From NCBI RefSeq assembly GCF_016586165.1, contig NZ_BCPR01000022.1, positions 1 to 64,000 on the forward strand: DNA of 64,000 nt, written 5' to 3'. Source of the stretch: Dyella sp. EPa41. GTDB lineage: Bacteria > Pseudomonadota > Gammaproteobacteria > Xanthomonadales > Rhodanobacteraceae. Shown here in pieces: positions 1 through 64,000 of this stretch; position 1 is the stretch's first letter, and every line of letters begins with the position of its first letter. Position numbers and translations under genes: made by a program. Below the pieces are notes generated by a model. That model made no database searches, was not told the origin of the DNA, and saw only the letters and a program-made list of their open reading frames with translations.

Positions 1-1
1 C

Positions 2-457
2 GCGCTGATCGGCATCCTGCTGCGTGGCATGGAGAACGACGTCTACTTCCAGATCGGCCTCACCGTGCTGATCGCGCTGGCCGCCAAGAACGCGATCCTG
101 ATCTTCGAGTTCGCGGTGGAGATGCGCGAGAAGGAAGGCATGTCGCCGTACGAGGCGGCGCTGCACGCGGCCAAGTTGCGGTTGCGCCCGATCATCATGA
201 CCTCGCTGGCCTTCGTGCTCGGCTGTATTCCGCTGGCCATCGCCAGTGGCGCGTCATCGGCAAGCCGCCGTTCGCTGGGTACCGGCGTGATATTCGGCAT
301 GCTGGGCGCCACGGTGATCGCGGTGTTCTTCATTCCGATGTTCTATTGGGGCCTGGAGGCCATGTCCGGCCGCAAGGCGGCCAAGAAGGAAGGCACGCAT
401 GAGGACCCGCATGCCAAGCCCGCCGATGGGCTGGCCTCGCCGGAGCAGGAGGGCTGA
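2..457 (+). CDS. RND efflux pump inner-membrane subunit, C-terminal part (cut by window edge)
   Basis: This is the last 151 residues of a resistance-nodulation-division (HAE1-type) multidrug transporter. The reading frame is open from the window edge, so the start lies outside. The sequence reads [12 protein letters not shown] followed by [12 protein letters not shown] and then [13 protein letters not shown], the conserved run of transmembrane segments 10-12 in AcrB/MexB-like pumps. A final hydrophobic helix precedes a charged cytoplasmic tail. The complete protein would drive proton-coupled drug export from the periplasm together with a membrane-fusion protein, presumably encoded upstream, and the outer-membrane factor that starts two bases after this stop codon. 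Family assignment is firm; the substrate cannot be told from this fragment. Confidence 0.95.
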
Positions 458-459
458 CC

Positions 460-1875
460 ATGCATACCCTGCGCCGTCCGCTGCTGCCGTCGATGCTGTG
501 CGCCATGCTGGCGGGTTGCTTGATGGGCCCCGATTACCATCGTCCCGATGTCGATGTGCCCGCCGGTTATCGCTTCGCCGACCAGAACGCCACCACGAGT
601 TTCAACGCCAGCTGGTGGTCCCAGTTCAACGATCCCGTGCTGGATGACCTGGTCGCCAAGGCCGTTGCGCAAAACAAGGACCTGGCCATCGCCATTGCCC
701 GCATCGAGGAATACCGGGGTCGCCTTGCCGAGACCAGCTCGGCGCTGTTTCCGCAGCTCGGCCTGAACGCCGGCGCGGGGCGTGAGCGTGCCGCGGCGAC
801 GCCGCTGACGCCCTCGTACGAGACCTCGCAGGTGCAGGTGAATGCGGCGATGTCGTGGGAAATCGACCTGTTCGGCAAGCTGCGGCGCCTGCGCGAATCG
901 GCCAAGGCCGACCTGCTGGGTACGCAATACGCGCGACAGGCGACCCTGGTGTCGCTGGAGGCGAATGTCGCATCCGGCTACATCACGCTGCGCGACCTGG
1001 ATCAGCGGCTGGTGATCGCCCAGGCGACCGTGGCCACGCGCGAGGATGCGCTGCATCTGTTCCAGGAGCGTTTCAAGGGCGGCGTGATTTCCCAGGTGCA
1101 GCTTTCGCAGGCCGAGTCGGAATACGCGGTCGCCAAGACTTCCGAGGCCGCCATCGCGCAGCAGATCGCACAGCAGGAAGACGCGCTCTCGCTGTTGCTG
1201 GGCCAGAACCCGGGGCCGATTCCGCGTGGCAAGCCGATCGACCAGATCACCTTGCCCTCGATACCCGCCGGGCTGCCGTCGGACCTGCTCAACCAGCGCC
1301 CCGATATCCGCGAGGCCGAGCAGGCCCTGGTTTCCGCCAACGCACTGATCGGCGCGGCGAAAGCGCAGTATTTTCCCACCATCAGCCTTACCGGGCTGTT
1401 TGGCCAGGCCAGCACCGGGCTCAATTCGCTGTGGAAAGGACCCGCCAGAACCTGGTCCTACGCCGCCGGCATCGCGCAGCCGATTTTCACCGGCGGGGCG
1501 ATCTCGGGTTCGGTAAAGCAGGCCGAGGCCCGGCAACAGCAGGCCTTGCTGGCCTACCAGTCGGCGATCCAGAGCGCGTTTGCGGATGTCGACAATGCGC
1601 TCGTCGGCGAGCAGCGCACCAAGGAGCAGCTGGCCTTCACCGACGACCAGGTCACTTCATTGCACAAGTACGCTTCATTGGCGCGCGACCTCTTCGAGGG
1701 CGGCTACACCAGCTACCTCGAGGTGCTGGACGCCGAGCGCAGCCTCTTCAATGCGCAGCTCACGCAGTCGGGCCTGCAGGCGCAGCGGCTGATCGAGGTG
1801 ATCAACGTCTACAAGGCCCTGGGTTACGGTTGGCCCACGGGGCAGGAGGCGGTGGCGGAAGCCCAGAACCATTGA
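460..1875 (+). CDS. RND efflux outer-membrane factor lipoprotein (NodT/OprM family)
   Basis: A 471-residue outer-membrane channel of the TolC/OprM type, the exit duct for the RND pump encoded just upstream. The N-terminus has a lipoprotein signal with lipobox MLAGC, the acylated cysteine being residue 20, followed by the family hallmark MGPDYHRPDV. Two repeated OEP domains follow; conserved pieces include FDNPVLDDL-like text near residue 60, LFGKLRRLRES near 140 and LLNQRPDIREAEQAL near 280. Length matches the family (about 460-490). The ATG lies two bases after the pump stop, with an AGGAGGG ribosome-binding site inside the pump coding end, so the two are translationally linked. It forms trimers in the outer membrane; the exported compound is unknown. 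Confidence 0.95.
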   Translation: MHTLRRPLLPSMLCAMLAGCLMGPDYHRPDVDVPAGYRFADQNATTSFNASWWSQFNDPVLDDLVAKAVAQNKDLAIAIARIEEYRGRLAETSSALFPQLGLNAGAGRERAAATPLTPSYETSQVQVNAAMSWEIDLFGKLRRLRESAKADLLGTQYARQATLVSLEANVASGYITLRDLDQRLVIAQATVATREDALHLFQERFKGGVISQVQLSQAESEYAVAKTSEAAIAQQIAQQEDALSLLLGQNPGPIPRGKPIDQITLPSIPAGLPSDLLNQRPDIREAEQALVSANALIGAAKAQYFPTISLTGLFGQASTGLNSLWKGPARTWSYAAGIAQPIFTGGAISGSVKQAEARQQQALLAYQSAIQSAFADVDNALVGEQRTKEQLAFTDDQVTSLHKYASLARDLFEGGYTSYLEVLDAERSLFNAQLTQSGLQAQRLIEVINVYKALGYGWPTGQEAVAEAQNH

Positions 1876-1880
1876 CGGCC

Positions 1881-1905
1881 CGCGCACTCACCGCGGTGCG
1901 CGTTT
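1881..1905 (+). terminator. Possible weak terminator of the efflux operon
   Basis: A 7-bp stem (CGCGCAC / GTGCGCG) with an eight-base loop is followed by TTTC, just after the outer-membrane-factor stop. It overlaps the 3' end of the convergent SulP gene. The T tract is short, so function is doubtful. Confidence 0.3.
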
Positions 1906-3558
1906 CAGCCATGCCGCATGGGCGTCGGCCACGGTGTAGAACATCCGATGCTCGCCCAGCGCGTCATAGAGGCGCGATTTGCGCAGCGTGGCGAGCACGC
2001 CGGGACTGAGTCCGGTCAGCCAAAGCTCGGTACCCGCCAGGCGCTGCTTTTCCTCGGCGTCGATCAAGGCGACCAGCGCGGTGTATTCGACGTCGAAGAC
2101 AGCGCTCATGTCGAGCACGAGGACGCGTGGGCGGTTTTCTTCCAGCATCGGCTGGATGCGCTGCCCGAGGTGATCGGCATTGCCGAAGAACAGGCGGCCC
2201 TCGGGCCGCAGGATCAGCAGCCCGGGCGTGGCTTCGTCATCCGGGTGGCGATCGGAGGTGGGTCGGAATACCTCGGTGCCGGGCTTGCGCCGCAATATGT
2301 AGAGCGGCGGATTGAGCGACTGGTACGACAGCGACATCAGCGACACCACGATCGCCACGAGGATGCCCTTGAGCGTACCGAGCAGGACCACGCCCAGCAG
2401 CGCCGCCACGGCCCACCAGAATTCGGTACGGCGAATCGAACGGATCGCCGCGAAGTCGGCCGGCTTGAACAGGCCAATGGAATAGACGATGACGATGGCC
2501 GCCAGGATGGTGTTGGGCATCATGCCGATGAAGGGCGCCAACAGCAGCATGGTTGCCAGCGCCACCAGCGACGTCACCAGGCCGGCGAGCTGCGTCCTGG
2601 CGCCCGCCATGCGATTGACGGCGGTCTGGCTGGTGCCGCCACCCGATGGCATGCAACCGAACGGAGCACTCAGCGCGTTACCCAGTCCCGTGGCCCATAG
2701 TTCGCCGTTGGGCTGCGGATACGATTCGCCGGGCGCGACGAAGGCGCGTCCTGCGGCGATCGTCTCGGTAAAGCTCATCAGCGCGATGCCGGCGGCAGCG
2801 GGCCATAACGTGCCGGCCAGCGACAGGTCGGGCAGCGTGAGCGAAGGAAAGCCCGTGGGGACGTGGCCCACCACGGTGACGCCGTGCGTATCCAGATGCA
2901 GCAACGGCACCGCGATGATGCCCAGCGCCACCACCACGAGTGGCGCAGGCGCCTTCGGCGCCACGTGTTCCATGGCGACCAGCAATGCGATGGCCGCCAC
3001 GCCCACGGCCGACGTTGCGACCGAGAGATGCGGCAGCGCCACGACGATGGCGCCAAGATCGTGGACAAAGCCACTTTTGGCGATGTGCAGGCCAAGCAGC
3101 TTGGGCAGCTGGTCGACGACGATCACGACGGCCACGCCTGCCTTGAATCCGGTCAGCACCGGCGCGGAAATGAAGTTGGCGACGAAACCCAGCCGCAACA
3201 CCGCCGCCGCGACCAGCATGCCGCCGGTCAACAGGCACAGCATCGACGTGGCCTTCGCCAGTGCCACGGGATCGCCATCGGGCACCGCCTGCGCCAGCGC
3301 CGTGCCGGTGAGGATGGCCAGCGTGGTCGTCGTGCTCACGCTGAGTGGCCGCGACGTGCCCAGCAGCGCATACACCAGCATCGGCACGAAGCAGGTATAC
3401 AAGCCCACCTGGATCGGCAGGCCGGCCACCGTGGCATAGGCCAGCGCCTTGGGCAGCACGATCGCGGCTGCCGTGACGCCGGCCAGCAGGTCACTGCGCG
3501 TCCATGCCCGTGGGTAGCCGCGCAACCAGGACAGCAGTGAAACACGCGCACCCGTCAT
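1888..3558 (-). CDS. SulP-family anion transporter with STAS domain
   Basis: A 556-residue SulP (SLC26-like) permease, the family that carries sulfate, bicarbonate or dicarboxylates by proton or sodium symport or by anion exchange. The N-terminal two thirds is a run of hydrophobic segments with typical text: AIVLPKALAYATVAGLP near residue 35, SVSTTTTLAILTG near 75, and GCMPSGGGTSQTAVN near 310. The C-terminal 120 residues form a cytoplasmic STAS domain (LLILRPEGRLFFGNAD, then VLVLDMSAVFDVEYTAL). Its stop lies 12 bases from the convergent efflux gene. No strong ribosome-binding site precedes the chosen ATG, so the start is less certain than the function. No carbonic anhydrase or sulfate-assimilation gene is adjacent, so the substrate is open. 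Confidence 0.9.
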   Translation of the reverse strand: MTGARVSLLSWLRGYPRAWTRSDLLAGVTAAAIVLPKALAYATVAGLPIQVGLYTCFVPMLVYALLGTSRPLSVSTTTTLAILTGTALAQAVPDGDPVALAKATSMLCLLTGGMLVAAAVLRLGFVANFISAPVLTGFKAGVAVVIVVDQLPKLLGLHIAKSGFVHDLGAIVVALPHLSVATSAVGVAAIALLVAMEHVAPKAPAPLVVVALGIIAVPLLHLDTHGVTVVGHVPTGFPSLTLPDLSLAGTLWPAAAGIALMSFTETIAAGRAFVAPGESYPQPNGELWATGLGNALSAPFGCMPSGGGTSQTAVNRMAGARTQLAGLVTSLVALATMLLLAPFIGMMPNTILAAIVIVYSIGLFKPADFAAIRSIRRTEFWWAVAALLGVVLLGTLKGILVAIVVSLMSLSYQSLNPPLYILRRKPGTEVFRPTSDRHPDDEATPGLLILRPEGRLFFGNADHLGQRIQPMLEENRPRVLVLDMSAVFDVEYTALVALIDAEEKQRLAGTELWLTGLSPGVLATLRKSRLYDALGEHRMFYTVADAHAAWLKRAPR

Positions 3559-3615
3559 GGCGCCGGATGCACCATGACGAGCGGAACCGCTGTCGCGTTG
3601 CCAGCCACGCCGTGG

Positions 3616-4458
3616 CTAGAAGCGGTACTTCAGCAGCACCTGTCCGCCGCTGAACCTGAAGGTCGCATTGCCGTGGAAGCGATCCTTGTCCACGTCGGCG
3701 TCGATCTTGTTGTACGAGTACTGCGTGATGATGGCCCAGTTTTCCCACGGATAGAACTCGACGCCGAGGCGGAAGTTGTAGAGCGTGGCATCGATGTTGC
3801 CGATGTTCGCCTTGAACGCGCCGGCATCGGTGACGAAGCGTGCCCAGGACTCGAACTGGTAGCGATACGACAGGCCGATCGAAGGGTCGGGCAGGTTGGT
3901 CGATGCCTTGGCGTGCCCTTCGCGGGAAGCGGACGCCCCGCCGCCGGCACCGCTTGCCGACACGGTTCCCGTCAGCTTGAGATCGAAGCTGTAGGCCTGC
4001 AGGCCGCCGGCGAGGGCGAATGCTCCCTTGTCGCCTATCCACGCCCAATAGCGGTAGGTAAGGCCATAGGCGTCGAGAGTGAAGTCGGACTTGAGCGTCG
4101 TGTCGACAAGCAGGGTCTGGTTGTTGAATTCGAGCGATCGGTTGAGCGTGCGGGAGTGGCTGGATGAATCGTGGTAGTAGTCGAACTCGAATTCATGCCG
4201 GTCCCACGGGCGCCATGTGACGTTCAGGAAGGGCAGGTAGCGCGTGCCGCCCTCGCCGAGGTCGCGTGAGAAATCCAGCGTCGTCCCGGAGTTCTTGAAA
4301 CTGCCGTCGGCTCGCAGGCTGCCGGAAAAGCTGTTGGCGAATACGCCGCCACTCACCGAGAAATAGTCGAGCATGGGGTGGTCGTCGGCGTGAACGGGTG
4401 TGGACGCCAACACCAGGCAGATGACGCATGCCGGCAATGCGAAGCGCGATGAAGACAT
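3616..4458 (-). CDS. Predicted outer-membrane beta-barrel protein, function unknown
   Basis: A 280-residue secreted protein. Residues 1-24 form a Sec signal peptide ending VHADD. The rest is rich in alternating aromatic/polar strands (YLPFLNVTWRPW, FEFDYYHDSS, YGLTYRYWAW, FRLGVEFYPW) and ends in LLKYRF. A C-terminal phenylalanine after a final strand is the usual signal for BAM-mediated insertion, so an 8-12-stranded barrel is likely. A glycine/alanine/serine-rich loop occurs near residue 175. The start is supported by AGGGGGCC just upstream. It lies 57 bases downstream of the SulP start in the same orientation and could be its upstream operon partner. I do not recognise a specific family and assign no function. 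Confidence 0.75.
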   Translation of the reverse strand: MSSSRFALPACVICLVLASTPVHADDHPMLDYFSVSGGVFANSFSGSLRADGSFKNSGTTLDFSRDLGEGGTRYLPFLNVTWRPWDRHEFEFDYYHDSSSHSRTLNRSLEFNNQTLLVDTTLKSDFTLDAYGLTYRYWAWIGDKGAFALAGGLQAYSFDLKLTGTVSASGAGGGASASREGHAKASTNLPDPSIGLSYRYQFESWARFVTDAGAFKANIGNIDATLYNFRLGVEFYPWENWAIITQYSYNKIDADVDKDRFHGNATFRFSGGQVLLKYRF

Positions 4459-4982
4459 ATGGCCCCCTAGCGTTGGTGGTGATCCCCGTGCCTGTTTCCC
4501 TGGTGGCCGTGCCGGTATCGCATCGACGGCTCGCCCGTGGTGGTGGCCTGCATGCCTGGCGCATCCGTCCCGATCAACGGATCGTCAAACGTGACGTCCG
4601 ATCCACCGCGTTCCCTGTGAATCATTCTCTGCCTCGCCCCGGGCTTTTTCCATGGATGCGCCGTGAAAAAACACGGCTGCTGCAACAGGAATCGACGTCT
4701 ATTTGCAGTGCCTAAAAAGTGCTCCGTATTTCTACCTAGGTAGTTCGTCGGAGTGCTGGCCGCGTATCTACGTAATTTGTCGGATAGACGATAAAGCCCC
4801 TGTTTTTCAGCGCTTCTACACATCCATTGGTGTATCTACGCAGCGGCATATGTTCCTGCGCGACCTTGAGGGAAGGTCGTCGATCCATGACTCGTTCGAG
4901 CATGCATTCCGGTAGGGGTTCCGGAAGCCGATGAAGCCGATTGCGTGCAACCTCCTGTCAACCTGATCCGAGGGGTGTCGTC
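4459..4982. promoter_or_regulatory. 524-bp intergenic region between divergent outer-membrane genes, with repeat-type regulatory sites
   Basis: No convincing gene lies here. The region is noticeably more A+T-rich than its surroundings between about 4690 and 4850. It carries a perfect 12-bp palindrome CTACCTAGGTAG (4732-4743). The near-repeats TAGTTCGTCGGA (4741-4752) and TAATTTGTCGGA (4773-4784) start 32 bp apart. TCTAC occurs four times (4731, 4767, 4815, 4835). The layout suggests binding of a dimeric activator ahead of the porin/decarboxylase block, on the plus strand. No convincing -35/-10 pair was identified. Confidence 0.5.
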
Positions 4983-6455
4983 ATGTACGGGAAGCATTCT
5001 GGTTCCTCACCAAGGAGTGCGCGCGCGCTGGTGCCGCTCCTGCTATGCGGTGTCGCGGCGGCAAGTCCAGGCGCGCATGCGCAGTCCTCGGATGCTGCCG
5101 AACTGAGGGCGCAGCTCGAGCAGGTGAAGGCGCAAATGCAGGCGCAGCAACAGGTAATGCAGAAAATGCAGCAACGGCTCGACGAGCTGGAAACCAGGGA
5201 GCGCGAACAGGCTGCGGCCAAGCCGGCTCCGGCGCCGTCGGCGCCGCTGGTCAGTGCAGCTTCTGCACCGGCGCCCTCAAGCCCGCCCGCGTATCGTCCG
5301 CCCTCGGCGCTGGCCGGCGCGTCCGAACCTTTGCCCGAGGGTTACATCCGCCTGGGCGATACCGGCAACCTGCTCAAGGTCGACCTGGTCGCGCAGCTCG
5401 ATGCGATGGTCGACAGCACCTATATGGGCGCGCCCGACCTGTTCGTGCCCTCGTCGATACCGGTGCGCGGGCAGCCGTTCTACGACAGCGGGAGGCGCTC
5501 GGAAATGAGCGCCAGGCAGAGCATCTTCCGCATGGATTACCGGCGTGACACCGATTACGGCACGCTCAAGATCGTCTACAAGAACAACTTCTTCGGCAGC
5601 GGCAGCGGCGACATGCCGTACAACCTGCAGGCCTTCTATGGCGAGCTTGAAAACGACCGCTACACGCTGCTGGCCGGTTACAACATCTCGGCGTTCACCG
5701 ACATCGACGTGTTCCCCAACACGCTGGACTATGAAGGCCCCAACTCCTTCACCTTCAAGTACGGGCCGCAGATCCGCTTCGCGCCGGTCCTCTACAAGAG
5801 CGGCGAAAGCGTGCTGACCTTGCCCATGTCGCTCGAGAAGCCGAATGCCGACATCACGGTGCCTGCCGTGCTCGCGGAATTCCAGACCTATTCGCGCCGT
5901 CCCGACATCACCCTCGGCTTGCGTTGGCAGGCGCCGGACTGGCACATCCAATGGGCCAACCTGTTCCGCGACCTGCGGGTGGAGAACGCGGACGCGAGGA
6001 CGCGCAGCACCACTGGCTATGCGACGCAGCTCACCGGCACGACGAAGGTGTTCGAGCACGACAGCGTGCAAGGGTGGTTCAGCTACGGCAAGGGCTATGC
6101 GAACTTCCTGCAGGACATCTCGGGCCTTGGGCTGGACGCCGCGTTCAATCCCCAGGGTGATCTTCGCGCGATCCGGGCCCGCGGTTACGGCGCGGGCTAT
6201 ACGCATGCATGGCTGGAGAACCTGACCTCCAGCATGTCGTACGGCTACCTGCGCATCAGCCCGCAGTCGAATCTCCTGATCGACTCGACGATGCCCAAGA
6301 GCACCAAGTTCGCCTCGCTCAACCTCGCCTGGCAATTCAGCGAACGCGCGATGCTCGGCGTGGAATACCTGTGGGGCCAGAACATCGACCTGACCGATGC
6401 GCGCGGGCAGGGCCAGCGCCTGCAGACCACGTTGCGCTATGACCTCAATCCCTGA
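4983..6455 (+). CDS. DcaP-like trimeric outer-membrane porin with N-terminal coiled coil
   Basis: A 490-residue porin of the DcaP family, trimeric channels for dicarboxylates and other small anions. A signal peptide (residues 1-35, ending GAHAQSS) is followed by a coiled coil, roughly residues 38-80, with repeated QMQAQQQ/KMQQRLDELE text, then a proline-alanine linker. The barrel starts near residue 120. Hallmark family pieces are visible: SIFRMDYRRDTDYGTLKI, NNFFGSGSGDMPYNLQAFYGEL and FPNTLDYEGPNSF. It ends TTLRYDLNP. I chose the ATG at 4983, preceded by GAGGGGTG, over an upstream in-frame TTG at 4941 because only the ATG has a good ribosome-binding site and a proper signal peptide. It sits 60 bp before the decarboxylases and may admit the amino acid or release the amine; that role is inference. 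Confidence 0.85.
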   Translation: MYGKHSGSSPRSARALVPLLLCGVAAASPGAHAQSSDAAELRAQLEQVKAQMQAQQQVMQKMQQRLDELETREREQAAAKPAPAPSAPLVSAASAPAPSSPPAYRPPSALAGASEPLPEGYIRLGDTGNLLKVDLVAQLDAMVDSTYMGAPDLFVPSSIPVRGQPFYDSGRRSEMSARQSIFRMDYRRDTDYGTLKIVYKNNFFGSGSGDMPYNLQAFYGELENDRYTLLAGYNISAFTDIDVFPNTLDYEGPNSFTFKYGPQIRFAPVLYKSGESVLTLPMSLEKPNADITVPAVLAEFQTYSRRPDITLGLRWQAPDWHIQWANLFRDLRVENADARTRSTTGYATQLTGTTKVFEHDSVQGWFSYGKGYANFLQDISGLGLDAAFNPQGDLRAIRARGYGAGYTHAWLENLTSSMSYGYLRISPQSNLLIDSTMPKSTKFASLNLAWQFSERAMLGVEYLWGQNIDLTDARGQGQRLQTTLRYDLNP

Positions 6456-6515
6456 GGTCGGACCGGCAGTGCAGCCGGCAGGCAAGCCGGTTTCCATCAC
6501 GAGAGGGTTTTACCC

Positions 6516-8849
6516 ATGTCGATGAACAACCCCTGGATCCTCTATGTCACCAGCGATCTGCCGGACGAGGGATCGGTGTTGCGGCTTGCGCTGGCGCGGC
6601 TTGGCGATGCGGTTCGGCAGCGTGGCATCCAGGTCGTGCAGGCCTTGAGCTGTGAAGACGGCCTCGCCGTGGCGCGCGGCAAGCCCTCGTATTCTGCCGT
6701 CGCGATCGACTGGAACCTGGGCGAGACCGCCGCAATGTCCGAAGGACCGGTGATGTCCCTCGTTCGCGCGGTGCGCGAGAAATCGCTGCGCGTGCCTATT
6801 TTCCTGATCACCCGCAGCGTGGAGGCGCCCGATGTCCCGCTCAGCCTGATCCGGGAAGTGCGGGAATACGTCAACATCGGCAGCGAGACGCCGGAGTTCT
6901 TCGCGCGGCGCCTGCAGTTCGCCATCGACGACTACCACAGCGGGCTGCTGCCACCGTACTTCAAGGCACTGAAGAAGCTTACCGAAGAGGGTGCCTACCA
7001 GTGGGATGCGCCGGGCCACATGGGTGGCGCGGCCTACCTCAAGCATCCCGCCGGCGCCGAGTTCCACGAGTTCTTCGGCGAAAACATCATGCGAGCCGAT
7101 ATCGGCATTTCCAATGCCGAGCTGGGTTCGTGGCTGGACATCGAAGGCCCGCCGGCCGAATCGCAGCGCATGGCTGCCCGCGTGTTCGGCGCCGACTGGA
7201 CGTTCTACGTGCTGGCCGGGTCGTCCGCGTCCAATCGCATCGTGGTGCAGGCGGCCGTCGGCCGCGACGAAATGGTGATCGCCGATCGCAACTGCCATAA
7301 ATCGCTCAATCATGCGATGACCCTGGCGGGCTCGCGACCGGTGTACTTCCAGCCGAGCCGCAACGGCTACGGCATGATCGGCCTCATTCCGCCCAAGCGT
7401 TTTTCGCGCGCGCACATCGAGGGCCTGATCAAGGAGTCGCCGCTGGCCGAAGGGGCGACATCCAGGGAGCCCGTGTATGCCGTCGTGACCAACCCCACCT
7501 ACGACGGCCTGCTGTACAACGTCGACAAGGTGACGGAGCTGCTGTCCGCCAGCGTGCCGCGCGTGCATTTCGACGAGGCATGGTACGCGTATGGCAAGTT
7601 CCATCCGATCTACGAGCATCGCTACGCGATGGGCGTGCCGCGCGACATGAAGAACCGTCCCACCGTGGTCGCGGTGCAGTCGACGCACAAGATGCTGCCC
7701 GCCTTTTCGATGGCGTCGTACATCCATGTGAGCAACAGCCAGCGGGGCGAGATCGCGTGGTCGCCGATCAAGGAAGCCTTCATGATGCACGGCACGACCT
7801 CGCCGTATTACCCGCTCATTGCATCGCTGGACATCGCCACGGCGATGATGGACGAACCGTCGGGCCCGGCCTTGCTGCGCGAAACGGTGAGCCTTGCCGT
7901 GGCGTTCCGGCGCGCGGTCGCCATCGCGAACCAGCGCTTCAAGGACGAGGGCGAATGGTTCTTCAGCCTGTTCCAGCCACCCAAGGTGAGCATCAAGGGC
8001 AAGCAGGTGGCGTTCCATGAGGCGCCGCTGGACGTGTTGGCGACGTCGCCCGAGTGCTGGACGCTCAGGGCGGGCGAGGCCTGGCACGGCCTGCCCGACG
8101 ACGTGGTGAAGGACGACTTCTGCATGCTGGACCCGACCAAGGTGACCATCCTTTGTCCGGGTACGGATGCGAAGGGCAAGCTGTCCAAGCACGGCATCCC
8201 CGGCGCCATCCTCGCGAAGTTCCTCGATGCGCGCCGGCAGGCGATCGCCCGCACCGGCGACTACACCGTGCTGGTGTTGTTCTCGGTAGGCACCACGCAA
8301 GGCAAGTGGGGGACGCTGCTCGAAACCTTGATGTCCTTCAAGCGGCTGTTCGACCGGAAGGCGATGCTGGAGGAGGCGCTGCCCGATCTCGTGCACGCCT
8401 ACCCCGACCGCTACCGCGACGTGACGCTGCCGCAGCTGTGCGACGAGATGCATGGCGTCATGAGCGAGCTCGATCTGCAGGCGATGGCCAACCAGGCCGG
8501 CGAGGTACTGTCGGAACAGGCGATGACGCCCGCGGAGGCATACCAGCACCTTATCCATGGCAATACGGAAGAGGTGCGCATCACCGACATGGCCGGCCGC
8601 GTGGCGGCACTGATGATCGTGCCGTATCCGCCGGGCATTCCCGTATTGATGCCCGGCGAGCGGGTCGACCCCAAGGGCGGCACGATCGTCAACTTCCTCA
8701 AGGCCGTCGAAGCCTACGGCAAGAAGTTCCCCGGCTTCGGGCGTGAAGTGCAGAACGTGCATGCCGACAGCAACGGCGACATGTGGGTGCGCGTCGTCGC
8801 CGAGAAGGCGTCGTCACCCAGGAAGGGCAAGGACAAGAAGAAGCACTGA
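6516..8849 (+). CDS. Orn/Lys/Arg decarboxylase, paralogue 1
   Basis: A 777-residue PLP-dependent fold-type I basic amino acid decarboxylase, which converts arginine, lysine or ornithine to the amine plus CO2, consuming a proton. An N-terminal receiver-like wing domain (about 1-140, including VAIDWNLGE) precedes the catalytic core. The core shows WDAPGHMGGAAYLKHP, DRNCHKS, TNPTYDGL, HFDEAW and the PLP-lysine motif STHKMLPAFS with Lys392. The C-terminal domain carries VPYPPGIPVLMPGE. Length matches AdiA-type enzymes, which form decamers. A GAGAGGG site precedes the ATG. Compared with AdiA and with paralogue 2, the substrate-side motifs are altered: WLDIEGP where they have LLDHTGP, and LAGSSASN where they have TNGTSTSN. 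It could therefore prefer another substrate. Substrate is not assignable from sequence alone. Confidence 0.92.
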   Translation: MSMNNPWILYVTSDLPDEGSVLRLALARLGDAVRQRGIQVVQALSCEDGLAVARGKPSYSAVAIDWNLGETAAMSEGPVMSLVRAVREKSLRVPIFLITRSVEAPDVPLSLIREVREYVNIGSETPEFFARRLQFAIDDYHSGLLPPYFKALKKLTEEGAYQWDAPGHMGGAAYLKHPAGAEFHEFFGENIMRADIGISNAELGSWLDIEGPPAESQRMAARVFGADWTFYVLAGSSASNRIVVQAAVGRDEMVIADRNCHKSLNHAMTLAGSRPVYFQPSRNGYGMIGLIPPKRFSRAHIEGLIKESPLAEGATSREPVYAVVTNPTYDGLLYNVDKVTELLSASVPRVHFDEAWYAYGKFHPIYEHRYAMGVPRDMKNRPTVVAVQSTHKMLPAFSMASYIHVSNSQRGEIAWSPIKEAFMMHGTTSPYYPLIASLDIATAMMDEPSGPALLRETVSLAVAFRRAVAIANQRFKDEGEWFFSLFQPPKVSIKGKQVAFHEAPLDVLATSPECWTLRAGEAWHGLPDDVVKDDFCMLDPTKVTILCPGTDAKGKLSKHGIPGAILAKFLDARRQAIARTGDYTVLVLFSVGTTQGKWGTLLETLMSFKRLFDRKAMLEEALPDLVHAYPDRYRDVTLPQLCDEMHGVMSELDLQAMANQAGEVLSEQAMTPAEAYQHLIHGNTEEVRITDMAGRVAALMIVPYPPGIPVLMPGERVDPKGGTIVNFLKAVEAYGKKFPGFGREVQNVHADSNGDMWVRVVAEKASSPRKGKDKKKH

Positions 8850-8853
8850 TTAG

Positions 8854-8868
8854 GCATCCTCGATGCCA
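8854..8868 (+). other. Short hairpin after the first decarboxylase
   Basis: GGCATC and GATGCC form a 6-bp stem with a three-base loop five bases after the decarboxylase stop. There is no T tract. It could act as an RNA-stability element or attenuator in the 194-bp gap between the two decarboxylases, or be chance. Confidence 0.25.
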
Positions 8869-9043
8869 CACCGCGTTGCGCGCGCCATCCCGGCCGACGG
8901 ATCGTCGCGATGCAAGGGGCTGCCACGGACGGCCGGGACGAAAGAGGGGCTGCCTTGCCGTGACGGCATGCGCCCCTCGCGCCGGCATCCACCGGGCTGA
9001 AACGAAGTCAGCATTTTCAGGCTTGCCAACCAGGAGAATCGTC

Positions 9044-11350
9044 ATGCTTGAACGTCGAAACCTGCGCCAGAAGTTCCGCGTGCTGCTGGTCCATTCCCAT
9101 ATCGGCACGGAAAGCGCAGGTGGGCGTGCCTGCCGCACGCTCGCCAACGAGTTCGCGGACCGGAACATCGAGACGGTGACGGCGACCAACGTGGATGACG
9201 GCCGCTCGATGATCATGGCGGATACGGCGCTTCATGCGATGCTGCTCGATTGGTCGCTGCCGGGGTCCGATGGCGGTGACGGCGACAATAGCGCCGCTAT
9301 CGACCTCATCAACACGGTGCGCTCGCGCAATGAGAACGTGCCGATCTTCCTGATGACGGAGCCTGGCAAGGCGCGTACGCTCAACGTGGAGATCGTGCAG
9401 GCGATCAACGAGCTGGTATGGATCTCGCAGGATTCGGCCACGTTCGTGGCCGGTCGCGTGCAGGCGGCCATGAAGATCTATCTTGCCGCGCTGCTCGGCC
9501 CGCTCACCACGGCGCTGGCCAACTTCAACCAGGTCCATGAGTACTCGTGGCACACTCCGGGACACACCGGCGGCACGGCGTTTCTCAAGCATCCGACCGG
9601 ACGCGCTTTCTACGACTTCTACGGCGAACACGTCTTTCGCACCGATCTCTCGATCAGCGTGGGAGAGATCGGGTCACTGCTGGACCACACCGGGCCCATC
9701 GGCGAAAGCGAAAAGTACATCTCGCGCATCTTCGGCTCGCATCGCAGTTATACGGTCACCAACGGATCGTCGACCTCGAACCGCATCATCTTCATGGCAT
9801 GCGTCGGGCGCGACCAGGTGGTGCTTTGCGACCGCAATTGCCACAAGTCCATTGAGCACGGGCTCACCATGACGGGCGGGGTGCCGCATTACCTCGTGCC
9901 GTCGCGCAATCGCTACGGGCTGATCGGTCCGATCTATCCGGACAAGTTCGTGGAGGAGAACGTGCGCAACGCGGTGGCGAGCAACAGTCTTTCCAAGGGA
10001 CTGGCCGACCAGCAGCCGGTGTTCGTGGTCGTCACCAACTCCACCTATGACGGTCTTTGCTACAACACCAGGCGAGTGCTGCAGGAAGTGGGCGGATGGG
10101 TGGATCGCGTGCATTTCGACGAGGCATGGTACGGCTACGCGCGGTTCAACCCGATCTACGCCGGAAGGCTGGCCATGCACGGTCCGTCATCCGCGCACGA
10201 CCCCAACGGGCCGACGGTGTTCACCACGCATTCCACGCACAAGCTGCTGGCCGCGTTCTCGCAGGCGTCGTACATCCATGTGCGGGACGGGCGAAGCGCG
10301 ATTCCGCATGCGCGCTTCAACGAGTCGTTCATGATGCACGGCTCGACATCGCCGTTCTATCCGATCATCGCCTCCAACGAAGTGGCTGCCTCGATGATGG
10401 ATGGCGTGGGCGGCCTTTCCCTGACCCGCGAAAGCATCGACGAGGCCATCCATTTCCGCCAGATCGTGGGACGCCTGCATCGCGATTTCGCCAGCCAGGG
10501 CTCGTGGTTCTTCCGCACCTGGAACCCCGACGAAGTGACCGACGAGAACGGCGACCGGGTGGCATTCGCCGATGCATCGCCGGAATGGCTCGCGACCGAT
10601 GCCAACGCATGGGTGCTGCACCCGGGCGAAACCTGGCACGGTTTCGGCAATCTCGAGGATGGCTACTGCATGCTCGATCCGATCAAGGTCTCGGTGCTGA
10701 CGCCCGGGGTGCGGGACGACGAGTCATTCGCGGATCAAGGATTTCCGGCCACGCTGCTCACTGCGTACCTGGATGCCCGCGGCATCGAGGTGGAGAAGAC
10801 CAGCGATTTCGCGGTGCTGTTCCTGTTCTCGATCGGCATCACCAAGGCGAAATGGAGCACGCTGGTAACGGCCATGCTCGACTTCAAGCGCGACTACGAC
10901 GAAAACAGGGCGTTGGAACGCGTGATGCCCAACCTCGTCGCGAGCCATCCGGAGCGTTACGCCGGACTGGGGCTGCGCGACCTGGGCGACCAGATGTTCG
11001 CCGAGCTGAAGAAGACCGGCCAGACACGCCACCTGCAGAGCGCGTATTCGAATCTTCCCGAGATCCGCCTGTCGCCTGCTGATGCCTATCAGCAGCTCTT
11101 GCGCGGCAAGGTCGAGCGCGTCGCGCTCGCCGATCTCGCCAATCGCACGCTGGCGACCAGCGTGGTGCCGTATCCACCGGGCATCCCGATGCTGATGCCG
11201 GGCGAGGCGGCCGGTCCCGCGGACGGTCCCTATATCGGTTACCTAAAGGCCCTTCAAAGCTGGGACGACACCTTCCCGGGATTCGGTCACGACACGCATG
11301 GCGTCGAGGCGGAGGACGGGGAGTACTACGTGCAGTGCCTGAAGTCCTGA
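9044..11350 (+). CDS. Orn/Lys/Arg decarboxylase, paralogue 2 (AdiA-like)
   Basis: A 768-residue PLP-dependent basic amino acid decarboxylase with the same architecture as its upstream neighbour: wing domain (about 1-145, with AMLLDWSLPGSDGG), catalytic core, C-terminal domain. Core motifs are WHTPGHTGGTAFLKHP, SLLDHTGP, TNGSSTSN, DRNCHKS, HFDEAW and STHKLLAAFSQAS with the PLP lysine at residue 400. The LLDHTGP and TNGxSTSN pieces match E. coli AdiA, which together with the AdiC-like antiporter nine bases downstream favours arginine to agmatine; this is inference. The frame is open back to 8783, but I start at the ATG at 9044 because it has a good AGGAGA site and the extra residues look non-coding. 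Such enzymes consume cytoplasmic protons in extreme acid resistance. Confidence 0.92.
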   Translation: MLERRNLRQKFRVLLVHSHIGTESAGGRACRTLANEFADRNIETVTATNVDDGRSMIMADTALHAMLLDWSLPGSDGGDGDNSAAIDLINTVRSRNENVPIFLMTEPGKARTLNVEIVQAINELVWISQDSATFVAGRVQAAMKIYLAALLGPLTTALANFNQVHEYSWHTPGHTGGTAFLKHPTGRAFYDFYGEHVFRTDLSISVGEIGSLLDHTGPIGESEKYISRIFGSHRSYTVTNGSSTSNRIIFMACVGRDQVVLCDRNCHKSIEHGLTMTGGVPHYLVPSRNRYGLIGPIYPDKFVEENVRNAVASNSLSKGLADQQPVFVVVTNSTYDGLCYNTRRVLQEVGGWVDRVHFDEAWYGYARFNPIYAGRLAMHGPSSAHDPNGPTVFTTHSTHKLLAAFSQASYIHVRDGRSAIPHARFNESFMMHGSTSPFYPIIASNEVAASMMDGVGGLSLTRESIDEAIHFRQIVGRLHRDFASQGSWFFRTWNPDEVTDENGDRVAFADASPEWLATDANAWVLHPGETWHGFGNLEDGYCMLDPIKVSVLTPGVRDDESFADQGFPATLLTAYLDARGIEVEKTSDFAVLFLFSIGITKAKWSTLVTAMLDFKRDYDENRALERVMPNLVASHPERYAGLGLRDLGDQMFAELKKTGQTRHLQSAYSNLPEIRLSPADAYQQLLRGKVERVALADLANRTLATSVVPYPPGIPMLMPGEAAGPADGPYIGYLKALQSWDDTFPGFGHDTHGVEAEDGEYYVQCLKS

Positions 11351-11359
11351 GGGCTTGCC

Positions 11360-12655
11360 ATGGTGACGGGTGGCGGCAAGAAGATGGGCCTGGTCGGCGC
11401 CTCCTCCCTGGTGGTGGCCAACATGGTGGGGACAGGTTTGTTCCTGCTGCCTTCGAGCCTCGCGAATATCGGCAGCATCTCCATCCTCGGCTGGGTGGTG
11501 GCCGCGATAGGCGCGAGCGCCCTGGGCCTGGTCTTCGCCCACATGGGCATGGTCGACCCCAAGCCCGGCGGCCCGTATGCCTATGCGCGCGACCACGTCG
11601 GGCGGTTTCCGGCGTTCCAGACCAATCTGCTCTATTGGTTCGCCAACGTGATCGGCAACGTGGCCATCGCCGTCTCGGTGACGGGCTATCTGGCGATCTT
11701 CTTTCCCGTCCTGAAGCACCCGTGGGCGGCGAACATCTGCACCGCCGCCATCATCTGGCTGTTCATCTGGATCAATACGCGCGACGCGAAGCTGGTGGGC
11801 GGCTTCACCACGATCAGCACTATCGCCGGCATCATCCCGATTGCATTCGTCGGGCTGCTCGGCTGGCTGTGGTTCAAGCCGGACGTGTTCATGGAGAGCT
11901 GGAACCCCGACAACATTCCGACGATGTCGGCGACGGCGCGCAGCGCCTCCATAGCGCTCTGGGCCTTCCTTGGCGTGGAGAGCGCGGCGGTATCGGCCGG
12001 CGTGATCGAGAACCCCAGGCGCAATGTTCCCCTGGCCACCATCATCGGATTGCTGGTCTCGACGGTGATCTACATCTCCTGCTGCACGGTGCTGATGGGC
12101 ATCATCCCGGGCAAGGAACTTCGCATCTCCGGCGCACCGTTCGCCGAGGCGGCACGCCTGATGCTCGGCTCCTGGGCCGCCATCGGCATTTCGCTGGCCG
12201 CCATCCTCAAGGCCTCCGGCTCGCTGGTGGGCTGGATCCTCATCGTGGCCCAGTCGGCGCAGGCGGCCGCCGACGATGGCATGTTCCCGCGGCGTTTTGC
12301 GGTGACCAACCAGCGCGGCATGCCGGTCCAGAACCTGGTGTTCACGGGGCTCTTGATGATGGTGATGTTGCTGGCGTCGACATCGCCGGACGTGGCGACG
12401 CAGTTCTCCCACATCACGGATGCCACCGTGATCCTGATGTCGGTGCCCTACATCTATTCGATACTGGCGATGTGGCGATTGAACCAGACGCTGGAAATGT
12501 CCACGGCAAAAATTCAGTGCTTCGTGGTCATAGGGGTGGTGGCGTGCCTGTACTGCCTCAGTGTCGTGCTGGGACAGTCCGCCGAACTCGACCGCAAGGC
12601 CTTGCTCGTACTGCTGATCTCCATGCCGCTGTTCGCCTTCATCAAGCGCCGCTAG
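11360..12655 (+). CDS. adiC: AdiC-like basic amino acid/amine antiporter (APC family)
   Basis: A 431-residue, 12-helix APC transporter expected to exchange external basic amino acid for the internal decarboxylation product. The GTG motif (24-26) in helix 1 and the segment WAFLGVESAAVSAGVIENP in helix 6 are typical. Residues equivalent to the AdiC substrate-binding and gating set are present, almost all one position earlier than in E. coli: Tyr92, Asn100, Trp201, Glu207 and Trp292. This supports arginine/agmatine exchange over ornithine/putrescine, though specificity needs assay. The start ATG has GAGGG upstream overlapping the decarboxylase stop region, so it is co-transcribed with the second decarboxylase. 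One antiporter serves two decarboxylases here. Confidence 0.88.
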   Translation: MVTGGGKKMGLVGASSLVVANMVGTGLFLLPSSLANIGSISILGWVVAAIGASALGLVFAHMGMVDPKPGGPYAYARDHVGRFPAFQTNLLYWFANVIGNVAIAVSVTGYLAIFFPVLKHPWAANICTAAIIWLFIWINTRDAKLVGGFTTISTIAGIIPIAFVGLLGWLWFKPDVFMESWNPDNIPTMSATARSASIALWAFLGVESAAVSAGVIENPRRNVPLATIIGLLVSTVIYISCCTVLMGIIPGKELRISGAPFAEAARLMLGSWAAIGISLAAILKASGSLVGWILIVAQSAQAAADDGMFPRRFAVTNQRGMPVQNLVFTGLLMMVMLLASTSPDVATQFSHITDATVILMSVPYIYSILAMWRLNQTLEMSTAKIQCFVVIGVVACLYCLSVVLGQSAELDRKALLVLLISMPLFAFIKRR

Positions 12656-12754
12656 CCGGGCGCGCCGCCGCGCGGACCCTGGCCCCGGCATTGACGGTTT
12701 CTTGTCCAGCCGGGTGCCACCCTCGTGCTTTGGTCGACAGCCGGGGCGTGCGTC

Positions 12755-14137
12755 ATGAGCCAACGATTCGATGCCGTGGTGGTTGGGGCGGGGCAGGCGG
12801 GGCCCTCGCTGGCCGAGCGCCTGGGCAAGTCGGGTCGGAAGGTGGCGGTGATCGAGCGCAAGCTGGTCGGCGGCACCTGCGTCAACACGGGCTGCATTCC
12901 CACCAAGGCGATGGTGGCCAGCGCCTATGCCGCGCAAATGGGCCGGCGCGCCTCCGAATACGGCGTGCATGCGGGTGATGTCCGCGTCGACATGGAACTC
13001 GTGTGGAAGCGCACGCGCGGCATTGCCGAGCGGTCACGCACCAATGTGGAAGAGTGGATCGGTGGCATGCGGAACGTCACGCTGTTGCGTGGGCACGCCA
13101 TCTTCGAATCACCGCATAGCCTGCGGGTGGGCGACGCGGTGATCGAGGCGGACGAGTTCTTCCTCAATGTGGGTGGCCGGGCCGCGACGCCGGATTTTCC
13201 GGGTATCGACACCGTACCCTTCCTCACCAATGTCGGCATCATGGATCTGCGCGAGCTGCCGCGTCACCTGGTGATCGTGGGCGGAAGCTACATCGGGCTG
13301 GAATTCGGGCAGATGTTCCGCCGTTTCGGCGCCGAGGTGACCATCGTCGAACGTGGCGAGCGCCTGCTGCCACGCGAGGACCCCGAAGTCTCCGCCGCCA
13401 TCGTGGACATCCTGCAGCGCGAGGGCATTGCGCTGCACCTGGGCGCGGAATGCATCGAGCTGCATGGCAAGGCCGGCGACGTCGGCATCGTGGCCCGCTG
13501 TGCGGAACCGCGCATGGAGGTGCACGGCACGCATCTGCTGCTCGCCGTGGGGCGCCGCCCCAATACCGACATGCTGGGGCTGGACAAGGCCGGGGTGGCG
13601 ATCGATGAGCACGGCTACATCGTCGTGGACGACCAGTGCCGCACGAATGTCGAAGGCATATGGGCCGTGGGCGACTGCAATGGCAAGGGAGCCTTCACCC
13701 ACACCTCGTACAACGATTACGAAATCGTCGCCGCCAACCTGCTCGACAAGGAGTCGCGGCGCATCTCCGACCGCATCCTCACCTATGCGTTGTTCATCGA
13801 CCCGCCGTTGGCGCGAATCGGGCTCAGCGAACAGGAGGCCGTGCGCAAGGGGCACGACGTCCGCGTCGGCGTGCGTCCCATGGCGCGGGTGGGCAGGGCG
13901 ATCGAGCGCGGGGAGACGCTCGGTTTCATGAAGGTGATCGTCGACGGCAGCAATCATCAGCTGCTCGGCGCGTCCATCCTGGGCGTGAATGGCGACGAGG
14001 CCATCCACTGCCTGCTTGACACCATGTATGCCAAGGCGCCTTATCAGACCGTGACGCACGCGGTCCACATCCATCCCACGGTGGCGGAGCTGCTGCCGAC
14101 GACACTGCAGGGCCTGCAGCCAGCGACAGCTTCCTGA
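12755..14137 (+). CDS. FAD-dependent pyridine nucleotide-disulfide oxidoreductase (mercuric reductase-like family)
   Basis: A 460-residue class I flavoprotein disulfide reductase. The FAD-binding Rossmann motif GAGQAG is at 11-16. The redox-active pair is in GGTCVNTGCIPTK (Cys42, Cys47). A second dinucleotide motif VGGSYIGLEFG binds NAD(P)H near 175. The C-terminal dimerisation domain carries the catalytic His-Glu pair in HIHPTVAE (His440, Glu445). It lacks the N-terminal metal-binding domain and the C-terminal cysteine pair of true mercuric reductase (MerA), so mercury reduction is unlikely. Related proteins are usually called FAD-containing oxidoreductase; the RclA-type hypochlorite-stress enzyme is another relative. 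The ATG at 12755 is preferred over a GTG ten codons upstream. It follows the antiporter by 99 bp. Its link with acid stress is unknown. Confidence 0.88.
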   Translation: MSQRFDAVVVGAGQAGPSLAERLGKSGRKVAVIERKLVGGTCVNTGCIPTKAMVASAYAAQMGRRASEYGVHAGDVRVDMELVWKRTRGIAERSRTNVEEWIGGMRNVTLLRGHAIFESPHSLRVGDAVIEADEFFLNVGGRAATPDFPGIDTVPFLTNVGIMDLRELPRHLVIVGGSYIGLEFGQMFRRFGAEVTIVERGERLLPREDPEVSAAIVDILQREGIALHLGAECIELHGKAGDVGIVARCAEPRMEVHGTHLLLAVGRRPNTDMLGLDKAGVAIDEHGYIVVDDQCRTNVEGIWAVGDCNGKGAFTHTSYNDYEIVAANLLDKESRRISDRILTYALFIDPPLARIGLSEQEAVRKGHDVRVGVRPMARVGRAIERGETLGFMKVIVDGSNHQLLGASILGVNGDEAIHCLLDTMYAKAPYQTVTHAVHIHPTVAELLPTTLQGLQPATAS

Positions 14138-14192
14138 GCGGCAGGCCTGCGTCATCTTCTGGAAGCCGACGGTTCGAATCGCGGGGGATTCG

Positions 14193-15149
14193 ATGAACAA
14201 GCTGGCGGGATGGACAGGCCTGGCGTTGGCCGGCGCGATGCTGCTGGCTTCGGGCGCGCATGCTTCGCAGGAAACGTCGGCCCGGGTCACTGACGCCCAT
14301 GCGGCGCCGGTGATCCACATCGAGGATGTCTACCTTTTCTACAAGCTCTACGACGCTGCCGGCCAGCACCCTTCGGCGGACCAGCTCCAGCACGACTATA
14401 TCGACCAGGGCTCCGGCGGCCTGCATCGCTTCTTCGAGCAGCGTCACACCACGGCCACGTCCATCGCGGACGCCATTGCCGCGCATCCGGCGATCTATGC
14501 GGATGCCAAGCGCTGCATGGCGGTACTGCCCCGGGTGCGGCAGCGCCTGAACGTCGCCCTGGACAAGCTGGGTGAGCTCTACCCGCCGGCGACGTCCGGG
14601 CCTGTCACCATTGCCGTGGGTCGTGGCAAGCCCGTGGGCATCAGCGATGCGACAGGCGTCATGATCGGCCTCGAGGCGCTTTGCGCGATCGGTTATCTGG
14701 AGCCCGGCGTGGAGGATCGCTTCGTGCACGTGCTCGCGCATGAATACGCCCACCTGCAGCAGGCGCGGAGCTCTCCGGCGATGTACGACGACCCGAAGCC
14801 CACCGTGCTGGAGGAGTCGCTGATCGAAGGCGCGGCCGAGTTCGTGGGCGAGCAGATATCGGGAAGTGTCTCCGATGTGTATCTGGAAGCGATGGCGAAA
14901 GGTCGCGAGAAGGACATCGAAACCGAGTTCGTCGCCGACGCGGACAAGACCGACCTGTCCAGGTGGCTCTACAACGGCACGCTGACCAAGCCCGGCGATA
15001 TCGGCTATTGGGTGGGCTATCGCATCGTCAAGTCCTATTACCAGCACGCGGACGACAAGCGCCAGGCACTGCGCGACATCCTGGAAATGCACGATCCCAA
15101 GGCGTTTCTCGCCAGGAGTGGCTGGCACCCTGGCATCCGGCTTCCATAG
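14193..15149 (+). CDS. Secreted putative zinc-dependent protease (DUF2268-like)
   Basis: A 318-residue exported protein with a signal peptide (1-25, ending GAHASQE). The segment FVHVLAHEYAHLQQ holds an HExxH zinc-binding motif (His183, Glu184, His187). A downstream EESLIEGAAEF stretch, including Glu212 and Glu216, is the likely source of the third zinc ligand, as in the DUF2268 family of predicted Zn-dependent proteases. No peptidase activity is known to me for close relatives. The start is backed by GCGGGGG six bases upstream. It lies 55 bp after the oxidoreductase and is probably the last gene of the plus-strand block; the following 274 bp hold a separate promoter. Periplasmic location is likely. 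Confidence 0.75.
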   Translation: MNKLAGWTGLALAGAMLLASGAHASQETSARVTDAHAAPVIHIEDVYLFYKLYDAAGQHPSADQLQHDYIDQGSGGLHRFFEQRHTTATSIADAIAAHPAIYADAKRCMAVLPRVRQRLNVALDKLGELYPPATSGPVTIAVGRGKPVGISDATGVMIGLEALCAIGYLEPGVEDRFVHVLAHEYAHLQQARSSPAMYDDPKPTVLEESLIEGAAEFVGEQISGSVSDVYLEAMAKGREKDIETEFVADADKTDLSRWLYNGTLTKPGDIGYWVGYRIVKSYYQHADDKRQALRDILEMHDPKAFLARSGWHPGIRLP

Positions 15150-15347
15150 AAAGCCGGATCGGTTCCTGCGCGAGCCGGCATGATGGATACCTCGCCCGGC
15201 GACGCTCGCGCGCATGCCCGCCGTCCTGGCGCCCCGGTGCCCGCCACGCCTCCGCTTCACGCGTGATCGATCAGCGCCCGGGGCGCATCCAGTGACCTTG
15301 ACGCTTTGCACGGCTCGACGGTGCCTCATGCCCGTCGAGCGAGGTGG

Positions 15348-15378
15348 TTGTTATTTATTAAATCAAATGATTTAGTAT
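15348..15378 (+). promoter_or_regulatory. atu promoter with operator between -35 and -10
   Basis: A perfect inverted repeat TAAATCA-AA-TGATTTA (15359-15374) lies 50 bp before atuA in an A+T-rich island. It is flanked by TTGTTA (15348-15353) and TAGTAT (15373-15378), a plausible -35/-10 pair with a 19-bp spacer. A repressor on the palindrome would block RNA polymerase. The TetR protein at the end of the cluster is the obvious candidate. AtuR of Pseudomonas is known to repress by binding inverted repeats upstream of atuA. Confidence 0.7.
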
Positions 15379-15423
15379 TGTCCCGAAGGCTGTCCCATCG
15401 ATTCCCTGGCGAGGCGAGATCAC

Positions 15424-17232
15424 GTGAGCACGGCCCGGACATCCCGCGAAGTCGTCATCGGTGGGGCGAGTGGCTTTTGGGGCGACAGCGTCACCGGCCC
15501 GATGCAACTGGTTGCATCGGGCCGCCTTGATTTCCTGGTGTTCGATTACCTGGCCGAGCTGACCATGTCGCTGCTGGCCTCCGCCCGCCTGAAGGATCCA
15601 TCGCAGGGTTACGCCACCGATTTCGTGGGCGTGGCGATGCGTGCGGTGCTGAGGGATGCCCTGGCGCAGAACATCCGCATCATCGCCAACGCCGGGGGTG
15701 TCAACCCGCGGGCCTGCGCATCCGCACTGCAGGCACTCGCCGACGAGTTGGGCGTGTCGGTGCGGATAGCGGTGGTCGAGGGCGATGACGTGATGCCGTT
15801 GCTGCCCGCGCTGCGCGGCGAGGCCGTGCGCGAACTGCAGACCGGGCAGCCACTGCCGGAAAAGATGCTCAGCGCCAACGCCTATTTCGGCGCGTTGCCG
15901 ATCAAGGCCGCGCTCGACGCCGGCGCCCAGGTCGTCATCACCGGCCGTTGCGTCGACAGCGCCGTCACGCTCGGTGCGTTGATGCACAGCTTCGGGTGGG
16001 CGGCCGACGACCATGATCGTCTCGCGGCGGGCAGTCTCGCCGGACACATCATCGAATGCGGATGCCAGGGGGCCGGCGGCCTGTACACCGATTGGGAGGA
16101 CGTGCCCGACTGGGCGCACAGCGGCTATCCGATCGTCGAATGCCGGGCCGATGGCGGCTTCACCGTTACCAAGCCCGAAGGGTCGGGCGGCCTGGTGACA
16201 CCGGCCACCGTGGGCGAACAGATGCTGTATGAGATTGGCGATCCCGCGCGTTATGTGCTGCCCGACGTGGTGTGTGATTTCACCGAAGTAACGATGACGC
16301 AGGCCGGCATGCACCGCGTGGACGTGCGCGGTGCGCGCGGTCGCGCGCCGACGCCCGACTACAAGGTTAGCGCCACCTATGTCGACGGCTATCGCGCCAG
16401 CGGCCAGCTCACCGTGGTGGGTTTCGAGGCGGACCGGAAAGCGCGGCGCACGGCCGAGGCCATCCTCGAGCGCACGCGCGGACTCTTTCGCCAGTCGGGC
16501 CTGGCGGACTACAGCGCCACGCATATCGAGACATTGGGCTCGGCGTACCTGTTCGGGCCGCACCAGCCGGATGTGCCGCATTTCGAATCCGTGATGTGGC
16601 TGGCCGTGGCGCATCCGCAGAAACAGGCGCTGGAGCTGTTTGCCCGCGAGATCGCCGCGGCGGCCACCTCGTGGGCGCCGGGCACGACGGGCGCCGGTGG
16701 GCGGCCTGGCGTGGTGCCTGCCATCAAGCAGTTCGCCTTCCTGCTCGACAAGACGCGGTTGCAGCCGCGAGTGACGCTGCAAGGTGGCGAGGGTGTCACA
16801 GTGGACGTGCCCCGCGGCGGGGCGTCGCCCGATGCGTTGCCTTCGCAGGCGGTGCACACGGCGGCGCCTGTACTCACGGAGCCTGCGCACGAGGTGCCGC
16901 TCATCGCGCTCGCCCATGCGCGCAGCGGCGACAAGGGAGACACTTCCAATATCGGAGTGATCCCGCGCCGTCCGGAGGATCTGCCACTGCTGCGCGCGCA
17001 GCTGACGGAGGACGCCGTGGCCGCCTATCTCGCGCACCTGGTCAGGGGGCGCGTCATGCGTTATGAACTGCCGGGCATCCATGCCATGAACTTTGTCTGC
17101 GAGCAGGCGCTGGGTGGCGGCGGCATGGCATCGTTGCGCAACGACGCGCTGGGCAAGGGCATGGCCCAGGTGCTGCTTTCGATGCCGGTGCGGGTCCCTG
17201 CCGATCACCCGGCGGCGAGGCCGAGGGCATGA
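15424..17232 (+). CDS. atuA: AtuA-family protein of acyclic terpene utilisation
   Basis: A 602-residue cytoplasmic protein of the AtuA family (DUF1446). In Pseudomonas, atuA heads the cluster for citronellol/geraniol breakdown, but its biochemical role there is not settled. The N-terminal domain (to about 450) shows VIGGASGFWGDS, LVFDYLAELTMSLLA, NAGGVNP and TGRCVDSAVTLG. The C-terminal 110 residues form the separate AtuA-like ferredoxin-fold domain (LAHARSGDKGDTSNIGV, then ALGGGGMASLRNDALGKG). The two domains are fused here. Translation starts at GTG 15424, with a GAGGCGAG site upstream. It is first in a four-gene plus-strand operon with carboxylase and dehydrogenase genes. Family call is firm; substrate is inferred from context. 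Confidence 0.9.
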   Translation: MSTARTSREVVIGGASGFWGDSVTGPMQLVASGRLDFLVFDYLAELTMSLLASARLKDPSQGYATDFVGVAMRAVLRDALAQNIRIIANAGGVNPRACASALQALADELGVSVRIAVVEGDDVMPLLPALRGEAVRELQTGQPLPEKMLSANAYFGALPIKAALDAGAQVVITGRCVDSAVTLGALMHSFGWAADDHDRLAAGSLAGHIIECGCQGAGGLYTDWEDVPDWAHSGYPIVECRADGGFTVTKPEGSGGLVTPATVGEQMLYEIGDPARYVLPDVVCDFTEVTMTQAGMHRVDVRGARGRAPTPDYKVSATYVDGYRASGQLTVVGFEADRKARRTAEAILERTRGLFRQSGLADYSATHIETLGSAYLFGPHQPDVPHFESVMWLAVAHPQKQALELFAREIAAAATSWAPGTTGAGGRPGVVPAIKQFAFLLDKTRLQPRVTLQGGEGVTVDVPRGGASPDALPSQAVHTAAPVLTEPAHEVPLIALAHARSGDKGDTSNIGVIPRRPEDLPLLRAQLTEDAVAAYLAHLVRGRVMRYELPGIHAMNFVCEQALGGGGMASLRNDALGKGMAQVLLSMPVRVPADHPAARPRA

Positions 17233-17316
17233 CGATGTTGTCGACAGCCGATCGTTGCCGCGGTACGTGCGCGCCCGCCGATGCGAGATCGCTGCCATCG
17301 ATGCCGGAGGCCGCCG

Positions 17317-18936
17317 ATGCCGACGCTTGAAACCCACGTCATCGCGGAGAGCGAAACCTATCGTCGGAACCATGCCGCGGCAAGCGGATGGGTCGAACGC
17401 TTGCGCGAACTGGAGGCACGTACGCGCAACAAGTCCGAGGCCTCGCGGGAGCGCTTCGAGCGGCGCGGCCAGTTGCTGCCGAGCGAGCGCCTTGGTAGCT
17501 TGCTCGATGCCGGCGCTCCCTTCCTGGAGCTGTCCACGCTGGCCGGCTTTTGCCTGGACCACCCCGATCCGGAACGCTCCGTGCCCGGTGGTGGTTTCAT
17601 CGCCGGCATCGGCTGGGTCAGTGGCGTGCGCGCCATGGTCGTGGTGGATGATGCGGGCATCGATGCCGGCGCCGTGCAACCGATGGGCATCGAGAAATTC
17701 CAGCGTGCGCAGGCTATCGCGCTCGCGCAGAAACTGCCGTTCATCCACCTGGTCGAATCGGCCGGCGCCAATCTGCTGTCGTATCGCGTGGAGACGTTCG
17801 TCAACGGCGGCAGCATCTTCTACTGGCTTGCGCGGCTGTCGGCGGCCGGCATTCCGGTCATCAGCGTCGTGCATGGCTCCAGCACGGCCGGCGGCGCCTA
17901 TATGCCGGGGTTGTCGGACTACGTGGTGATGGTTCGCGACCGCGCACGCGCCTTCCTGGCGGGGCCGCCCCTGCTCAAGGCCGCCACGGGCGAAGTCGCC
18001 ACGGAAGAGGAGCTTGGCGGCGCCGAGATGCACGCCACCGTGTCGGGCCAGGCCGAGTACCTGGCCGAAGACGACGCGGACGCGTTGCGCATCACGCGCG
18101 AATTGCTTGCCTCGCTGGATGGGAACCGCGACCTGCCGCCGGCCCAGCAAGCCTATGCGCCGCCGCGGTTCGACGCCCAAGAGCTGCTCGGCATTGCGCC
18201 GGCCGACCATCGCAAGCCGGTCGATATGCGTGAAGTGATCGCGCGCATCGTCGACGGATCGGATTTTCTCGAGTTCAAGCCGGACTACGGACCCGCCACC
18301 GTGACGGGGCATGCCGCCATCTGCGGCATCCGCCTGGGCATCATCACCAATAACGGGCCGCTGGACCCGGCGGGCGCCAGCAAGGCCACGCACTTCATCC
18401 AGGCGTGTTGCCAGTCCGGCCTGCCGCTGCTGTACCTGCAGAACACGACGGGGTTCATCGTCGGCAAGGCATCGGAACAGGGCGGCATGATCAAGCACGG
18501 ATCGAAGATGATCCAGGCCATGTCCAACGCCACCGTTCCGCGCATCACCGTGCATTGCGGCGCCTCGTTCGGCGCGGGCAATTACGGTATGTCGGGGCGC
18601 GGCTTCTTTCCCGACTTCTGCTTCAGCTGGCCCAACGCCAGGACGGCCGTGATGGGGGCGGAGCAGGCGGCGGATACCATGGCGACCGTGATGGCGGCCG
18701 GCATGCAGCGCAAGGCACAGGCCGTGGACGGCGCCGCCATCGAGGCGATGCGTGCCAAGGTGATCGACACCTTCGAGCGGCAGTCCGACGCCTTCACCGT
18801 GTCGGGCAGGCTGCTGGACGACGGCGTGATCGACCCGCGCGACACACGCAAGGTACTGGCTTGCGTGCTGGGCATTTGCGATGAGGCGCGACGCCGGGTG
18901 CTGCATCCCGTCCAGTTCGCCGTCGCGCGACCATGA
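17317..18936 (+). CDS. atuC: Acyl-CoA carboxylase carboxyltransferase (beta) subunit, geranyl-CoA type
   Basis: A 539-residue biotin-dependent carboxyltransferase that moves CO2 from carboxybiotin to an enoyl-CoA. It has two crotonase-like halves; motifs are HGSSTAGGAYMPGLSDY and FLAGPPLLKAATGE in the first, and LYLQNTTGFIVG and CGASFGAGNYGMSGRGF in the second. Length fits geranyl-CoA and methylcrotonyl-CoA carboxylase beta subunits, which are hard to separate by eye. The neighbouring atuA favours the geranyl/isoprenoid-CoA enzyme (AtuC) over LiuB. The start at 17317 has a GGAGG site six bases upstream, better than any earlier in-frame codon. It should assemble with the AtuF-like subunit encoded two genes downstream. 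Substrate is not proven by sequence. Confidence 0.85.
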   Translation: MPTLETHVIAESETYRRNHAAASGWVERLRELEARTRNKSEASRERFERRGQLLPSERLGSLLDAGAPFLELSTLAGFCLDHPDPERSVPGGGFIAGIGWVSGVRAMVVVDDAGIDAGAVQPMGIEKFQRAQAIALAQKLPFIHLVESAGANLLSYRVETFVNGGSIFYWLARLSAAGIPVISVVHGSSTAGGAYMPGLSDYVVMVRDRARAFLAGPPLLKAATGEVATEEELGGAEMHATVSGQAEYLAEDDADALRITRELLASLDGNRDLPPAQQAYAPPRFDAQELLGIAPADHRKPVDMREVIARIVDGSDFLEFKPDYGPATVTGHAAICGIRLGIITNNGPLDPAGASKATHFIQACCQSGLPLLYLQNTTGFIVGKASEQGGMIKHGSKMIQAMSNATVPRITVHCGASFGAGNYGMSGRGFFPDFCFSWPNARTAVMGAEQAADTMATVMAAGMQRKAQAVDGAAIEAMRAKVIDTFERQSDAFTVSGRLLDDGVIDPRDTRKVLACVLGICDEARRRVLHPVQFAVARP

Positions 18937-18979
18937 CGTCACCTTTATTCGACAGCCAGGCTCACCGGAGCGAAACATC

Positions 18980-20137
18980 ATGCAGTTCACCCACGAGCAC
19001 CAGGAGCTGCAGCGCAGCCTCAAGCGCTTCATCGACAGCGAGATCAATCCGCAGGTCGATGCGTGGGAGGCGGCCGAGATGTTTCCCGCCAGGGAGCTGT
19101 TCAAGAAGATGGGCGCACTGGGTTTCCTGGGCATCGCCAAGCCCACGGCGTTCGGCGGCCTGGGCCTGGACTATTCGTATGCCATGGCCATGGCCGAAAC
19201 CCTCGGCCACATCCAATGCGCAGGCGTGCCGATGGCCATCGGCGTGCAGACCGACATGGCGACGCCGGCGCTGGCCCGGTTCGGCTCGGACGAACTGCGC
19301 AGGCAGTTCCTCGCGCCGGCCATCAGCGGCGATGCCGTGGCGTGCATCGGCGTGTCGGAACAGGGTGCCGGCTCGGATGTGGCGGCGATCAAGACCCATG
19401 CGCGCAAGGAGGGCGGCGACTACGTCATCAACGGCAGCAAGATGTGGATCACCAACAGCCTGCAGGCCGACTGGATGTGCCTGCTGGCCAATACTTCCGA
19501 TGACGCCGCGCACCGGAACAAGTCGCTCATCATCGTGCCGATGGACACCCGGGGTGTATCGGTCGGCAAGAAGATCCGCAAGATCGGCATGAACGCGTCG
19601 GACACCGGCCTGATCTACTTCGATGACGTGCGCGTGCCGCAGCGTTACCGCATCGGCGACGAGGGCAGGGGCTTCACCTACCAGATGCTGCAGTTCCAGG
19701 AGGAGCGGCTGTGGGCGGCGGCAAGCAACCTGCAAATGCTGACGGGGTGCATCGACGCCACGATCGAATACGCTCGCGAGCGCAAGCTGTTCGGCGCCAG
19801 CGTGCTGGACAACCAGTGGGTGCACTTCAAGCTGGCCGAGCTCAAGACCGAAGTGGAGGCGCTGCGCGCGCTGACATATCGAGCGTGCGAGCTCTACATC
19901 GAGGGCCAGGACGTGACCGAGCTGGCCTCCATGGCCAAGCTCAAGGCGGGGCGGCTTGCCCGCATCGTGCCGGATACGTGCCTGCAGTTCTGGGGTGGCA
20001 TGGGCTACACCTGGGACAACCCGGTCTCGCGCTTTTATCGTGACGGGCGCCTCGCCTCCATCGGCGGCGGCGCGGACGAGGTGATGCTCGGCATCATCTG
20101 CAAATACATGAACACGCTGCCGGGCAGGAAGGATTGA
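18980..20137 (+). CDS. atuD: Acyl-CoA dehydrogenase, citronellyl-CoA dehydrogenase type
   Basis: A 385-residue FAD acyl-CoA dehydrogenase that introduces the alpha-beta double bond. The family segment CIGVSEQGAGSDVAAIKT (FAD/substrate contact), KMWITNSLQADW and GMGYTWDNPVSRFYRDGRL are clear. At the site where medium-chain enzymes carry catalytic Glu (YEGTSE) this protein has GGGADE. A glutamate occurs instead in QFQEERL, as in isovaleryl-CoA dehydrogenase, whose base lies on that helix. That fits a dehydrogenase for 3-methyl-branched substrates such as citronellyl-CoA. It lies 43 bp after the carboxylase beta gene and three bases before the alpha gene. LiuA-like isovaleryl-CoA dehydrogenase is the alternative. 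Confidence 0.85.
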   Translation: MQFTHEHQELQRSLKRFIDSEINPQVDAWEAAEMFPARELFKKMGALGFLGIAKPTAFGGLGLDYSYAMAMAETLGHIQCAGVPMAIGVQTDMATPALARFGSDELRRQFLAPAISGDAVACIGVSEQGAGSDVAAIKTHARKEGGDYVINGSKMWITNSLQADWMCLLANTSDDAAHRNKSLIIVPMDTRGVSVGKKIRKIGMNASDTGLIYFDDVRVPQRYRIGDEGRGFTYQMLQFQEERLWAAASNLQMLTGCIDATIEYARERKLFGASVLDNQWVHFKLAELKTEVEALRALTYRACELYIEGQDVTELASMAKLKAGRLARIVPDTCLQFWGGMGYTWDNPVSRFYRDGRLASIGGGADEVMLGIICKYMNTLPGRKD

Positions 20138-20140
20138 GCG

Positions 20141-22132
20141 ATGGCCGTGCCGCATGCCTTCCGCTCGGTGTTGATCGCCAATCGCGGCGAGATCGCGCTG
20201 CGCATCCAACGTACCGCCCGGCGCCTGGGGATGCGCACCATCGCCGTGTATGCGGAGGCCGATCGTGATGCGCCGCATTGCCGGGCGGCGGACCTCGCGC
20301 TGCCGATCGGCGCATCGCAGCCGCAGGCTTCCTACCTGAATATCGAGGCGCTGCTGGAGGCCGCGCGACGGTCCGGCGCGGAGGCCGTGCATCCGGGCTA
20401 TGGCTTTCTCGCGGAAAGCGATGCTTTTGCCGCTGCCTGCGTGGACGCTGGCCTCGTCTTCATCGGGCCGGCCGCCGGCTCCATCCGCGCCATGGGCAAC
20501 AAGGCCGGCGCCAAGCGCCTGATGCGTGTCGCGGGCGTTCCGTGCGTGCCCGGATACGAAGGCGAAGACTCGTCCGACTCACGCATGGCGCAGGAGGCCG
20601 CGCGCATCGGTTATCCGGTGATGATCAAGGCGGCGGCCGGCGGCGGCGGACGTGGCATGCGGCGCGTCGATCAGCCGGAGCACTTTTTCGCCGCGCTGCG
20701 ATCCGCGCGCTCGGAGGCCGGGCATGCGTTTGGCAGTGACGAGCTGATTCTCGAGAAAGCCATCACCGCGCCGCGCCATATCGAGATCCAGGTGTTCGCC
20801 GATCAGCACGGCCATGTGGTCCACCTGGGCGAGCGTGATTGCTCGGTTCAGCGCCGGCATCAAAAGCTGATCGAAGAGTCGCCATCGCCCGCCGTATCCC
20901 CTGGGCTGCGCGAGCGCATGGGTGCCGTTGCGGTCGCGGCGGCGCGCGCGATCGGCTACGTTGGCGCGGGCACGCTGGAATTCCTGCTTGCCCCGGATGG
21001 CGCGTTCTACTTCATGGAGATGAACACGCGCCTGCAGGTGGAGCATGCCGTGACCGAGGCAGTGCTTGGCATCGACCTCGTGGAATGGCAGCTGCGCGTG
21101 GCAATGGGAGAAGCCTTGCCGATGACGCAGGGGGAGATCGATGCTCGCCGCTCACGTGGCGGCCACGCCATCGAAGTGCGCTTGTGCGCGGAGGACCCGC
21201 AGCAGGATTTCCTGCCGCAGAGCGGGACGGTGGTCCGCTGGCGTGCGCCGCGCGAGGCGCGCACCGACCACGCCTTGGCCGATGGCCTGGTCGTGTCGCC
21301 GTTCTACGATTCGATGCTGGCCAAGATCGTGGCGCACGGCGTCGATCGTGCCGATGCATGCAGGCGCCTTGCGAAGGCGCTGGAGGAGTGCCTGCTGCTT
21401 GGCGTGCGGACAAACCGCTCGTTCCTGCAGCAATGCGTCATGCATCCCGCGTTTCTGGCGGGCGAGGCATCGACGGGATTCATCGACGAGCACTTTCCCG
21501 CGCCCAGGCGCCAGCGGCAACCGCCCGGTGATGCGGCACGCCAGGCGGCGGCCGTGCTGCTCGCATGTCGGCGCGGCGAGGGAAGTCGACGCTATCCGGC
21601 CGAATTGCAGGGTTGGCACAGCAGTCGCGCGTATCCCGCCATCTGCCGCCTCACGCTCGACGGCGAGCCCGTGGACATGCGTATTCGCGCGCTCGCCGCG
21701 CAACGCTGGGAGCTTGCATGGAACGGGGGCGCGATCGAGGCCGAGCTGGTCTCGTCGGCCGCCGATCGCCTGACCCTGCGACTCGGTGACGCGCTGCATG
21801 TGGTCGACTACGCGGCCATCGAATCCGGCGGCTGGTTCGTGATGGATGGCGTCGAACATCGGGTCATCGATACCACCTGCGCCAAGCCGGGGCGCCAGGG
21901 CGCACAGGCCGGCAGCGGCCGCATCAGCACGCCGATGAATGGCCGCGTCGTCGCGGTGCATGTCGCCGAAGGCGAGGCGGTGGTCGCTGGGCAGGCGCTG
22001 CTGGTGGTCGAGGCGATGAAGATGGAGCACAGCATCGCGGCGCCGTTCGCCGGCGCGGTCACCGGGCTGTACACACAGGTGGGTGCGCAGGTCGCGCCCG
22101 GCGGCGTGCTGGTGGAGATCGCCGCGGCCTGA
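20141..22132 (+). CDS. atuF: Acyl-CoA carboxylase biotin carboxylase/biotin carrier (alpha) subunit
   Basis: A 663-residue subunit that carboxylates its own biotin with ATP and bicarbonate. The biotin carboxylase domain (about 1-450) shows VLIANRGEIALRI, HPGYGFLAE, the ATP-grasp glycine loop KAAAGGGGRGM, and MEMNTRLQVEH. A middle domain (about 490-590) is the BT-type linker that contacts the beta subunit. The C-terminal lipoyl-like domain carries the biotin lysine in VEAMKMEHS (Lys627). Length and domain order match geranyl-CoA and methylcrotonyl-CoA carboxylase alpha subunits. It starts three bases after the dehydrogenase stop, with AGGA upstream. It ends 16 bp from the convergent TetR gene. 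Calling it AtuF rests on the atuA context. Confidence 0.87.
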   Translation: MAVPHAFRSVLIANRGEIALRIQRTARRLGMRTIAVYAEADRDAPHCRAADLALPIGASQPQASYLNIEALLEAARRSGAEAVHPGYGFLAESDAFAAACVDAGLVFIGPAAGSIRAMGNKAGAKRLMRVAGVPCVPGYEGEDSSDSRMAQEAARIGYPVMIKAAAGGGGRGMRRVDQPEHFFAALRSARSEAGHAFGSDELILEKAITAPRHIEIQVFADQHGHVVHLGERDCSVQRRHQKLIEESPSPAVSPGLRERMGAVAVAAARAIGYVGAGTLEFLLAPDGAFYFMEMNTRLQVEHAVTEAVLGIDLVEWQLRVAMGEALPMTQGEIDARRSRGGHAIEVRLCAEDPQQDFLPQSGTVVRWRAPREARTDHALADGLVVSPFYDSMLAKIVAHGVDRADACRRLAKALEECLLLGVRTNRSFLQQCVMHPAFLAGEASTGFIDEHFPAPRRQRQPPGDAARQAAAVLLACRRGEGSRRYPAELQGWHSSRAYPAICRLTLDGEPVDMRIRALAAQRWELAWNGGAIEAELVSSAADRLTLRLGDALHVVDYAAIESGGWFVMDGVEHRVIDTTCAKPGRQGAQAGSGRISTPMNGRVVAVHVAEGEAVVAGQALLVVEAMKMEHSIAAPFAGAVTGLYTQVGAQVAPGGVLVEIAAA

Positions 22133-22148
22133 GTCGGGCGGGTGACGC

Positions 22149-22817
22149 TCAGGGCGAGGTGCGAAGGATGAATCGCACGGCCTGGTCGGCCAGTGCATCG
22201 ATGCCGATGCCGGCGCCTTCCTGGTACCACTGGGCCGTCCAGTTGAGGGCGCCGAACATCAGCAGCCGATCCAACGGCGTAGGTTGTGCCCATTCACCCG
22301 ATGCGTGGAGGCGCTCGATCACCTGCGACCAGATGGATTCGTAGCGATCCTTGAGTGCGATGATGTGCGCTTGCGCCGAAGTATCCAGCGAGCGCCACTC
22401 ATAAAGCATGACCGGAATGAAGTCCTGGTTTGGCGCGAGCAGGGTGTGGAGGTGCGCCCTCACGAGCCGACGCAGCGCCTCGCGCGGCGCCAGGCCATCG
22501 ACATCGATCGCCTCGATGTCGGCGAGCGCCACCGTCAGCCCGTGCTCGATGACCGCCTGCAGGATGTCCTGCTTGGTCTTGAAGTAGTAGAACCAGCTGC
22601 CCGCGTGCACGCCGGCCGCGGCGGCGATGTCACGCACGGTGGTGTTGCCATAGCCCTTTTCGCGAAACAGCCGTGCCGATTGCTGGATCAGCTCCCGGCG
22701 CAGGCCCTCGTTGGCGTCCTGCGCCGGGCGGCCGCGCTTGCGCCGCGGCGCGGCTTCGGCGGCGGGCGCGGGCCTGGACGGTTGGGAGTGACGCGACTTC
22801 GGCATGCCTGTACCCAT
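22149..22817 (-). CDS. atuR: TetR-family repressor, likely regulator of the atu cluster
   Basis: A TetR regulator of about 222 residues. A basic, low-complexity N-terminus (KSRHSQPSRPAP then RRKRGRPAQ) leads into the helix-turn-helix: ARLFREKGYGNTTVRDIAAAAGV then SWFYYFKTKQDIL. The ligand domain shows YESIWSQVIERLHASGEW and NWTAQWYQEGAGI, resembling KstR2-like C-terminal domains that bind acyl-CoAs. Start is uncertain: GTG 22826, ATG 22817 and ATG 22805 are all in frame without a strong ribosome-binding site. It is convergent with atuF rather than divergent from atuA as in Pseudomonas. The palindrome in front of atuA is its predicted operator. Role is inferred from position. Confidence 0.82.
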   Translation of the reverse strand: MGTGMPKSRHSQPSRPAPAAEAAPRRKRGRPAQDANEGLRRELIQQSARLFREKGYGNTTVRDIAAAAGVHAGSWFYYFKTKQDILQAVIEHGLTVALADIEAIDVDGLAPREALRRLVRAHLHTLLAPNQDFIPVMLYEWRSLDTSAQAHIIALKDRYESIWSQVIERLHASGEWAQPTPLDRLLMFGALNWTAQWYQEGAGIGIDALADQAVRFILRTSP

Positions 22818-22878
22818 CGAATGCACCGCTGCATCTTAGCGGCGCTGCGGTATCGCGGGCATCTTTGGCTGGAACGTG

Positions 22879-22945
22879 AAAAAGGAATGAGCGAGGCAAG
22901 CCTGGCACGGGGAGGGGTGGATCAATGCCAGGCCGCCTCGCTCAT
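22879..22945 (-). terminator. Rho-independent terminator after the GH92 gene
   Basis: On the minus strand, ATGAGCGAGGC(G)GCCTGGCA pairs with TGCCAGGC..GCCTCGCTCAT as a 19-20-bp stem with one small bulge and an 18-base loop (arms 22926-22945 and 22887-22907). It is followed by TTCC and five T (complement of 22879-22883). This is an unusually long, convincing intrinsic terminator about 50 bp beyond the alpha-mannosidase stop. Confidence 0.75.
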
Positions 22946-22956
22946 GGTCGAACCTT

Positions 22957-22980
22957 GCCCTTTCCCAGCCGGGAAAGGGC
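22957..22980. repeat. Perfect 10-bp hairpin (REP-like)
   Basis: GCCCTTTCCC and GGGAAAGGGC flank a four-base loop AGCC, 14 bp after the GH92 stop. There is no T tract on either side. It could be a transcript-stabilising hairpin or a dispersed REP-type element. No second copy was noticed in this window. Confidence 0.5.
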
Positions 22981-22994
22981 GCCATGCGCGCGGA

Positions 22995-25358
22995 CTATGG
23001 CTTGCCCACTGACATCGACTGCGGCGCATCGTGCGGGTCGGCGCCCCAATCCTTGTTCGGCTCGGGGCCCATGGTGAGCACCAGCGTGGCGCCCTCCGCG
23101 ATATCGGCGTGACTGAACCAGGGCCTGGTCCACGGCTTGCCGTTGAGCGTGGCGGACTGGATGTAGATGTTCTTCGCCGAGTTGTTGCGCGCGACGATCT
23201 CGAAGATCTTGCCGTTGCCCATGTGCAGGCGAACGCGGTCGAAAATCGGGCTGCCGAGGATGTAGTCCGGGCTGGATGGGTCGACCGGGTAGAAGCCCAT
23301 CGCGCTGAGCACATACCACGACGACGTCGAGCCCTGGTCGTCCATGCCCGGGAAGCCGTAGCCACTGGCGTCACTGCCATACATCTCATCCAGGATGCGG
23401 CGGGTCAGCGCCTGCGTCTTCCAGGGCTGGCCGCTCCACGCATAGAGGTACGCCGCCTGCTGGTCGGGCTGGTTGCCCTGCACGTACTGCCCGATCAGGC
23501 CGGTGCAGTCGCGGCAGATGCCCTTGGCGGTATACGGCGTGGAGAAGAAGGCGTCGAGCTTGGCGTTGAACGCGTCGCGCCCGCCGAGCAGGTCCATCAG
23601 GCCCTGCACGTCATGCGGCACCAGCCATAGCGTGGACCAGCCCGAGGCTTCCTTCATCATGAAGTTGTAGTACGGCTCGCCCGGATCGAATGGCGCAATC
23701 CACCTGCCGTCCTCGGTGCGCCCCCGGACGAAGCCTACGGACGGATCGAATACGTTGCGATAATTCGCGGCGCGACGCAGGAACATCCCGGCATCGTCGG
23801 CCTTGCCGAGCCGGCGGGCGACGTCGGCCAGCGCGTGGTCATCCCAGGCGTATTCGAGCGTGGTAGCGGCGCCCGCCTTGCCGCCTGCATAGGGCGGACT
23901 GGGATTGCCCGGCGGCACGATGTCGGAGATCCAGCCGTTCTTCATGTATTCGGCCAGATAACCGCGCGGCCCCTTGGGGTCGGTCGCATTCTTGCGCAGG
24001 TACTCGTAAGCGGCCGCATAGTCGAACGGAATGCCGCGCTGCCACGCGCCGTCATAGAGCAGCACGGCATGGTCACCGTGGAACGACGTGTCCATGTAGC
24101 CGCGTTCGCGCGCGCGATCCAGCTCCGACTGCATGATGTTCTTGATGACATCCGGCTCGAGCAGCATCAACAGCGTGATCTGGTTGCGACCGGTGTCCCA
24201 GAAGGGCACCGGGCCATAGCGATCGTAACCGGCCACCTGCACCTTGCCGTCGCTGCCCGTGAAGTGCTCTCCCTTGCGCGCGAGCAGGCGCGGGCTGGCG
24301 AACGAGTGGTACAGCGTCGAGTAGAACAGCATGCACTGTTTCGGCGTCCCGCCGGTGACCTCGACGCGGTCGAACAGTTTCGACCAGGCCGCGCGCGCCT
24401 GGGCATGCACGCGCTCGAAGTTGGCATCGGGATCTTCGTCGTGCAGTCGCTGCGCGGCTTCTTCGGCACTGTGGCCGTGGGCGATCTTGACCAGCACCTG
24501 CTCGCCGGCCTTCGTATCGAAGGTGACGTAGGCGCCCGCATAGCTGCCCGTCACCGCGCGCCGTTGCGGCTGCACGTCCGCGTCGCCGATGCCGTAGCCT
24601 TCATGGTCGTGGTCCGCGCGGAACGTGCCGAAGGCGGTGAACGGCCGCGAGAATTCGGCGACGAACCAGGAGCCGTCCGAGTCGCGCTCCGGGCGTCCGA
24701 CCTTCGAGACGCCGCGGATGGTGCGGTCGCCGACGACTTCCACGTCGCCACCGGAACGGCGCAGGTTGACCACGACGTTCGAGCGATGGCTCTCGGGAAA
24801 GGTGAAGCGCATCAGGCTGGTGCGCTGCGTCGCGGTGAGCTCGACCTTGGTATGGAAGGTGGCGAGATCCACGGCGTAATAGCCGGGCGAGGCCTTCTCG
24901 CTGGCCTTGTCGTAGGTCGATTGCGCGTAATCGGGCGGCACAGTCCAGTCGCCCACCACCGGCATGATCATGGGTGATGCGCGGCCGCCGTAGGTCGAGC
25001 CGCCGCCGGTGAAGCCGATCATCGTCGGCCTCGGGTAGTAGTACGACATGCCGACGCCCGCGGGATAGCTGAGGTCGACGTTGAGATTGACCGGGGTCGC
25101 CTCGGTCGAGCTTTGCGGCATCGTCGCGCCTGGCGACGTCATGCCCGAATAGAGGGGCTCGCCGGGAGGCGGCGAGTTGCCGATGAGTTCCTGCCGGTCC
25201 AGTGGCGCCGTGCCGACCAGCGGGTTGGCGATATCGAGGCTCGATGCCGCGGTGGACGGCGTGCCGCCCTTCGTGGCATAGGCCGCGCCGATGCCTGCGA
25301 GCGCGACGAGCGTGGCCGCCAGTGCATGGCGACGGAAAAGCCCAAGCGATGGTTTCAT
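22995..25358 (-). CDS. GH92 family alpha-mannosidase, secreted
   Basis: A 787-residue glycoside hydrolase family 92 enzyme, a calcium-dependent exo-alpha-mannosidase family acting on N-glycans and mannans. An N-terminal signal-like segment (FRRHALAATLVALAGIGAAYA) suggests export to the periplasm or surface. The beta-sandwich domain comes first, then the alpha-barrel with FWDTGRNQ, FHGDHAVLLYDGAW, EASGWSTLWLVPHDVQGL (containing the candidate general-acid Glu), GNQPDQQAAYLYAWSGQPWKTQ and GMDDQGSTSSWYVLSAMGFYPV (candidate base Asp pair). Length matches the family. I start at ATG 25358, which has GGAAG upstream; an in-frame TTG at 25370 overlaps that site. It lies 69 bp downstream of a TonB receptor in the same orientation and is probably co-transcribed. 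Linkage specificity is unknown. Confidence 0.92.
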   Translation of the reverse strand: MKPSLGLFRRHALAATLVALAGIGAAYATKGGTPSTAASSLDIANPLVGTAPLDRQELIGNSPPPGEPLYSGMTSPGATMPQSSTEATPVNLNVDLSYPAGVGMSYYYPRPTMIGFTGGGSTYGGRASPMIMPVVGDWTVPPDYAQSTYDKASEKASPGYYAVDLATFHTKVELTATQRTSLMRFTFPESHRSNVVVNLRRSGGDVEVVGDRTIRGVSKVGRPERDSDGSWFVAEFSRPFTAFGTFRADHDHEGYGIGDADVQPQRRAVTGSYAGAYVTFDTKAGEQVLVKIAHGHSAEEAAQRLHDEDPDANFERVHAQARAAWSKLFDRVEVTGGTPKQCMLFYSTLYHSFASPRLLARKGEHFTGSDGKVQVAGYDRYGPVPFWDTGRNQITLLMLLEPDVIKNIMQSELDRARERGYMDTSFHGDHAVLLYDGAWQRGIPFDYAAAYEYLRKNATDPKGPRGYLAEYMKNGWISDIVPPGNPSPPYAGGKAGAATTLEYAWDDHALADVARRLGKADDAGMFLRRAANYRNVFDPSVGFVRGRTEDGRWIAPFDPGEPYYNFMMKEASGWSTLWLVPHDVQGLMDLLGGRDAFNAKLDAFFSTPYTAKGICRDCTGLIGQYVQGNQPDQQAAYLYAWSGQPWKTQALTRRILDEMYGSDASGYGFPGMDDQGSTSSWYVLSAMGFYPVDPSSPDYILGSPIFDRVRLHMGNGKIFEIVARNNSAKNIYIQSATLNGKPWTRPWFSHADIAEGATLVLTMGPEPNKDWGADPHDAPQSMSVGKP

Positions 25359-25390
25359 GTGATCTTCCAAAAAGACGGGTCGATCATGGT

Positions 25391-25409
25391 GCCGGGCAAG
25401 AAGCCCGGC
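25391..25409. other. Intercistronic hairpin between TonB receptor and GH92
   Basis: GCCGGGC and GCCCGGC form a perfect 7-bp stem with loop AAGAA, between the receptor stop and the mannosidase start. It has no T tract, so partial attenuation or mRNA stabilisation is more likely than full termination. Confidence 0.4.
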
Positions 25410-25427
25410 CCCATGCGCGCTTCTCGC

Positions 25428-28400
25428 TTAACCACCATCTCCAAACTTGTACGTCAGGCCCACGTAGTACTGGCGCCCGGCGTATTCGAGCTGGTACAGG
25501 CGTGCCGTCGTATCGCCGCCCAGGTACTGGCGCGGCAGCGACTTGGTCAGGTTGATGATCGACGCGGTCACCATCAGGTGCTTGTTGAACTCGTAATCGC
25601 CGTTCAGGTCGATCTGGTTGTACGGCTCCGTGTAGATCGGGAGGCCGGCGGCCAGGCCCTGCATGGTGCGGCCCGTCCAGTTGCTGGTCGCACGCAGCAG
25701 CAGGCCGTTCTTTTCATAGAACAGCGAGACGTTCGCCGCGTACTTGGCGCTGCCGATCAGCTCCGACTTGCCCACCATGGTGTCGCCGAGCGAGACCGGC
25801 GTTTCGTTGGTCTTGTTGAGCGTGTAGTTGGCGATGTAGCCGAAGCCCGAGTTGAAGGTGTGCTGCGTGTAGAGCTCCACGCCCTTGGACGTGCCCGAAC
25901 GGCCGTTGGCGTTGGTGCTGTACTGCATGAAGTTCTCTTCCGTGCCGCCCACGTTCACCGTGATGTTGTTGACGGTGACCGGCACCACGAAGTTCTTCAC
26001 CTTCTTCTCGAACAGGTCGAGGCCGACCACTGCCTCGGGCGCGTAATACCACTCGCCCGCCAGGTCGAACTGCGTCGCCGTGAACGGCTTCAGGTCGGCG
26101 TTGGCGCCACTGCCGTACCAGCCGGGCAGGGGCGCGCCGAACTGCTTGCGGTCGTTGTAATAGGCCTGGGTGTTGTTGGTGAGGTTGCCCAGCTGGGCGA
26201 GGTCGGTGTAGTTGGCGCGGGACATCGCCTGCGAGCCGGCGGCGCGCAGCACGAAGTCGTCGGCAAACGTCCATGCGATGTTGAAGCTCGGCAGGAGCTT
26301 GTTGTAGCGCTTGGAAGTCGACGCATTGGAGTACGTCTGGATCACCGACTGCTCGCGCGGCAGGTACTGGAAGTCGCCCGGTGCGCACGCGCCGCCGCCG
26401 GCGTTCACGCCGCTGGCAGGGCAGATGAGGATGTTGCCGTTCGCATCGTGGTAGTACACCGCGTTGTTGGTGGTGATCTGGTCGGCGACGGTGAGGTCCT
26501 GCTGCGTGCTGACGAATCGCAGGCCCACGTTGCCGCGCAGCGACTCCGTGGCGAAGTTCGCCTGGACATAGGCGGCCGAGATCTTTTCCTGGATCGTCGA
26601 CTTGTCCTCGGGATGGTTGTAGACCACCCGGTCATACGTGGAGTTGAGGTGGTTGTAGTACGCCGGGAAGTTGATCGCCGGGAAGACGCTGTCGTTGTAC
26701 GCCTCGTTGCTGCCGTCGAGCATGCCCGGCAGCAGGAAACCCGCGGGCAGCTGGCCGGCATTGGGGTCGCAGGTCTGGAACTGCGAGGTGGTGCCCTTGC
26801 AGTACCAGCGCAGCTCGTTCTGCTGCTGCTCGGCATGGTTGTCGCGGTACTTCGCGCCGAACTGCAGCGACTGCAGCCAGCTGTTGTCGAAGGCCCAGGT
26901 GAAGTCCAGCTGCGCGAAATTCTGCGAGTTGGTGGTGTTGACCATGTTGGAGCCGGTCGAGCCCAGGTCCACCTGTCCCGCGCCGGCAAGCATGTTCTGC
27001 AGCACTTCCGGCGACGCCGTCAGCGTCGGCTTGCCATTCAGCGTCCAGGCGGCGCCGTTGCTGCCGTCCACCCACTGGCCATTGACGAAATTGCGCGGCT
27101 TGGCAGCCATGCCCAGTTCGATCGACGGACCACCGGTTGCCCAGGTGCGGCCGACGTTGAACGATCCACTGAGGTTGCCGCCGTTGTCCCACTCGCCTTC
27201 GAGGTTGATGGTCTGCGAGGTGGCCTTCTCGACCGAGTAGTTGCCGTTGAGCCACGGGATTTCCGTGGAGCACACGTCCACCGGCTGTCGCGTCGCGCCG
27301 GTAACCGGGTTGGTGATCGAGTTGCACCCGGTGCCCGCCGGCGGAAGCACGTAGTTCGCACCGGTAACGACCGTGTGCGACGGGTCGAACGTCAGGCCAT
27401 TGGGGGCGAGCAGGCGGCCCTGCTGGTCGGCATAGCTGCCGGTGGGCAGGCCCCACTCGGGGACTTCGAGGGTATTGGTGATCTGCGTCTGCTGGCGCTG
27501 GAAGCGGAAGTAGTTGCCCGTCAGCAGGAAATGATCGCTGGGCTTGAACTGCATGGTCGCCTGCGCGCCCTTGGTCTTCAGGTCCAGCTGGTTGCGACTG
27601 GTGGCGAACTGCTGCGGCATCCAGTAGCCCGAATAGCCCTTGCCGGCCTGGTCGACCACGCCGCCGCCGGACCACAGGTCGATGTTGGGCGCCACGTCGG
27701 CGCCGTACGGCTTGCCATGCACGTCGGTAGGCGGCGCGGTGCAGGTCGCGTGGTCGGTACAGTCGTTGGACCACCAGTGCCAGCTCGATGCGTTGGCGGT
27801 GTAATCGACATCGCGACGCTTCTGGTACGAGCCCGCGAGCAGCACGCCGAAGGTCTCGTCCTTGTTCTTCCACGACCACAGGGCAGAGCCTTGCGGGGTG
27901 ATCCTGCTGCTGTTGTCCGAGCCTGCGGCGTTGATCGAGACGAAGCCGTCATTGGCCTTCATTTCGAGTGGACGGCGCGTGCGCAGGTCGACGTTGCCGC
28001 CGATGCCGCCTTCGTCCAGGCGCGCCTCGAGGCTCTTGTAGAGCTTGATGTCCGAGAACATGTTGGCGGGCATCAGCGTGTAGTTGAACGAACGCGTCAG
28101 GCTGGCCGACGTGTCGGCCGACGCGACGTAGTTGCCGTTCAACTCGGTGAGCGTCAGCTCGGGCGCGAGGCCGCGGATGCTGACCGTCTTGCCTTCGCCC
28201 GATTCGCGGGTGATGACCACGCCAGGCACGTGCGCGAGTGCGTCAGCGATGTTCTTGGCGGGAAACTGCGCGATGTTCTGCGCGTTGATCACCTCGACGA
28301 TGGAATTGGAATCGCGCTTGTCCTGCATGTTCTGGTCGACCGACTGGCGGAAGCTCGTGACGACGACGGTTCCCAGGGTCTTTGCCTCGTCGGCCTTTTC

Positions 28401-28598
28401 CTTGGCGGTCTTCTGGTCGGCCGGCTTGGATTTGGCGGACTCGGTGGCTTGCCCCGACGTCGTCGTCGGGGTTGCGGCAGGCGCCGGCGCCTGCTGGGCG
28501 AAGGCCGTCGCCGGTGTGCCCAGGCAGCCACCCAGGATGGCCAGGGTAAGAGCTGCGTACAACGGCTTGCGCGTGGATGCGTGTGGCAGGTAAGTCAT
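25428..28598 (-). CDS. TonB-dependent receptor, carbohydrate-uptake type
   Basis: A 1056-residue outer-membrane TonB-dependent transporter. A signal peptide (1-34, ending TAFAQ) is followed by a Pro/Ala-rich stretch and an acidic/lysine stretch. The TonB-box-like TVVVTS lies near residue 75. The plug domain carries SIVEVINAQNIAQFPAKNIADALAHVPGV, SIRGLAPELTLTELNG and GGIGGNVDLRTRRPL. The 22-strand barrel ends in YVGLTYKFGDGG. This large plug/barrel style is typical of xanthomonad and Caulobacter receptors for complex sugars. GGGGAGAAAAAC precedes the ATG. It is followed by the GH92 alpha-mannosidase, so mannose-containing oligosaccharides are the likely cargo (inference). A LacI-type palindrome lies about 110 bp upstream of the start. 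Confidence 0.92.
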   Translation of the reverse strand: MTYLPHASTRKPLYAALTLAILGGCLGTPATAFAQQAPAPAATPTTTSGQATESAKSKPADQKTAKEKADEAKTLGTVVVTSFRQSVDQNMQDKRDSNSIVEVINAQNIAQFPAKNIADALAHVPGVVITRESGEGKTVSIRGLAPELTLTELNGNYVASADTSASLTRSFNYTLMPANMFSDIKLYKSLEARLDEGGIGGNVDLRTRRPLEMKANDGFVSINAAGSDNSSRITPQGSALWSWKNKDETFGVLLAGSYQKRRDVDYTANASSWHWWSNDCTDHATCTAPPTDVHGKPYGADVAPNIDLWSGGGVVDQAGKGYSGYWMPQQFATSRNQLDLKTKGAQATMQFKPSDHFLLTGNYFRFQRQQTQITNTLEVPEWGLPTGSYADQQGRLLAPNGLTFDPSHTVVTGANYVLPPAGTGCNSITNPVTGATRQPVDVCSTEIPWLNGNYSVEKATSQTINLEGEWDNGGNLSGSFNVGRTWATGGPSIELGMAAKPRNFVNGQWVDGSNGAAWTLNGKPTLTASPEVLQNMLAGAGQVDLGSTGSNMVNTTNSQNFAQLDFTWAFDNSWLQSLQFGAKYRDNHAEQQQNELRWYCKGTTSQFQTCDPNAGQLPAGFLLPGMLDGSNEAYNDSVFPAINFPAYYNHLNSTYDRVVYNHPEDKSTIQEKISAAYVQANFATESLRGNVGLRFVSTQQDLTVADQITTNNAVYYHDANGNILICPASGVNAGGGACAPGDFQYLPREQSVIQTYSNASTSKRYNKLLPSFNIAWTFADDFVLRAAGSQAMSRANYTDLAQLGNLTNNTQAYYNDRKQFGAPLPGWYGSGANADLKPFTATQFDLAGEWYYAPEAVVGLDLFEKKVKNFVVPVTVNNITVNVGGTEENFMQYSTNANGRSGTSKGVELYTQHTFNSGFGYIANYTLNKTNETPVSLGDTMVGKSELIGSAKYAANVSLFYEKNGLLLRATSNWTGRTMQGLAAGLPIYTEPYNQIDLNGDYEFNKHLMVTASIINLTKSLPRQYLGGDTTARLYQLEYAGRQYYVGLTYKFGDGG

Positions 28599-28707
28599 GT
28601 TTTTCTCCCCATACTTTTGATGTGCGCCCTTCTACTGCGGTCGGCGCGGTGATCCCCCGTTTGATCACTGCTTGGTCTTCATGCCGAAGGCGTCCTCCTG
28701 TCCTGGA

Positions 28708-28722
28708 TTGGATCGATCTAAA
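28708..28722. promoter_or_regulatory. LacI-type operator, copy 1
   Basis: TTGGATCGATCTAAA, a near-perfect palindrome centred on CG (one mismatch within TTRGATCGATCTAA), lies 110 bp upstream of the TonB receptor start. An identical copy is at 29231 and a perfect-palindrome copy at 50613. Even-length palindromes with a central CG are typical LacI/GalR-family sites. Confidence 0.65.
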
Positions 28723-29230
28723 TTTCTGATGAGCGAAAGGGTGCGAGGCATTTCCTGGACGGAAGCTCAGAACCCGGGAAGGGCGGTTGCGAACATGCGT
28801 GCGCCGCGGCGCAGGGATGCGGCGTGATCGGCCATCACCTGGCCGGTGGTGGGCGAATGGATACGGTCGAGGCGATGCTCTCGCGTGGCGCCGCGCCGGG
28901 TTTCGCTCATCGATGCATGGCCGCGCGATCGTCGAGCGACAGCCGGCGTGGATAGGCCAGGGGCGGCGTGGTGCGTTTCGCTGTCGACATGGCGACAACG
29001 GCTCGGGCAGCAGCGCGCCGGCGTCCCCACAGACGAAGGCGCGCGTGCCGCGCCGAAGTGCGCGAATGGAACACGGACGATTTTTGGTTTCATGCGGCGG
29101 CTTCCCAACTCCACATCAACCCATCCGGCGCGAGGGGGAGCCCGCACGACGACAGTGCGCCGTACACGTGCCCATCCCGCACCAGCCCTCAGATCCTCCT
29201 GGCCGGATGTGATGTGACTCACGCTCGGCT

Positions 29231-29245
29231 TTGGATCGATCTAAA
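29231..29245. promoter_or_regulatory. LacI-type operator, copy 2
   Basis: TTGGATCGATCTAAA, identical over 15 bases and in the same orientation as the copy at 28708. It is 425 bp upstream of the GH2 start. With copy 1 it could support DNA looping by a tetrameric regulator, or it may serve the GH2 promoter. Confidence 0.6.
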
Positions 29246-29593
29246 CCCCTGGTGGCGCAAATTAAGACGCCGAACACGCAAGCTGTCACGCTGCGCCGCA
29301 AAAACACCGCTTCGAGCGGCTGGGCGCTGCCTCGACGGTATTCTCGAAATGCCTGCGGGTCCGCGACTTCTTACCCGTGCCCGGCTGTAGGGAAGGTAAG
29401 CGGCCTGAGCCTGGCGCCGGCGCGCGGGTCCTCGCCGTGCCGTGCGTGGCGATCTTGCAGTGTGGGTCGAACCGCACGGGAAGTCGTCGACGGCATGCGC
29501 CCCGCGTGGCGTTGCGTCCCGATGGGCGAACGCCGGTTCGTTTCATCGGCGACGCGGGGCCGTTCACCGCAGCTCACGATCGGGCTTGCATAT

Positions 29594-29612
29594 TTGTCCG
29601 ACAATCGGACAA
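29594..29612. promoter_or_regulatory. GntR (FadR-subfamily)-type operator upstream of GH2
   Basis: TTGTCCGACAATCGGACAA holds an 8-bp inverted repeat (TTGTCCGA / TCGGACAA, 3-bp spacer). Nested in it, TTGTCCGACAA is itself a palindrome fitting the FadR-subfamily signature TNGTNNNACNA. It is 58 bp upstream of the GH2 start, a good position for promoter control. No GntR gene lies in this window. Confidence 0.55.
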
Positions 29613-29669
29613 CCTAGAAGAGCGCGGCGCGTGGCGCCGCTTCATGCGAAGCCGATAAGGGAAGGGCGG

Positions 29670-31535
<1,866 letters not shown>

Positions 31536-31552
31536 GGCTGGCGCACGGCGAG

Positions 31553-31570
31553 ACGGCCGGCCTGCCGTCC
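31553..31570. terminator. Hairpin between convergent GH2 and ThDP-enzyme genes
   Basis: GACGGC and GCCGTC form a 6-bp stem with a six-base loop in the 85-bp gap between convergent genes. There is no T tract, so any terminator function is weak. Confidence 0.25.
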
Positions 31571-31620
31571 CGCCGTGCGATCCGCGGCACCAGGGTCGCG
31601 TGGTATCCGTGCCGTGTTGA

Positions 31621-33276
31621 TTATTGGATGTCGACCTGTGATCGAAGGTTGGCCAGTTCGTCGATCAACACGCGGATGTTTTCGCTGTAGTCCACCGGCA
31701 CCGTGACCAAGTGCACGCCGCCAGCCTGGAAGGCAGCTTCCAGCGTCGGCAGGAACGCGTCGGCCGATCCGATCCGATGCCCGTGGGCGCCATAGGCCTT
31801 GGCGTACGTCACGAAGTCGGGATTGCCGAAACTCATGCCGTAATCCTTGAAGCCATCCACGGCCTGCTTCCAGCGGATCATGCCGTAAGCGCTGTCTTCG
31901 ATGATCAACACGACCAAGTCGAGCCCGAGGCGTACGGCGGTTTCGAGCTCCTGGCTGTTCATCATGAAGCCACCGTCCCCGCAAACGGCCATGACGCGCC
32001 GATCCGGGTGCAGCATCTTCGCGGCGATGGCCGAGGGCAGGCCGGCGCCCATGGTGGCAAGCGCGTTGTCGAGCAGCAGCGTATTGGCCGTGTAGGTGCG
32101 ATAGCCGCGCGCGAACCAGATCTTGTACATGCCGTTGTCCAGGCAGACGATGCCATCGTCCGGCATCGCCCGGCGCACATCGTGCACGATGCGTTGCGGC
32201 AACAGGGGAAAGGCCGACGAGTCGTTCGATGCATTGATGCGCTCGAGAATGCTCTGGCGAAGCGCAAGCATGTCGGGGACCGCCTTTACCCGCCCGGCAA
32301 GCCGGTCGGCCAGCGCGGCGACATTGGCGCCGATATCGCCGACCAGCTCGGCATCGGGATAGAACACTTGCTCCACATGGGCGGATTCGTAGCCGATGTG
32401 GATCACCTTGGGGCCGCCGGTGGCCTTGCCCATCAGGAACGGCGGTTTCTCCACCGTGTCGTGGCCGATGGCGATCACCAGGTCCGCGCGCGCGATCGCC
32501 AGATGGATGTAGTCGTGCTCCGAAAGCGCCGCCGTGCCAAGGTAAAGGTTCGAGCCGCCCGTGACGGCGCCTTTGCCCATCTGCGTGTTGAAGAAGGGAA
32601 TCTGCAGCCGGCGCACGAAATCCGAAAGCGGCTCGACCAGCCGGGGGCGATTGCCGGCGGCGCCCACCATGATGATCGGGCAGGATGCCTTGAGTATCAT
32701 CTGCGCCACCTGCTCCACGGCACCGGGGCTCGCCACGGGCGCATCGACAGGGTGTGGCGGCACCGGCCGCACGTCGGCTTCTTCCACGGCGATGTCTTCG
32801 GGCAGCTCCAGGTGTACGGGTCCCGGGCGCTCTTCGCTTGCCACGCGAAAGGCATCGCGCACGAGTGCGGGGATGGACGAGGCGGAGACGATCTGCCGTG
32901 TCATCTTGGTCAGCGGGCGCATCGATCCCACCACGTCCACGATCTGGAAGCGCGCCTGCCGCGCACTCTTGATCGCCTTCTGTCCGGTGATGATCACCAT
33001 GGGCATCGCACCCAGGTGCGCGTACGCGGCGCCGGTGGTGAAGTTCAGCGCACCCGGGCCCAGCGTGGACAGGCAAACGCCCGGACGCCCGGTGAGGCGA
33101 CCATGCGTGGCGGCCATGAATGCCGCGGCCTGCTCATGCCGGGTCAGCACGAGCTCGATCCCGGACGTCCTCAGCGACTCGACGAAGTCGAGATTCTCCT
33201 CGCCTGGGATGCCGAAGATCCGCTCGACGCCTTCATTCTCCAGCGCCGCAACCAGTAGATCCGAGCCTTTCGCCAT
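31621..33276 (-). CDS. Acetolactate synthase-like thiamine diphosphate enzyme
   Basis: A 551-residue ThDP-dependent enzyme resembling catabolic acetolactate synthase (two pyruvate to acetolactate plus CO2). The N-terminal PYR domain has the ThDP-activating glutamate in RHEQAAAFMA and the segment LGPGALN. The central domain spans about 190-330. The C-terminal PP domain shows the GDG..N cofactor motif in CGDGGFMMNSQELETAVRLGL. The text AYGMIRWKQAVDGFKDYGMSFGNPDFV is characteristic of the acetolactate-synthase branch. No regulatory small subunit or acetolactate decarboxylase gene is adjacent, which fits a stand-alone catabolic enzyme or another alpha-keto acid carboligase. GAGG lies about ten bases before the ATG. 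It follows a small conserved-looking gene by 29 bp in the same orientation. Confidence 0.82.
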   Translation of the reverse strand: MAKGSDLLVAALENEGVERIFGIPGEENLDFVESLRTSGIELVLTRHEQAAAFMAATHGRLTGRPGVCLSTLGPGALNFTTGAAYAHLGAMPMVIITGQKAIKSARQARFQIVDVVGSMRPLTKMTRQIVSASSIPALVRDAFRVASEERPGPVHLELPEDIAVEEADVRPVPPHPVDAPVASPGAVEQVAQMILKASCPIIMVGAAGNRPRLVEPLSDFVRRLQIPFFNTQMGKGAVTGGSNLYLGTAALSEHDYIHLAIARADLVIAIGHDTVEKPPFLMGKATGGPKVIHIGYESAHVEQVFYPDAELVGDIGANVAALADRLAGRVKAVPDMLALRQSILERINASNDSSAFPLLPQRIVHDVRRAMPDDGIVCLDNGMYKIWFARGYRTYTANTLLLDNALATMGAGLPSAIAAKMLHPDRRVMAVCGDGGFMMNSQELETAVRLGLDLVVLIIEDSAYGMIRWKQAVDGFKDYGMSFGNPDFVTYAKAYGAHGHRIGSADAFLPTLEAAFQAGGVHLVTVPVDYSENIRVLIDELANLRSQVDIQ

Positions 33277-33305
33277 GTCGCGTTACCTCAGTGGCTTTCG
33301 TTGCA

Positions 33306-33554
33306 TCAATAATGGAGATTCAACTCGGGGACCTGGCTGCGATTGAGTTCATACAGGTCCTGGAATTCTTCCTCCGTCAGCTCGTCGGGCGCATAGACGG
33401 CGACGCTGTCCCAGACGCGATCGGTGGGCTTGGGCTGCCGGGGCCCGCCGCGAAGAGAAAAAACGATGCCGTCTTTTTCCAGGAGCTCGGGCGCCTCGTC
33501 CCGTTTCTCCGTTTTGACGACATGCGGCCCGACCAGGTAGATGATGGAAATCAC
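33306..33554 (-). CDS. Small protein of unknown function (82 residues)
   Basis: An 82-residue soluble, acidic protein. I do not recognise its family. It begins ISIIYLVGPHVVKTEKRDEAPELLEKDG, has a basic/proline patch (RGGPRQPKPTDR), and ends in an acidic helix (APDELTEEEFQDLYELNRSQ). There is no signal peptide and no cysteine. Support for a real gene is good: GTG at 33554 is preceded by a near-perfect AGGAGG with five-base spacing, and composition is protein-like rather than arginine-rich. It sits 29 bp upstream of the acetolactate-synthase-like gene and is probably co-transcribed with it. Confidence 0.7.
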   Translation of the reverse strand: MISIIYLVGPHVVKTEKRDEAPELLEKDGIVFSLRGGPRQPKPTDRVWDSVAVYAPDELTEEEFQDLYELNRSQVPELNLHY

Positions 33555-33665
33555 GATGTCCTCCTGTGTAAGCCTCCGCAGACCCTGAGCCTGCGCAGTG
33601 GGGTGTTCGCTGGCGATTCGTGTCGCCTTTGCATCGCTTGTCCCGCGTGAGGCAGGGCCCGGCCT

Positions 33666-34055
33666 TCAGGCGGAGGGCTCCTGCCCGGCCCATGGCGCAC
33701 GCCAGGCGGGTGCATCGAACGGATCAGCGAAATATTGGGTTTCACGGGCCACCTTTCCATCCTGAAATTCCATGATGCTGACCGTGTATGTCGATTTGTC
33801 CAGGTACTGGATGACGTACTCGGTGACCCAGAGATGGTTTTCTCCCACGATGCGGCGGACGGTGAACCCGGAGGGTTTGCCTGGGTGATGGCTTCGCAGG
33901 GCCTGCAAGTTCGCGCGGCCGTGGATGATCTCGCCGGACTGCGGATAACGGCATATCACGTCATCGCGATAGATGTCATGCTCCTTCGCCTGGTCGCCCG
34001 CGGCTGACGCCGCCCAATGCTGCTCGATCGCCGCCCTGATGTCCTGCACGCTCAC
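33666..34055 (-). CDS. NTF2-like (SnoaL-type) protein
   Basis: A protein of about 129 residues with the nuclear-transport-factor-2-like cone fold. A first helix IRAAIEQHWAASAAGDQ is followed by DDVICRYPQSGEIIHGRANLQALRSHHP, then strands WVTEYVIQYLDKSTYTVSIMEFQDGKVARETQYFADPF. The last piece is the standard SnoaL-like ending. Such small proteins are isomerases, hydrolases or binding subunits; no catalytic residue can be assigned here. The frame is open far upstream, but GTG 34055 fits the domain start and has AGGGAAAG upstream. Its stop is 111 bp before the 82-residue gene in the same orientation, so a shared transcript is possible. Confidence 0.75.
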   Translation of the reverse strand: MSVQDIRAAIEQHWAASAAGDQAKEHDIYRDDVICRYPQSGEIIHGRANLQALRSHHPGKPSGFTVRRIVGENHLWVTEYVIQYLDKSTYTVSIMEFQDGKVARETQYFADPFDAPAWRAPWAGQEPSA

Positions 34056-34418
34056 GGCAGGCTTTCCCTGTGGTTGGACGCCGGCGCGGCGGCGCGGACG
34101 CCGTTCGATGCTGGAGCACCATATCTGCTTGGCATGGCGGTATCGATTGGCCTGGCAGGGTTGACGTCGACCGTGACGGTGGATGCGCTGTGCTGGCGCA
34201 TCGATGGTTCCGCACATTGCAGCATGACCGGAGTGAGTGCTTCGTCGACTCCGCTTTCCCGCGCGCCAGGCTCGGTCATGCAAGGTGTCGCTCGCGATGG
34301 TCGTAGTACCATCCGGGCAAGGCGCGACGGCCCTCGCGATGAACCGGCTCACGCCACGACCGGCGCATGGTGATCGGGCGTGCATCGGGCGGCGCCGGGC
34401 AAAAAGGAAACCATCGCG
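34056..34418. other. 363-bp divergent intergenic region
   Basis: This lies between the minus-strand NTF2-like gene and the plus-strand DNA glycosylase. It must hold both promoters, but no convincing -35/-10 pair, palindrome or hairpin was recognised. Confidence 0.4.
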
Positions 34419-35036
34419 ATGCGTAGCCGTGCCGATCGAGGTGCCTTCTGGCCGGGAAGGCCGGTACCTAGGGCGTTCTTCGAACGGCCTGCAACCACGG
34501 TCGCGCCTCAATTGCTCAACAAGGTCCTGGCCTGCGCCGACGGCCGCTCGGGCAGGATCGTGGAGGTCGAGGCCTATGCGGGGCCGGTTGATCCCGCCGC
34601 CCATACCTATCGCGGCAAGACGCCAAGAAACGCCGTGATGTTCGGCCCGCCCGGGCACATGTATGTCTACTTCACCTACGGCATGCACTGGTGCTGCAAT
34701 TGCGTGTGCAGGCCGGCGGGCGAGGGCGTGCTGATCCGGGCGCTCGAACCGCTGCACGGGCTGGAGCGGATGCAGGAGTCACGGCCCGTCGGGACGGCGC
34801 GTCGCGACTTGTGCCGCGGACCGGCGCGGCTGACCCAGGCGCTTGGCATCACCGGGGCGCAAAACGGCATCGACCTGGTCACGGGGCGCGACGGCTTTGC
34901 CGTCCTGGATGACAGCGTGGCGCCACCTGACGGCGTGACGGGCACGCCCCGCGTCGGGATCAGGGTGGGCGTCGAGTTGCCATGGCGTTGGCGGGTGCCG
35001 AACAGCCGTTACGTGTCCGGCCCCATCAACCGATGA
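34419..35036 (+). CDS. 3-methyladenine DNA glycosylase (MPG/AAG family)
   Basis: A 205-residue base-excision repair enzyme that removes alkylated purines from DNA. Family features are all visible: FERPATTVAPQLLNKVL at the N-terminus, IVEVEAYAGPVDPAAHTYRGKTPRN with the catalytic glutamate in VEAY, MFGPPGHMYVYFTYGMHWCCN, GEGVLIRALEPLHG, and CRGPARLTQALGI. Length is normal for bacterial members. ATG 34419 is preferred over an upstream GTG because AAAAAGGA lies about ten bases before it. It is a single gene between unrelated neighbours and ends 46 bp from a convergent sulfotransferase gene. The function call is secure. Confidence 0.93.
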   Translation: MRSRADRGAFWPGRPVPRAFFERPATTVAPQLLNKVLACADGRSGRIVEVEAYAGPVDPAAHTYRGKTPRNAVMFGPPGHMYVYFTYGMHWCCNCVCRPAGEGVLIRALEPLHGLERMQESRPVGTARRDLCRGPARLTQALGITGAQNGIDLVTGRDGFAVLDDSVAPPDGVTGTPRVGIRVGVELPWRWRVPNSRYVSGPINR

Positions 35037-35082
35037 GCGGAACGCCACCATGCGCGTCATCCGTCGAGGCAACCAGGCGCCC

Positions 35083-35928
35083 TTAGACGATACGCACCTG
35101 GTTGACGTTGTTCTTCGGATCCATCCAGAACGCCTCATTCGCGAACCGCCCGAAGATCTCCCGCGGCAGGATGGGCTGGCGCTCGATCGATTCCACCTTG
35201 GGCCGGACGGCATGCAGGCCCGGCATACCGACGCGGGCATCGAACTCGTCGGCGTGGTATTCGATATGGTCGAAGTCGTGCTCGAACCAGGGTTCGTCGA
35301 GGAACTGGTAGACGGCCCGCACGGCGGTCGCCGGGTCGCTCACCAGGCTCTCGTAGGTCAGCATGAGCAGGTGATCTTGCGCGTAAGGGCCGTAGAAGGC
35401 CTCCTTGGTGGCCTGGTAGGCAAAGCCGACCATGCCGCGCGGATCGGTCATGGCCTCGACGCGCGAATACACCGTGGTATTGGTGTCGAAGCGAAACACC
35501 TTGCTTACGCTGACGGGTTGCCTGCGCACCAGGCGCTCCATGCTGTCCAGCACCCATGCCAGGTGACGCACGCACGCAATGACCTTGACGCCGGGAAACA
35601 GCGTGTCGAGCAGCTGCATCCGGCTGCACCAGAGTCGGCTGGTGTCGAATATCACGCTGGCGCCCGGCTGGACCGAGTAGAAGTTCTCGACCAGCCCGCG
35701 CAACAGCGCAACGCGCTGCTCGTCGGAGACATCGAATGAAAAATCGTTCTTGCTGCTGGCTTCGGCAATCACCACGCCCATGATGTCCGCCAGCGGACTG
35801 GTCATGCCGGCGCGAAAGCGCGGGTTCTGGTTGAGAATGGCGGCAAGCAGCGTGGTGCCGGAGCGCGGCAGCCCGGAAATGAAGTGGAACTTCCTTGGCG
35901 GGTTGCTGGCGTCTGGCATGGCTGGCAT
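35083..35928 (-). CDS. Sulfotransferase family protein
   Basis: A 281-residue cytoplasmic PAPS-dependent sulfotransferase-fold protein. The PAPS 5'-phosphosulfate loop is FISGLPRSGTTLLAAIL (residues about 15-31). The 3'-phosphate-binding region is in IACVRHLAWVLDSMERLV. The C-terminal half contains YESLVSDPATAVRAVYQFLDEPW, typical of bacterial Sulfotransfer family proteins. The start has a strong GAGGAG eight bases upstream. It is upstream of nothing obviously related: LacI lies behind it on the same strand with a 45-bp gap on the other side. Acceptor is unknown. A second, TPR-fused member occurs at 50938-52545. Confidence 0.85.
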   Translation of the reverse strand: MPAMPDASNPPRKFHFISGLPRSGTTLLAAILNQNPRFRAGMTSPLADIMGVVIAEASSKNDFSFDVSDEQRVALLRGLVENFYSVQPGASVIFDTSRLWCSRMQLLDTLFPGVKVIACVRHLAWVLDSMERLVRRQPVSVSKVFRFDTNTTVYSRVEAMTDPRGMVGFAYQATKEAFYGPYAQDHLLMLTYESLVSDPATAVRAVYQFLDEPWFEHDFDHIEYHADEFDARVGMPGLHAVRPKVESIERQPILPREIFGRFANEAFWMDPKNNVNQVRIV

Positions 35929-35973
35929 GTGGCACTCCTCTCGATCGATGGCGTGGACGGCAGAAGGTCTCGC

Positions 35974-36981
35974 TCAGGGCGCGGCCGCGGTCGATGCGCG
36001 CATGCGCATTTCATAGCCGACTTCGACCATGCGTGCCTCTCCCTTGCCGAGTATGCGCAGCAGCAACTCTTCGGTGGCGCGCCGGCCCATGTCGCGCACC
36101 GGTTGATGCACCGTGGTCAGCGGCGGCCACACCTGCGTCGCGATGGTGGTGTCGTCGAAGCCGCAAATGGAGACCTCGGCGGGCACTGAAACGCCCGCTT
36201 CGGCGGCAGCCCAGATCGCGCCGACCGCCATGTCGTCGTCGGCGGCAAAGATGGCGGTGGGCCGGCGTTTCAGCGAAAGCAGCCGGCGCGCCGCGGCCAC
36301 GCCCGATTCGAAGGAAAACTGGCCCTGCACCATGTAGGCAGGGTCTTCCTTCAGCCCTGCGCGCTTCAGGCCGTCGCGGAACCCGGCGAGGCGCCAGATG
36401 CCCGCGCCGTGCTTAGGGTCGCCGATGATGTGCGCGATGCGGCGGTGCCCCAGCGAGGCGAGGTGATCCACCATCGCCGCGGCGGCTTCGCGCTCGCGCA
36501 GCATGACCCCGATGCAGCCCTTGGGCTGGCGCGGGGCGATCGAGGCAAACGGAAGATCGTTCTTGCGCAGGTGCTCGAGCAGTTTCGGGTGATCCGTGAT
36601 GGGCGGAGTAAGGATCAGCCCGTCGGGGCGGTGCCGCGAAAGGATGCCCTCGACCCGTTCGACGAAGTCCGCCGCCGTGGAGACCAGGGGCTGCACCATC
36701 ATGCTGTACTGGCTCGCCTCGCACGCCTCCAGCACGCCCGCCTGGACTTCCATGATGTAGCTGGGCGACAGGTTGTCGTACAGCAGGCCGATGGAGAACG
36801 AGCGGTTCGTTGCCAGGCTGCGCGCGGAAGTCAGCGGCCGGTAATTGAGTTCCGCCACCGCCGCGAGCACCCGGTCCCGCACGGCGTCGCGCACGTTCGG
36901 CTCGTTGTTGAGCACGCGCGAAACGGTCTTTTTCGAGGTGCCGGAGGCGCGGGCGACGTCGTTGATGGTCACGCGTGACAT
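35974..36981 (-). CDS. LacI-family transcriptional regulator
   Basis: A 335-residue LacI/GalR repressor. The DNA-binding helix-turn-helix is at residues 4-24 (TINDVARASGTSKKTVSRVLN), followed by a hinge helix near LNYRPLTSARSLATNRS. The periplasmic-binding-protein-like ligand domain shows SIGLLYDNLSPSYIMEVQAG, RPDGLILTPP, GHRRIAHIIGD, AIFAADDDMAVGA and VSICGFDDTTIATQVWPPLTTVHQP, all standard. It begins 16 bp after the GH2 glucosaminidase-type gene and is the last gene of the glycan operon, suggesting autoregulation. The palindrome TTGACACCGGTGTCAA in front of the operon's first gene is its best candidate operator. The effector is probably a sugar or sugar phosphate derived from the glycan. 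Confidence 0.9.
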   Translation of the reverse strand: MSRVTINDVARASGTSKKTVSRVLNNEPNVRDAVRDRVLAAVAELNYRPLTSARSLATNRSFSIGLLYDNLSPSYIMEVQAGVLEACEASQYSMMVQPLVSTAADFVERVEGILSRHRPDGLILTPPITDHPKLLEHLRKNDLPFASIAPRQPKGCIGVMLREREAAAAMVDHLASLGHRRIAHIIGDPKHGAGIWRLAGFRDGLKRAGLKEDPAYMVQGQFSFESGVAAARRLLSLKRRPTAIFAADDDMAVGAIWAAAEAGVSVPAEVSICGFDDTTIATQVWPPLTTVHQPVRDMGRRATEELLLRILGKGEARMVEVGYEMRMRASTAAAP

Positions 36982-36997
36982 GGAAGCCTTTGCGTCT

Positions 36998-39709
36998 TCA
37001 ATGATCGGTTTCCTGCGTGACGTTCGCCGGGACGCTCTGGGCCGCGACATTCCATCCGCTCACGTCGACCACCGGGGCAGCCGTTCCCTTCGATGCGTAT
37101 CGCGCGGTGAGGGTCAACGACTCGCCAGGCCAGAGCGTCACGTCATTGTCTGTCCAGCGTATCGGCAGCGCAAGGTCGCCGCGCGCGCCGCGCCGGATGG
37201 ATACGTGCTGGAACAACGCCACCGCCCGCGACGATGCAGGGACCGAAAGCGTGACGGTGGTGACATCGTCGCTGCCTTCGCGGCGCGTGCTGGCGCGGAC
37301 CTCGCTCGTCGCCGACGGCAGCGACCGCAGCGCGGTGAGGTCGGCGTACTGCGTCAGCGGCGTGAGGTACCAGTTCGATGTCGCCCAGTCGAGCACGTCC
37401 TGCCGGGTGGACAGCCAATAGACGTTGCGGCTGACCGGCTTGCCGTCCGAAGAGGCGAGGTCGAGCTCGACGAAATACGCGGACGACAGGCCGGCCATGG
37501 CCGGTAGCGTTGCCAGCGACTTCGTGTGGTTGCCGGCCAGCTCGATGTCCTTCAGGTGCTTCTCGTAGCGCACGCTGCCGTCGAGGTTGCGCACGCGGAT
37601 GCCGGCCTGGAGGCCGTGCGCATCGTCGAGCGCGTGGTTCACCAGCACGATGTCGCGCGAATCGTACGAGTACTGGATGTGCACCCGCTCGTTTGCCTTC
37701 TTGGCACCGAAATAGGCGCCTGCGGGGTTCATGTAGTAGTCGTACAGGTGCCAGTGCAGCGAGGGCCACGCGTTGTTGAGCATCCAGTAGATGACGCCCG
37801 TCGCGGGCTTGGCGGCATCCATGCGTGCGTTGAACGCCTCGAACTGGGCGCGGACGTTGTCGTAGTTGTCGAGCTGGGCCTTGGCGACGTAATCGGCAAG
37901 ACTCGTGGGCGCGCCGTAGCGCTGCGCCAGCGCATGGTCGAACGGCGTCAGCACGGCAAACGTCGACCAGTCGGCGGACGCGTGGTACTGCCTCGCTTCC
38001 GGGTACTTCCAGAGCGCCTCCTGCTCCTGCGGCGAGAGCATGCGCGCGAGGTCTTCCATTCGCGGGATATCCGCGCCCGCGCTGACTTCGGAATCAAAGC
38101 CGAATGCGCCACCCAGCTTGTCCGCGTACCAGTAGGACGGCGGTATCCAGTCGTAGGGACCCGCCATCTTCATGCCGGAGGGGCCCGCCTCGGCAGTGGC
38201 CTGGTCGACGGCCGCGGAGATGACGGGGAGCGACCAGTCTGCTGCTTGCAGCGTGTCGGTGTACATCCTCGCGATGGGCGGCGGGGGCGCGTTGTCGCTG
38301 CCGATGTAAAAGCCGATCACGGATGGGTGGTTGCGAAGCAGGCGCGCTTCGCTGGCCATGGAGTCCTGGGCCACCTTCATGTCGGCATCGGTCCAGGGTG
38401 AGCCACCGGTCCGGGCGGCCGATTCCCATTTGTCGCAGCATTCCCAGCCCGCGAGGACCATGATGCCGTTGCGGTCGGCAAGGTCGTAGAAGCGCTGGTT
38501 TTCCAGCTTGCCCTCACTGCGGATGGTGTTGAGGCCGAGGTTGGCGACATAGCTGAACTCGGCTTCCATCCGGGCGGGGTCGTCACGCAGAAACATGTCC
38601 GGCGCCCAGCCCGCGCCACGGATCAGCACGGGCTTTCCATTGATGAAGAACTGGCGATAACCCTGCCTGGTCAGGTTCGATGTGACACTGCGTATGCCGA
38701 ACGTCGCCGCGGCCCGATCCGAGGCTGCGCCATCGACGGTCGCCGTCAGCTCGAGTGGATACAACGGATGCTCGCCCATGCCGAGGGGCCACCAGATCTT
38801 CGGGTGGTCCAGCGCGAGGCCGGGTGTCGTATCGGGAGAGAACGACACGGTCCGTGACTGCCCGGGCGCAAGATGCACGCTCTGCTGCACGGAGACACCG
38901 GCTACGGTGCCGGTGATCAGCGCGTCATGCGCTGCCGTGTCCAGGTTCTTCGCCGTCACCTTCACGGTGAGCGCGGCGTGCGACAGGTCGGGCAGCGACA
39001 GCGTCGAGAGCACGTGCGGAAAATCCAGCTGGACCGGCCCGGTCTGCACGATATCCACGCCGCGCCACGGGCCCATGTTGTTGTCGGGCGGCGTGGGATT
39101 CCAGTCCACCCAGCCCATCGACAGGCTCATCCGGGGATCGCCCGGGTGCACCCGCATGGCCAGGACATTGGCGCCCGCATGCACCCAGCGCGTCACGTCG
39201 AGCGTATGCACGGGATAGGCGCCGGCGAGATCGCCGTGATCGGCGACCTGCTGCCCGTTCACCCATATATCGGCGCTCGCGATCATGCCGTTGGTGCGCA
39301 GCAGCGCGTGGCGGCCGGCGGCCCCTTTGGGCAAGGCAAATTCGGCGCGATACCACCACGGCGTCACGAAGAGGTTGCCGCTGGCCTCCGGCACCTGCAC
39401 CGCACGCAGGTTGTCGCTGTAGAACACGTCGTTCTTGAATGCATGGTTCTCCAGCAGGCCGGCCATGACCGTTGCCCGGCCACTCACCGGGTACCAGCCC
39501 TCGGTGGAGAATCCGGCAACGGAGATGTCGGCGCCTCCCTGCTGGGCCTTGGCGCTGTCCTGGATCCGCCAGTGATCGATGGCGGTGACGGAGCCGGCAT
39601 CGTCGCTCACGCGAGTGGCTGTTGCGCCCGTCTGCGCGCAGGTGGGTGACGCAGCACAGAGCGCCATCGCGACGACCGCCCAAAGCGCATGCCTGGCTCG
39701 AATTTGCAT
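36998..39709 (-). CDS. GH2 exo-beta-D-glucosaminidase / core endo-beta-mannosidase-type enzyme, secreted
   Basis: A 903-residue GH2 enzyme with a signal peptide (1-26, ending SPTCAQ). It clearly belongs to the CsxA branch: MGWVDWNPTPPDNNMGPWRGV, GWECCDKWES, GPSGMKMAGPYDWIPPSYWY and FGFDSEVSAGADIP. The usual GH2 Asn-Glu acid/base pair is replaced by GSDNAP with Asp472, and the nucleophile is Glu541, matching Asp469/Glu541 reported for the CsxA exo-glucosaminidase. The mannosylglycoprotein endo-beta-mannosidase branch is close, and cleavage of the Man-beta-1,4-GlcNAc core would suit the GH92/GH20 context; which activity applies is inference. It starts four bases after the permease stop, with GAGGAA as ribosome-binding site. 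Confidence 0.87.
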   Translation of the reverse strand: MQIRARHALWAVVAMALCAASPTCAQTGATATRVSDDAGSVTAIDHWRIQDSAKAQQGGADISVAGFSTEGWYPVSGRATVMAGLLENHAFKNDVFYSDNLRAVQVPEASGNLFVTPWWYRAEFALPKGAAGRHALLRTNGMIASADIWVNGQQVADHGDLAGAYPVHTLDVTRWVHAGANVLAMRVHPGDPRMSLSMGWVDWNPTPPDNNMGPWRGVDIVQTGPVQLDFPHVLSTLSLPDLSHAALTVKVTAKNLDTAAHDALITGTVAGVSVQQSVHLAPGQSRTVSFSPDTTPGLALDHPKIWWPLGMGEHPLYPLELTATVDGAASDRAAATFGIRSVTSNLTRQGYRQFFINGKPVLIRGAGWAPDMFLRDDPARMEAEFSYVANLGLNTIRSEGKLENQRFYDLADRNGIMVLAGWECCDKWESAARTGGSPWTDADMKVAQDSMASEARLLRNHPSVIGFYIGSDNAPPPPIARMYTDTLQAADWSLPVISAAVDQATAEAGPSGMKMAGPYDWIPPSYWYADKLGGAFGFDSEVSAGADIPRMEDLARMLSPQEQEALWKYPEARQYHASADWSTFAVLTPFDHALAQRYGAPTSLADYVAKAQLDNYDNVRAQFEAFNARMDAAKPATGVIYWMLNNAWPSLHWHLYDYYMNPAGAYFGAKKANERVHIQYSYDSRDIVLVNHALDDAHGLQAGIRVRNLDGSVRYEKHLKDIELAGNHTKSLATLPAMAGLSSAYFVELDLASSDGKPVSRNVYWLSTRQDVLDWATSNWYLTPLTQYADLTALRSLPSATSEVRASTRREGSDDVTTVTLSVPASSRAVALFQHVSIRRGARGDLALPIRWTDNDVTLWPGESLTLTARYASKGTAAPVVDVSGWNVAAQSVPANVTQETDH

Positions 39710-39713
39710 GACG

Positions 39714-41102
39714 TCATGGTTCCTCAAGATAAGTTTCGCGTACCTCGACGGGCGCGAAAGGCCAGGAGCGATTGACCTTCGCCCAGATCGCAAACACCAC
39801 CAGGCCCGCCACGATCCACGCGCCCGAAAGGATCAGCGACAAGGTGGACGCGGATACGTACACATAGATCCAGCCCAGCAGCGCGATCACGCAGGGCACG
39901 GGGTAAAGCCACTGCTTGTAGGGTCGATGGAGGTGGGGCTGGCGCTTGCGCAGCACGACCAGCGCCGCGATCTGCGCGATGGACTGCACGATGATGGTCG
40001 CGGCCAGCAGCATGTTGATCACTTCGGTCAGGTCAAGGAAGGTACCGATGGCCGTGACCACGCCCATGGTGAGCAGCGCCACGTGCGGAAACCCGTGCCT
40101 GGCGTGCAAGTGGCCGAACACGGACAGGAATACCTTGTCCTGGGCCGCCTGGAACGGCACGCGGGAGCCGCCAAGCAAGCCGGTGAACACCGAAGCGAAT
40201 GCCGTCACGATGATGAGAACGGTCATGATCGCGGCAGCGGCATGTCCCCAGCTGCGCTCCACGACCAGCGATGCCACCGACTTGGACTGGGCAATCTCCT
40301 GCCAGGGCGCCACGCCGAGCACGCTGATGTTGAGCAGGAGATAGACGAACATCATTGCGACCACCGAGATGATGATCGAGCCCGGCATCGTCCGGCCGGG
40401 GTCGCGCAGCTCGTCGCCGATATAGGCGGTGGTGTTGTAGCCGAGATAGTCGTAGATGCCGATGATCAGCCCCGCGCCCAGCCCCACGAAGAAGTGGCTG
40501 CCGAACATGTCGGGCGGATAGGCAAAGGCGAAGCCGGGGTTGAAATGCGAGAAACCCGCCGCCGCCACGCCGATCACCGACACCAGCATGATGATCCACA
40601 GCGCGATCGTGATCGCCCGCACCGACTCGATGCGCCGGTACAGCAGCCAGGTGACGATCGCGGTCGCCGCCAGGCTCACGAGATGCACCGGCCACCAGCC
40701 CAGGCCGGGAAAGAAGAAGCCCAGGTATTCCGCCATGCCGATGATGCCCGTGGACATCAGCAGGGGAATCGCCAGCAGCATCGTCCAGATGAACAGGAAC
40801 GGCATCAGCTTGCCGGTGCGGTACTGGAACGCTTCGCGCAGATAGACATAGGTGCCGCCGGAGCCCGGCATGGCCGCGCCGAGCTCGGCCCACACCAGGC
40901 CATCGGCCATGGCCAGGATGGCGCCGGCGATCCAGCCGATCACCGCCTGCGGTCCACCCATCGCCGCGACCATGATGGGGATGGTGATGAACGGCCCGAC
41001 GCCGCACATCTGCGTCATGTTGATCGCCGTGCCCGAAAACAGGCCGATGGAACGATGGAAGGCGTTGTCGCGAACGGGCGGGTGCGCGCTGGAATCCTGC
41101 AT
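39714..41102 (-). CDS. APC-superfamily permease in the glycan operon
   Basis: A 462-residue, about 12-helix amino acid-polyamine-organocation transporter. Helix 1 contains INMTQMCGVGPFITIPIMVAAMGG, and the segment WAELGAAMPGSGGTYVYLREAFQY follows, both typical of the superfamily. A later helix reads GLGAGLIIGIYDYLGYNTTAYIGDELRDP. I start at ATG 41102, which has AAGG six bases upstream; the frame is open 22 codons further. The substrate cannot be named: family members carry amino acids and amines, and an inner-membrane permease for a glycan-derived product would be unusual. It lies between a TonB receptor and the GH2 gene in one orientation and is four bases from the latter, so it belongs to the operon. 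Confidence 0.83.
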   Translation of the reverse strand: MQDSSAHPPVRDNAFHRSIGLFSGTAINMTQMCGVGPFITIPIMVAAMGGPQAVIGWIAGAILAMADGLVWAELGAAMPGSGGTYVYLREAFQYRTGKLMPFLFIWTMLLAIPLLMSTGIIGMAEYLGFFFPGLGWWPVHLVSLAATAIVTWLLYRRIESVRAITIALWIIMLVSVIGVAAAGFSHFNPGFAFAYPPDMFGSHFFVGLGAGLIIGIYDYLGYNTTAYIGDELRDPGRTMPGSIIISVVAMMFVYLLLNISVLGVAPWQEIAQSKSVASLVVERSWGHAAAAIMTVLIIVTAFASVFTGLLGGSRVPFQAAQDKVFLSVFGHLHARHGFPHVALLTMGVVTAIGTFLDLTEVINMLLAATIIVQSIAQIAALVVLRKRQPHLHRPYKQWLYPVPCVIALLGWIYVYVSASTLSLILSGAWIVAGLVVFAIWAKVNRSWPFAPVEVRETYLEEP

Positions 41103-41258
41103 GCTTGCCTTGTCGTGATGGGTGGCGAGAGGAGTGTCGATGGGCGTGCTCCGACGGGGACGTGGCATTACGGCGGCATCAGCCGGCCTGCCGGTGGCGC
41201 CGCTCCCGGGCGGGGCGGGGCCGCCGGCGAATGCCGGCCAGCGGGAACGGCGCTTCCG

Positions 41259-44200
41259 TTACCACTGGCCGCGCACGCCCAACATGAACATGCGCTCGGA
41301 GAACGTCGAGTGCCCGGGCTGGTCGGGCCATACCAGGTAGTAGCGCTGGTACTCGTTGGTGAGGTTGGTGCCATCCAGGAACACCTCGGCGTACTTGTTG
41401 AACTTGTATGAGATCGACGCATCGAGGTACTTCTGCGGCGCCTCGTACATCTCCATGCCGGTGATGCCGCCCACGCTGTCCATCACCGCGCGCCGCGAAC
41501 GGTAGTTGTACGCGACGCGGGCCTGGAAGTGATCGTCCTGATACCACAGGATCAGGTTGCCCGACTTGGTGGAGTTGTCCTGAAAGGGGATCTCCTTGCC
41601 GGCGAGGTCTTTTTCGCCCGAGTTGCTGGGCGCATAGGTACCATTGATCTCCATGCCCGTCTTGGACAGGAAGCCCGGCAGGAAGGTAAAGCCCTGGCGA
41701 TAATCCAGCTCCGCGCCATGGATGCTGTTGCCGGTGCCCTGCACGGGCTGGGTGATCACGATGCAGTGGTCGCGGACCACGCCGTCTTCGTCGGGCAGGG
41801 TGCAGTTGGTCACGCTGCCGTTCTTGATGAAGCTGTCCACGTTGATGCGGAACAGGGCGAGGCTCACCATGCTGGTCTCGTTGATGTAGTACTCCGCCGA
41901 GGCGCCATAGTTGGTCGAACGCCACGGATTGAGGTTCGGATTGCCCGTGGACGTGCCGTTCGCGACGCGGAAGATGGGGCCATCCGGCGTTTCAGCCAGC
42001 GAGTAGTTCAGCTGCAGGCCGCCGCCCCAGGTGCTGAGGTCCAGCGGCATCATGTTCTTGGAATAGGCCAGTCGAAACTTCAGCCTGTCGGTGACATCCA
42101 GCGAGAAATTGGCTGACGGCAGCACGTCCTGGTAACTGCGCTTGGTGGTGGCGACGCCCGCGTCGAGCGGTTCATCGCCGTAGGCGCCGGGATCGCCGCT
42201 CAGATGCTGGTTCACGTCGAGATGCGTGCGGATGAGGCGCACGCCGATGTTGCCGCTGTATGTCATGTCGCCGAGCGTGCCGTTGAAATCGCCCTGCAGG
42301 TAACCGGACAGCTCCTTCAGCCTCACGCCCCAGGTCGTTCCAGGCTCGGCCACCTTGACGGTGTCGGGATAGAGCGACTTCCAGAATGAAACGGGGTTGA
42401 TCATCGCCGAAGGATCAATCGCCCAGAAGTTGATGCCCGAGCCAAGCAGGTTGTTGTACTGCTTCCAGTTGCCCGATAGCGGCGCGGCCGTGTTGGGCAT
42501 CTGCAATGAGGAGAGCGGGCCGGCGCGGAAGTAGCCCAGGTCGTTGCCGGCGGTGCAGCTTCCGCTGTTCAACACCACGTCGGCGCCGACATAACGCACC
42601 AGGCACCCATTCGGATCGCTCGCCCCCATGCCTGCATAGACCGGCGTCTCCAGGGTCCAGCCCTGGTTGTCGGCGTCGCGGATGCTGTTGCGCACGCCGA
42701 ACTTGAGCTTGAAACCGTCCTGGAAATCGTAGGCGCCATCGAAGCGCAGGGCATTCAGCGCGACCTTGCGGTTGTAGTCGCCGGAGGATTCCAGCGTCTT
42801 CATGGTCCAGCCGTTGGGGTTCGCGAAAGCGGACGCCAGCGAGGAGGGCATGCTGACCGTGATGTAGCGGCCGCCGAAGTTCGCGACGATCGGAATGGTG
42901 TTCTGCGGAATGCCGTTGGCATTGAACACGCGATTGCCGCCCAGCTCCGCCGGATACACGAAGGTGCCTGGCGGCACCGCATCGTCGGGCACGCCGTCCA
43001 TCAGCACGTTGGGCCACAGCGCGCCGTCGGAGTCGGAAATATTGACGTCGGTTTCCTGGTACGACTGGCTCGCCGTGTCATGGATGCCGCGCACGCTGGC
43101 CGTGAAATTGCCGCCGTTGTCGTAATCCAGCTGCAGGTTGAAGTTCTTCGCGATGGAGTCCTTCTGGATGATCGAGGAGTACGACTCCACGTCGCCCGGC
43201 CACTTCTCGTATACCTGCGTGGTATAGATCTGCGAGCCTTCCCAGCCGGGCTCGGGGGTGCCGTAGGAGCCCAGCGCGGGGCTTCCGGTATTGCGCGACT
43301 GCAGCGGCACATAGGTGGCGCCCTGCCAGTTGGTGGAGTTGAACTGGATGCCGACGTTGCGGTTGTACTCATGCTGTTGCGAATAGAAGAAGTCGCTGGT
43401 GACACTGAAGCCGCTGCCAAGGTCCATCTGGAACGAGGCATTGCCGGACTTGCGCTTGCGCTGCGTGGTGATGTCGTTGAGACCGATGTCCTGGCTGCCC
43501 ATGAAGACGCCGTTGGACTTGCCGTCGCCGTTGACGTCCACGCTGCCGTCGGCGTTCTGCACGATCTTCGACGGGATCGGCGCACCATTCCATGGCGTCA
43601 GGAAGCCGTTGTAGCCGCCCGCGCTGGCGGCGTTCTCGCCGTTGAACACGACGCCGTACTGGTCCAGGCCCTCGGTCGCGTTCATCCGCCGGGTATCGGA
43701 ATAGTCGGCCGAGATCAGCAGGCCCCAATGGCCGTTGTCGTTGTACGAAATGAGTCCGTTGGCCTCGGGCCCGGTGTGCTCGGTGGTGCTGCCACGCTCG
43801 CCGTTGGCGGAGTAGCTGTAGGTGAATCCGCTGGGGAGGTCCCACGGCCGATAGGTGTGCAGGTCGATCGCGCCGCTGATGCCGCCGTCGGTCGTGCTGG
43901 CGGTGGTCGACTTGATCACGTCCACGCCGTGGAACAACGTGGAGGGCAGCATGGTGAAATCCGGCTGCTGCGAATCGATCTGGTCCGCCGTGATGAACAC
44001 TTCGCCGTTCAACATGGTGCCGACCTGCGGCAGGCCACGTACATCCACCGAGGTACCCACGCCGGCGTCGCGGTTGATTTGCACGCCGGTGACACGCTGC
44101 AGCGAGTCGGTGATGGTGGTGTCGGGCAGGGCGCCGATGTTTTCCGCCGTGATGCTGTCCTGGATGTTGGGCGCTTCGCGCTTGAGGTCGATGGCGCGCA

Positions 44201-44477
44201 TCTGCGAGGCGCGCACGCCGGACACATTCACGGTGGCCAGCGTGGCGGCGTTCTTCTCCGCTTCGCTGTCCTTGGCCTTGGTATCGGCTTTTTTGGCGTC
44301 GGGCGACGGAGCTGCCGGGGCTGGCGCCGGCGCGGCCTGCGCCGTGGTTGCCTGCGGCGCGGGGCCGTCGGCCGGGACGTCGGCGAAGGTCGACGCGCTT
44401 GCCGATGCCGATACGGCGGCGAACAGCGACACGGTGATGGCAAAAGACAAGGGATGCTTGCGAAGTACGGTGGACAT
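41259..44477 (-). CDS. TonB-dependent receptor of the glycan operon
   Basis: A 1072-residue TonB-dependent outer-membrane transporter. The signal peptide (1-32) is followed by a long Ala/Pro/Lys low-complexity stretch (about 40-85). The plug domain contains LKREAPNIQDSITAENIGALPDTTITDSLQRVTGVQINRD, MLNGEVFI and GGISGAIDLHTYRPW. The barrel ends LGVRGQW, with a terminal aromatic. The ATG at 44477 has GAGG upstream; the frame is open much further but the extension is arginine/histidine-rich and lacks a signal sequence. It sits between the GH20 hexosaminidase and the APC permease genes, so N-acetylglucosamine-containing oligosaccharides are the probable cargo (inference from neighbours). Confidence 0.9.
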   Translation of the reverse strand: MSTVLRKHPLSFAITVSLFAAVSASASASTFADVPADGPAPQATTAQAAPAPAPAAPSPDAKKADTKAKDSEAEKNAATLATVNVSGVRASQMRAIDLKREAPNIQDSITAENIGALPDTTITDSLQRVTGVQINRDAGVGTSVDVRGLPQVGTMLNGEVFITADQIDSQQPDFTMLPSTLFHGVDVIKSTTASTTDGGISGAIDLHTYRPWDLPSGFTYSYSANGERGSTTEHTGPEANGLISYNDNGHWGLLISADYSDTRRMNATEGLDQYGVVFNGENAASAGGYNGFLTPWNGAPIPSKIVQNADGSVDVNGDGKSNGVFMGSQDIGLNDITTQRKRKSGNASFQMDLGSGFSVTSDFFYSQQHEYNRNVGIQFNSTNWQGATYVPLQSRNTGSPALGSYGTPEPGWEGSQIYTTQVYEKWPGDVESYSSIIQKDSIAKNFNLQLDYDNGGNFTASVRGIHDTASQSYQETDVNISDSDGALWPNVLMDGVPDDAVPPGTFVYPAELGGNRVFNANGIPQNTIPIVANFGGRYITVSMPSSLASAFANPNGWTMKTLESSGDYNRKVALNALRFDGAYDFQDGFKLKFGVRNSIRDADNQGWTLETPVYAGMGASDPNGCLVRYVGADVVLNSGSCTAGNDLGYFRAGPLSSLQMPNTAAPLSGNWKQYNNLLGSGINFWAIDPSAMINPVSFWKSLYPDTVKVAEPGTTWGVRLKELSGYLQGDFNGTLGDMTYSGNIGVRLIRTHLDVNQHLSGDPGAYGDEPLDAGVATTKRSYQDVLPSANFSLDVTDRLKFRLAYSKNMMPLDLSTWGGGLQLNYSLAETPDGPIFRVANGTSTGNPNLNPWRSTNYGASAEYYINETSMVSLALFRINVDSFIKNGSVTNCTLPDEDGVVRDHCIVITQPVQGTGNSIHGAELDYRQGFTFLPGFLSKTGMEINGTYAPSNSGEKDLAGKEIPFQDNSTKSGNLILWYQDDHFQARVAYNYRSRRAVMDSVGGITGMEMYEAPQKYLDASISYKFNKYAEVFLDGTNLTNEYQRYYLVWPDQPGHSTFSERMFMLGVRGQW

Positions 44478-44665
44478 GGGCTTTAACCTCGTTGGTGTTG
44501 CCTGTCGAACCTCAACTGCTCCGTTGGTGAACCAGAAACGCGTGCCGATCGGCCGTGCGGTTCGCGCGCCGTCGTGATGCCATCCATCGACCTCCCCGGT
44601 CATGGCTTCGCACGCCACGGCCGTTTGCTCGGTGCTGCTGCGCGAGGCCCCCGCCCCGCGTACCG

Positions 44666-46990
44666 CTATTTCGAAAACACGACTCGCGCCAACGCCCACT
44701 GGCCATCGCGCGGGTCGCCGGTGGCGACGATGCACACGTTGCGGACGCCGGCCCCCACCGGCGAGGCAAGCTTGGCATCGAGCCGAACAGGGCCCTTTGC
44801 CTGCGCCGAGCTCTCCATCGGCAAGCGGGCAAGCAGCGGCCCCGTGCAGTTGTCCGCATGAATCTCGAACTCGCCGGTGGCGCCGGCCGCATGGCGCACC
44901 ACGGCATCCTTCGCCTCGTCGCCGAAGCGCCAGGCGATGCGTTCCGCAGTGATGGCGACGTGCGTGACGCCCGCCAATGGCGCCTTCGGCCACAGCCAGC
45001 ACGCATTGCCGATGTCCACCGCATAGACCGGCCTTGGGCCCTGTGTCGGCCTGGCGCCATCCAGGCGTGAAGGTGGCTGCCGGGAGCACGTTGCGAGCGC
45101 GCTGCTGTCGCGGCTCAGCAACGTGGTTTCATCCAGGACCTGGGTGCGTGGCGCGGCCAGCTCGAAACCGTCCGGTGCAAAGGTGGCGGCCCGCAAGGTG
45201 ATGCCGCCTGCCAGCGCGAGAGGGCGTGCATAGGAGGCGGACTGCCGGGTGGGCTCCGAGCCGTCGGTCGTGTACCGAATCGTTCCGAAGCCCGTCTGGG
45301 TGGACAGCTCGACACGGAAGGCGCCATCGATGGCGGCCACATGGAAGACCGGCGCGTATGCACTGTCGGCATAGTCGATGCCCAGCGCGCGATAGCGCGC
45401 CAGTTCGGCCGGCATGCGCTGCAGGAAGCCGCTCCAGTCGCGGGCCTCCTCAGGCGACCAGCCAAGCTCCGACAACGCCGCGATACGCGGGAAAACCGCG
45501 TGCTGATCATGCGCGAAGGTGAGCATCTGCTCGGTCCACAGGCCGCCCTGCACGCCGATGACGTGCCTGGCGTCGGTCGTGCTCGCACCGCCGGGAATCA
45601 CCGCCGTGTCATAGGCCTGCCGCAAGGTCGCTGCGGGAGGCGGCCCCGCCCACTCATCGGGCAGGTCGGACTGGACATGATCGAAATACAACGACTCCTG
45701 CGGCGTCATGATCACGTCGTGGCCCTGCTTGATCGCCGCGAGCGCCACGCGCTCGTTGTGATCGCCATGCCACGACATCACCACCTGTGGCGTCGGAAGC
45801 CTTGCGCCGGCCGCAAGTTCGTCATCCCAGCCCACCGGGATGCGACCGTGCTCCAGCAGATGCGCGGCCACCTGGTTGGTGAACCAGACCTGCAGCTGGT
45901 CCATGTTGGCCAGGCCCAGCCTGTGCATCTGGGCACGCACCCCGGGAGATGCGTTCCATTGCTGCTTGTCGGCTTCGTCACCGCCGATGGAGATGTATCG
46001 CGAGGGAAACAGCCGCATCATTTCGTCGAGCACGTCATCGACGAACTGCAAGGACTTCTCATCCGGCGTGAGCAGCCAGGGGCTGATGCCCCAGTCCGTC
46101 CACACCGAGGGGCGCTCGCCGGTAACGCCCAGCCGCGGATAGGCGGCGACAGCTGCCTGCGAATGTCCGGGAAGATCGAATTCCGGCACGACATCCACGT
46201 AGCGCTCGGCGGCGTAGCGCACGATCTCGCGCGCATCGGCCTCCGTGTAGAAGCCGCAATAGGGTGCATCCGGCGAGCCGGACAGCTCGCTGTCGAGACC
46301 GACCGCTTTTCGGCAGGCGCCGATGTTGGTCAGCCCGGGATATTGGGGAATGGCGAGCCGCCAGCCCTGGTCCTCCGTCAGGTGCCAGAGCAGCACGTTC
46401 AATTTGTTGAGCGACATCCAGTCGATCAGTTTCTTGATGTCGGCCACGCTCTGGAAGTGGCGCCCCGAATCGAGCAGCAAGGCACGCCACGCAAAACGCG
46501 GGTGGTCGTCGATGGCACCGTAGGCGACCGTCACGGGTGAGCCGTGCGTCCATCCGGGGGGCGTCAGCAATTGCCACAGGGTGACGCTGCCGTAGAACGC
46601 GCCGCGCGGCGTGCGCGAGGTGACCCGGATGCCGCCTTCGTCGATCGTCATGCGATAGCCGGACTCATCCGCGATGGCGGCGCGAGGATTCACGTCGAAC
46701 GTGATCGCCGCATGCGTCACATCGGTCGTCGCCAGGCGCAGGCGCAACCCCTGGGTGTCGGCCACGCGTTGCACCAGCCGCTCGGCAATCGATCGTGCTT
46801 CTCCGGCACCGGCGCCTTGCACCGAAACCACGGCGCCATCCGCGATCCGGATCGAGCCTGATGCCGCGGGGCGTGCCTCGGCCGGTTGTGGCAGCAACGA
46901 CCACGCAGGTGCGGCGGGCGATGCCGCGGCCGCGCCATGGATCGCCAGCCACAGGATGGCCGCGCTTGAGAGGAGGGCGATGCGACTCAT
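44666..46990 (-). CDS. GH20 beta-N-acetylhexosaminidase, secreted
   Basis: A 774-residue family 20 glycoside hydrolase that releases terminal beta-GlcNAc/GalNAc by substrate-assisted catalysis. A signal peptide (1-23, ending HGAAAA) precedes the small N-terminal GH20b domain. The TIM barrel follows: LLDSGRHFQSVADIKKLIDWMSLNKLNVLLWHLTEDQGW, VPEFDLPGHSQAA, and the catalytic pair in GGDEADKQQW (Asp338-Glu339). C-terminal residues (about 560 on) form a chitobiase-like sandwich (RYTTDGSEPT) and a further carbohydrate-binding-like domain. AGGAGG precedes the ATG, which overlaps the glucokinase stop in ATGA, indicating translational coupling. Confidence 0.93.
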   Translation of the reverse strand: MSRIALLSSAAILWLAIHGAAAASPAAPAWSLLPQPAEARPAASGSIRIADGAVVSVQGAGAGEARSIAERLVQRVADTQGLRLRLATTDVTHAAITFDVNPRAAIADESGYRMTIDEGGIRVTSRTPRGAFYGSVTLWQLLTPPGWTHGSPVTVAYGAIDDHPRFAWRALLLDSGRHFQSVADIKKLIDWMSLNKLNVLLWHLTEDQGWRLAIPQYPGLTNIGACRKAVGLDSELSGSPDAPYCGFYTEADAREIVRYAAERYVDVVPEFDLPGHSQAAVAAYPRLGVTGERPSVWTDWGISPWLLTPDEKSLQFVDDVLDEMMRLFPSRYISIGGDEADKQQWNASPGVRAQMHRLGLANMDQLQVWFTNQVAAHLLEHGRIPVGWDDELAAGARLPTPQVVMSWHGDHNERVALAAIKQGHDVIMTPQESLYFDHVQSDLPDEWAGPPPAATLRQAYDTAVIPGGASTTDARHVIGVQGGLWTEQMLTFAHDQHAVFPRIAALSELGWSPEEARDWSGFLQRMPAELARYRALGIDYADSAYAPVFHVAAIDGAFRVELSTQTGFGTIRYTTDGSEPTRQSASYARPLALAGGITLRAATFAPDGFELAAPRTQVLDETTLLSRDSSALATCSRQPPSRLDGARPTQGPRPVYAVDIGNACWLWPKAPLAGVTHVAITAERIAWRFGDEAKDAVVRHAAGATGEFEIHADNCTGPLLARLPMESSAQAKGPVRLDAKLASPVGAGVRNVCIVATGDPRDGQWALARVVFSK

Positions 46991-48024
46991 GCGCTCGTTC
47001 CTCCTTCGGCGACATGCCGCGGCGATCCGGGCATGCCATGCCTGAGGTACCACCGTGCCGCGCCCTGGACGCCGTGCTGGCCGTGCTCTGTCACCCATAC
47101 CGGCATTTGCGACAGCAGCGTGCGTGCGCTGCGCCCGTGCAGGAATCGCTCCGCGAAGGCGCTGTGCTTGAGCAGGTCGAACAAGGCGGACAGAAAGCCC
47201 CCGGCGAGATACACGCCGCCGGTGGACATGAAGGTCATGGCGAGGTTGCCGGCAAAGCTTCCCAGCGACGCGCAGAACAACTGCACGGCTTCTTCCGCCT
47301 GCGCATCGTTGCGTGCGAGAGCTGCCGCGGTCACGGCCTCGGGCGTGGCCAGCTTCGGCGCTTCACCTTGCAGCGCGCACAGGGTCGCGTAAATCGTCAG
47401 CAGGCCAGGGCCAGACACGATGTGCTCAAACGGCACATAGCCGCCATCCGGCGCCAGGTGAGCGAGCACCTCGCGTTCGCGGGTCGAATGCGGTGCGAAA
47501 TCCATCTGCCCGGCTTCCGTCGCCAATACGAAGCCGCCGCTCGGGGAAGGGATGTGTACTGCCGCACCGAGCCCCGTGCCCGGGCCGACCACCAGGATCG
47601 GGCCACTGGGGCGGGTGTCTGGTCCGCACAGATGGCGTCCGTCATTGGCGAGCGCACCGTCGAGCGCGTAGGCCAGCGCTTCGAAGTCATTGAGTACTGC
47701 CACCTCGTCGAGGCCCAGGGCCTGGCGCAGCTGCGTCAGGTGAATGGGCCAGGGGAGGTTGTCGTTGACCACTTCGTCGCCCACGACCTGGCCCGCGCAG
47801 GCCAGCACGCAGTGCTTGATCGGAAGGTGCGCATGGATATCCAGGAAGGCCTGCAGCAGCGCCGACAGCATCGTGAATTCAGCGCAGGGGTAGACGCGAT
47901 AGGCCAGCGTTTCGAAGCCCCGGGCATCGTGGGGCGCGGCGCGCATCAGCGCGACGCGGCCATGCGTGCCGCCGATATCGGCCGCCAGAAATGGCGCCGC
48001 TGGTATCCCCGCCAGTCGATCCAT
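46987..48024 (-). CDS. glk: Glucokinase (Glk family)
   Basis: A glucokinase of about 345 residues that phosphorylates glucose, or possibly another hexose released by this operon, with ATP. The phosphate-binding motif FLAADIGGTHGRVALM is at residues 10-26. The family segment VAVLNDFEALAYALDG contains the catalytic aspartate, and VVGPGTGLGAAVHIPS and EAGQMDFAPHS follow. It is the Glk family rather than ROK, as no CxCGxxGC zinc motif is present. ATG 48024 is given; an in-frame GTG at 48030 is equally possible. It is the first gene of the glycan operon and overlaps the GH20 start by four bases. A strong palindrome lies about 50 bp upstream. Confidence 0.9.
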   Translation of the reverse strand: MDRLAGIPAAPFLAADIGGTHGRVALMRAAPHDARGFETLAYRVYPCAEFTMLSALLQAFLDIHAHLPIKHCVLACAGQVVGDEVVNDNLPWPIHLTQLRQALGLDEVAVLNDFEALAYALDGALANDGRHLCGPDTRPSGPILVVGPGTGLGAAVHIPSPSGGFVLATEAGQMDFAPHSTREREVLAHLAPDGGYVPFEHIVSGPGLLTIYATLCALQGEAPKLATPEAVTAAALARNDAQAEEAVQLFCASLGSFAGNLAMTFMSTGGVYLAGGFLSALFDLLKHSAFAERFLHGRSARTLLSQMPVWVTEHGQHGVQGAARWYLRHGMPGSPRHVAEGGTSA

Positions 48025-48076
48025 TGCCACGTCCCGAGCGCCCCCGCAGTGGAACTGGCATCAGGGTGTAACCGAA

Positions 48077-48092
48077 TTGACACCGGTGTCAA
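48077..48092. promoter_or_regulatory. LacI-type operator before the glucokinase/GH20 operon
   Basis: TTGACACCGGTGTCAA is a perfect 16-bp palindrome with central CG, about 50 bp upstream of glk. Its TGACA...TGTCA half-sites resemble the operators described for LacI-type GlcNAc regulators (NagR/NagQ) in Xanthomonas and Shewanella. The LacI gene at the operon end is the likely binder. Confidence 0.65.
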
Positions 48093-48450
48093 GCGGTGCC
48101 GCAGCATGGGCGAAAAATCCGCCGGCAGCGTCGAAAGTGGCGCGCTCTTCCCGGATTGGGGCAGCGTTCGGGCAGCCCGGGCGTGGCGCAGGCAAGTCAG
48201 CAGGGCGCCCGGCACGCCGGCTGAGGCCGCCTGGATCTTCGTGGCTTGGCTTGTCGATACCGGCGTGGCGATACGAAACGCCATGGACGTCCAAACACGA
48301 TCCGCCTTCGCGGAGCGTGGGTTCGGGAAGGCGAGGGCAGGGCCGTCGGAAGCGTCGTTACCGCCGGTTGGTCATGCTTGGGGCGAGCGGCATCCACAGG
48401 CGCACACGAACGAGCTGTCACGCACCTGCCGTCGCGCCGCGGCGATGGTG

Positions 48451-48485
48451 GTGCCCCCGGCCCGCATGATCGAGGCCGGGGGCAC
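48451..48485 (-). terminator. Strong GC hairpin after the GH76 gene
   Basis: GTGCCCCCGGCC and GGCCGGGGGCAC form a perfect 12-bp stem with an 11-base loop, eight bases beyond the GH76 stop. No T tract follows on the minus strand, so it may be a non-canonical terminator or a 3' stabiliser. Confidence 0.55.
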
Positions 48486-48493
48486 CGGGTGTG

Positions 48494-50407
48494 CTATTGG
48501 ACGATGTTCGCCGTGACGTGATACACGCGTCCGCCCCAGCCGTCATCGGGGAAGGCGTCCGACACCTTGACGTAAACCGGCTTGGCGCCATTGATCGCCG
48601 TGCCGAGATATGGCGTCAGGTCGATGGTGCGGTCGGCCTTGTTCGAGCCATCGGTCACTCGATTGGCCTCCTGCAACACGGTTGTCCAATGCGTGTTGTC
48701 GGCGCTGACCTGCACCAGGAATTCGGCATCGATGGTCAGGGTGACCTGCGCCGATGTCGCATCGGCCGGCAAGGGGAACCGGTAGGTGAAGTGGGCGTTG
48801 CCATCGGCGAAGCGGTTCTGCACGCCGTTGCTCTGCGAGCCATCGGGATCGAACAGCCACGGATCTTCATCGACGGTGCCGGTGTCGAAATCGATCTTGT
48901 GCGCCACCAGTACATCCGCCTGCGTGGTGAAGTGGAGGCCGGCCGCCGCCACGTTCGCCGTGACCATGTGATGTCCGTCGATTGCCGAGCTCGGCACGGT
49001 GACTTTCAGCGGAATGGCGCCGCTGACCGGTGCCGCATTGCCGTGCGGCTGCAGGGTCAGCATGGTGGAGCGCGGCGTGACATTCCAGCCGACGGGCGCA
49101 TCGATGGAGGCGAGTGTCTGCAACGGGAAGAAGCCGGTGGCCGAGGCGCCAAGATCGATGCCGACCACCGTGGTGCCCGATGCGGCCGGCATGATCACCG
49201 GTTGCGCCGGCGACATGGTGGCGGCCAACGACACCTGCGGCGTCAGGGTCGGCACCTCGCCGATGAGGGCACTGAGCGCGCTGGCCTGGGTGCGCCAGTC
49301 GAACACATTGGGGTGATCGTTGCTGGTGGCGCCGGACCAGCGGGTGCCAAGCCGGCCGGCGGCGTCGCGATCGTTGGCCCAGATGCTTTCGGCTTGTTGC
49401 ACGAGGAACGCCGCGTACTGCGCATCGTGGGTGGTGTCGACCAGGTCGGTCCAGTAGCGCATGAAGATGCCCTTGAACTGCTTGGCATTGTCATCGCAGG
49501 TCTGGGTGGCGGCATCGCAGGCTTCGGTCAGGATGCCGTTCGTCACCAGCGCGTTCGGACCCGTCGCGGCATCGGCCAGGCGCCGCACGCTCGCCAGGAT
49601 GTCCGTATCCCTGGTGGCGCGCCACAACTCCAGGCCGGCGCCGATCGCCAGGCCCTGGTTGTAGGTCCACACGTTCTGGCCGTTGTTGGTGCACGCATCG
49701 GTGAGGCCGTCGTTGACCAGGCCATTGGCATTGATCATGCCGCTGTTCTGGAACCACGCCCAGGCGGTGCGGGAACGCGTCAACCAGAGCGTGTCGCCGG
49801 GAATCCGGTTGTGAAGCTCGGCGGTGAGCCGTATCCACAAACCGTTGGTGACGGCGTTCTTGTAGGTGCGCTCGGCGTTCCACCAGACGCCGCCACCGCA
49901 AGTGCTGGTGTCCCAATAGCCATTCACGTAGTTGGCGATGGTGACCGCCATGTCCAGATACTTCGGATTCCTGGTCAGATCGTAGGCCTGCACCCAGGTC
50001 AGGCCCCACCATTCGGTGTCGTCGATGGCGCGGCTGGTGAAGTTGCCGAGCAGCGGATCGCCGGAGAGCACGCCGCCTGGAAACACACCCTTGTCCTTCT
50101 CGAAGGTGTTGTCCAGCTGGCCGAGATAGCGGCGATCACCGGTGCGCTGCATGTAGTCGCCAATGGTCTGCAGCGCGACAGCCGAGTTCCACCAGCTGGC
50201 GGGAAACCAGGCCTTGGCGGGGTCGTACGAACTCATCAGGACGTCGGCCGCGACCCGGGCGCGGGCGACGGCCGTCGACCCGTCGGCCCGCGGGCTGTCC
50301 GGGTTGGTCTGTGCGACCGCTGCCGCAGGCATGGCGGCGGTGACGATCATCAAGCTGGCCGTGGCCAGCAGCATCCGGGCACGTATGCGTAAGGCTTCGA
50401 GATTCAT
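48494..50407 (-). CDS. GH76 endo-alpha-1,6-mannanase, secreted, with C-terminal binding domains
   Basis: A 637-residue family 76 glycoside hydrolase, which cuts the alpha-1,6-mannan backbone of fungal and mycobacterial mannans. A signal peptide (about 1-33, ending AAVAQ) leads into the (alpha/alpha)6 barrel. The consecutive catalytic aspartates are in SRAIDDTEWWGL (Asp129-Asp130). Other conserved text is CGGGVWWN and NGLWIRLTAELHNR. After about residue 400 comes a NEW3-like immunoglobulin domain, then a carbohydrate-binding-like beta-sandwich ending VYHVTANIVQ. ATG 50407 has AAGGAG upstream; the longer open frame lacks a signal peptide at its start. It has its own promoter region with the palindrome TTAGATCGATCTAA, linking it to the TonB receptor/GH92 genes. 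Confidence 0.9.
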   Translation of the reverse strand: MNLEALRIRARMLLATASLMIVTAAMPAAAVAQTNPDSPRADGSTAVARARVAADVLMSSYDPAKAWFPASWWNSAVALQTIGDYMQRTGDRRYLGQLDNTFEKDKGVFPGGVLSGDPLLGNFTSRAIDDTEWWGLTWVQAYDLTRNPKYLDMAVTIANYVNGYWDTSTCGGGVWWNAERTYKNAVTNGLWIRLTAELHNRIPGDTLWLTRSRTAWAWFQNSGMINANGLVNDGLTDACTNNGQNVWTYNQGLAIGAGLELWRATRDTDILASVRRLADAATGPNALVTNGILTEACDAATQTCDDNAKQFKGIFMRYWTDLVDTTHDAQYAAFLVQQAESIWANDRDAAGRLGTRWSGATSNDHPNVFDWRTQASALSALIGEVPTLTPQVSLAATMSPAQPVIMPAASGTTVVGIDLGASATGFFPLQTLASIDAPVGWNVTPRSTMLTLQPHGNAAPVSGAIPLKVTVPSSAIDGHHMVTANVAAAGLHFTTQADVLVAHKIDFDTGTVDEDPWLFDPDGSQSNGVQNRFADGNAHFTYRFPLPADATSAQVTLTIDAEFLVQVSADNTHWTTVLQEANRVTDGSNKADRTIDLTPYLGTAINGAKPVYVKVSDAFPDDGWGGRVYHVTANIVQ

Positions 50408-50937
50408 GATCAGAAGCGCTCCTTTCGGATACCCACGAAGAGAGTGGGGCTGCATTGCCCCACCTGTCCACAGCCGGAGCGTGGGCGGTGATCCGGCATG
50501 GAAACCTCGCGCACGGAGCCGTCTAGACGGCCAAGTCCATACGCCTGTAAGCCAGTCTTTTCCCGGCAAGCGCCACCTGGCGCTCGCCAGCCGCCCTGTT
50601 TCAATCCCGCACTTAGATCGATCTAAATATCAATCCTAAAAAAAGGCCATGCCGCGATGGTCCCCGTGTCCGGATACTCGGCGATCTGTGCCTCTGCGCA
50701 ACTGTAACCTGCTTTCGCGATGCGAAGCTTGCTGCGTTGCAAAAGCGCGCATGCGCCGCCGCGTCAGCAGGTTGATTTGCAGCGCGATGGCATCGCTCGC
50801 GTCCGCTTGCGACGCGACGCGCGGGCGTGCGGAGTTTCAGCTCGACGCCATGGACTGCATGGGGCGCGCCGGGCTCGCACGTGCCTGGCGATTTCATGCG
50901 GGCGCGAATCGTTGCCGCGACGTGCGGCATGGCCCGC
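50408..50937. other. 530-bp intergenic region upstream of GH76
   Basis: It contains the operator at 50613-50627 in a short A+T-rich patch (about 50605-50645), the likely GH76 promoter zone. The remaining 290 bp up to the sulfotransferase stop show no gene, repeat or hairpin I can support. Confidence 0.5.
50613..50627. promoter_or_regulatory. LacI-type operator, copy 3 (perfect palindrome)
   Basis: TTAGATCGATCTAAA contains the perfect palindrome TTAGATCGATCTAA (50613-50626) and differs at one base from the copies at 28708 and 29231. It lies 206 bp upstream of the GH76 start in an A+T-rich patch. Confidence 0.65.
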
Positions 50938-52545
50938 TCAATCGATCAGCAACCCGGCATCCCGAAGGCGCTGGCGCAAGCCGTCGAGCTTGTCGCCATA
51001 GCGGGCGCTTCGCGCTGTATCCCGGCGCAGCGGCTGACGGACTTGCGCGGCACTGGGCGCGCTCATCACGGTGCGCGACGTCTTGTGGAAGGCAAGGCAG
51101 GCCGCATCGAACGGGAGGCCGCAGAAATCCAGCAGGTTCCTGATGACGGGCTCCGGCTCGGCCACCAGCGACTCGTATGGAAGATCGAGCACGCGGCCGG
51201 GATATCGCTCCAGCCAGAAACGGGTAAGGCGCGAGAAGTCGACGCAGTAGTCGGCCATCTCGTCGAGATCGCAGGTGAAGCCGGTCTGCTCCGTGAAGCA
51301 CTGGCGGTAACACGCAAGGCAGGTTTCGACCGGGTCGCGGCGAACGATCACCACGCGCGCCGCCGGCAGCATCGCCAACGCGGCACCCACCAGGTACCAG
51401 GTCACCAGGCTCTTGTCGGTGAAGCGCGGCTTGGCCTTGCGCCACTGCGCGGTGCGCGCGAGGTACTCCTTGCCGAGTCGATGCCAGTCTTCGGGTGTGG
51501 CGTCGCACGCCCATAGCGGAAAGGCCGAATGGCGCCGACGTGTTTCGTCGTCGATCACCTGCGACATGTCCTTGATCTCGTTGGCGCCTTCGACCTCCGG
51601 GTGCGACGCCAGGATCTGCTCGACCAGTGTCGAGCCCGAACGTGGAATGCTGACGATGAAGGTGACTTCACGGCCGAGTGCCGGATCCAGTGGCGGCGGC
51701 ATGTCGCTGGCGAAGATGCGCAGGATCGCGTCCACGCGCCGGCGTTCCCCGGCGGCATCCCACTTGACCCGTTTGCGGCGCGAGGCGTTGGCCCAGCGGA
51801 ACGTTTCGAAGGCCTCGCCGTAATCGCCCAGGTCTTCCTGCGCCTTGGCGAGCGTGAAACCGAGCAACTCGCGGTGGCGGGGCGGCAAGCCTTCGCGTGC
51901 CAGGACGCGCTGGAGGGCCGCCGCGTCCGCGCTGTCAAAGCGGACGGTATTGAGATTCGACAGGCCAAACCATCCCTCGGCATGGGCTGGATCCAGGCGA
52001 ATGACCTCCCTGAAACCCGCCACGGCAGCGTCGATCTCGCCCAGGCTCGCCTGCGCCTTGGACAGCGACAAGCGGGCGGGCACATGCGAGGCATCAAGCG
52101 CGAGTGCCCGTTGCAGGGCCGAAACAGCCTCGCCGGTGTGCGTCGCCCTCGACAGTGCTTCGCCGAGATTGAACCAGGCTGGCGCGGATCGCGGTTGCAA
52201 CTCGCAGGCACGACGAAGATGCTCCAGCGCCTGCCCGACGTTGCCGCGTTCGAACAGCGCGATGCCGAGGCAGACATGCAGGTCGGAGTCGTCGGGCCAT
52301 ATCGAAAGCACGCGCTGGAAGCAGTCGATGGCCTGGGCGTGATTGCCGCGGCGCTGGGCCACCATGCCCAGCATGCGGATGGCGGTGGGCTCCTCCGGCA
52401 CCAGGGCGAGCACGCCGATCAAGGAACGTTCGGCGGCGTCGAGGGCATGGCGCGCCCATTCTTCGCGCGCTCGCGCAAGCAAGCGTTCGGCCGCGCCCGA
52501 AAGCGGTTGTCGAGGCACGCCCTGCGCTGGCCGAGGTTCTGTCAT
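50938..52545 (-). CDS. TPR-repeat sulfotransferase
   Basis: A 535-residue fusion of tetratricopeptide repeats and a sulfotransferase domain, an arrangement common in Xanthomonadales. Residues about 25-270 carry repeated 34-residue TPR units (AIDCFQRVLSIWPDDSDLHVCLG, ALEHLRRACELQPRSAPAWFNLGEAL, AVAGFREVIRLDPAHAEGWFGL). The sulfotransferase domain (about 285-500) opens with the PAPS loop FIVSIPRSGSTLVEQILASHPEVEGANE. It contains RVVIVRRDPVETCLACYRQCF, the 3'-phosphate region. There is no signal peptide, so it is cytoplasmic. Acceptor unknown: protein tyrosine, carbohydrate and amine substrates are all known for the fold. A clear terminator separates it from the TonB receptor upstream, so it is transcribed alone. 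Confidence 0.88.
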   Translation of the reverse strand: MTEPRPAQGVPRQPLSGAAERLLARAREEWARHALDAAERSLIGVLALVPEEPTAIRMLGMVAQRRGNHAQAIDCFQRVLSIWPDDSDLHVCLGIALFERGNVGQALEHLRRACELQPRSAPAWFNLGEALSRATHTGEAVSALQRALALDASHVPARLSLSKAQASLGEIDAAVAGFREVIRLDPAHAEGWFGLSNLNTVRFDSADAAALQRVLAREGLPPRHRELLGFTLAKAQEDLGDYGEAFETFRWANASRRKRVKWDAAGERRRVDAILRIFASDMPPPLDPALGREVTFIVSIPRSGSTLVEQILASHPEVEGANEIKDMSQVIDDETRRRHSAFPLWACDATPEDWHRLGKEYLARTAQWRKAKPRFTDKSLVTWYLVGAALAMLPAARVVIVRRDPVETCLACYRQCFTEQTGFTCDLDEMADYCVDFSRLTRFWLERYPGRVLDLPYESLVAEPEPVIRNLLDFCGLPFDAACLAFHKTSRTVMSAPSAAQVRQPLRRDTARSARYGDKLDGLRQRLRDAGLLID

Positions 52546-52598
52546 GTCGTCACCGGCAATGATCGATTCCGCAGACTATACAAGTCGCGCAAGCGTCG

Positions 52599-52625
52599 CA
52601 AAAAAACGCCGGGCAGGGCCCGGCG
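52599..52625 (-). terminator. Rho-independent terminator of the Oar-like TonB receptor
   Basis: CGCCGGGC and GCCCGGCG form a perfect 8-bp stem with a three-base loop. On the minus strand this is followed by seven T (complement of 52600-52606). It lies 25 bp beyond the receptor stop. Confidence 0.9.
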
Positions 52626-52649
52626 CGGGGAAGGGAGGTCTGCGGGTCG

Positions 52650-55600
52650 TCAAAAATCGTAGGCCACCGAGAACCTGACGTAGCGCGGTGAGAGCGTGTC
52701 CTGCACCCGGCCGAAGTCGGGATTGGGGCTGGAGGTCGTGCCGTAGAAGTCGTTATAGAAAACAGGCGTCTGCTGGTCGAGCAGGTTGAAGACGGCGAGG
52801 TTGAAATCGAGCTTGTGATCCGCCCAGCCCGGTTTGTAATCCACGTTGAGACCGACCTGGTGCGTCCATGGCAGGCGACCCAGCGAACCCGGCGGGACAG
52901 GTTCGCCGCCACACCAGTAATAGGTATGGGAGCCGTGCAGCGCCAGCTGGTTGGGTCCATAGCCGCCACGGCACAGCACCGGCGTGCCGGATGCGATGTA
53001 GAGGTTGGCGCCCAGTGTCCAGTCCGGGGCGACCTGATAGGCGCCGAACAGCTTTATCTGGTGCCTGCGGTCATTGGGCAGCACGCCGGAGGAATATTCC
53101 ATGCGCTCGGGGAAATCCCAGCCCGTCGTGAGCGACTCATAGGAGCCACCCTGCTGGGAGTACGTGCTCACCGGGCCTTCGTCGTTGCCCCAGGTGCGCG
53201 AGAACACGTAGTCGAGCTTGGCGAACCACTTGCCGTCCCACGCGTGCTCCAGCGACAGATCCAGCGAGTAGTAGCGGCGCGTCGGCCCCTTCGGGAAGCC
53301 CTGGTCCTTGGAGGACAACGTCACCGGCACGAGCGCGCCGCCCGGCGAGCGCATCCACAGGTTGCTGGTCTCGCCCGGATTGATCAGCACCAGGCTTTGC
53401 GCCCACTGGCTGCAGGTGTCCGGCGTCATGAACGCATAGCCCTGCGCGCGGCCGGCCGCGCACTCGATCTGGATATCGTCGAAGTCGTCGATGATGCGGT
53501 TCATGCGCTGGTAGGTGCCGGTCGCGCCGAACACCCACGACGTCCCCAGCATCTCGAACTGCTGCTGCAGGCCCAGCACGTAGTTGTCCGAGTACTCGGC
53601 CTTGATGTTGCGCGATGCGGAAACGCGCGGGTCCTTGGCCTGGCCGTACTCGCTGTCGATCGACACGCCCGTCGACGGATTCTGCGGCAGGGGCGTGAAC
53701 CCGATCGGCGCGCCCGTGGCCGGATCGATGCCGGTGTAGGTGCCATACACGCCGGCATTGGTCACCGGTGCGGCGATCGACAGCGCCACCTGTTCCGGCA
53801 GCGCCAGGTAGTAGCGGCCCGCATTGCCGAACACCTTCAGCGAGGCGTCGCCATGCACGTCCCAGCTGAAGCCCAGGCGTGGCGCCCACTGCGGCTTGGT
53901 CAGGCGGATATACGGCACGCCCGAGGCGTCGTAGTTGGTGAACTGGTCGTTGCGCACGCCCAGGTTCAACAGCAGGTTCGGCGTGACCTGCCAGTTGTCC
54001 ATGACGTACTGCGCGCGCTGCGTGACGCGCACGGAAGCCACGCTGATGTCGGTGTGCTGTTGTACGTAGTAGCAGCGAACCGTGCCGGTGCTGTCAGGGT
54101 GGCACTGGGTCGATGGCGCGACATAGGGCGGCACGCTGGGGTCCACGCCGAACACCGGCGAGCCGGGGTCGCTCTGCCCATAGATCCACTGGTATCCCGG
54201 ACCGGGGTTCACCGAGCCGTCGTTCAAGTCCGTGGAATTGATGTTGTCGATACCGACCTGGAAGTCGTGGTCGCCGAGCTTGTAGTCGAGGTCCAGGCGG
54301 TAGTTCGTCACCGACTCCTTGTGATTGGGGTCGGTGATGGTCGAGTTGATCTGCGAGTTGGAGATGCCGCCGGGAGGCACGAACGCCGGATCCTGCACCG
54401 AGCTGCTGGCGATATGCGGCAGCAGGGGGTCGAAGCCTTCATAACCCGGCTGGCTCGTGTAGTACGAGCCGTGCATCTTGCCGACCATCGCATTCAGCGT
54501 CAGGTTGTCGGTGATGTAGGAGGTGTAGTTGGCCACCCATACCTTGAACGTGGTCCGCTTGATCTGGTCGAGGCTGTTGAAGTCACCCGGCTTGAGGGTG
54601 TCGTAGTCGAAGTCGTAGATGGTGCCGGCGGTCTTGTGCGAGTTCTGCACATAGCTCGCGCTCAGGACGTTGCTGTCGTTGATGTTCCAGTTGAACTTGG
54701 TATAGAACTTAGGATCGTGCACCTTCCACGTCTCGGTCGTGGCGGTGCTGCTGAACTCCGACGTGGTGCGGTAATGGGAGTCGTCCTGCTCCATGCCGAT
54801 GTAGAAGAACAGCTTGTCCTTGATGAGCGGGCCGCTCACGTAGGCGTCGTAGATGGTCTCGCTGCTGCTGTTGTTGTTGCGATAGACGGCCAGGTCGCCA
54901 GGACGGTTGCCGGCGCTGGTCACCAGCTTGTTGGCGTAGTAGTAGTTGTCCGGGTCGGTGCGCAGGCTGCCCGGCTGCCACAGGGCGCGCGCGCCGAAAT
55001 GCCAGTCGTTGTCGCCGCTCTTGCCGATCTGGTTGATCACGCCGCCGATGGAGCGGCCGTAGCGGGCGTCGTAGCCGCTGATGAAGGTCTGCTGCTGTTC
55101 GATGGCGCCATAGGGCAGGGAGATGCCGCCCTGGTTGTTGAGCAGCTCGGTGGTGTTCATGCCATCGAGGTAGTAGGCGTTCTCCGCCGTCGATGCGCCG
55201 CCGAACACCAGGTTCGGCGTGCCCAGCGGACCGGTGCCGATCTCGGGCGAACCCAGGTTGACGCCAGGCGCGAGCAGGGCGATGTCCTCGGCGGTGCGCT
55301 GCAAGGGCAATTGCTGCAATTGCTTCGCGGTGATCGTCGTCACCTGGTTGGTGGTGCTTACGTCGATGGGCGGCAGCGACGTGCCGGTGACGTTGATCGT
55401 GCTCAGCGTCCGGGCTCCCGTGGCAGTCGGGGCGGCGAAATCCACCGCGACCGCGCCTGCCGCCACCGGGCTCACTCCGCTGCGCGAATCCACGACCTTG
55501 CCATCCTGCAGCAGCGACACGGTGTAGGTGCCGACCGGCAAGGTGACCGAGTACTTGCCGGATGCCCCGACATCGATGGTTCGATTGAAGCCTGAGCCGC

Positions 55601-55778
55601 CGGTGATCTGGACAGATTCGCCTGCCACCGCAGGCACCGTGCCGTAGATCGTGCCGTTGGTCGCCTGCGCCCACGCGTTGCCCGTGAGGCCCAGGACGAT
55701 CGATCCGATGGCAAGCGGTAGCGCCTTGCACTTGAGGACATGCTGGGGATGCAGCGCGCGCAAAGATTTGCCCTTCAT
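52650..55778 (-). CDS. Oar-like TonB-dependent receptor with carboxypeptidase-regulatory N-domain
   Basis: A 1042-residue outer-membrane receptor of the OmpA-related Oar type. A signal peptide (1-38, ending GNAWAQ) is followed by a carboxypeptidase-regulatory-like sandwich (about 40-125: IYGTVPAVAGESVQITGGSGF, GKYSVTLPVGTYTVSLL). The plug shows VSTTNQVTTITAKQLQQLPLQRTAEDIALLAPGVNLG and YLDGMNTTELLNNQGG. The barrel ends YVRFSVAYDF. Oar-like receptors are linked to peptide/protein uptake or secretion rather than iron. ATG 55778 is chosen for its signal peptide, with GGAG eleven bases upstream. Its promoter carries a module nearly identical to that of dgcN, predicting control by the LysR regulator at 58826. 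A leader of about 275 nt is implied. Confidence 0.88.
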   Translation of the reverse strand: MKGKSLRALHPQHVLKCKALPLAIGSIVLGLTGNAWAQATNGTIYGTVPAVAGESVQITGGSGFNRTIDVGASGKYSVTLPVGTYTVSLLQDGKVVDSRSGVSPVAAGAVAVDFAAPTATGARTLSTINVTGTSLPPIDVSTTNQVTTITAKQLQQLPLQRTAEDIALLAPGVNLGSPEIGTGPLGTPNLVFGGASTAENAYYLDGMNTTELLNNQGGISLPYGAIEQQQTFISGYDARYGRSIGGVINQIGKSGDNDWHFGARALWQPGSLRTDPDNYYYANKLVTSAGNRPGDLAVYRNNNSSSETIYDAYVSGPLIKDKLFFYIGMEQDDSHYRTTSEFSSTATTETWKVHDPKFYTKFNWNINDSNVLSASYVQNSHKTAGTIYDFDYDTLKPGDFNSLDQIKRTTFKVWVANYTSYITDNLTLNAMVGKMHGSYYTSQPGYEGFDPLLPHIASSSVQDPAFVPPGGISNSQINSTITDPNHKESVTNYRLDLDYKLGDHDFQVGIDNINSTDLNDGSVNPGPGYQWIYGQSDPGSPVFGVDPSVPPYVAPSTQCHPDSTGTVRCYYVQQHTDISVASVRVTQRAQYVMDNWQVTPNLLLNLGVRNDQFTNYDASGVPYIRLTKPQWAPRLGFSWDVHGDASLKVFGNAGRYYLALPEQVALSIAAPVTNAGVYGTYTGIDPATGAPIGFTPLPQNPSTGVSIDSEYGQAKDPRVSASRNIKAEYSDNYVLGLQQQFEMLGTSWVFGATGTYQRMNRIIDDFDDIQIECAAGRAQGYAFMTPDTCSQWAQSLVLINPGETSNLWMRSPGGALVPVTLSSKDQGFPKGPTRRYYSLDLSLEHAWDGKWFAKLDYVFSRTWGNDEGPVSTYSQQGGSYESLTTGWDFPERMEYSSGVLPNDRRHQIKLFGAYQVAPDWTLGANLYIASGTPVLCRGGYGPNQLALHGSHTYYWCGGEPVPPGSLGRLPWTHQVGLNVDYKPGWADHKLDFNLAVFNLLDQQTPVFYNDFYGTTSSPNPDFGRVQDTLSPRYVRFSVAYDF

Positions 55779-56280
55779 GACGATGTGCACTCCACTCTGT
55801 TGAAACGCCCGTACTGCGCCTTCAGGCCGAGGAGCGGTGCGTTCGGTCCTTGGCAGGAACGGAACGCGGATGGCTTCGCGGCAACCACAGGTCATGCGAG
55901 CCGTGACGGCTCGACAGACGAAACCTGGACCTGACCGGGCAACAGGCGACGACAGCGCGCTTCGACATCGCGATGCGGATCGGCCTCATGGGACAGATCC
56001 TTCGTGAGTTGGCATGCGCTGCGAGCGGTTCTCCCCAACCAGCCCACAAGTGCTTGCGCGAGCGTAGTCTCGGGCTGGTACGAGCCGCCAATGAAAAAAC
56101 ATCGGCTCACCATAACTGGGGGTTATGGGGACGTGGTTTGCGAGGCCCGCGCGCAATCGGCAGGCCGATCATCGATGGCGCAGCGCCAGCGATTCGATGC
56201 CGCGACACCGAAAAACGGCTCGATCCACCGGGCGTCGACGCGCGCGCCTGCGCCACGCAGGCATCACCGTCTACCTCAGA
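55779..56280. other. 502-bp region: leader and promoter of the Oar-like receptor
   Basis: No gene is seen. The promoter module is at 56061-56128. The implied leader contains a hairpin CGAGCC-GTGAC-GGCTCG at 55897-55913. The stretch 56129-56280 up to the gltS stop is unremarkable. Confidence 0.5.
56061..56128 (-). promoter_or_regulatory. LysR-type promoter module, copy A (Oar-like receptor)
   Basis: Three blocks written on the plus strand: AGCGTAGTC (56061-56069; minus-strand -10 TACGCT), CCAATGAAAA (56088-56097; minus-strand TTGG as a weak -35) and CATAACTGGGGGTTATGG (56111-56128). The last block, with the preceding C, is a 7-bp inverted repeat CCATAAC/GTTATGG and contains a T-N11-A LysR box. 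The same blocks recur at 58646-58713 with identical 18- and 13-base spacers. Confidence 0.75.
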
Positions 56281-57486
56281 TCACTTCCACACGTTGACGA
56301 ACACCGTGATGATCACGGCATTGGTGAAGTCGATGAGGAACGCGCCCACCACCGGCGCGACGAGAAACGCGCGTGGCGCGGGGCCGAAGCGTTCCGTGAG
56401 CGAACTCATGCAGGCCATCGCATTGGCGGTAGTGCCGAGCATGAAGCCGGTGAAGCCGCTCGCCATGACGGCGGCGTCGTAGTCGCGCCCCATCAGCTGC
56501 AGCAGCGGCCAACAGCACAAGGCCACCACCAGCACGGTCTGCAGCGCCAGGTTGACCAGCAGCGGCGCCGCCATGCCCGACAGGTCCCACAGGTGCAGAT
56601 CCATCAGCGCCATCACGAGAAACAACGAGAGGCTGATGCTGCCGATCATCTCCATGCTGCACGCCGACAGGCCAAACCAGCCGAAGTGATCGTCGATGTT
56701 GCGGATCACCGCGCCCGCCAGCATGGCGCCGATGTACGCGGGCAGGGTGAGGCCGAGCATCCCCAGGCCCGCGCTGATCCATGCGCCGATACCCATGGCG
56801 ATCAGCATGAACACGAGGCTCTTGAGTCCCGCGTAGGCAGGGTCCGCGATCCGGCGTTTCGTCGATGGCGCGACGGGCGGTGCCGTCGCGTCGGTGTCCG
56901 CGCGCGTGGCGCCGGCAGGGTACAGTCCAAGCCGCTCGATCAGCAGGGCCGCCAGCGGCGCACCCAGGATGGAGCCGCACACGATGCCGGCCATGGCATT
57001 GGCCAGGGCCACGCTCTTGGCGCCCTGCACGCCGGCACTCGCGAACAGCGGCGCGAACGCAAGTCCCGTGGCCGGCCCACCCGCCAACGTGGCCGAGCCG
57101 GTCACCACGCCAAACAGCGGTGGCAGTCCAAACGCCTTGGCCATACCCACGCCCAGCAGGTTCTGGATCACGGCCAACCCGCTTGCCAATCCAAGGAACA
57201 GCAGGATCTGCCGGCCGCCGATCTTCAGCAGCGTGGCGCTGGCGTTGAAGCCGATGCCGGTGAAGAAGGCGATCATCAACGGCTGCTCGAGCCCGGTGTC
57301 GAAATGGATGGGCGTGACGTTCCAGTGCCGGCACGCCAGCATCAGCAGCGCCACCAGCAGGCCGCCAATGACGGGCGCGGGAATGCTGAAGCGCGCCAGC
57401 ACCGGCACGCGCCGCCGGATGGCGTAGCCGACAAGCAGCAACAGGCCGCCGCAGGCCAATGTCTGTATCGAGTCGAGTGTCAGCAC
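56281..57486 (-). CDS. gltS: Sodium/glutamate symporter (GltS family)
   Basis: A 401-residue inner-membrane carrier, exactly the length of E. coli GltS, which imports D- and L-glutamate with sodium. The N-terminus reads LACGGLLLLVGYAIRRRVPVLARFSIPAPVIGGLL. The two inverted halves carry the paired glycine-rich re-entrant loops: VTGSATLAGGPATGLAFAPLF in the first, and ASGFTGFMLGTTANAMACMSSLTERFGPAP in the second. A polar linker (about 195-215) separates the halves. Translation starts at GTG 57486 with a poor ribosome-binding site, 41 bp after dgcN in the same orientation, so it is probably the second gene of a dgcN-gltS transcript. Uptake of D-glutamate is the contextual inference. Confidence 0.92.
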   Translation of the reverse strand: MLTLDSIQTLACGGLLLLVGYAIRRRVPVLARFSIPAPVIGGLLVALLMLACRHWNVTPIHFDTGLEQPLMIAFFTGIGFNASATLLKIGGRQILLFLGLASGLAVIQNLLGVGMAKAFGLPPLFGVVTGSATLAGGPATGLAFAPLFASAGVQGAKSVALANAMAGIVCGSILGAPLAALLIERLGLYPAGATRADTDATAPPVAPSTKRRIADPAYAGLKSLVFMLIAMGIGAWISAGLGMLGLTLPAYIGAMLAGAVIRNIDDHFGWFGLSACSMEMIGSISLSLFLVMALMDLHLWDLSGMAAPLLVNLALQTVLVVALCCWPLLQLMGRDYDAAVMASGFTGFMLGTTANAMACMSSLTERFGPAPRAFLVAPVVGAFLIDFTNAVIITVFVNVWK

Positions 57487-57527
57487 GCGCGAGTACCCAG
57501 GTCGACAGCGAGGGTGAGTCTATATGC

Positions 57528-58565
57528 TCATTTCGCGAAGCTGGCGAGGAGGTGGTCGGTCATGGCCTCCACGCCCATGGATACCGGATCCTGGCAGGGC
57601 AGGCCGAACAAGGCGCCGACGCGCTCGCAGAGTGCGTGCGCCTCGTCCACGGGCAGGCTCGACGTATTGAGCGCGATGCCCACCGGCTTCACTGCCGGGT
57701 TGGTCAGTCGCGCAGCGGCGAGGTTGGCTTCCATGCAGGCCATGAGATCGGGGATCGGATAACCGGGCAGTCCGCGCATATGGCGCCGCGTGGGCTCATG
57801 GCACAGCACCAGCGCATCGGGCTGAGAGCCGTGCAGCAAGCCGAGCGATACGCCGGCGAAGGAAGGATGGAACAGCGAGCCCTGGCCCTCGATGAGATCC
57901 CATCCGTCGTCGTTCCGCGCCGGCGATATGGCTTCGGCCGCGCCGGAGATGAAATCCGCCACCACCGCGTCGATGGGGATGCCCGAGCCCGCGACGAGAA
58001 TGCCTGTCTGGCCGGTCGCCCGAAAATCCGCGCGATGGCCGCGCCGGCGCAGCGAGCGCTCCAGCGCCAACGCCGTATACATCTTGCCCACCGAACAATC
58101 CGTGCCCACCGTCAGCAGTCGCCGTCCCGCACGCGGCTTGCCGGTGCCCACCGGTATGCCTGGCCTGGGCGCGCGCGCATCGAACAGCGTGCGGCCGTGG
58201 CTGCGTGCCGCCGCCACGATATCGGGGTCGTCATTGAGCCGATGATGCAGGCCCGACACCACGTGAAGACCAGCCTCCAGCGCGGCAATGGCGTCGGCGA
58301 TCATCTCCGGGCCCATCACGCCGCCTGCGTTCGCCACGCCGATCACCATCGTGCGTGCGCCATCCGCCAGGCTTTGCGCGAGGCCGACATCCCGCAGCCC
58401 CAGCGTCACCGCGCAGTCCTCCCGGCGATACTGGCCCAGGCACCATTGCGGCCGCCAATACGCCAGGCCACGCGCTGTCTTGATCGACAGGTCGTCGGCG
58501 GCACTACCCAGGTACAACACGTACGGCGGTCCCCACGGGGCGCCTTCTTCGCCTTGCGCGGACAT
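57528..58565 (-). CDS. dgcN: DUF1611 protein, probable D-glutamate N-acetyltransferase DgcN
   Basis: A 345-residue DUF1611 family protein. The family includes DgcN, which acetylates D-glutamate in a D-glutamate catabolic pathway completed by the racemase DgcA. An N-terminal Rossmann-like domain (about 1-130) has VLYLGSAADDLSIKTARGLAYWRP and GVANAGGVMGPEMI. The P-loop domain carries VGTDCSVGKMYTALAL, a Walker A motif. GIPIDAVVADFISGAAE and EGQGSLFHPSFAGVSLGLLHG follow, all standard for the family. AAAGGAG lies six bases before the ATG. Neighbouring gltS and a divergent LysR gene match the known dgc context, but no dgcA (enolase-superfamily) gene is in the window. Family certain; exact reaction inferred. 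Confidence 0.85.
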   Translation of the reverse strand: MSAQGEEGAPWGPPYVLYLGSAADDLSIKTARGLAYWRPQWCLGQYRREDCAVTLGLRDVGLAQSLADGARTMVIGVANAGGVMGPEMIADAIAALEAGLHVVSGLHHRLNDDPDIVAAARSHGRTLFDARAPRPGIPVGTGKPRAGRRLLTVGTDCSVGKMYTALALERSLRRRGHRADFRATGQTGILVAGSGIPIDAVVADFISGAAEAISPARNDDGWDLIEGQGSLFHPSFAGVSLGLLHGSQPDALVLCHEPTRRHMRGLPGYPIPDLMACMEANLAAARLTNPAVKPVGIALNTSSLPVDEAHALCERVGALFGLPCQDPVSMGVEAMTDHLLASFAK

Positions 58566-58645
58566 CGGCAGCTCCTTTCCTGCGGGCAGGTCGTTCCATG
58601 CGTGGCGGAAACCCCGGTGCGTGAGGCGTCCTTGCCGCCGGGCCG

Positions 58646-58713
58646 AGCATAGTCAGCGCTACAGGCGTGCAGCCAATGAAAAGATGGGCACGAGGCATAA
58701 CCGGTGGTTGTGG
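58646..58713 (-). promoter_or_regulatory. LysR-type promoter module, copy B (dgcN)
   Basis: Blocks on the plus strand: AGCATAGTC (58646-58654; minus-strand -10 TATGCT), CCAATGAAAA (58673-58682) and CATAACCGGTGGTTGTGG (58696-58713), a near-palindrome. It is 81 bp upstream of dgcN and 113 bp from the divergent LysR start, the classical position of a LysR site. Same length and spacing as copy A at 56061-56128. Confidence 0.78.
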
Positions 58714-58825
58714 ATGCCGGATGCCCGCGGCATGCCTTCTGGCACCGCCGAATTTGTCTGCCCATCGGTAATGTGCTGCACTGAAAGCGGGCAATCGCCG
58801 CATTGGACCAGATGGGGATCGGGCT

Positions 58826-59725
58826 ATGCGTCTGCGTTACATCGAGCTGTTCCATGCTGTCCTGAGCACGGGCAGCCTCACTGGCGCAGCGAGCCTGTTG
58901 AACGTGTCGCAGCCCGCGGCCAGCAAGGCATTGCAGCAGGCCGAGAGCCACCTGGGCTTTCCGCTTTTCAGCCGCGTGCGCGGCCGCTTGCAGCCCACGC
59001 CGCAGGCGTTGCTGATGCGCCACCAGATCGACAAGCTGATGCGCGACCTGTACGACCTGCGACGCCTGGCGGTGAACATCACCCGGCCGGAAAGCCATCC
59101 GTTGAGGGTGACCTGCACGCCGGCGCTGGCCCAGGTGCTGGTACCCGATGCCATCGCGCGGCTGGGCGAGGTCTATCCGGAAACCATCGTCGAGCTGTTC
59201 ACCCAGCACTCGGCGGTCATGTGCGAATCGCTGATGCTGCGCGAAGCCGACATCGGCCTCACCCTGCAGGACATCAATCACCATGGGCTGGTGCAGGAGC
59301 CGTTGTGCCGCGGCAACATCAAGGTGATCGCGCCGCCGGGCTGGTGGCCCGAGCGTGAACTCGACCGGCCGTTGCCGATCAAGGCGCTGGCCGGCCAGCC
59401 GATGATCGGCATCACCGTCCAGGATGCCTTGGGCGCCATGCTGCAGAACCATCTCACCAAGGTCGAGCCGGCGCCGGTGACCAAGGTCTGGGTGCAGACC
59501 TACCAGCTGGCCTGCTCGCTGGTCGCGCGGGGAGGCGGGCTGGCCCTGGTCGATCCCTTCACCGCGCAATGCAGCAGGGAGCCCGTGCAGAAGCGCGCCC
59601 TGAAGCTGGAGATGGACGTCGTCCTGTACGCCGTCTACCGTCCCGACAGTCCGCTCGACAGCGTGCAGACGCGCTTCCTCGACTACATGAGGCAAATGGC
59701 GAAGAAGATATTGACGAACTCTTGA
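58826..59725 (+). CDS. dgcR: LysR-family regulator of the D-glutamate module
   Basis: A 299-residue LysR-type transcriptional regulator. The winged helix-turn-helix spans about 1-60 (YIELFHAVLSTGSLTGAASLLNVSQPAASKALQQAESHLGFPLFSR). The effector domain follows a linker helix (LRVTCTPALAQVLVPDAIARL; then QDALGAMLQNHLTK, SLVARGGGLALVDPF). GGGGATCGGGCT precedes the ATG. It is divergent from dgcN, with the two-block operator between them, as expected for a LysR regulator that activates its neighbour and represses itself. DgcR is the name given to the LysR regulator of known dgc clusters; use here rests on context. The predicted co-inducer is D-glutamate or N-acetyl-glutamate. Confidence 0.85.
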   Translation: MRLRYIELFHAVLSTGSLTGAASLLNVSQPAASKALQQAESHLGFPLFSRVRGRLQPTPQALLMRHQIDKLMRDLYDLRRLAVNITRPESHPLRVTCTPALAQVLVPDAIARLGEVYPETIVELFTQHSAVMCESLMLREADIGLTLQDINHHGLVQEPLCRGNIKVIAPPGWWPERELDRPLPIKALAGQPMIGITVQDALGAMLQNHLTKVEPAPVTKVWVQTYQLACSLVARGGGLALVDPFTAQCSREPVQKRALKLEMDVVLYAVYRPDSPLDSVQTRFLDYMRQMAKKILTNS

Positions 59726-59950
59726 GTCGCGCTTGCCGCGTATTTGCGATATCGATGGCCCGGCGGTCGAATCGCGGCGAATGAAGCGGGCGCCACTTCA
59801 CGGTTTGATCTCCATCGCGGCGCGAAATTTGCTTCCAACTGGGAAGCGCGGCATGGGCGATCATGGCGGAACCGTCATGGCGCGATGCCGGCGAACCTTG
59901 CTCCGCGACCCTTTCGCTGCTCATGTAACGCAGGACCGGCTGCGCGAACC

Positions 59951-62899
59951 ATGGTGACAATGAAGGCTCCTCCCAAGATTCCATCGCCGCTGGCCATTCT
60001 CCTGTTCGGCGTCCTGACGGCCGTGCTGCTCCTCGCCGCCATCATCAACGGCCTGCGATCCGACCTTCACTCGCAGCTCGAGGAAAGCGGCCGCCGCGCC
60101 GACGAGGTGGCGCGCAACGTGGCGCAGGCCGTTCGCCTGCCTTTGCGCACCGGCGCCAACGCCATGACCTTCATCGCCGAGGAATCGGCTCGCCTCCAGC
60201 GCACGGCACCGGAGCAGGGCGATGTGCTCATCAAGGGGCTGGTCACGGAAATTCTCGGGCGCCAGCCGCAGATGGTGGACATCACCTTCCTCGATGTCGC
60301 CACGCCCGGCGACGGTGCCGCGCCGTCGATGCCGCCGCCCAGGTGGACGTTGTGCGCGGCACGCGCGTCCTCGCCGTCGGGCGCGCCATGCTTTGGCCCC
60401 ATCACCAGGCTGCCCGGCGGCCTGGCGCTGTCCGTGGCGGCGCCCGTGGATGGCCGCCGCTGGGTGACTGGAGACATCAGCCTGTCCGCGCTGGAACGTG
60501 CCGTTGAAAATGTTCCCCATGGAAGCGGCACGTCCTTCAAGGTGGTCGATGAGCAGGGCAGGCCGATCGCGCAGGGCGGCAACCTGGACGCGACGCCGGC
60601 ATCGGCCGATATGGCGGAGACACCGTCCTGGACCGAAAAGCTGTTCAAGGTCCACGCGCCTTCACCCCTCGTGGTGTCGTTGCGGGTCGAGCCTTATCCC
60701 TTCAAGGTCATTGCCCATACCAGCCGCCAGGCAGCACTTGCCGCCTGGCACAGGCATGTCGCGGTGGCCGCCGCCTTCTACGCGCTCTATCTATTGGTCT
60801 TCGCGGGCTTGCTGGGCGTGATGTACCGCGCCACGAGGATGCAGCGCTACTACATCCGTCATCTGGTAGGCAAAACGCAGGAGCTGCACGCCGCGCAACG
60901 CGTGGGCCGGACCGCCATCTGGAGCTTCCACGACTCGCGTTTCCATTGCACCGACGAGAGTGGCGAGCTGTTCGGCCTTTCCGGCGGGCGATGCACGGCC
61001 AGTGCGAGGGAATTCCTGGCGCTCGTGCTCCCCAGGGATCGACCGGCACTCGCCAGGCAGGCCAGGGCAGCCTGGAAAACCCATGGCGCCTTGCATGCCG
61101 AATTCCAGATACGGAAGTCCGGCGGCGCCGTGCGCCACCTGTCCGCGCGCGGGCAGGTCGTGGTCGACGATGACGGGACCAAAAAGATGACCGGAACGGT
61201 CGTCGACGTCACGGAGCAGTGGGAGGCGCGCCGAAGGCACGCGGAAAGCGAGCACCGCTTCCGCACGTTGTTCGACCACAATCCGCTCGCATTCTGGGTG
61301 TTCGACGCTGCCACCCTGCGGTTTCTCGAGGTCAATGCCGAAGCCGTGAGGGCCTACGGTTACACGCGCGATGAATTCCTCCGCATGACCATCCACGACA
61401 TCCGGGATCCGGATGACCGTCGTGAACTCGCCGAGCATCTTGGGATGCCCAGCGACGAAAGGACGAATCCCCAGCTGTGGGTGCACCGCACCAAGGACGG
61501 CCGGGCCATCGATGTGCGCATCCACGCGGCCGACATCGAGTTCAATGGCGTGCCGGCGCGACTGATCATGGCGGAGGACGTCCGCGCGGAGCTCGCCGGC
61601 GAGCGGGAAGTGATGTACCACGCCTCGCATGACTTGGCGACAGGCTTACCCAATCAGCATGCGCTACTGAGTCGAATGGACACGCTCGTGGCCAATGGGC
61701 GCGAGTTCGGCATCGCCTATATCCAATTGCTGGGCATGGATGCCATTGCGGACACCTTTGGCATCCAGGTGGCGACGGGCACCTTGCAGGCCATGGCGGC
61801 ACGCCTGAGCGAAGGTATCGGCCCCGACGAATTCCTCGCGGCGATCAACCAGGAGGCGTTCGCATGGATGGCTTCCGGGGAACTCATGACCGAGGTCCGT
61901 CTGCGCTGGATTGTCCAGTGCGTGGCAGAGCCCCTGTTCTACGAGGACACCCAGCACCAGATAGACATCGTGGTGGGCACCGCCAGGCATCCGGACGATG
62001 CCGTGCGTTCGGACGTGCTGCTCGGATGCGCCGCATTGGCGGCGCATGCGCATATCCGCAGCGACCGCCCCATTCATGGCTTCGAACCCTCGCTCGCACG
62101 CGACTCCCGGGAGCGGCTGCACTTCGCCGCGAATTTGCGGCGGGCCGTCAATCGGCACGAATTCGAACTGCACTTCCAGCCCATCACGGACTACCCGGGC
62201 ATGCGGCTCATCGGGCTGGAGGCGCTTATCCGATGGCCGCAACCCGATGGCACGTTCATCCCGCCGTCGACGTTCATTCCGTTGTGCGAGGAATCGGGGC
62301 TTATCGTTCCGCTGGGGCAGTGGGTTCTCAACCAGGTGGCCAAGGCGGCCACGCGACTTGCGGATGCGGGCTTCAGGCACCTGCCGATCGGCATCAACGT
62401 CTCGCCGGCGGAACTGCGCAACGGTGACCTGGTGGCGAACCTTCGCGCGGCCCGGACCCATTACGCCCTGGAAGGCGGCGCCATCTATGTGGAGCTGACG
62501 GAAAGCTGCCTGATCGAACACCGGGACAAGGCCATCGACGTGATGAGGAAGTTGCGCGACGAAGGCATCGCGATTGCGCTGGACGATTTCGGCACGGGCT
62601 TTTCCAGCCTTTCCTATCTGCGCGACCTGCCGATCGACATGCTGAAGATCGACCAGGGATTCATACGCGACGTCGACCGCGACGCCCGGTCGGCCACGAT
62701 CTGCGAAGCCATCATCTCGCTTGGCAAGAGCCTGGGGATTCGCGTGATGGCCGAAGGCATCGAGCGCTCATCGCAATACGAATGGCTCCATCGCCACGGC
62801 TGCGACGGTGCCCAGGGGTTCTATCTGGGCAGGCCCGAGCCGCTGGCCGAGCTTCTGAAGCGTTGGCCGCCGGCATCATTGCCGAGTGCCATGCGGTAA
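59951..62899 (+). CDS. Membrane PAS-(degenerate GGDEF)-EAL cyclic-di-GMP phosphodiesterase
   Basis: A 982-residue inner-membrane signalling protein. Transmembrane helices near 12-33 and 270-295 enclose a periplasmic sensor domain of about 240 residues with no family I recognise. Two PAS-like domains follow (about 315-425, and 430-550 with FRTLFDHNPLAFWVFD). A diguanylate-cyclase-like domain (about 555-710) keeps DLATGLPNQHALL, but the GGDEF signature is replaced by NQEAF (633-637), so it should not make c-di-GMP. The EAL domain looks intact: EALIRW (Glu757), NVSPAEL, ELTES, DDFGTGFSSL, KIDQGFI, AEGIE and QGFYLG. The predicted net activity is c-di-GMP hydrolysis. ATG 59951 is chosen; the longer frame upstream is not protein-like. 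It ends 32 bp from convergent ohr. Confidence 0.88.
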   Translation: MVTMKAPPKIPSPLAILLFGVLTAVLLLAAIINGLRSDLHSQLEESGRRADEVARNVAQAVRLPLRTGANAMTFIAEESARLQRTAPEQGDVLIKGLVTEILGRQPQMVDITFLDVATPGDGAAPSMPPPRWTLCAARASSPSGAPCFGPITRLPGGLALSVAAPVDGRRWVTGDISLSALERAVENVPHGSGTSFKVVDEQGRPIAQGGNLDATPASADMAETPSWTEKLFKVHAPSPLVVSLRVEPYPFKVIAHTSRQAALAAWHRHVAVAAAFYALYLLVFAGLLGVMYRATRMQRYYIRHLVGKTQELHAAQRVGRTAIWSFHDSRFHCTDESGELFGLSGGRCTASAREFLALVLPRDRPALARQARAAWKTHGALHAEFQIRKSGGAVRHLSARGQVVVDDDGTKKMTGTVVDVTEQWEARRRHAESEHRFRTLFDHNPLAFWVFDAATLRFLEVNAEAVRAYGYTRDEFLRMTIHDIRDPDDRRELAEHLGMPSDERTNPQLWVHRTKDGRAIDVRIHAADIEFNGVPARLIMAEDVRAELAGEREVMYHASHDLATGLPNQHALLSRMDTLVANGREFGIAYIQLLGMDAIADTFGIQVATGTLQAMAARLSEGIGPDEFLAAINQEAFAWMASGELMTEVRLRWIVQCVAEPLFYEDTQHQIDIVVGTARHPDDAVRSDVLLGCAALAAHAHIRSDRPIHGFEPSLARDSRERLHFAANLRRAVNRHEFELHFQPITDYPGMRLIGLEALIRWPQPDGTFIPPSTFIPLCEESGLIVPLGQWVLNQVAKAATRLADAGFRHLPIGINVSPAELRNGDLVANLRAARTHYALEGGAIYVELTESCLIEHRDKAIDVMRKLRDEGIAIALDDFGTGFSSLSYLRDLPIDMLKIDQGFIRDVDRDARSATICEAIISLGKSLGIRVMAEGIERSSQYEWLHRHGCDGAQGFYLGRPEPLAELLKRWPPASLPSAMR

Positions 62900-62931
62900 G
62901 GCCCCGGTCGTCGCGGACAACAGCACTGCCT

Positions 62932-63423
62932 TCACGCCAGCGACACCCTGCACTCAATGCCCTCGCGCGCCATCTTTGCGTAGGGGCAGATGCGCTCCGT
63001 GTTGCGCACCAGCTCTTCCGCCACGGCACGCTCGACGCCGGGAAGGCTGATGCGCACATCGGTGACGAGGGAGAAGAGGCCATCCACCGGATCCCTGCCG
63101 AAGGTGACCGATGCGGTGACTTCGGCATCGGGGATGGCCACTTTCGCACGTGAGGCCAGCAGGCTCAGCGCGCCGTGAAAGCACGCGGCATAACTGGCCG
63201 CGAAGAGTTGCTCGGGGTTCGTGCCTTCGCCTTGTCCGCCGAGTTCGGTCGGCAGTCGGAGCGTGACATCCAGCCGCCCGTCGTCGGAACGCGCGATTCC
63301 TGACGTGCGGGCATGCCTGGCTTCGCCGCCGCTGACCCGCACGGTTGCCGTGTAGAGCGGCTGGAATGCCACGCCGCGATACTTGTCGAGCAAGGATGTG
63401 GGTGGACGCTGCAGTTTGCTCAT
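62932..63423 (-). CDS. ohr: Organic hydroperoxide resistance protein (Ohr/OsmC family)
   Basis: A 163-residue thiol peroxidase of the Ohr/OsmC fold that reduces organic and fatty-acid hydroperoxides. The peroxidatic cysteine is in NPEQLFAASYAACFHGAL (Cys81, with the conserved Glu71). The resolving cysteine is in NTERICPYAKMAREGI (Cys146). Both are in the spacing and context of true Ohr rather than OsmC. The N-terminal segment VRVSGGEARHARTSGIARSDDGRLDVTL is typical. A third cysteine (158) is extra. The start has GGAG eight bases upstream. No ohrR gene or obvious OhrR operator was found in the 185 bp upstream; the neighbour is a truncated dehydrogenase-like gene. Confidence 0.92.
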   Translation of the reverse strand: MSKLQRPPTSLLDKYRGVAFQPLYTATVRVSGGEARHARTSGIARSDDGRLDVTLRLPTELGGQGEGTNPEQLFAASYAACFHGALSLLASRAKVAIPDAEVTASVTFGRDPVDGLFSLVTDVRISLPGVERAVAEELVRNTERICPYAKMAREGIECRVSLA

Positions 63424-63608
63424 GGCGGAACTCCGGACCTCATGGCGCAGGACTCACACGCTCGGGCAAAGGGCGGGTCTTTTCAAGGCCGAAGCGCGTA
63501 TGGCCCCGCGGGAACACAAGGCAGCCAAAGCAGCCGGTGGTCATCACGCGTCCGAAGATGCTCTCCCGTCGAGTGATATCCGCAGCGGAACACCAGGATC
63601 GCTCGATG

Positions 63609-64000
63609 TCAGGCCGCCCGCGCATATTCCGACCGGTCGAACCATGACTTGAAGTCGATGGGACCGAGCCGTGCCTTACCCACAGGAAGCAGGGAATCCT
63701 CCTGCAGGATGGCGCCAAAGTAGGGCGCGTCCACGTCCGCGAACACGTGATGCGGGTCGTGGGTCAGCTCAAGGAAGCGCTCGACCAAACCCGACATGCT
63801 GATCTTGTCGGGACCGGCGATCTCGACGATGCCGTTGGCCGGCGTGTCGAGCGCGTAGTCAGCGACGGCGTCGGCCACGTCTTCGGAGGCGATGGGTTGC
63901 ATGAGCGCGGGAGAGACATGCACGGCATCGCCCTTGGAAGCCGCCTTGACGATGCTGCCGAGGAACTCGAAGAACTGGGTGGAGTGGATGATCGTGAACG
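63609..64000 (-). CDS. NAD(P)H-binding atypical SDR/NmrA-like protein, C-terminal part (cut by window edge)
   Basis: The last 129 or so residues of a Rossmann-fold epimerase/NmrA-like protein. The frame is open to the window edge, so the dinucleotide-binding N-terminus is missing. Visible text includes TIIHSTQFFEFLGSIV, where atypical SDRs of this type have TIIRxTQFFEF, then PIASEDVADAVADYAL and EIAGPDKISMSGLVERFLEL, the standard SDR C-terminal region. It ends KSWFDRSEYARAA. The likely role is an NAD(P)-dependent oxidoreductase or a redox-sensing regulator; function cannot be specified. It is followed by the ohr gene on the same strand, 185 bp away, with no clear sign of co-transcription. Confidence 0.8.
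   Translation of the reverse strand, partial: FTIIHSTQFFEFLGSIVKAASKGDAVHVSPALMQPIASEDVADAVADYALDTPANGIVEIAGPDKISMSGLVERFLELTHDPHHVFADVDAPYFGAILQEDSLLPVGKARLGPIDFKSWFDRSEYARAA

Follow-up and report, generated by a model that had tools for sequence, protein, structure and literature searches.

A predicted LysR-type promoter module shared by D-glutamate catabolism genes and an Oar-like TonB receptor operon in Dyella sp. EPa41

TonB receptors without an assigned cargo are numerous in this bacterial group, and the genome of Dyella sp. EPa41 holds 27 first-look candidates of the Oar-like type among the matches listed. In the window analysed here, the whole stretch of 64,000 nucleotides, one such receptor gene lies close to genes for D-glutamate (D-Glu) catabolism, and similar promoter elements stand before both. 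This raises the question of whether the two operons answer to a single regulator and, if so, what the receptor might import.

Two copies of a promoter module in the window

The features of the locus are collected in Table 1. Since the gene between the receptor and dgcN is gltS, the dgcN operon already has an inner-membrane route. The receptor resembles known Oar-like TonB receptors in its OMP_b-brl_4 and Plug domains and perhaps in its N-terminal CarboxypepD_reg-like stretch, but differs from them in that this stretch falls below its gathering score (PF13620, 20.5 bits against 32.3), while Plug and PF25183 reach theirs. The known module regulon of this genome comprises four genes. The gene dgcA is unlinked; its best NF042940 match (372.8 bits against a cut-off of 400) lies on another contig and carries no module. 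Structures gave no hint of a ligand, because only two solved relatives matched the LysR protein (AdmX and one other) and none matched the receptor by sequence at E<=0.001.

Table 1. Coordinates of the genes and promoter modules, with supporting model scores
Feature	Position	Strand	Details
TPR and sulfotransferase gene, second in receptor operon	50938..52545	-	PF13469 132.2 bits; TPR models
TonB-dependent Oar-like outer-membrane receptor	52650..55778	-	1042 aa from ATG 55778; PF25183 94.6, Plug 33.5, PF00593 38.6 bits
Promoter module copy A	56061..56128	-	68 nt; predicted driver of receptor operon
Copy A, -10 element	56061-56066		TACGCT
Copy A, fixed block	56088-56097		TTTTCATTGG
Copy A, dyad	56111-56127		CATAACN5GTTATG
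gltS, Na+/glutamate symporter, second in dgcN operon	56281..57486	-	TIGR00210 329.4 bits (cut-off 310.75)
dgcN, D-glutamate N-acetyltransferase	57528..58565	-	NF041892 511.1 bits (curated cut-off 480)
Promoter module copy B	58646..58713	-	68 nt; predicted driver of dgcN-gltS
Copy B, -10 element	58646-58651		TATGCT
Copy B, fixed block	58673-58682		
Copy B, dyad	58696-58712	-	CACAAC-N5-GTTATG
LysR-type regulator, divergent from dgcN	58826..59725	+	PF00126 and PF03466

The initial annotation had described a three-block module in two copies 2.6 kb apart, with blocks that looked selected rather than recently duplicated. A direct comparison of copies A and B reproduced its counts exactly: 8/9, 10/10 and 15/18 positions are identical in the blocks (33/37 in total), against 6/18 and 2/13 in the spacers (8/31). 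Selection on the blocks is supported by this difference and by an arrangement that is kept in 22 genomes. A logo of 121 non-redundant modules places the dyad centre at -65, the fixed block at -43 to -34 and TATGCT at -12 to -7, in a numbering that is set by TATGCT itself and not by a mapped transcript start. This is the LysR-type promoter layout that had been proposed, with TATGCT as the -10 element, and the geometry holds both the dyad near -65 and a second LysR-type site at the -35 region. TATGCT lay outside the search pattern, which partly imposed the rigidity of the fixed block. The T-N11-A rule is followed by the dyad of copy A and not by that of copy B; across the logo, the T is present in 48/121 modules and the A in 121/121. 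Copy B lies between the LysR gene, found adjoining it as annotated, and dgcN, so that the regulator is divergent from its predicted target. Because copy A ends 283 nt ahead of the likely ATG of the receptor, the receptor leader would be long (about 275 nt) compared with that of dgcN (about 75 nt).

Specificity and distribution of the module

When the fixed block and the dyad were searched jointly with up to two mismatches, copies A and B were the only matches in the 4.92-Mb genome, and a reversed-pattern control gave none. The same two places were the only ones to match the dyad alone (CATAACN5GTTRTG) without mismatches. At up to two mismatches the dyad alone gave 71 matches on one strand and 73 on the other, fewer than its control with 149 and 145, and was rejected as a search pattern. 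One further site in this genome (C5:56771, one dyad mismatch) was rejected for lack of a fixed block at the required distance, and none of its remaining one-mismatch dyads passes the joint pattern. A weight matrix built from the 121 modules, a training set to which both window sites belong, gave them scores of 64.9 and 62.4 bits; no other site in the window scored above -21.6 bits.

Across 117 genomes of the family, the module and an orthologous LysR gene occurred in the same 22, while the other 95 had neither, with up to 20 LysR candidates scored per genome and no match of the reversed control in all 117 (Fisher 3e-24, without correction for kinship). Within the family the operator turned up only where the LysR gene is present, and there it mostly clusters around dgcN. 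The earlier proposal that one LysR protein serves both operons gains from this co-occurrence, and co-regulation of the dgcN and receptor operons, as predicted from sequence, is well supported. An orthologue of the receptor, with 68% identity or more, was present in 21 of the 22 module genomes and, among the matches listed, in 0/95 others; at most 6 candidates were scored in each genome. The sulfotransferase gene follows the receptor in all 21. Co-occurrence of the motif before dgcN and before Oar-like receptors in relatives had been named beforehand as a test, and the module indeed led a gene run containing dgcN in 22/22 genomes and stood ahead of the receptor in 21/21. Relatives that keep these genes without the motif, which would have spoken against the proposal, were not seen. 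The arrangement spans 22 genomes of 7 genera, each with 2 to 8 copies of the module, and is found in other families as well. Gene picking in the relatives was heuristic; runs were built with gaps of up to 700 and 350 nt, a rule that may join neighbours and misses strongly overlapping genes. Genes in relatives were labelled by tblastn, for which the window and module-bearing loci supplied the reference proteins, so their names are transferred and not scored per genome.

The nearest mapped gene downstream of 140 distinct modules was DgcN in 34 cases, an Oar-type receptor in 32, another TonB receptor in 26, a gamma-glutamyltransferase in 16 and a DadA-like gene in 9. Two counts by slightly different rules each arrived at 140 modules, both from two locus sets plus 80/89 stretches of the wider scan; the genome sets of the family scan and the wider scan overlap, and identical sequences were merged. 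Nine more stretches (L206-L214), mapped later and standing outside the 140- and 121-module numbers, agree with this picture. In Nevskiaceae the module precedes other TonB receptors, and in Hydrocarboniphaga a TonB-ExbB gene pair lies behind a module; the weak Hydrocarboniphaga sites (up to 3 mismatches) are partly perhaps chance matches, one of them lying inside a predicted ORF (L250). Some module-led genes fall outside a D-Glu reading: a GDSL lipase, GH18, GH20 and SSF genes, each in single genomes, and, in Hydrocarboniphaga as well as Solimonas, a MoxR-type ATPase gene.

A proposed regulon and the cargo of its receptor

The best explanation as a whole, which we hold with good confidence, is the regulon of a DguR-type LysR activator that includes TonB-dependent uptake of D-Glu peptides. 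The sequences themselves show how the module is built, where its copies lie, how well it is conserved, its strict co-occurrence with the LysR gene and the families of the genes; the steps below build on these. Both 68-bp modules would be operator-promoters of the activator encoded beside copy B, and this protein very probably binds and activates both. The inducer is probably D-glutamate or a close derivative, which would act as effector of the activator. A LysR tetramer would then bind two places, the dyad at -65 and the fixed block that covers the -35 region, and bring RNA polymerase to the weak -35/TATGCT promoter, switching on dgcN-gltS from copy B and the receptor-sulfotransferase operon from copy A. 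The receptor would carry D-Glu-containing peptides, most likely stem peptides of peptidoglycan, across the outer membrane; after their cleavage in the periplasm, GltS would bring in glutamate, and DgcN would N-acetylate D-Glu for racemisation. That the cargo consists of D-Glu-containing peptides seems rather likely, and the chances that peptidoglycan is their main source are even.

Evidence on the cargo comes from the genes that the module leads in relatives. It heads gamma-glutamyltransferase, D-amino-acid transaminase, and deacylase with DapF, and the runs also hold DadA, LysA or an amidase lipoprotein. Partners of a peptidoglycan type in some relatives include a lipobox amidase, DapF, D-amino-acid transaminase, DadA, a stand-alone LysA, DgcA (which adjoins DgcN in several relatives) and gamma-glutamyltransferase. 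Under the alternative that fares best, which we nevertheless consider unlikely, the regulon is the same but the receptor takes up poly-gamma-glutamate or D-Glu peptides of another kind, such as those of cyanobacteria, instead of peptidoglycan. This would agree with the gamma-glutamyltransferase found in module-led runs of 12/22 genomes, and with the genes behind modules in Hydrocarboniphaga, where a PGA_cap (CapA-like) gene stands in a module-led run and three consecutive M81/MlrC-type metallopeptidase genes are accompanied by two modules, and in Solimonas, where one M81/MlrC-type gene follows a module; in Hydrocarboniphaga the cargo may accordingly be other D-Glu peptides. Poly-glutamate alone, however, would not predict DapF, the stand-alone LysA, the N-acetylmuramoyl-L-alanine-amidase-type lipoprotein, the transaminase or DadA. 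Each of these occurs in a minority of genomes: LysA is module-led in 3/22 and within the retrieved loci in 7/22, DapF in 2/22 and the amidase in 2 and 4 of 22. Overall, the neighbour genes in Rhodanobacteraceae relatives favour peptidoglycan, one of the two sources first suggested, over poly-glutamate.

Since the operator stands before genes for D-Glu breakdown, a receptor, and D-amino-acid or cell-wall peptide genes, it offers a route to the receptor's cargo: it would assign a substrate class to several TonB receptors and gives a list of testable operons. It also suggests that D-Glu may serve as a cue for the debris of bacterial cell walls. More tentatively, at slightly less than even chances, a DguR-type D-Glu sensor may be the master switch by which Rhodanobacteraceae and Nevskiaceae use the peptidoglycan stem peptides of other bacteria from the outer membrane to the cytosol. 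Such a system would have TonB receptors dedicated to it, joined in Hydrocarboniphaga by a TonB-ExbB pair, and the operator would mark islands of D-Glu-peptide utilisation and tell what class of cargo several orphan TonB receptors carry.

Kinship of the regulator and comparison with known systems

At eight Pseudomonas loci the exact module is flanked by a LysR gene on one side and a D-amino-acid-dehydrogenase (DadA)-like gene on the other, an order known from the dguRABC D-glutamate locus, in what are presumably members of the mendocina group. Where the locus holds the gene whole (L204 and L148, stand-ins for P. aeruginosa DguR), the LysR proteins are 47-48% identical to that of the window. The one Pfam-checked locus, L148, has the order DAO-RidA-NMT1_3, presumably the dguABC layout; in the window dgcN-gltS takes that place beside the regulator. 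In a tree of 19 selected rows of 50, proteins from Pseudomonas, Nevskiaceae, Aquitalea and Rhodanobacteraceae form one group, with E. coli LysR, CynR and OxyR outside it; the fork between them has 85/97 support and is drawn open, and long branches are present. No further LysR protein was found at E<=1e-60 in 369 genomes of the class, with up to 6 candidates scored in each. The best reading of the operator and of the gene order in Pseudomonas is that the window's LysR protein would be of the DguR type.

It is improbable that this protein instead senses diaminopimelate like E. coli LysR, with the D-Glu genes as passengers of a meso-DAP regulon. Its best NCBIfam model is PRK11013 (141.4 bits), which we take to represent E. 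coli LysR, the lysA activator; it shares 31% identity over 258 aa with that protein (105 bits, against 62 for CynR and 50 for OxyR), and LysA and DapF belong to some of the regulons. The model's cut-off of 288 is not reached, however, dgcN is module-led in 22/22 genomes against 3 for LysA, and a DadA-like gene accompanies the exact module in Pseudomonas. Still less probable is a module that serves another regulator or sigma factor and not the adjacent LysR protein. The fixed block is unusually rigid, in part through the search pattern, and binding by the LysR protein is a prediction, but the 22 genomes with the module are also those with the LysR orthologue, the module is laid out like a LysR promoter, and modules in Pseudomonas, Nevskiaceae and Lysobacter likewise have a LysR gene of this group nearby. 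Next to impossible is a recent duplication or insertion of promoter DNA at this locus that brought no shared regulation. The presence of two similar elements of 68 nt within 2.6 kb might suggest it, but its simple form without function is refuted by the conservation of the blocks against the spacers and of the arrangement across genera and families.

With the DguR-type regulon as the preferred reading, the closest known system is the dguR-dguABC D-glutamate locus of Pseudomonas, reportedly described by He et al. 2014. The two share the module between LysR and DadA-like genes in the eight Pseudomonas loci, and D-Glu catabolism as purpose. They differ in that Rhodanobacteraceae have dgcN in the place of dguA, add TonB receptors, a sulfotransferase gene and enzymes that degrade peptides, and carry between 2 and 8 modules in each genome, compared with 1 in the Pseudomonas genome that was scanned in full. 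Control of D-glutamate use by dguRABC in Pseudomonas is already known; on our best reading of the sequences, what is added here would be TonB-dependent uptake in the same regulon. In PMC10926688, DguR is given as the protein that regulates the dguA promoter in the catabolism of D-Glu. In the literature searched, with subscription journals mostly outside it, we found no description of a regulon combining D-glutamate, TonB, peptidoglycan and LysR.

A second comparison is with the DgcN-DgcA pathway of marine bacteria, said to have been described by Yu et al. 2023. The window's DgcN scores over its cut-off and DgcA is a neighbour in several relatives, whereas in the window dgcA is unlinked and a receptor and gltS stand under the same operator. 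The study of that pathway is cited in PMC12363236. The locus also resembles the TonB-receptor carbohydrate utilisation loci of Xanthomonadales, in which a common operator joins a receptor with a symporter, periplasmic enzymes and a single regulator. Here, however, D-amino-acid peptides would be the class of substrate, and the regulator belongs to the LysR type.

Co-occurrence of the module with the LysR gene, dgcN and the receptor

The 68-nt module lies ahead of both dgcN-gltS and the receptor-sulfotransferase pair in the window, with the LysR gene divergent from dgcN. The block and spacer identities that the initial annotation had claimed for the two copies were reproduced upon recomputation. 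The 117 genomes of the Rhodanobacteraceae set were searched with the pattern CCAATGAAAA-N13-CATAAC-N5-GTTRTG at up to two mismatches, with the reversed pattern as a control. The pattern was present in 22 genomes of 7 genera; the control had no match in any of the 117. A protein search with the LysR sequence (E<=1e-60) gave matches in the same 22 genomes and in none of the other 95, a rule with zero exceptions in either direction. These orthologues are 65-94% identical, own genome aside (that of G061 is truncated at the edge of its contig). DgcN scored above cut-off in 21 genomes, all among the 22 with the module, and is split across two contigs in the 22nd (G096). Five genomes with DgcN below cut-off only (G016, G037, G076, G101 and G102) lack both the module and a LysR orthologue.

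The receptor family is widespread (88 of 117 genomes at E<=1e-100). With at most six candidates scored per genome, orthologues of at least 68% identity were found in 21 of the 22 module genomes, and the best receptor among the matches listed for the other 95 was 51% identical. The co-occurrence in relatives that the initial annotation had suggested looking for was found: the module precedes the receptor orthologue in 21 of 21 genomes, and dgcN lies in a module-led run, the row of genes downstream of a module, in 22 of 22. The one module genome lacking the receptor orthologue, G074, has modules at GGT-dgcN-dgcA-gltS, at another gamma-glutamyltransferase (GGT) gene and at another TonB receptor type. 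The Fisher value for co-occurrence is about 3e-24, which ignores kinship, the independent events being far fewer. The comparison strongly supports, and extends to further genes and families, the earlier reading that one LysR protein would activate both the dgcN-gltS and the receptor operons. Guilt by association supports the view that the receptor may import D-Glu peptides, serving as their outer-membrane entry.

The TPR-sulfotransferase gene lies 3' of the receptor in the 21 genomes with the receptor and is a puzzling partner for it. The PAS-GGDEF-EAL gene behind the LysR gene is probably outside the regulon, because among the family loci mapped it was matched in its own genome alone. Elsewhere in the window, a likely amino-sugar glycan locus without a module holds a TonB receptor, a GH20-like gene and, identified by eye, a glucokinase-like gene; the GH20-like product shares 34% identity with a module-led GH20 of G096.

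Features, loci and representative proteins
Feature	Location	Positions	Strand	Model
TonB receptor, GH20-like, glucokinase-like	window	41259-48030
TPR-sulfotransferase	window	50938-52545	minus
Oar-like TonB receptor	window	52650-55778	minus
Module copy A	window	56061-56128
gltS	window	56281-57486	minus	TIGR00210
dgcN	window	57528-58565	minus	NF041892, 511 bits
Module copy B	window	58646-58713
LysR gene	window	58826-59725	plus
PAS-GGDEF-EAL	window	59744-62899
Oar-like receptor, LysA	L219 (own genome, C11)	12237-16661
Receptor part to RpiR-type regulator	L220 (own genome, C66)	44-7096
M81/MlrC-type row	L247; L248 (H. effusa)	14343-19910; 133-1668
MoxR-type ATPase	L246; L252 (Nevskiaceae)	6461-7671; 5741-10720
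GGT representative				TIGR00066
DgcA representative				NF042940, 435.7 bits (cut-off 400)
LysA representative				TIGR01048, 460.1
DadA representative				PRK00711
DapF, Amidase_2, beta-lactamase-type hydrolase representatives				Pfam
D-amino-acid transaminase representative				best two models below their cut-offs

Promoter layout of the module

We gathered 140 distinct modules (up to three substitutions), and 121 of these share less than 80% pairwise identity over 115 nt. In the 121, oriented with transcription, the dyad CCAYAAC-N5-GTTATGC is centred at -65, the block TTTTCATTGG rigidly occupies -43 to -34, and positions -12 to -7 read TATGCT (T 97, A 100, T 78, G 79, C 94, T 98). Conservation of the dyad and fixed block is partly imposed, since they served as the search pattern; that of the -10 and dyad-flanking bases, which lie outside it, is not. 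The arrangement fits that of LysR-type activator promoters, and the module has the layout of a predicted promoter of this kind. A strict T-N11-A is found in copy A and not in copy B. Among the 77 module places listed in the family, 20 (counted from the list; e.g. L095, L097, L108, L110) have a second operator subtype, CATAGC-N5-GTTATG, 14 of them ahead of TonB receptors and 3 ahead of deacylase operons; family dgcN sites read (C/T)ATAAC-N5-GTTGTR.

Genes behind the modules

Over all loci used, within the family and outside, the nearest mapped gene downstream of the 140 modules, with family assigned on representatives, was DgcN (34), an Oar-type receptor (32), another TonB receptor (26), GGT (16), DadA-like (9), amidohydrolase (4) or N-acyl-D-amino-acid-deacylase-like (3), and once each an AmpH/class-C-type hydrolase, D-amino-acid transaminase, amino-acid permease, Na+/solute symporter, GH18, GH20 and GDSL; three modules had no mapped downstream gene and six lay at a locus edge. 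Module-led runs of the 22 family genomes held dgcN (22), the receptor (21), the sulfotransferase (21), GGT (12), gltS (11), a second TonB receptor type (8), dgcA (6), DadA (5), amidohydrolase (5), transaminases of two reference types (5 and 3), deacylase (4), LysA (3), DapF (2) and amidase (2). The run rule undercounts dgcA, which is present in the loci of 13 genomes. In several genomes the receptor operon extends into an amidase, whose N-terminus reads as a predicted signal sequence with lipobox, a beta-lactamase-type hydrolase, a D-amino-acid transaminase or a deacylase. LysA at module loci is stand-alone; the nine genomes searched have a second match, to the decarboxylase part, elsewhere in a frame of 880-1182 codons, which we read as a putative LysC-LysA fusion (five of the nine reported with an internal stop codon). 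Together the accessory genes (LysA, DapF, amidase and others), each in a minority of genomes, point to the stem peptide L-Ala-gamma-D-Glu-meso-DAP-D-Ala.

The Dyella sp. EPa41 genome has a reduced version of the regulon: the two window copies are its only modules at up to two mismatches, and its dgcA-like gene lies on another contig without one. The window's regulon lacks the peptidoglycan-type genes that are evident in some genera, so the Dyella cargo could be narrower than elsewhere. In the same genome, L220 has in a row a TonB receptor part, a serine hydrolase, a dipeptide-epimerase/DgcA-like gene, a POT-type peptide transporter and an RpiR-type regulator, and appears to be another cell-wall dipeptide locus, under regulation of its own; matches were obtained for the DgcA-like and hydrolase genes alone, the remainder being identified by eye from ORFs. 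At L219, which has no module, an Oar-like receptor (31% identity) is followed directly by a stand-alone LysA; an epimerase-like gene lies within a few kb.

The module beyond the family

An exact-pattern scan of a genome collection (84,980 species) yielded 89 stretches (80 mapped first, nine later) that include, besides Rhodanobacteraceae, Luteimonas, Lysobacter, a Steroidobacteraceae MAG, Nevskiaceae, an Aquitalea MAG and eight loci from Pseudomonas. At the Pseudomonas loci it sits between a LysR gene and a DadA-like gene, a place held in the window by dgcN-gltS. LysR identity in Pseudomonas is 47-48% for whole copies, and 51 and 60% for short fragments truncated at the edge of the locus. One Pseudomonas locus, L148, has DAO-RidA-NMT1_3 beside the module, which we take to be the dguRABC order. 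He et al. (2014) reportedly described dguRABC as the P. aeruginosa locus for using D-Glu and D-Gln, with DguR activating dguA. In other papers, DguR is named as the regulator of the dguA promoter in D-Glu catabolism (PMC10926688), the He et al. work is cited for D-glutamate growth (PMC7962211), or it is listed without more (PMC6131576, PMC6965332, PMC6034422). By analogy, the Pseudomonas parallel supports D-Glu or a derivative as the signal to which the LysR protein would respond. We regard the regulon as a new form of the D-glutamate regulon of DguR type. 'TonB' does not occur in the main text of the DgcN/DgcA papers PMC10845958 and PMC12363236.

Whole-genome scans at up to three mismatches gave 10 matches in Hydrocarboniphaga effusa, 6 in Solimonas flava, 1 in the Pseudomonas genome and 2 in each of four others, with no control match in any of the seven genomes scanned whole. 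The genes headed by a module in Hydrocarboniphaga code for TonB receptors (one of them adjoins a LysR gene and is followed by a CapA-like gene), DgcN-DgcA (65 and 55%), M81/MlrC-type peptidases, a TonB-ExbB pair, a deacylase and a MoxR-type ATPase; a transaminase gene is next to a module without being behind it. In Solimonas modules lie ahead of a TonB receptor adjoining a LysR gene, DgcN (66%), one M81, a Na+/dicarboxylate-type symporter and a MoxR-type ATPase. Lysobacter maris has modules ahead of DgcN-DgcA-amidohydrolase-GltS and ahead of a TonB receptor that has a beta-lactamase-type hydrolase behind it. The association of this operator with D-glutamate genes and TonB uptake thus seems to recur across families whose receptors differ, and this recurrence is the strongest argument that the association is functional.

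Both Nevskiaceae genomes have a MoxR-type ATPase gene behind a module, accompanied in Solimonas by DUF58 and vWA genes; these ATPase genes have no apparent role in D-Glu use. H. effusa has three consecutive M81/MlrC-type metallopeptidase genes; a module precedes each of the first two, and a further module follows ahead of TonB-ExbB. MlrC-type enzymes are known from the degradation of microcystins, which contain D-Glu.
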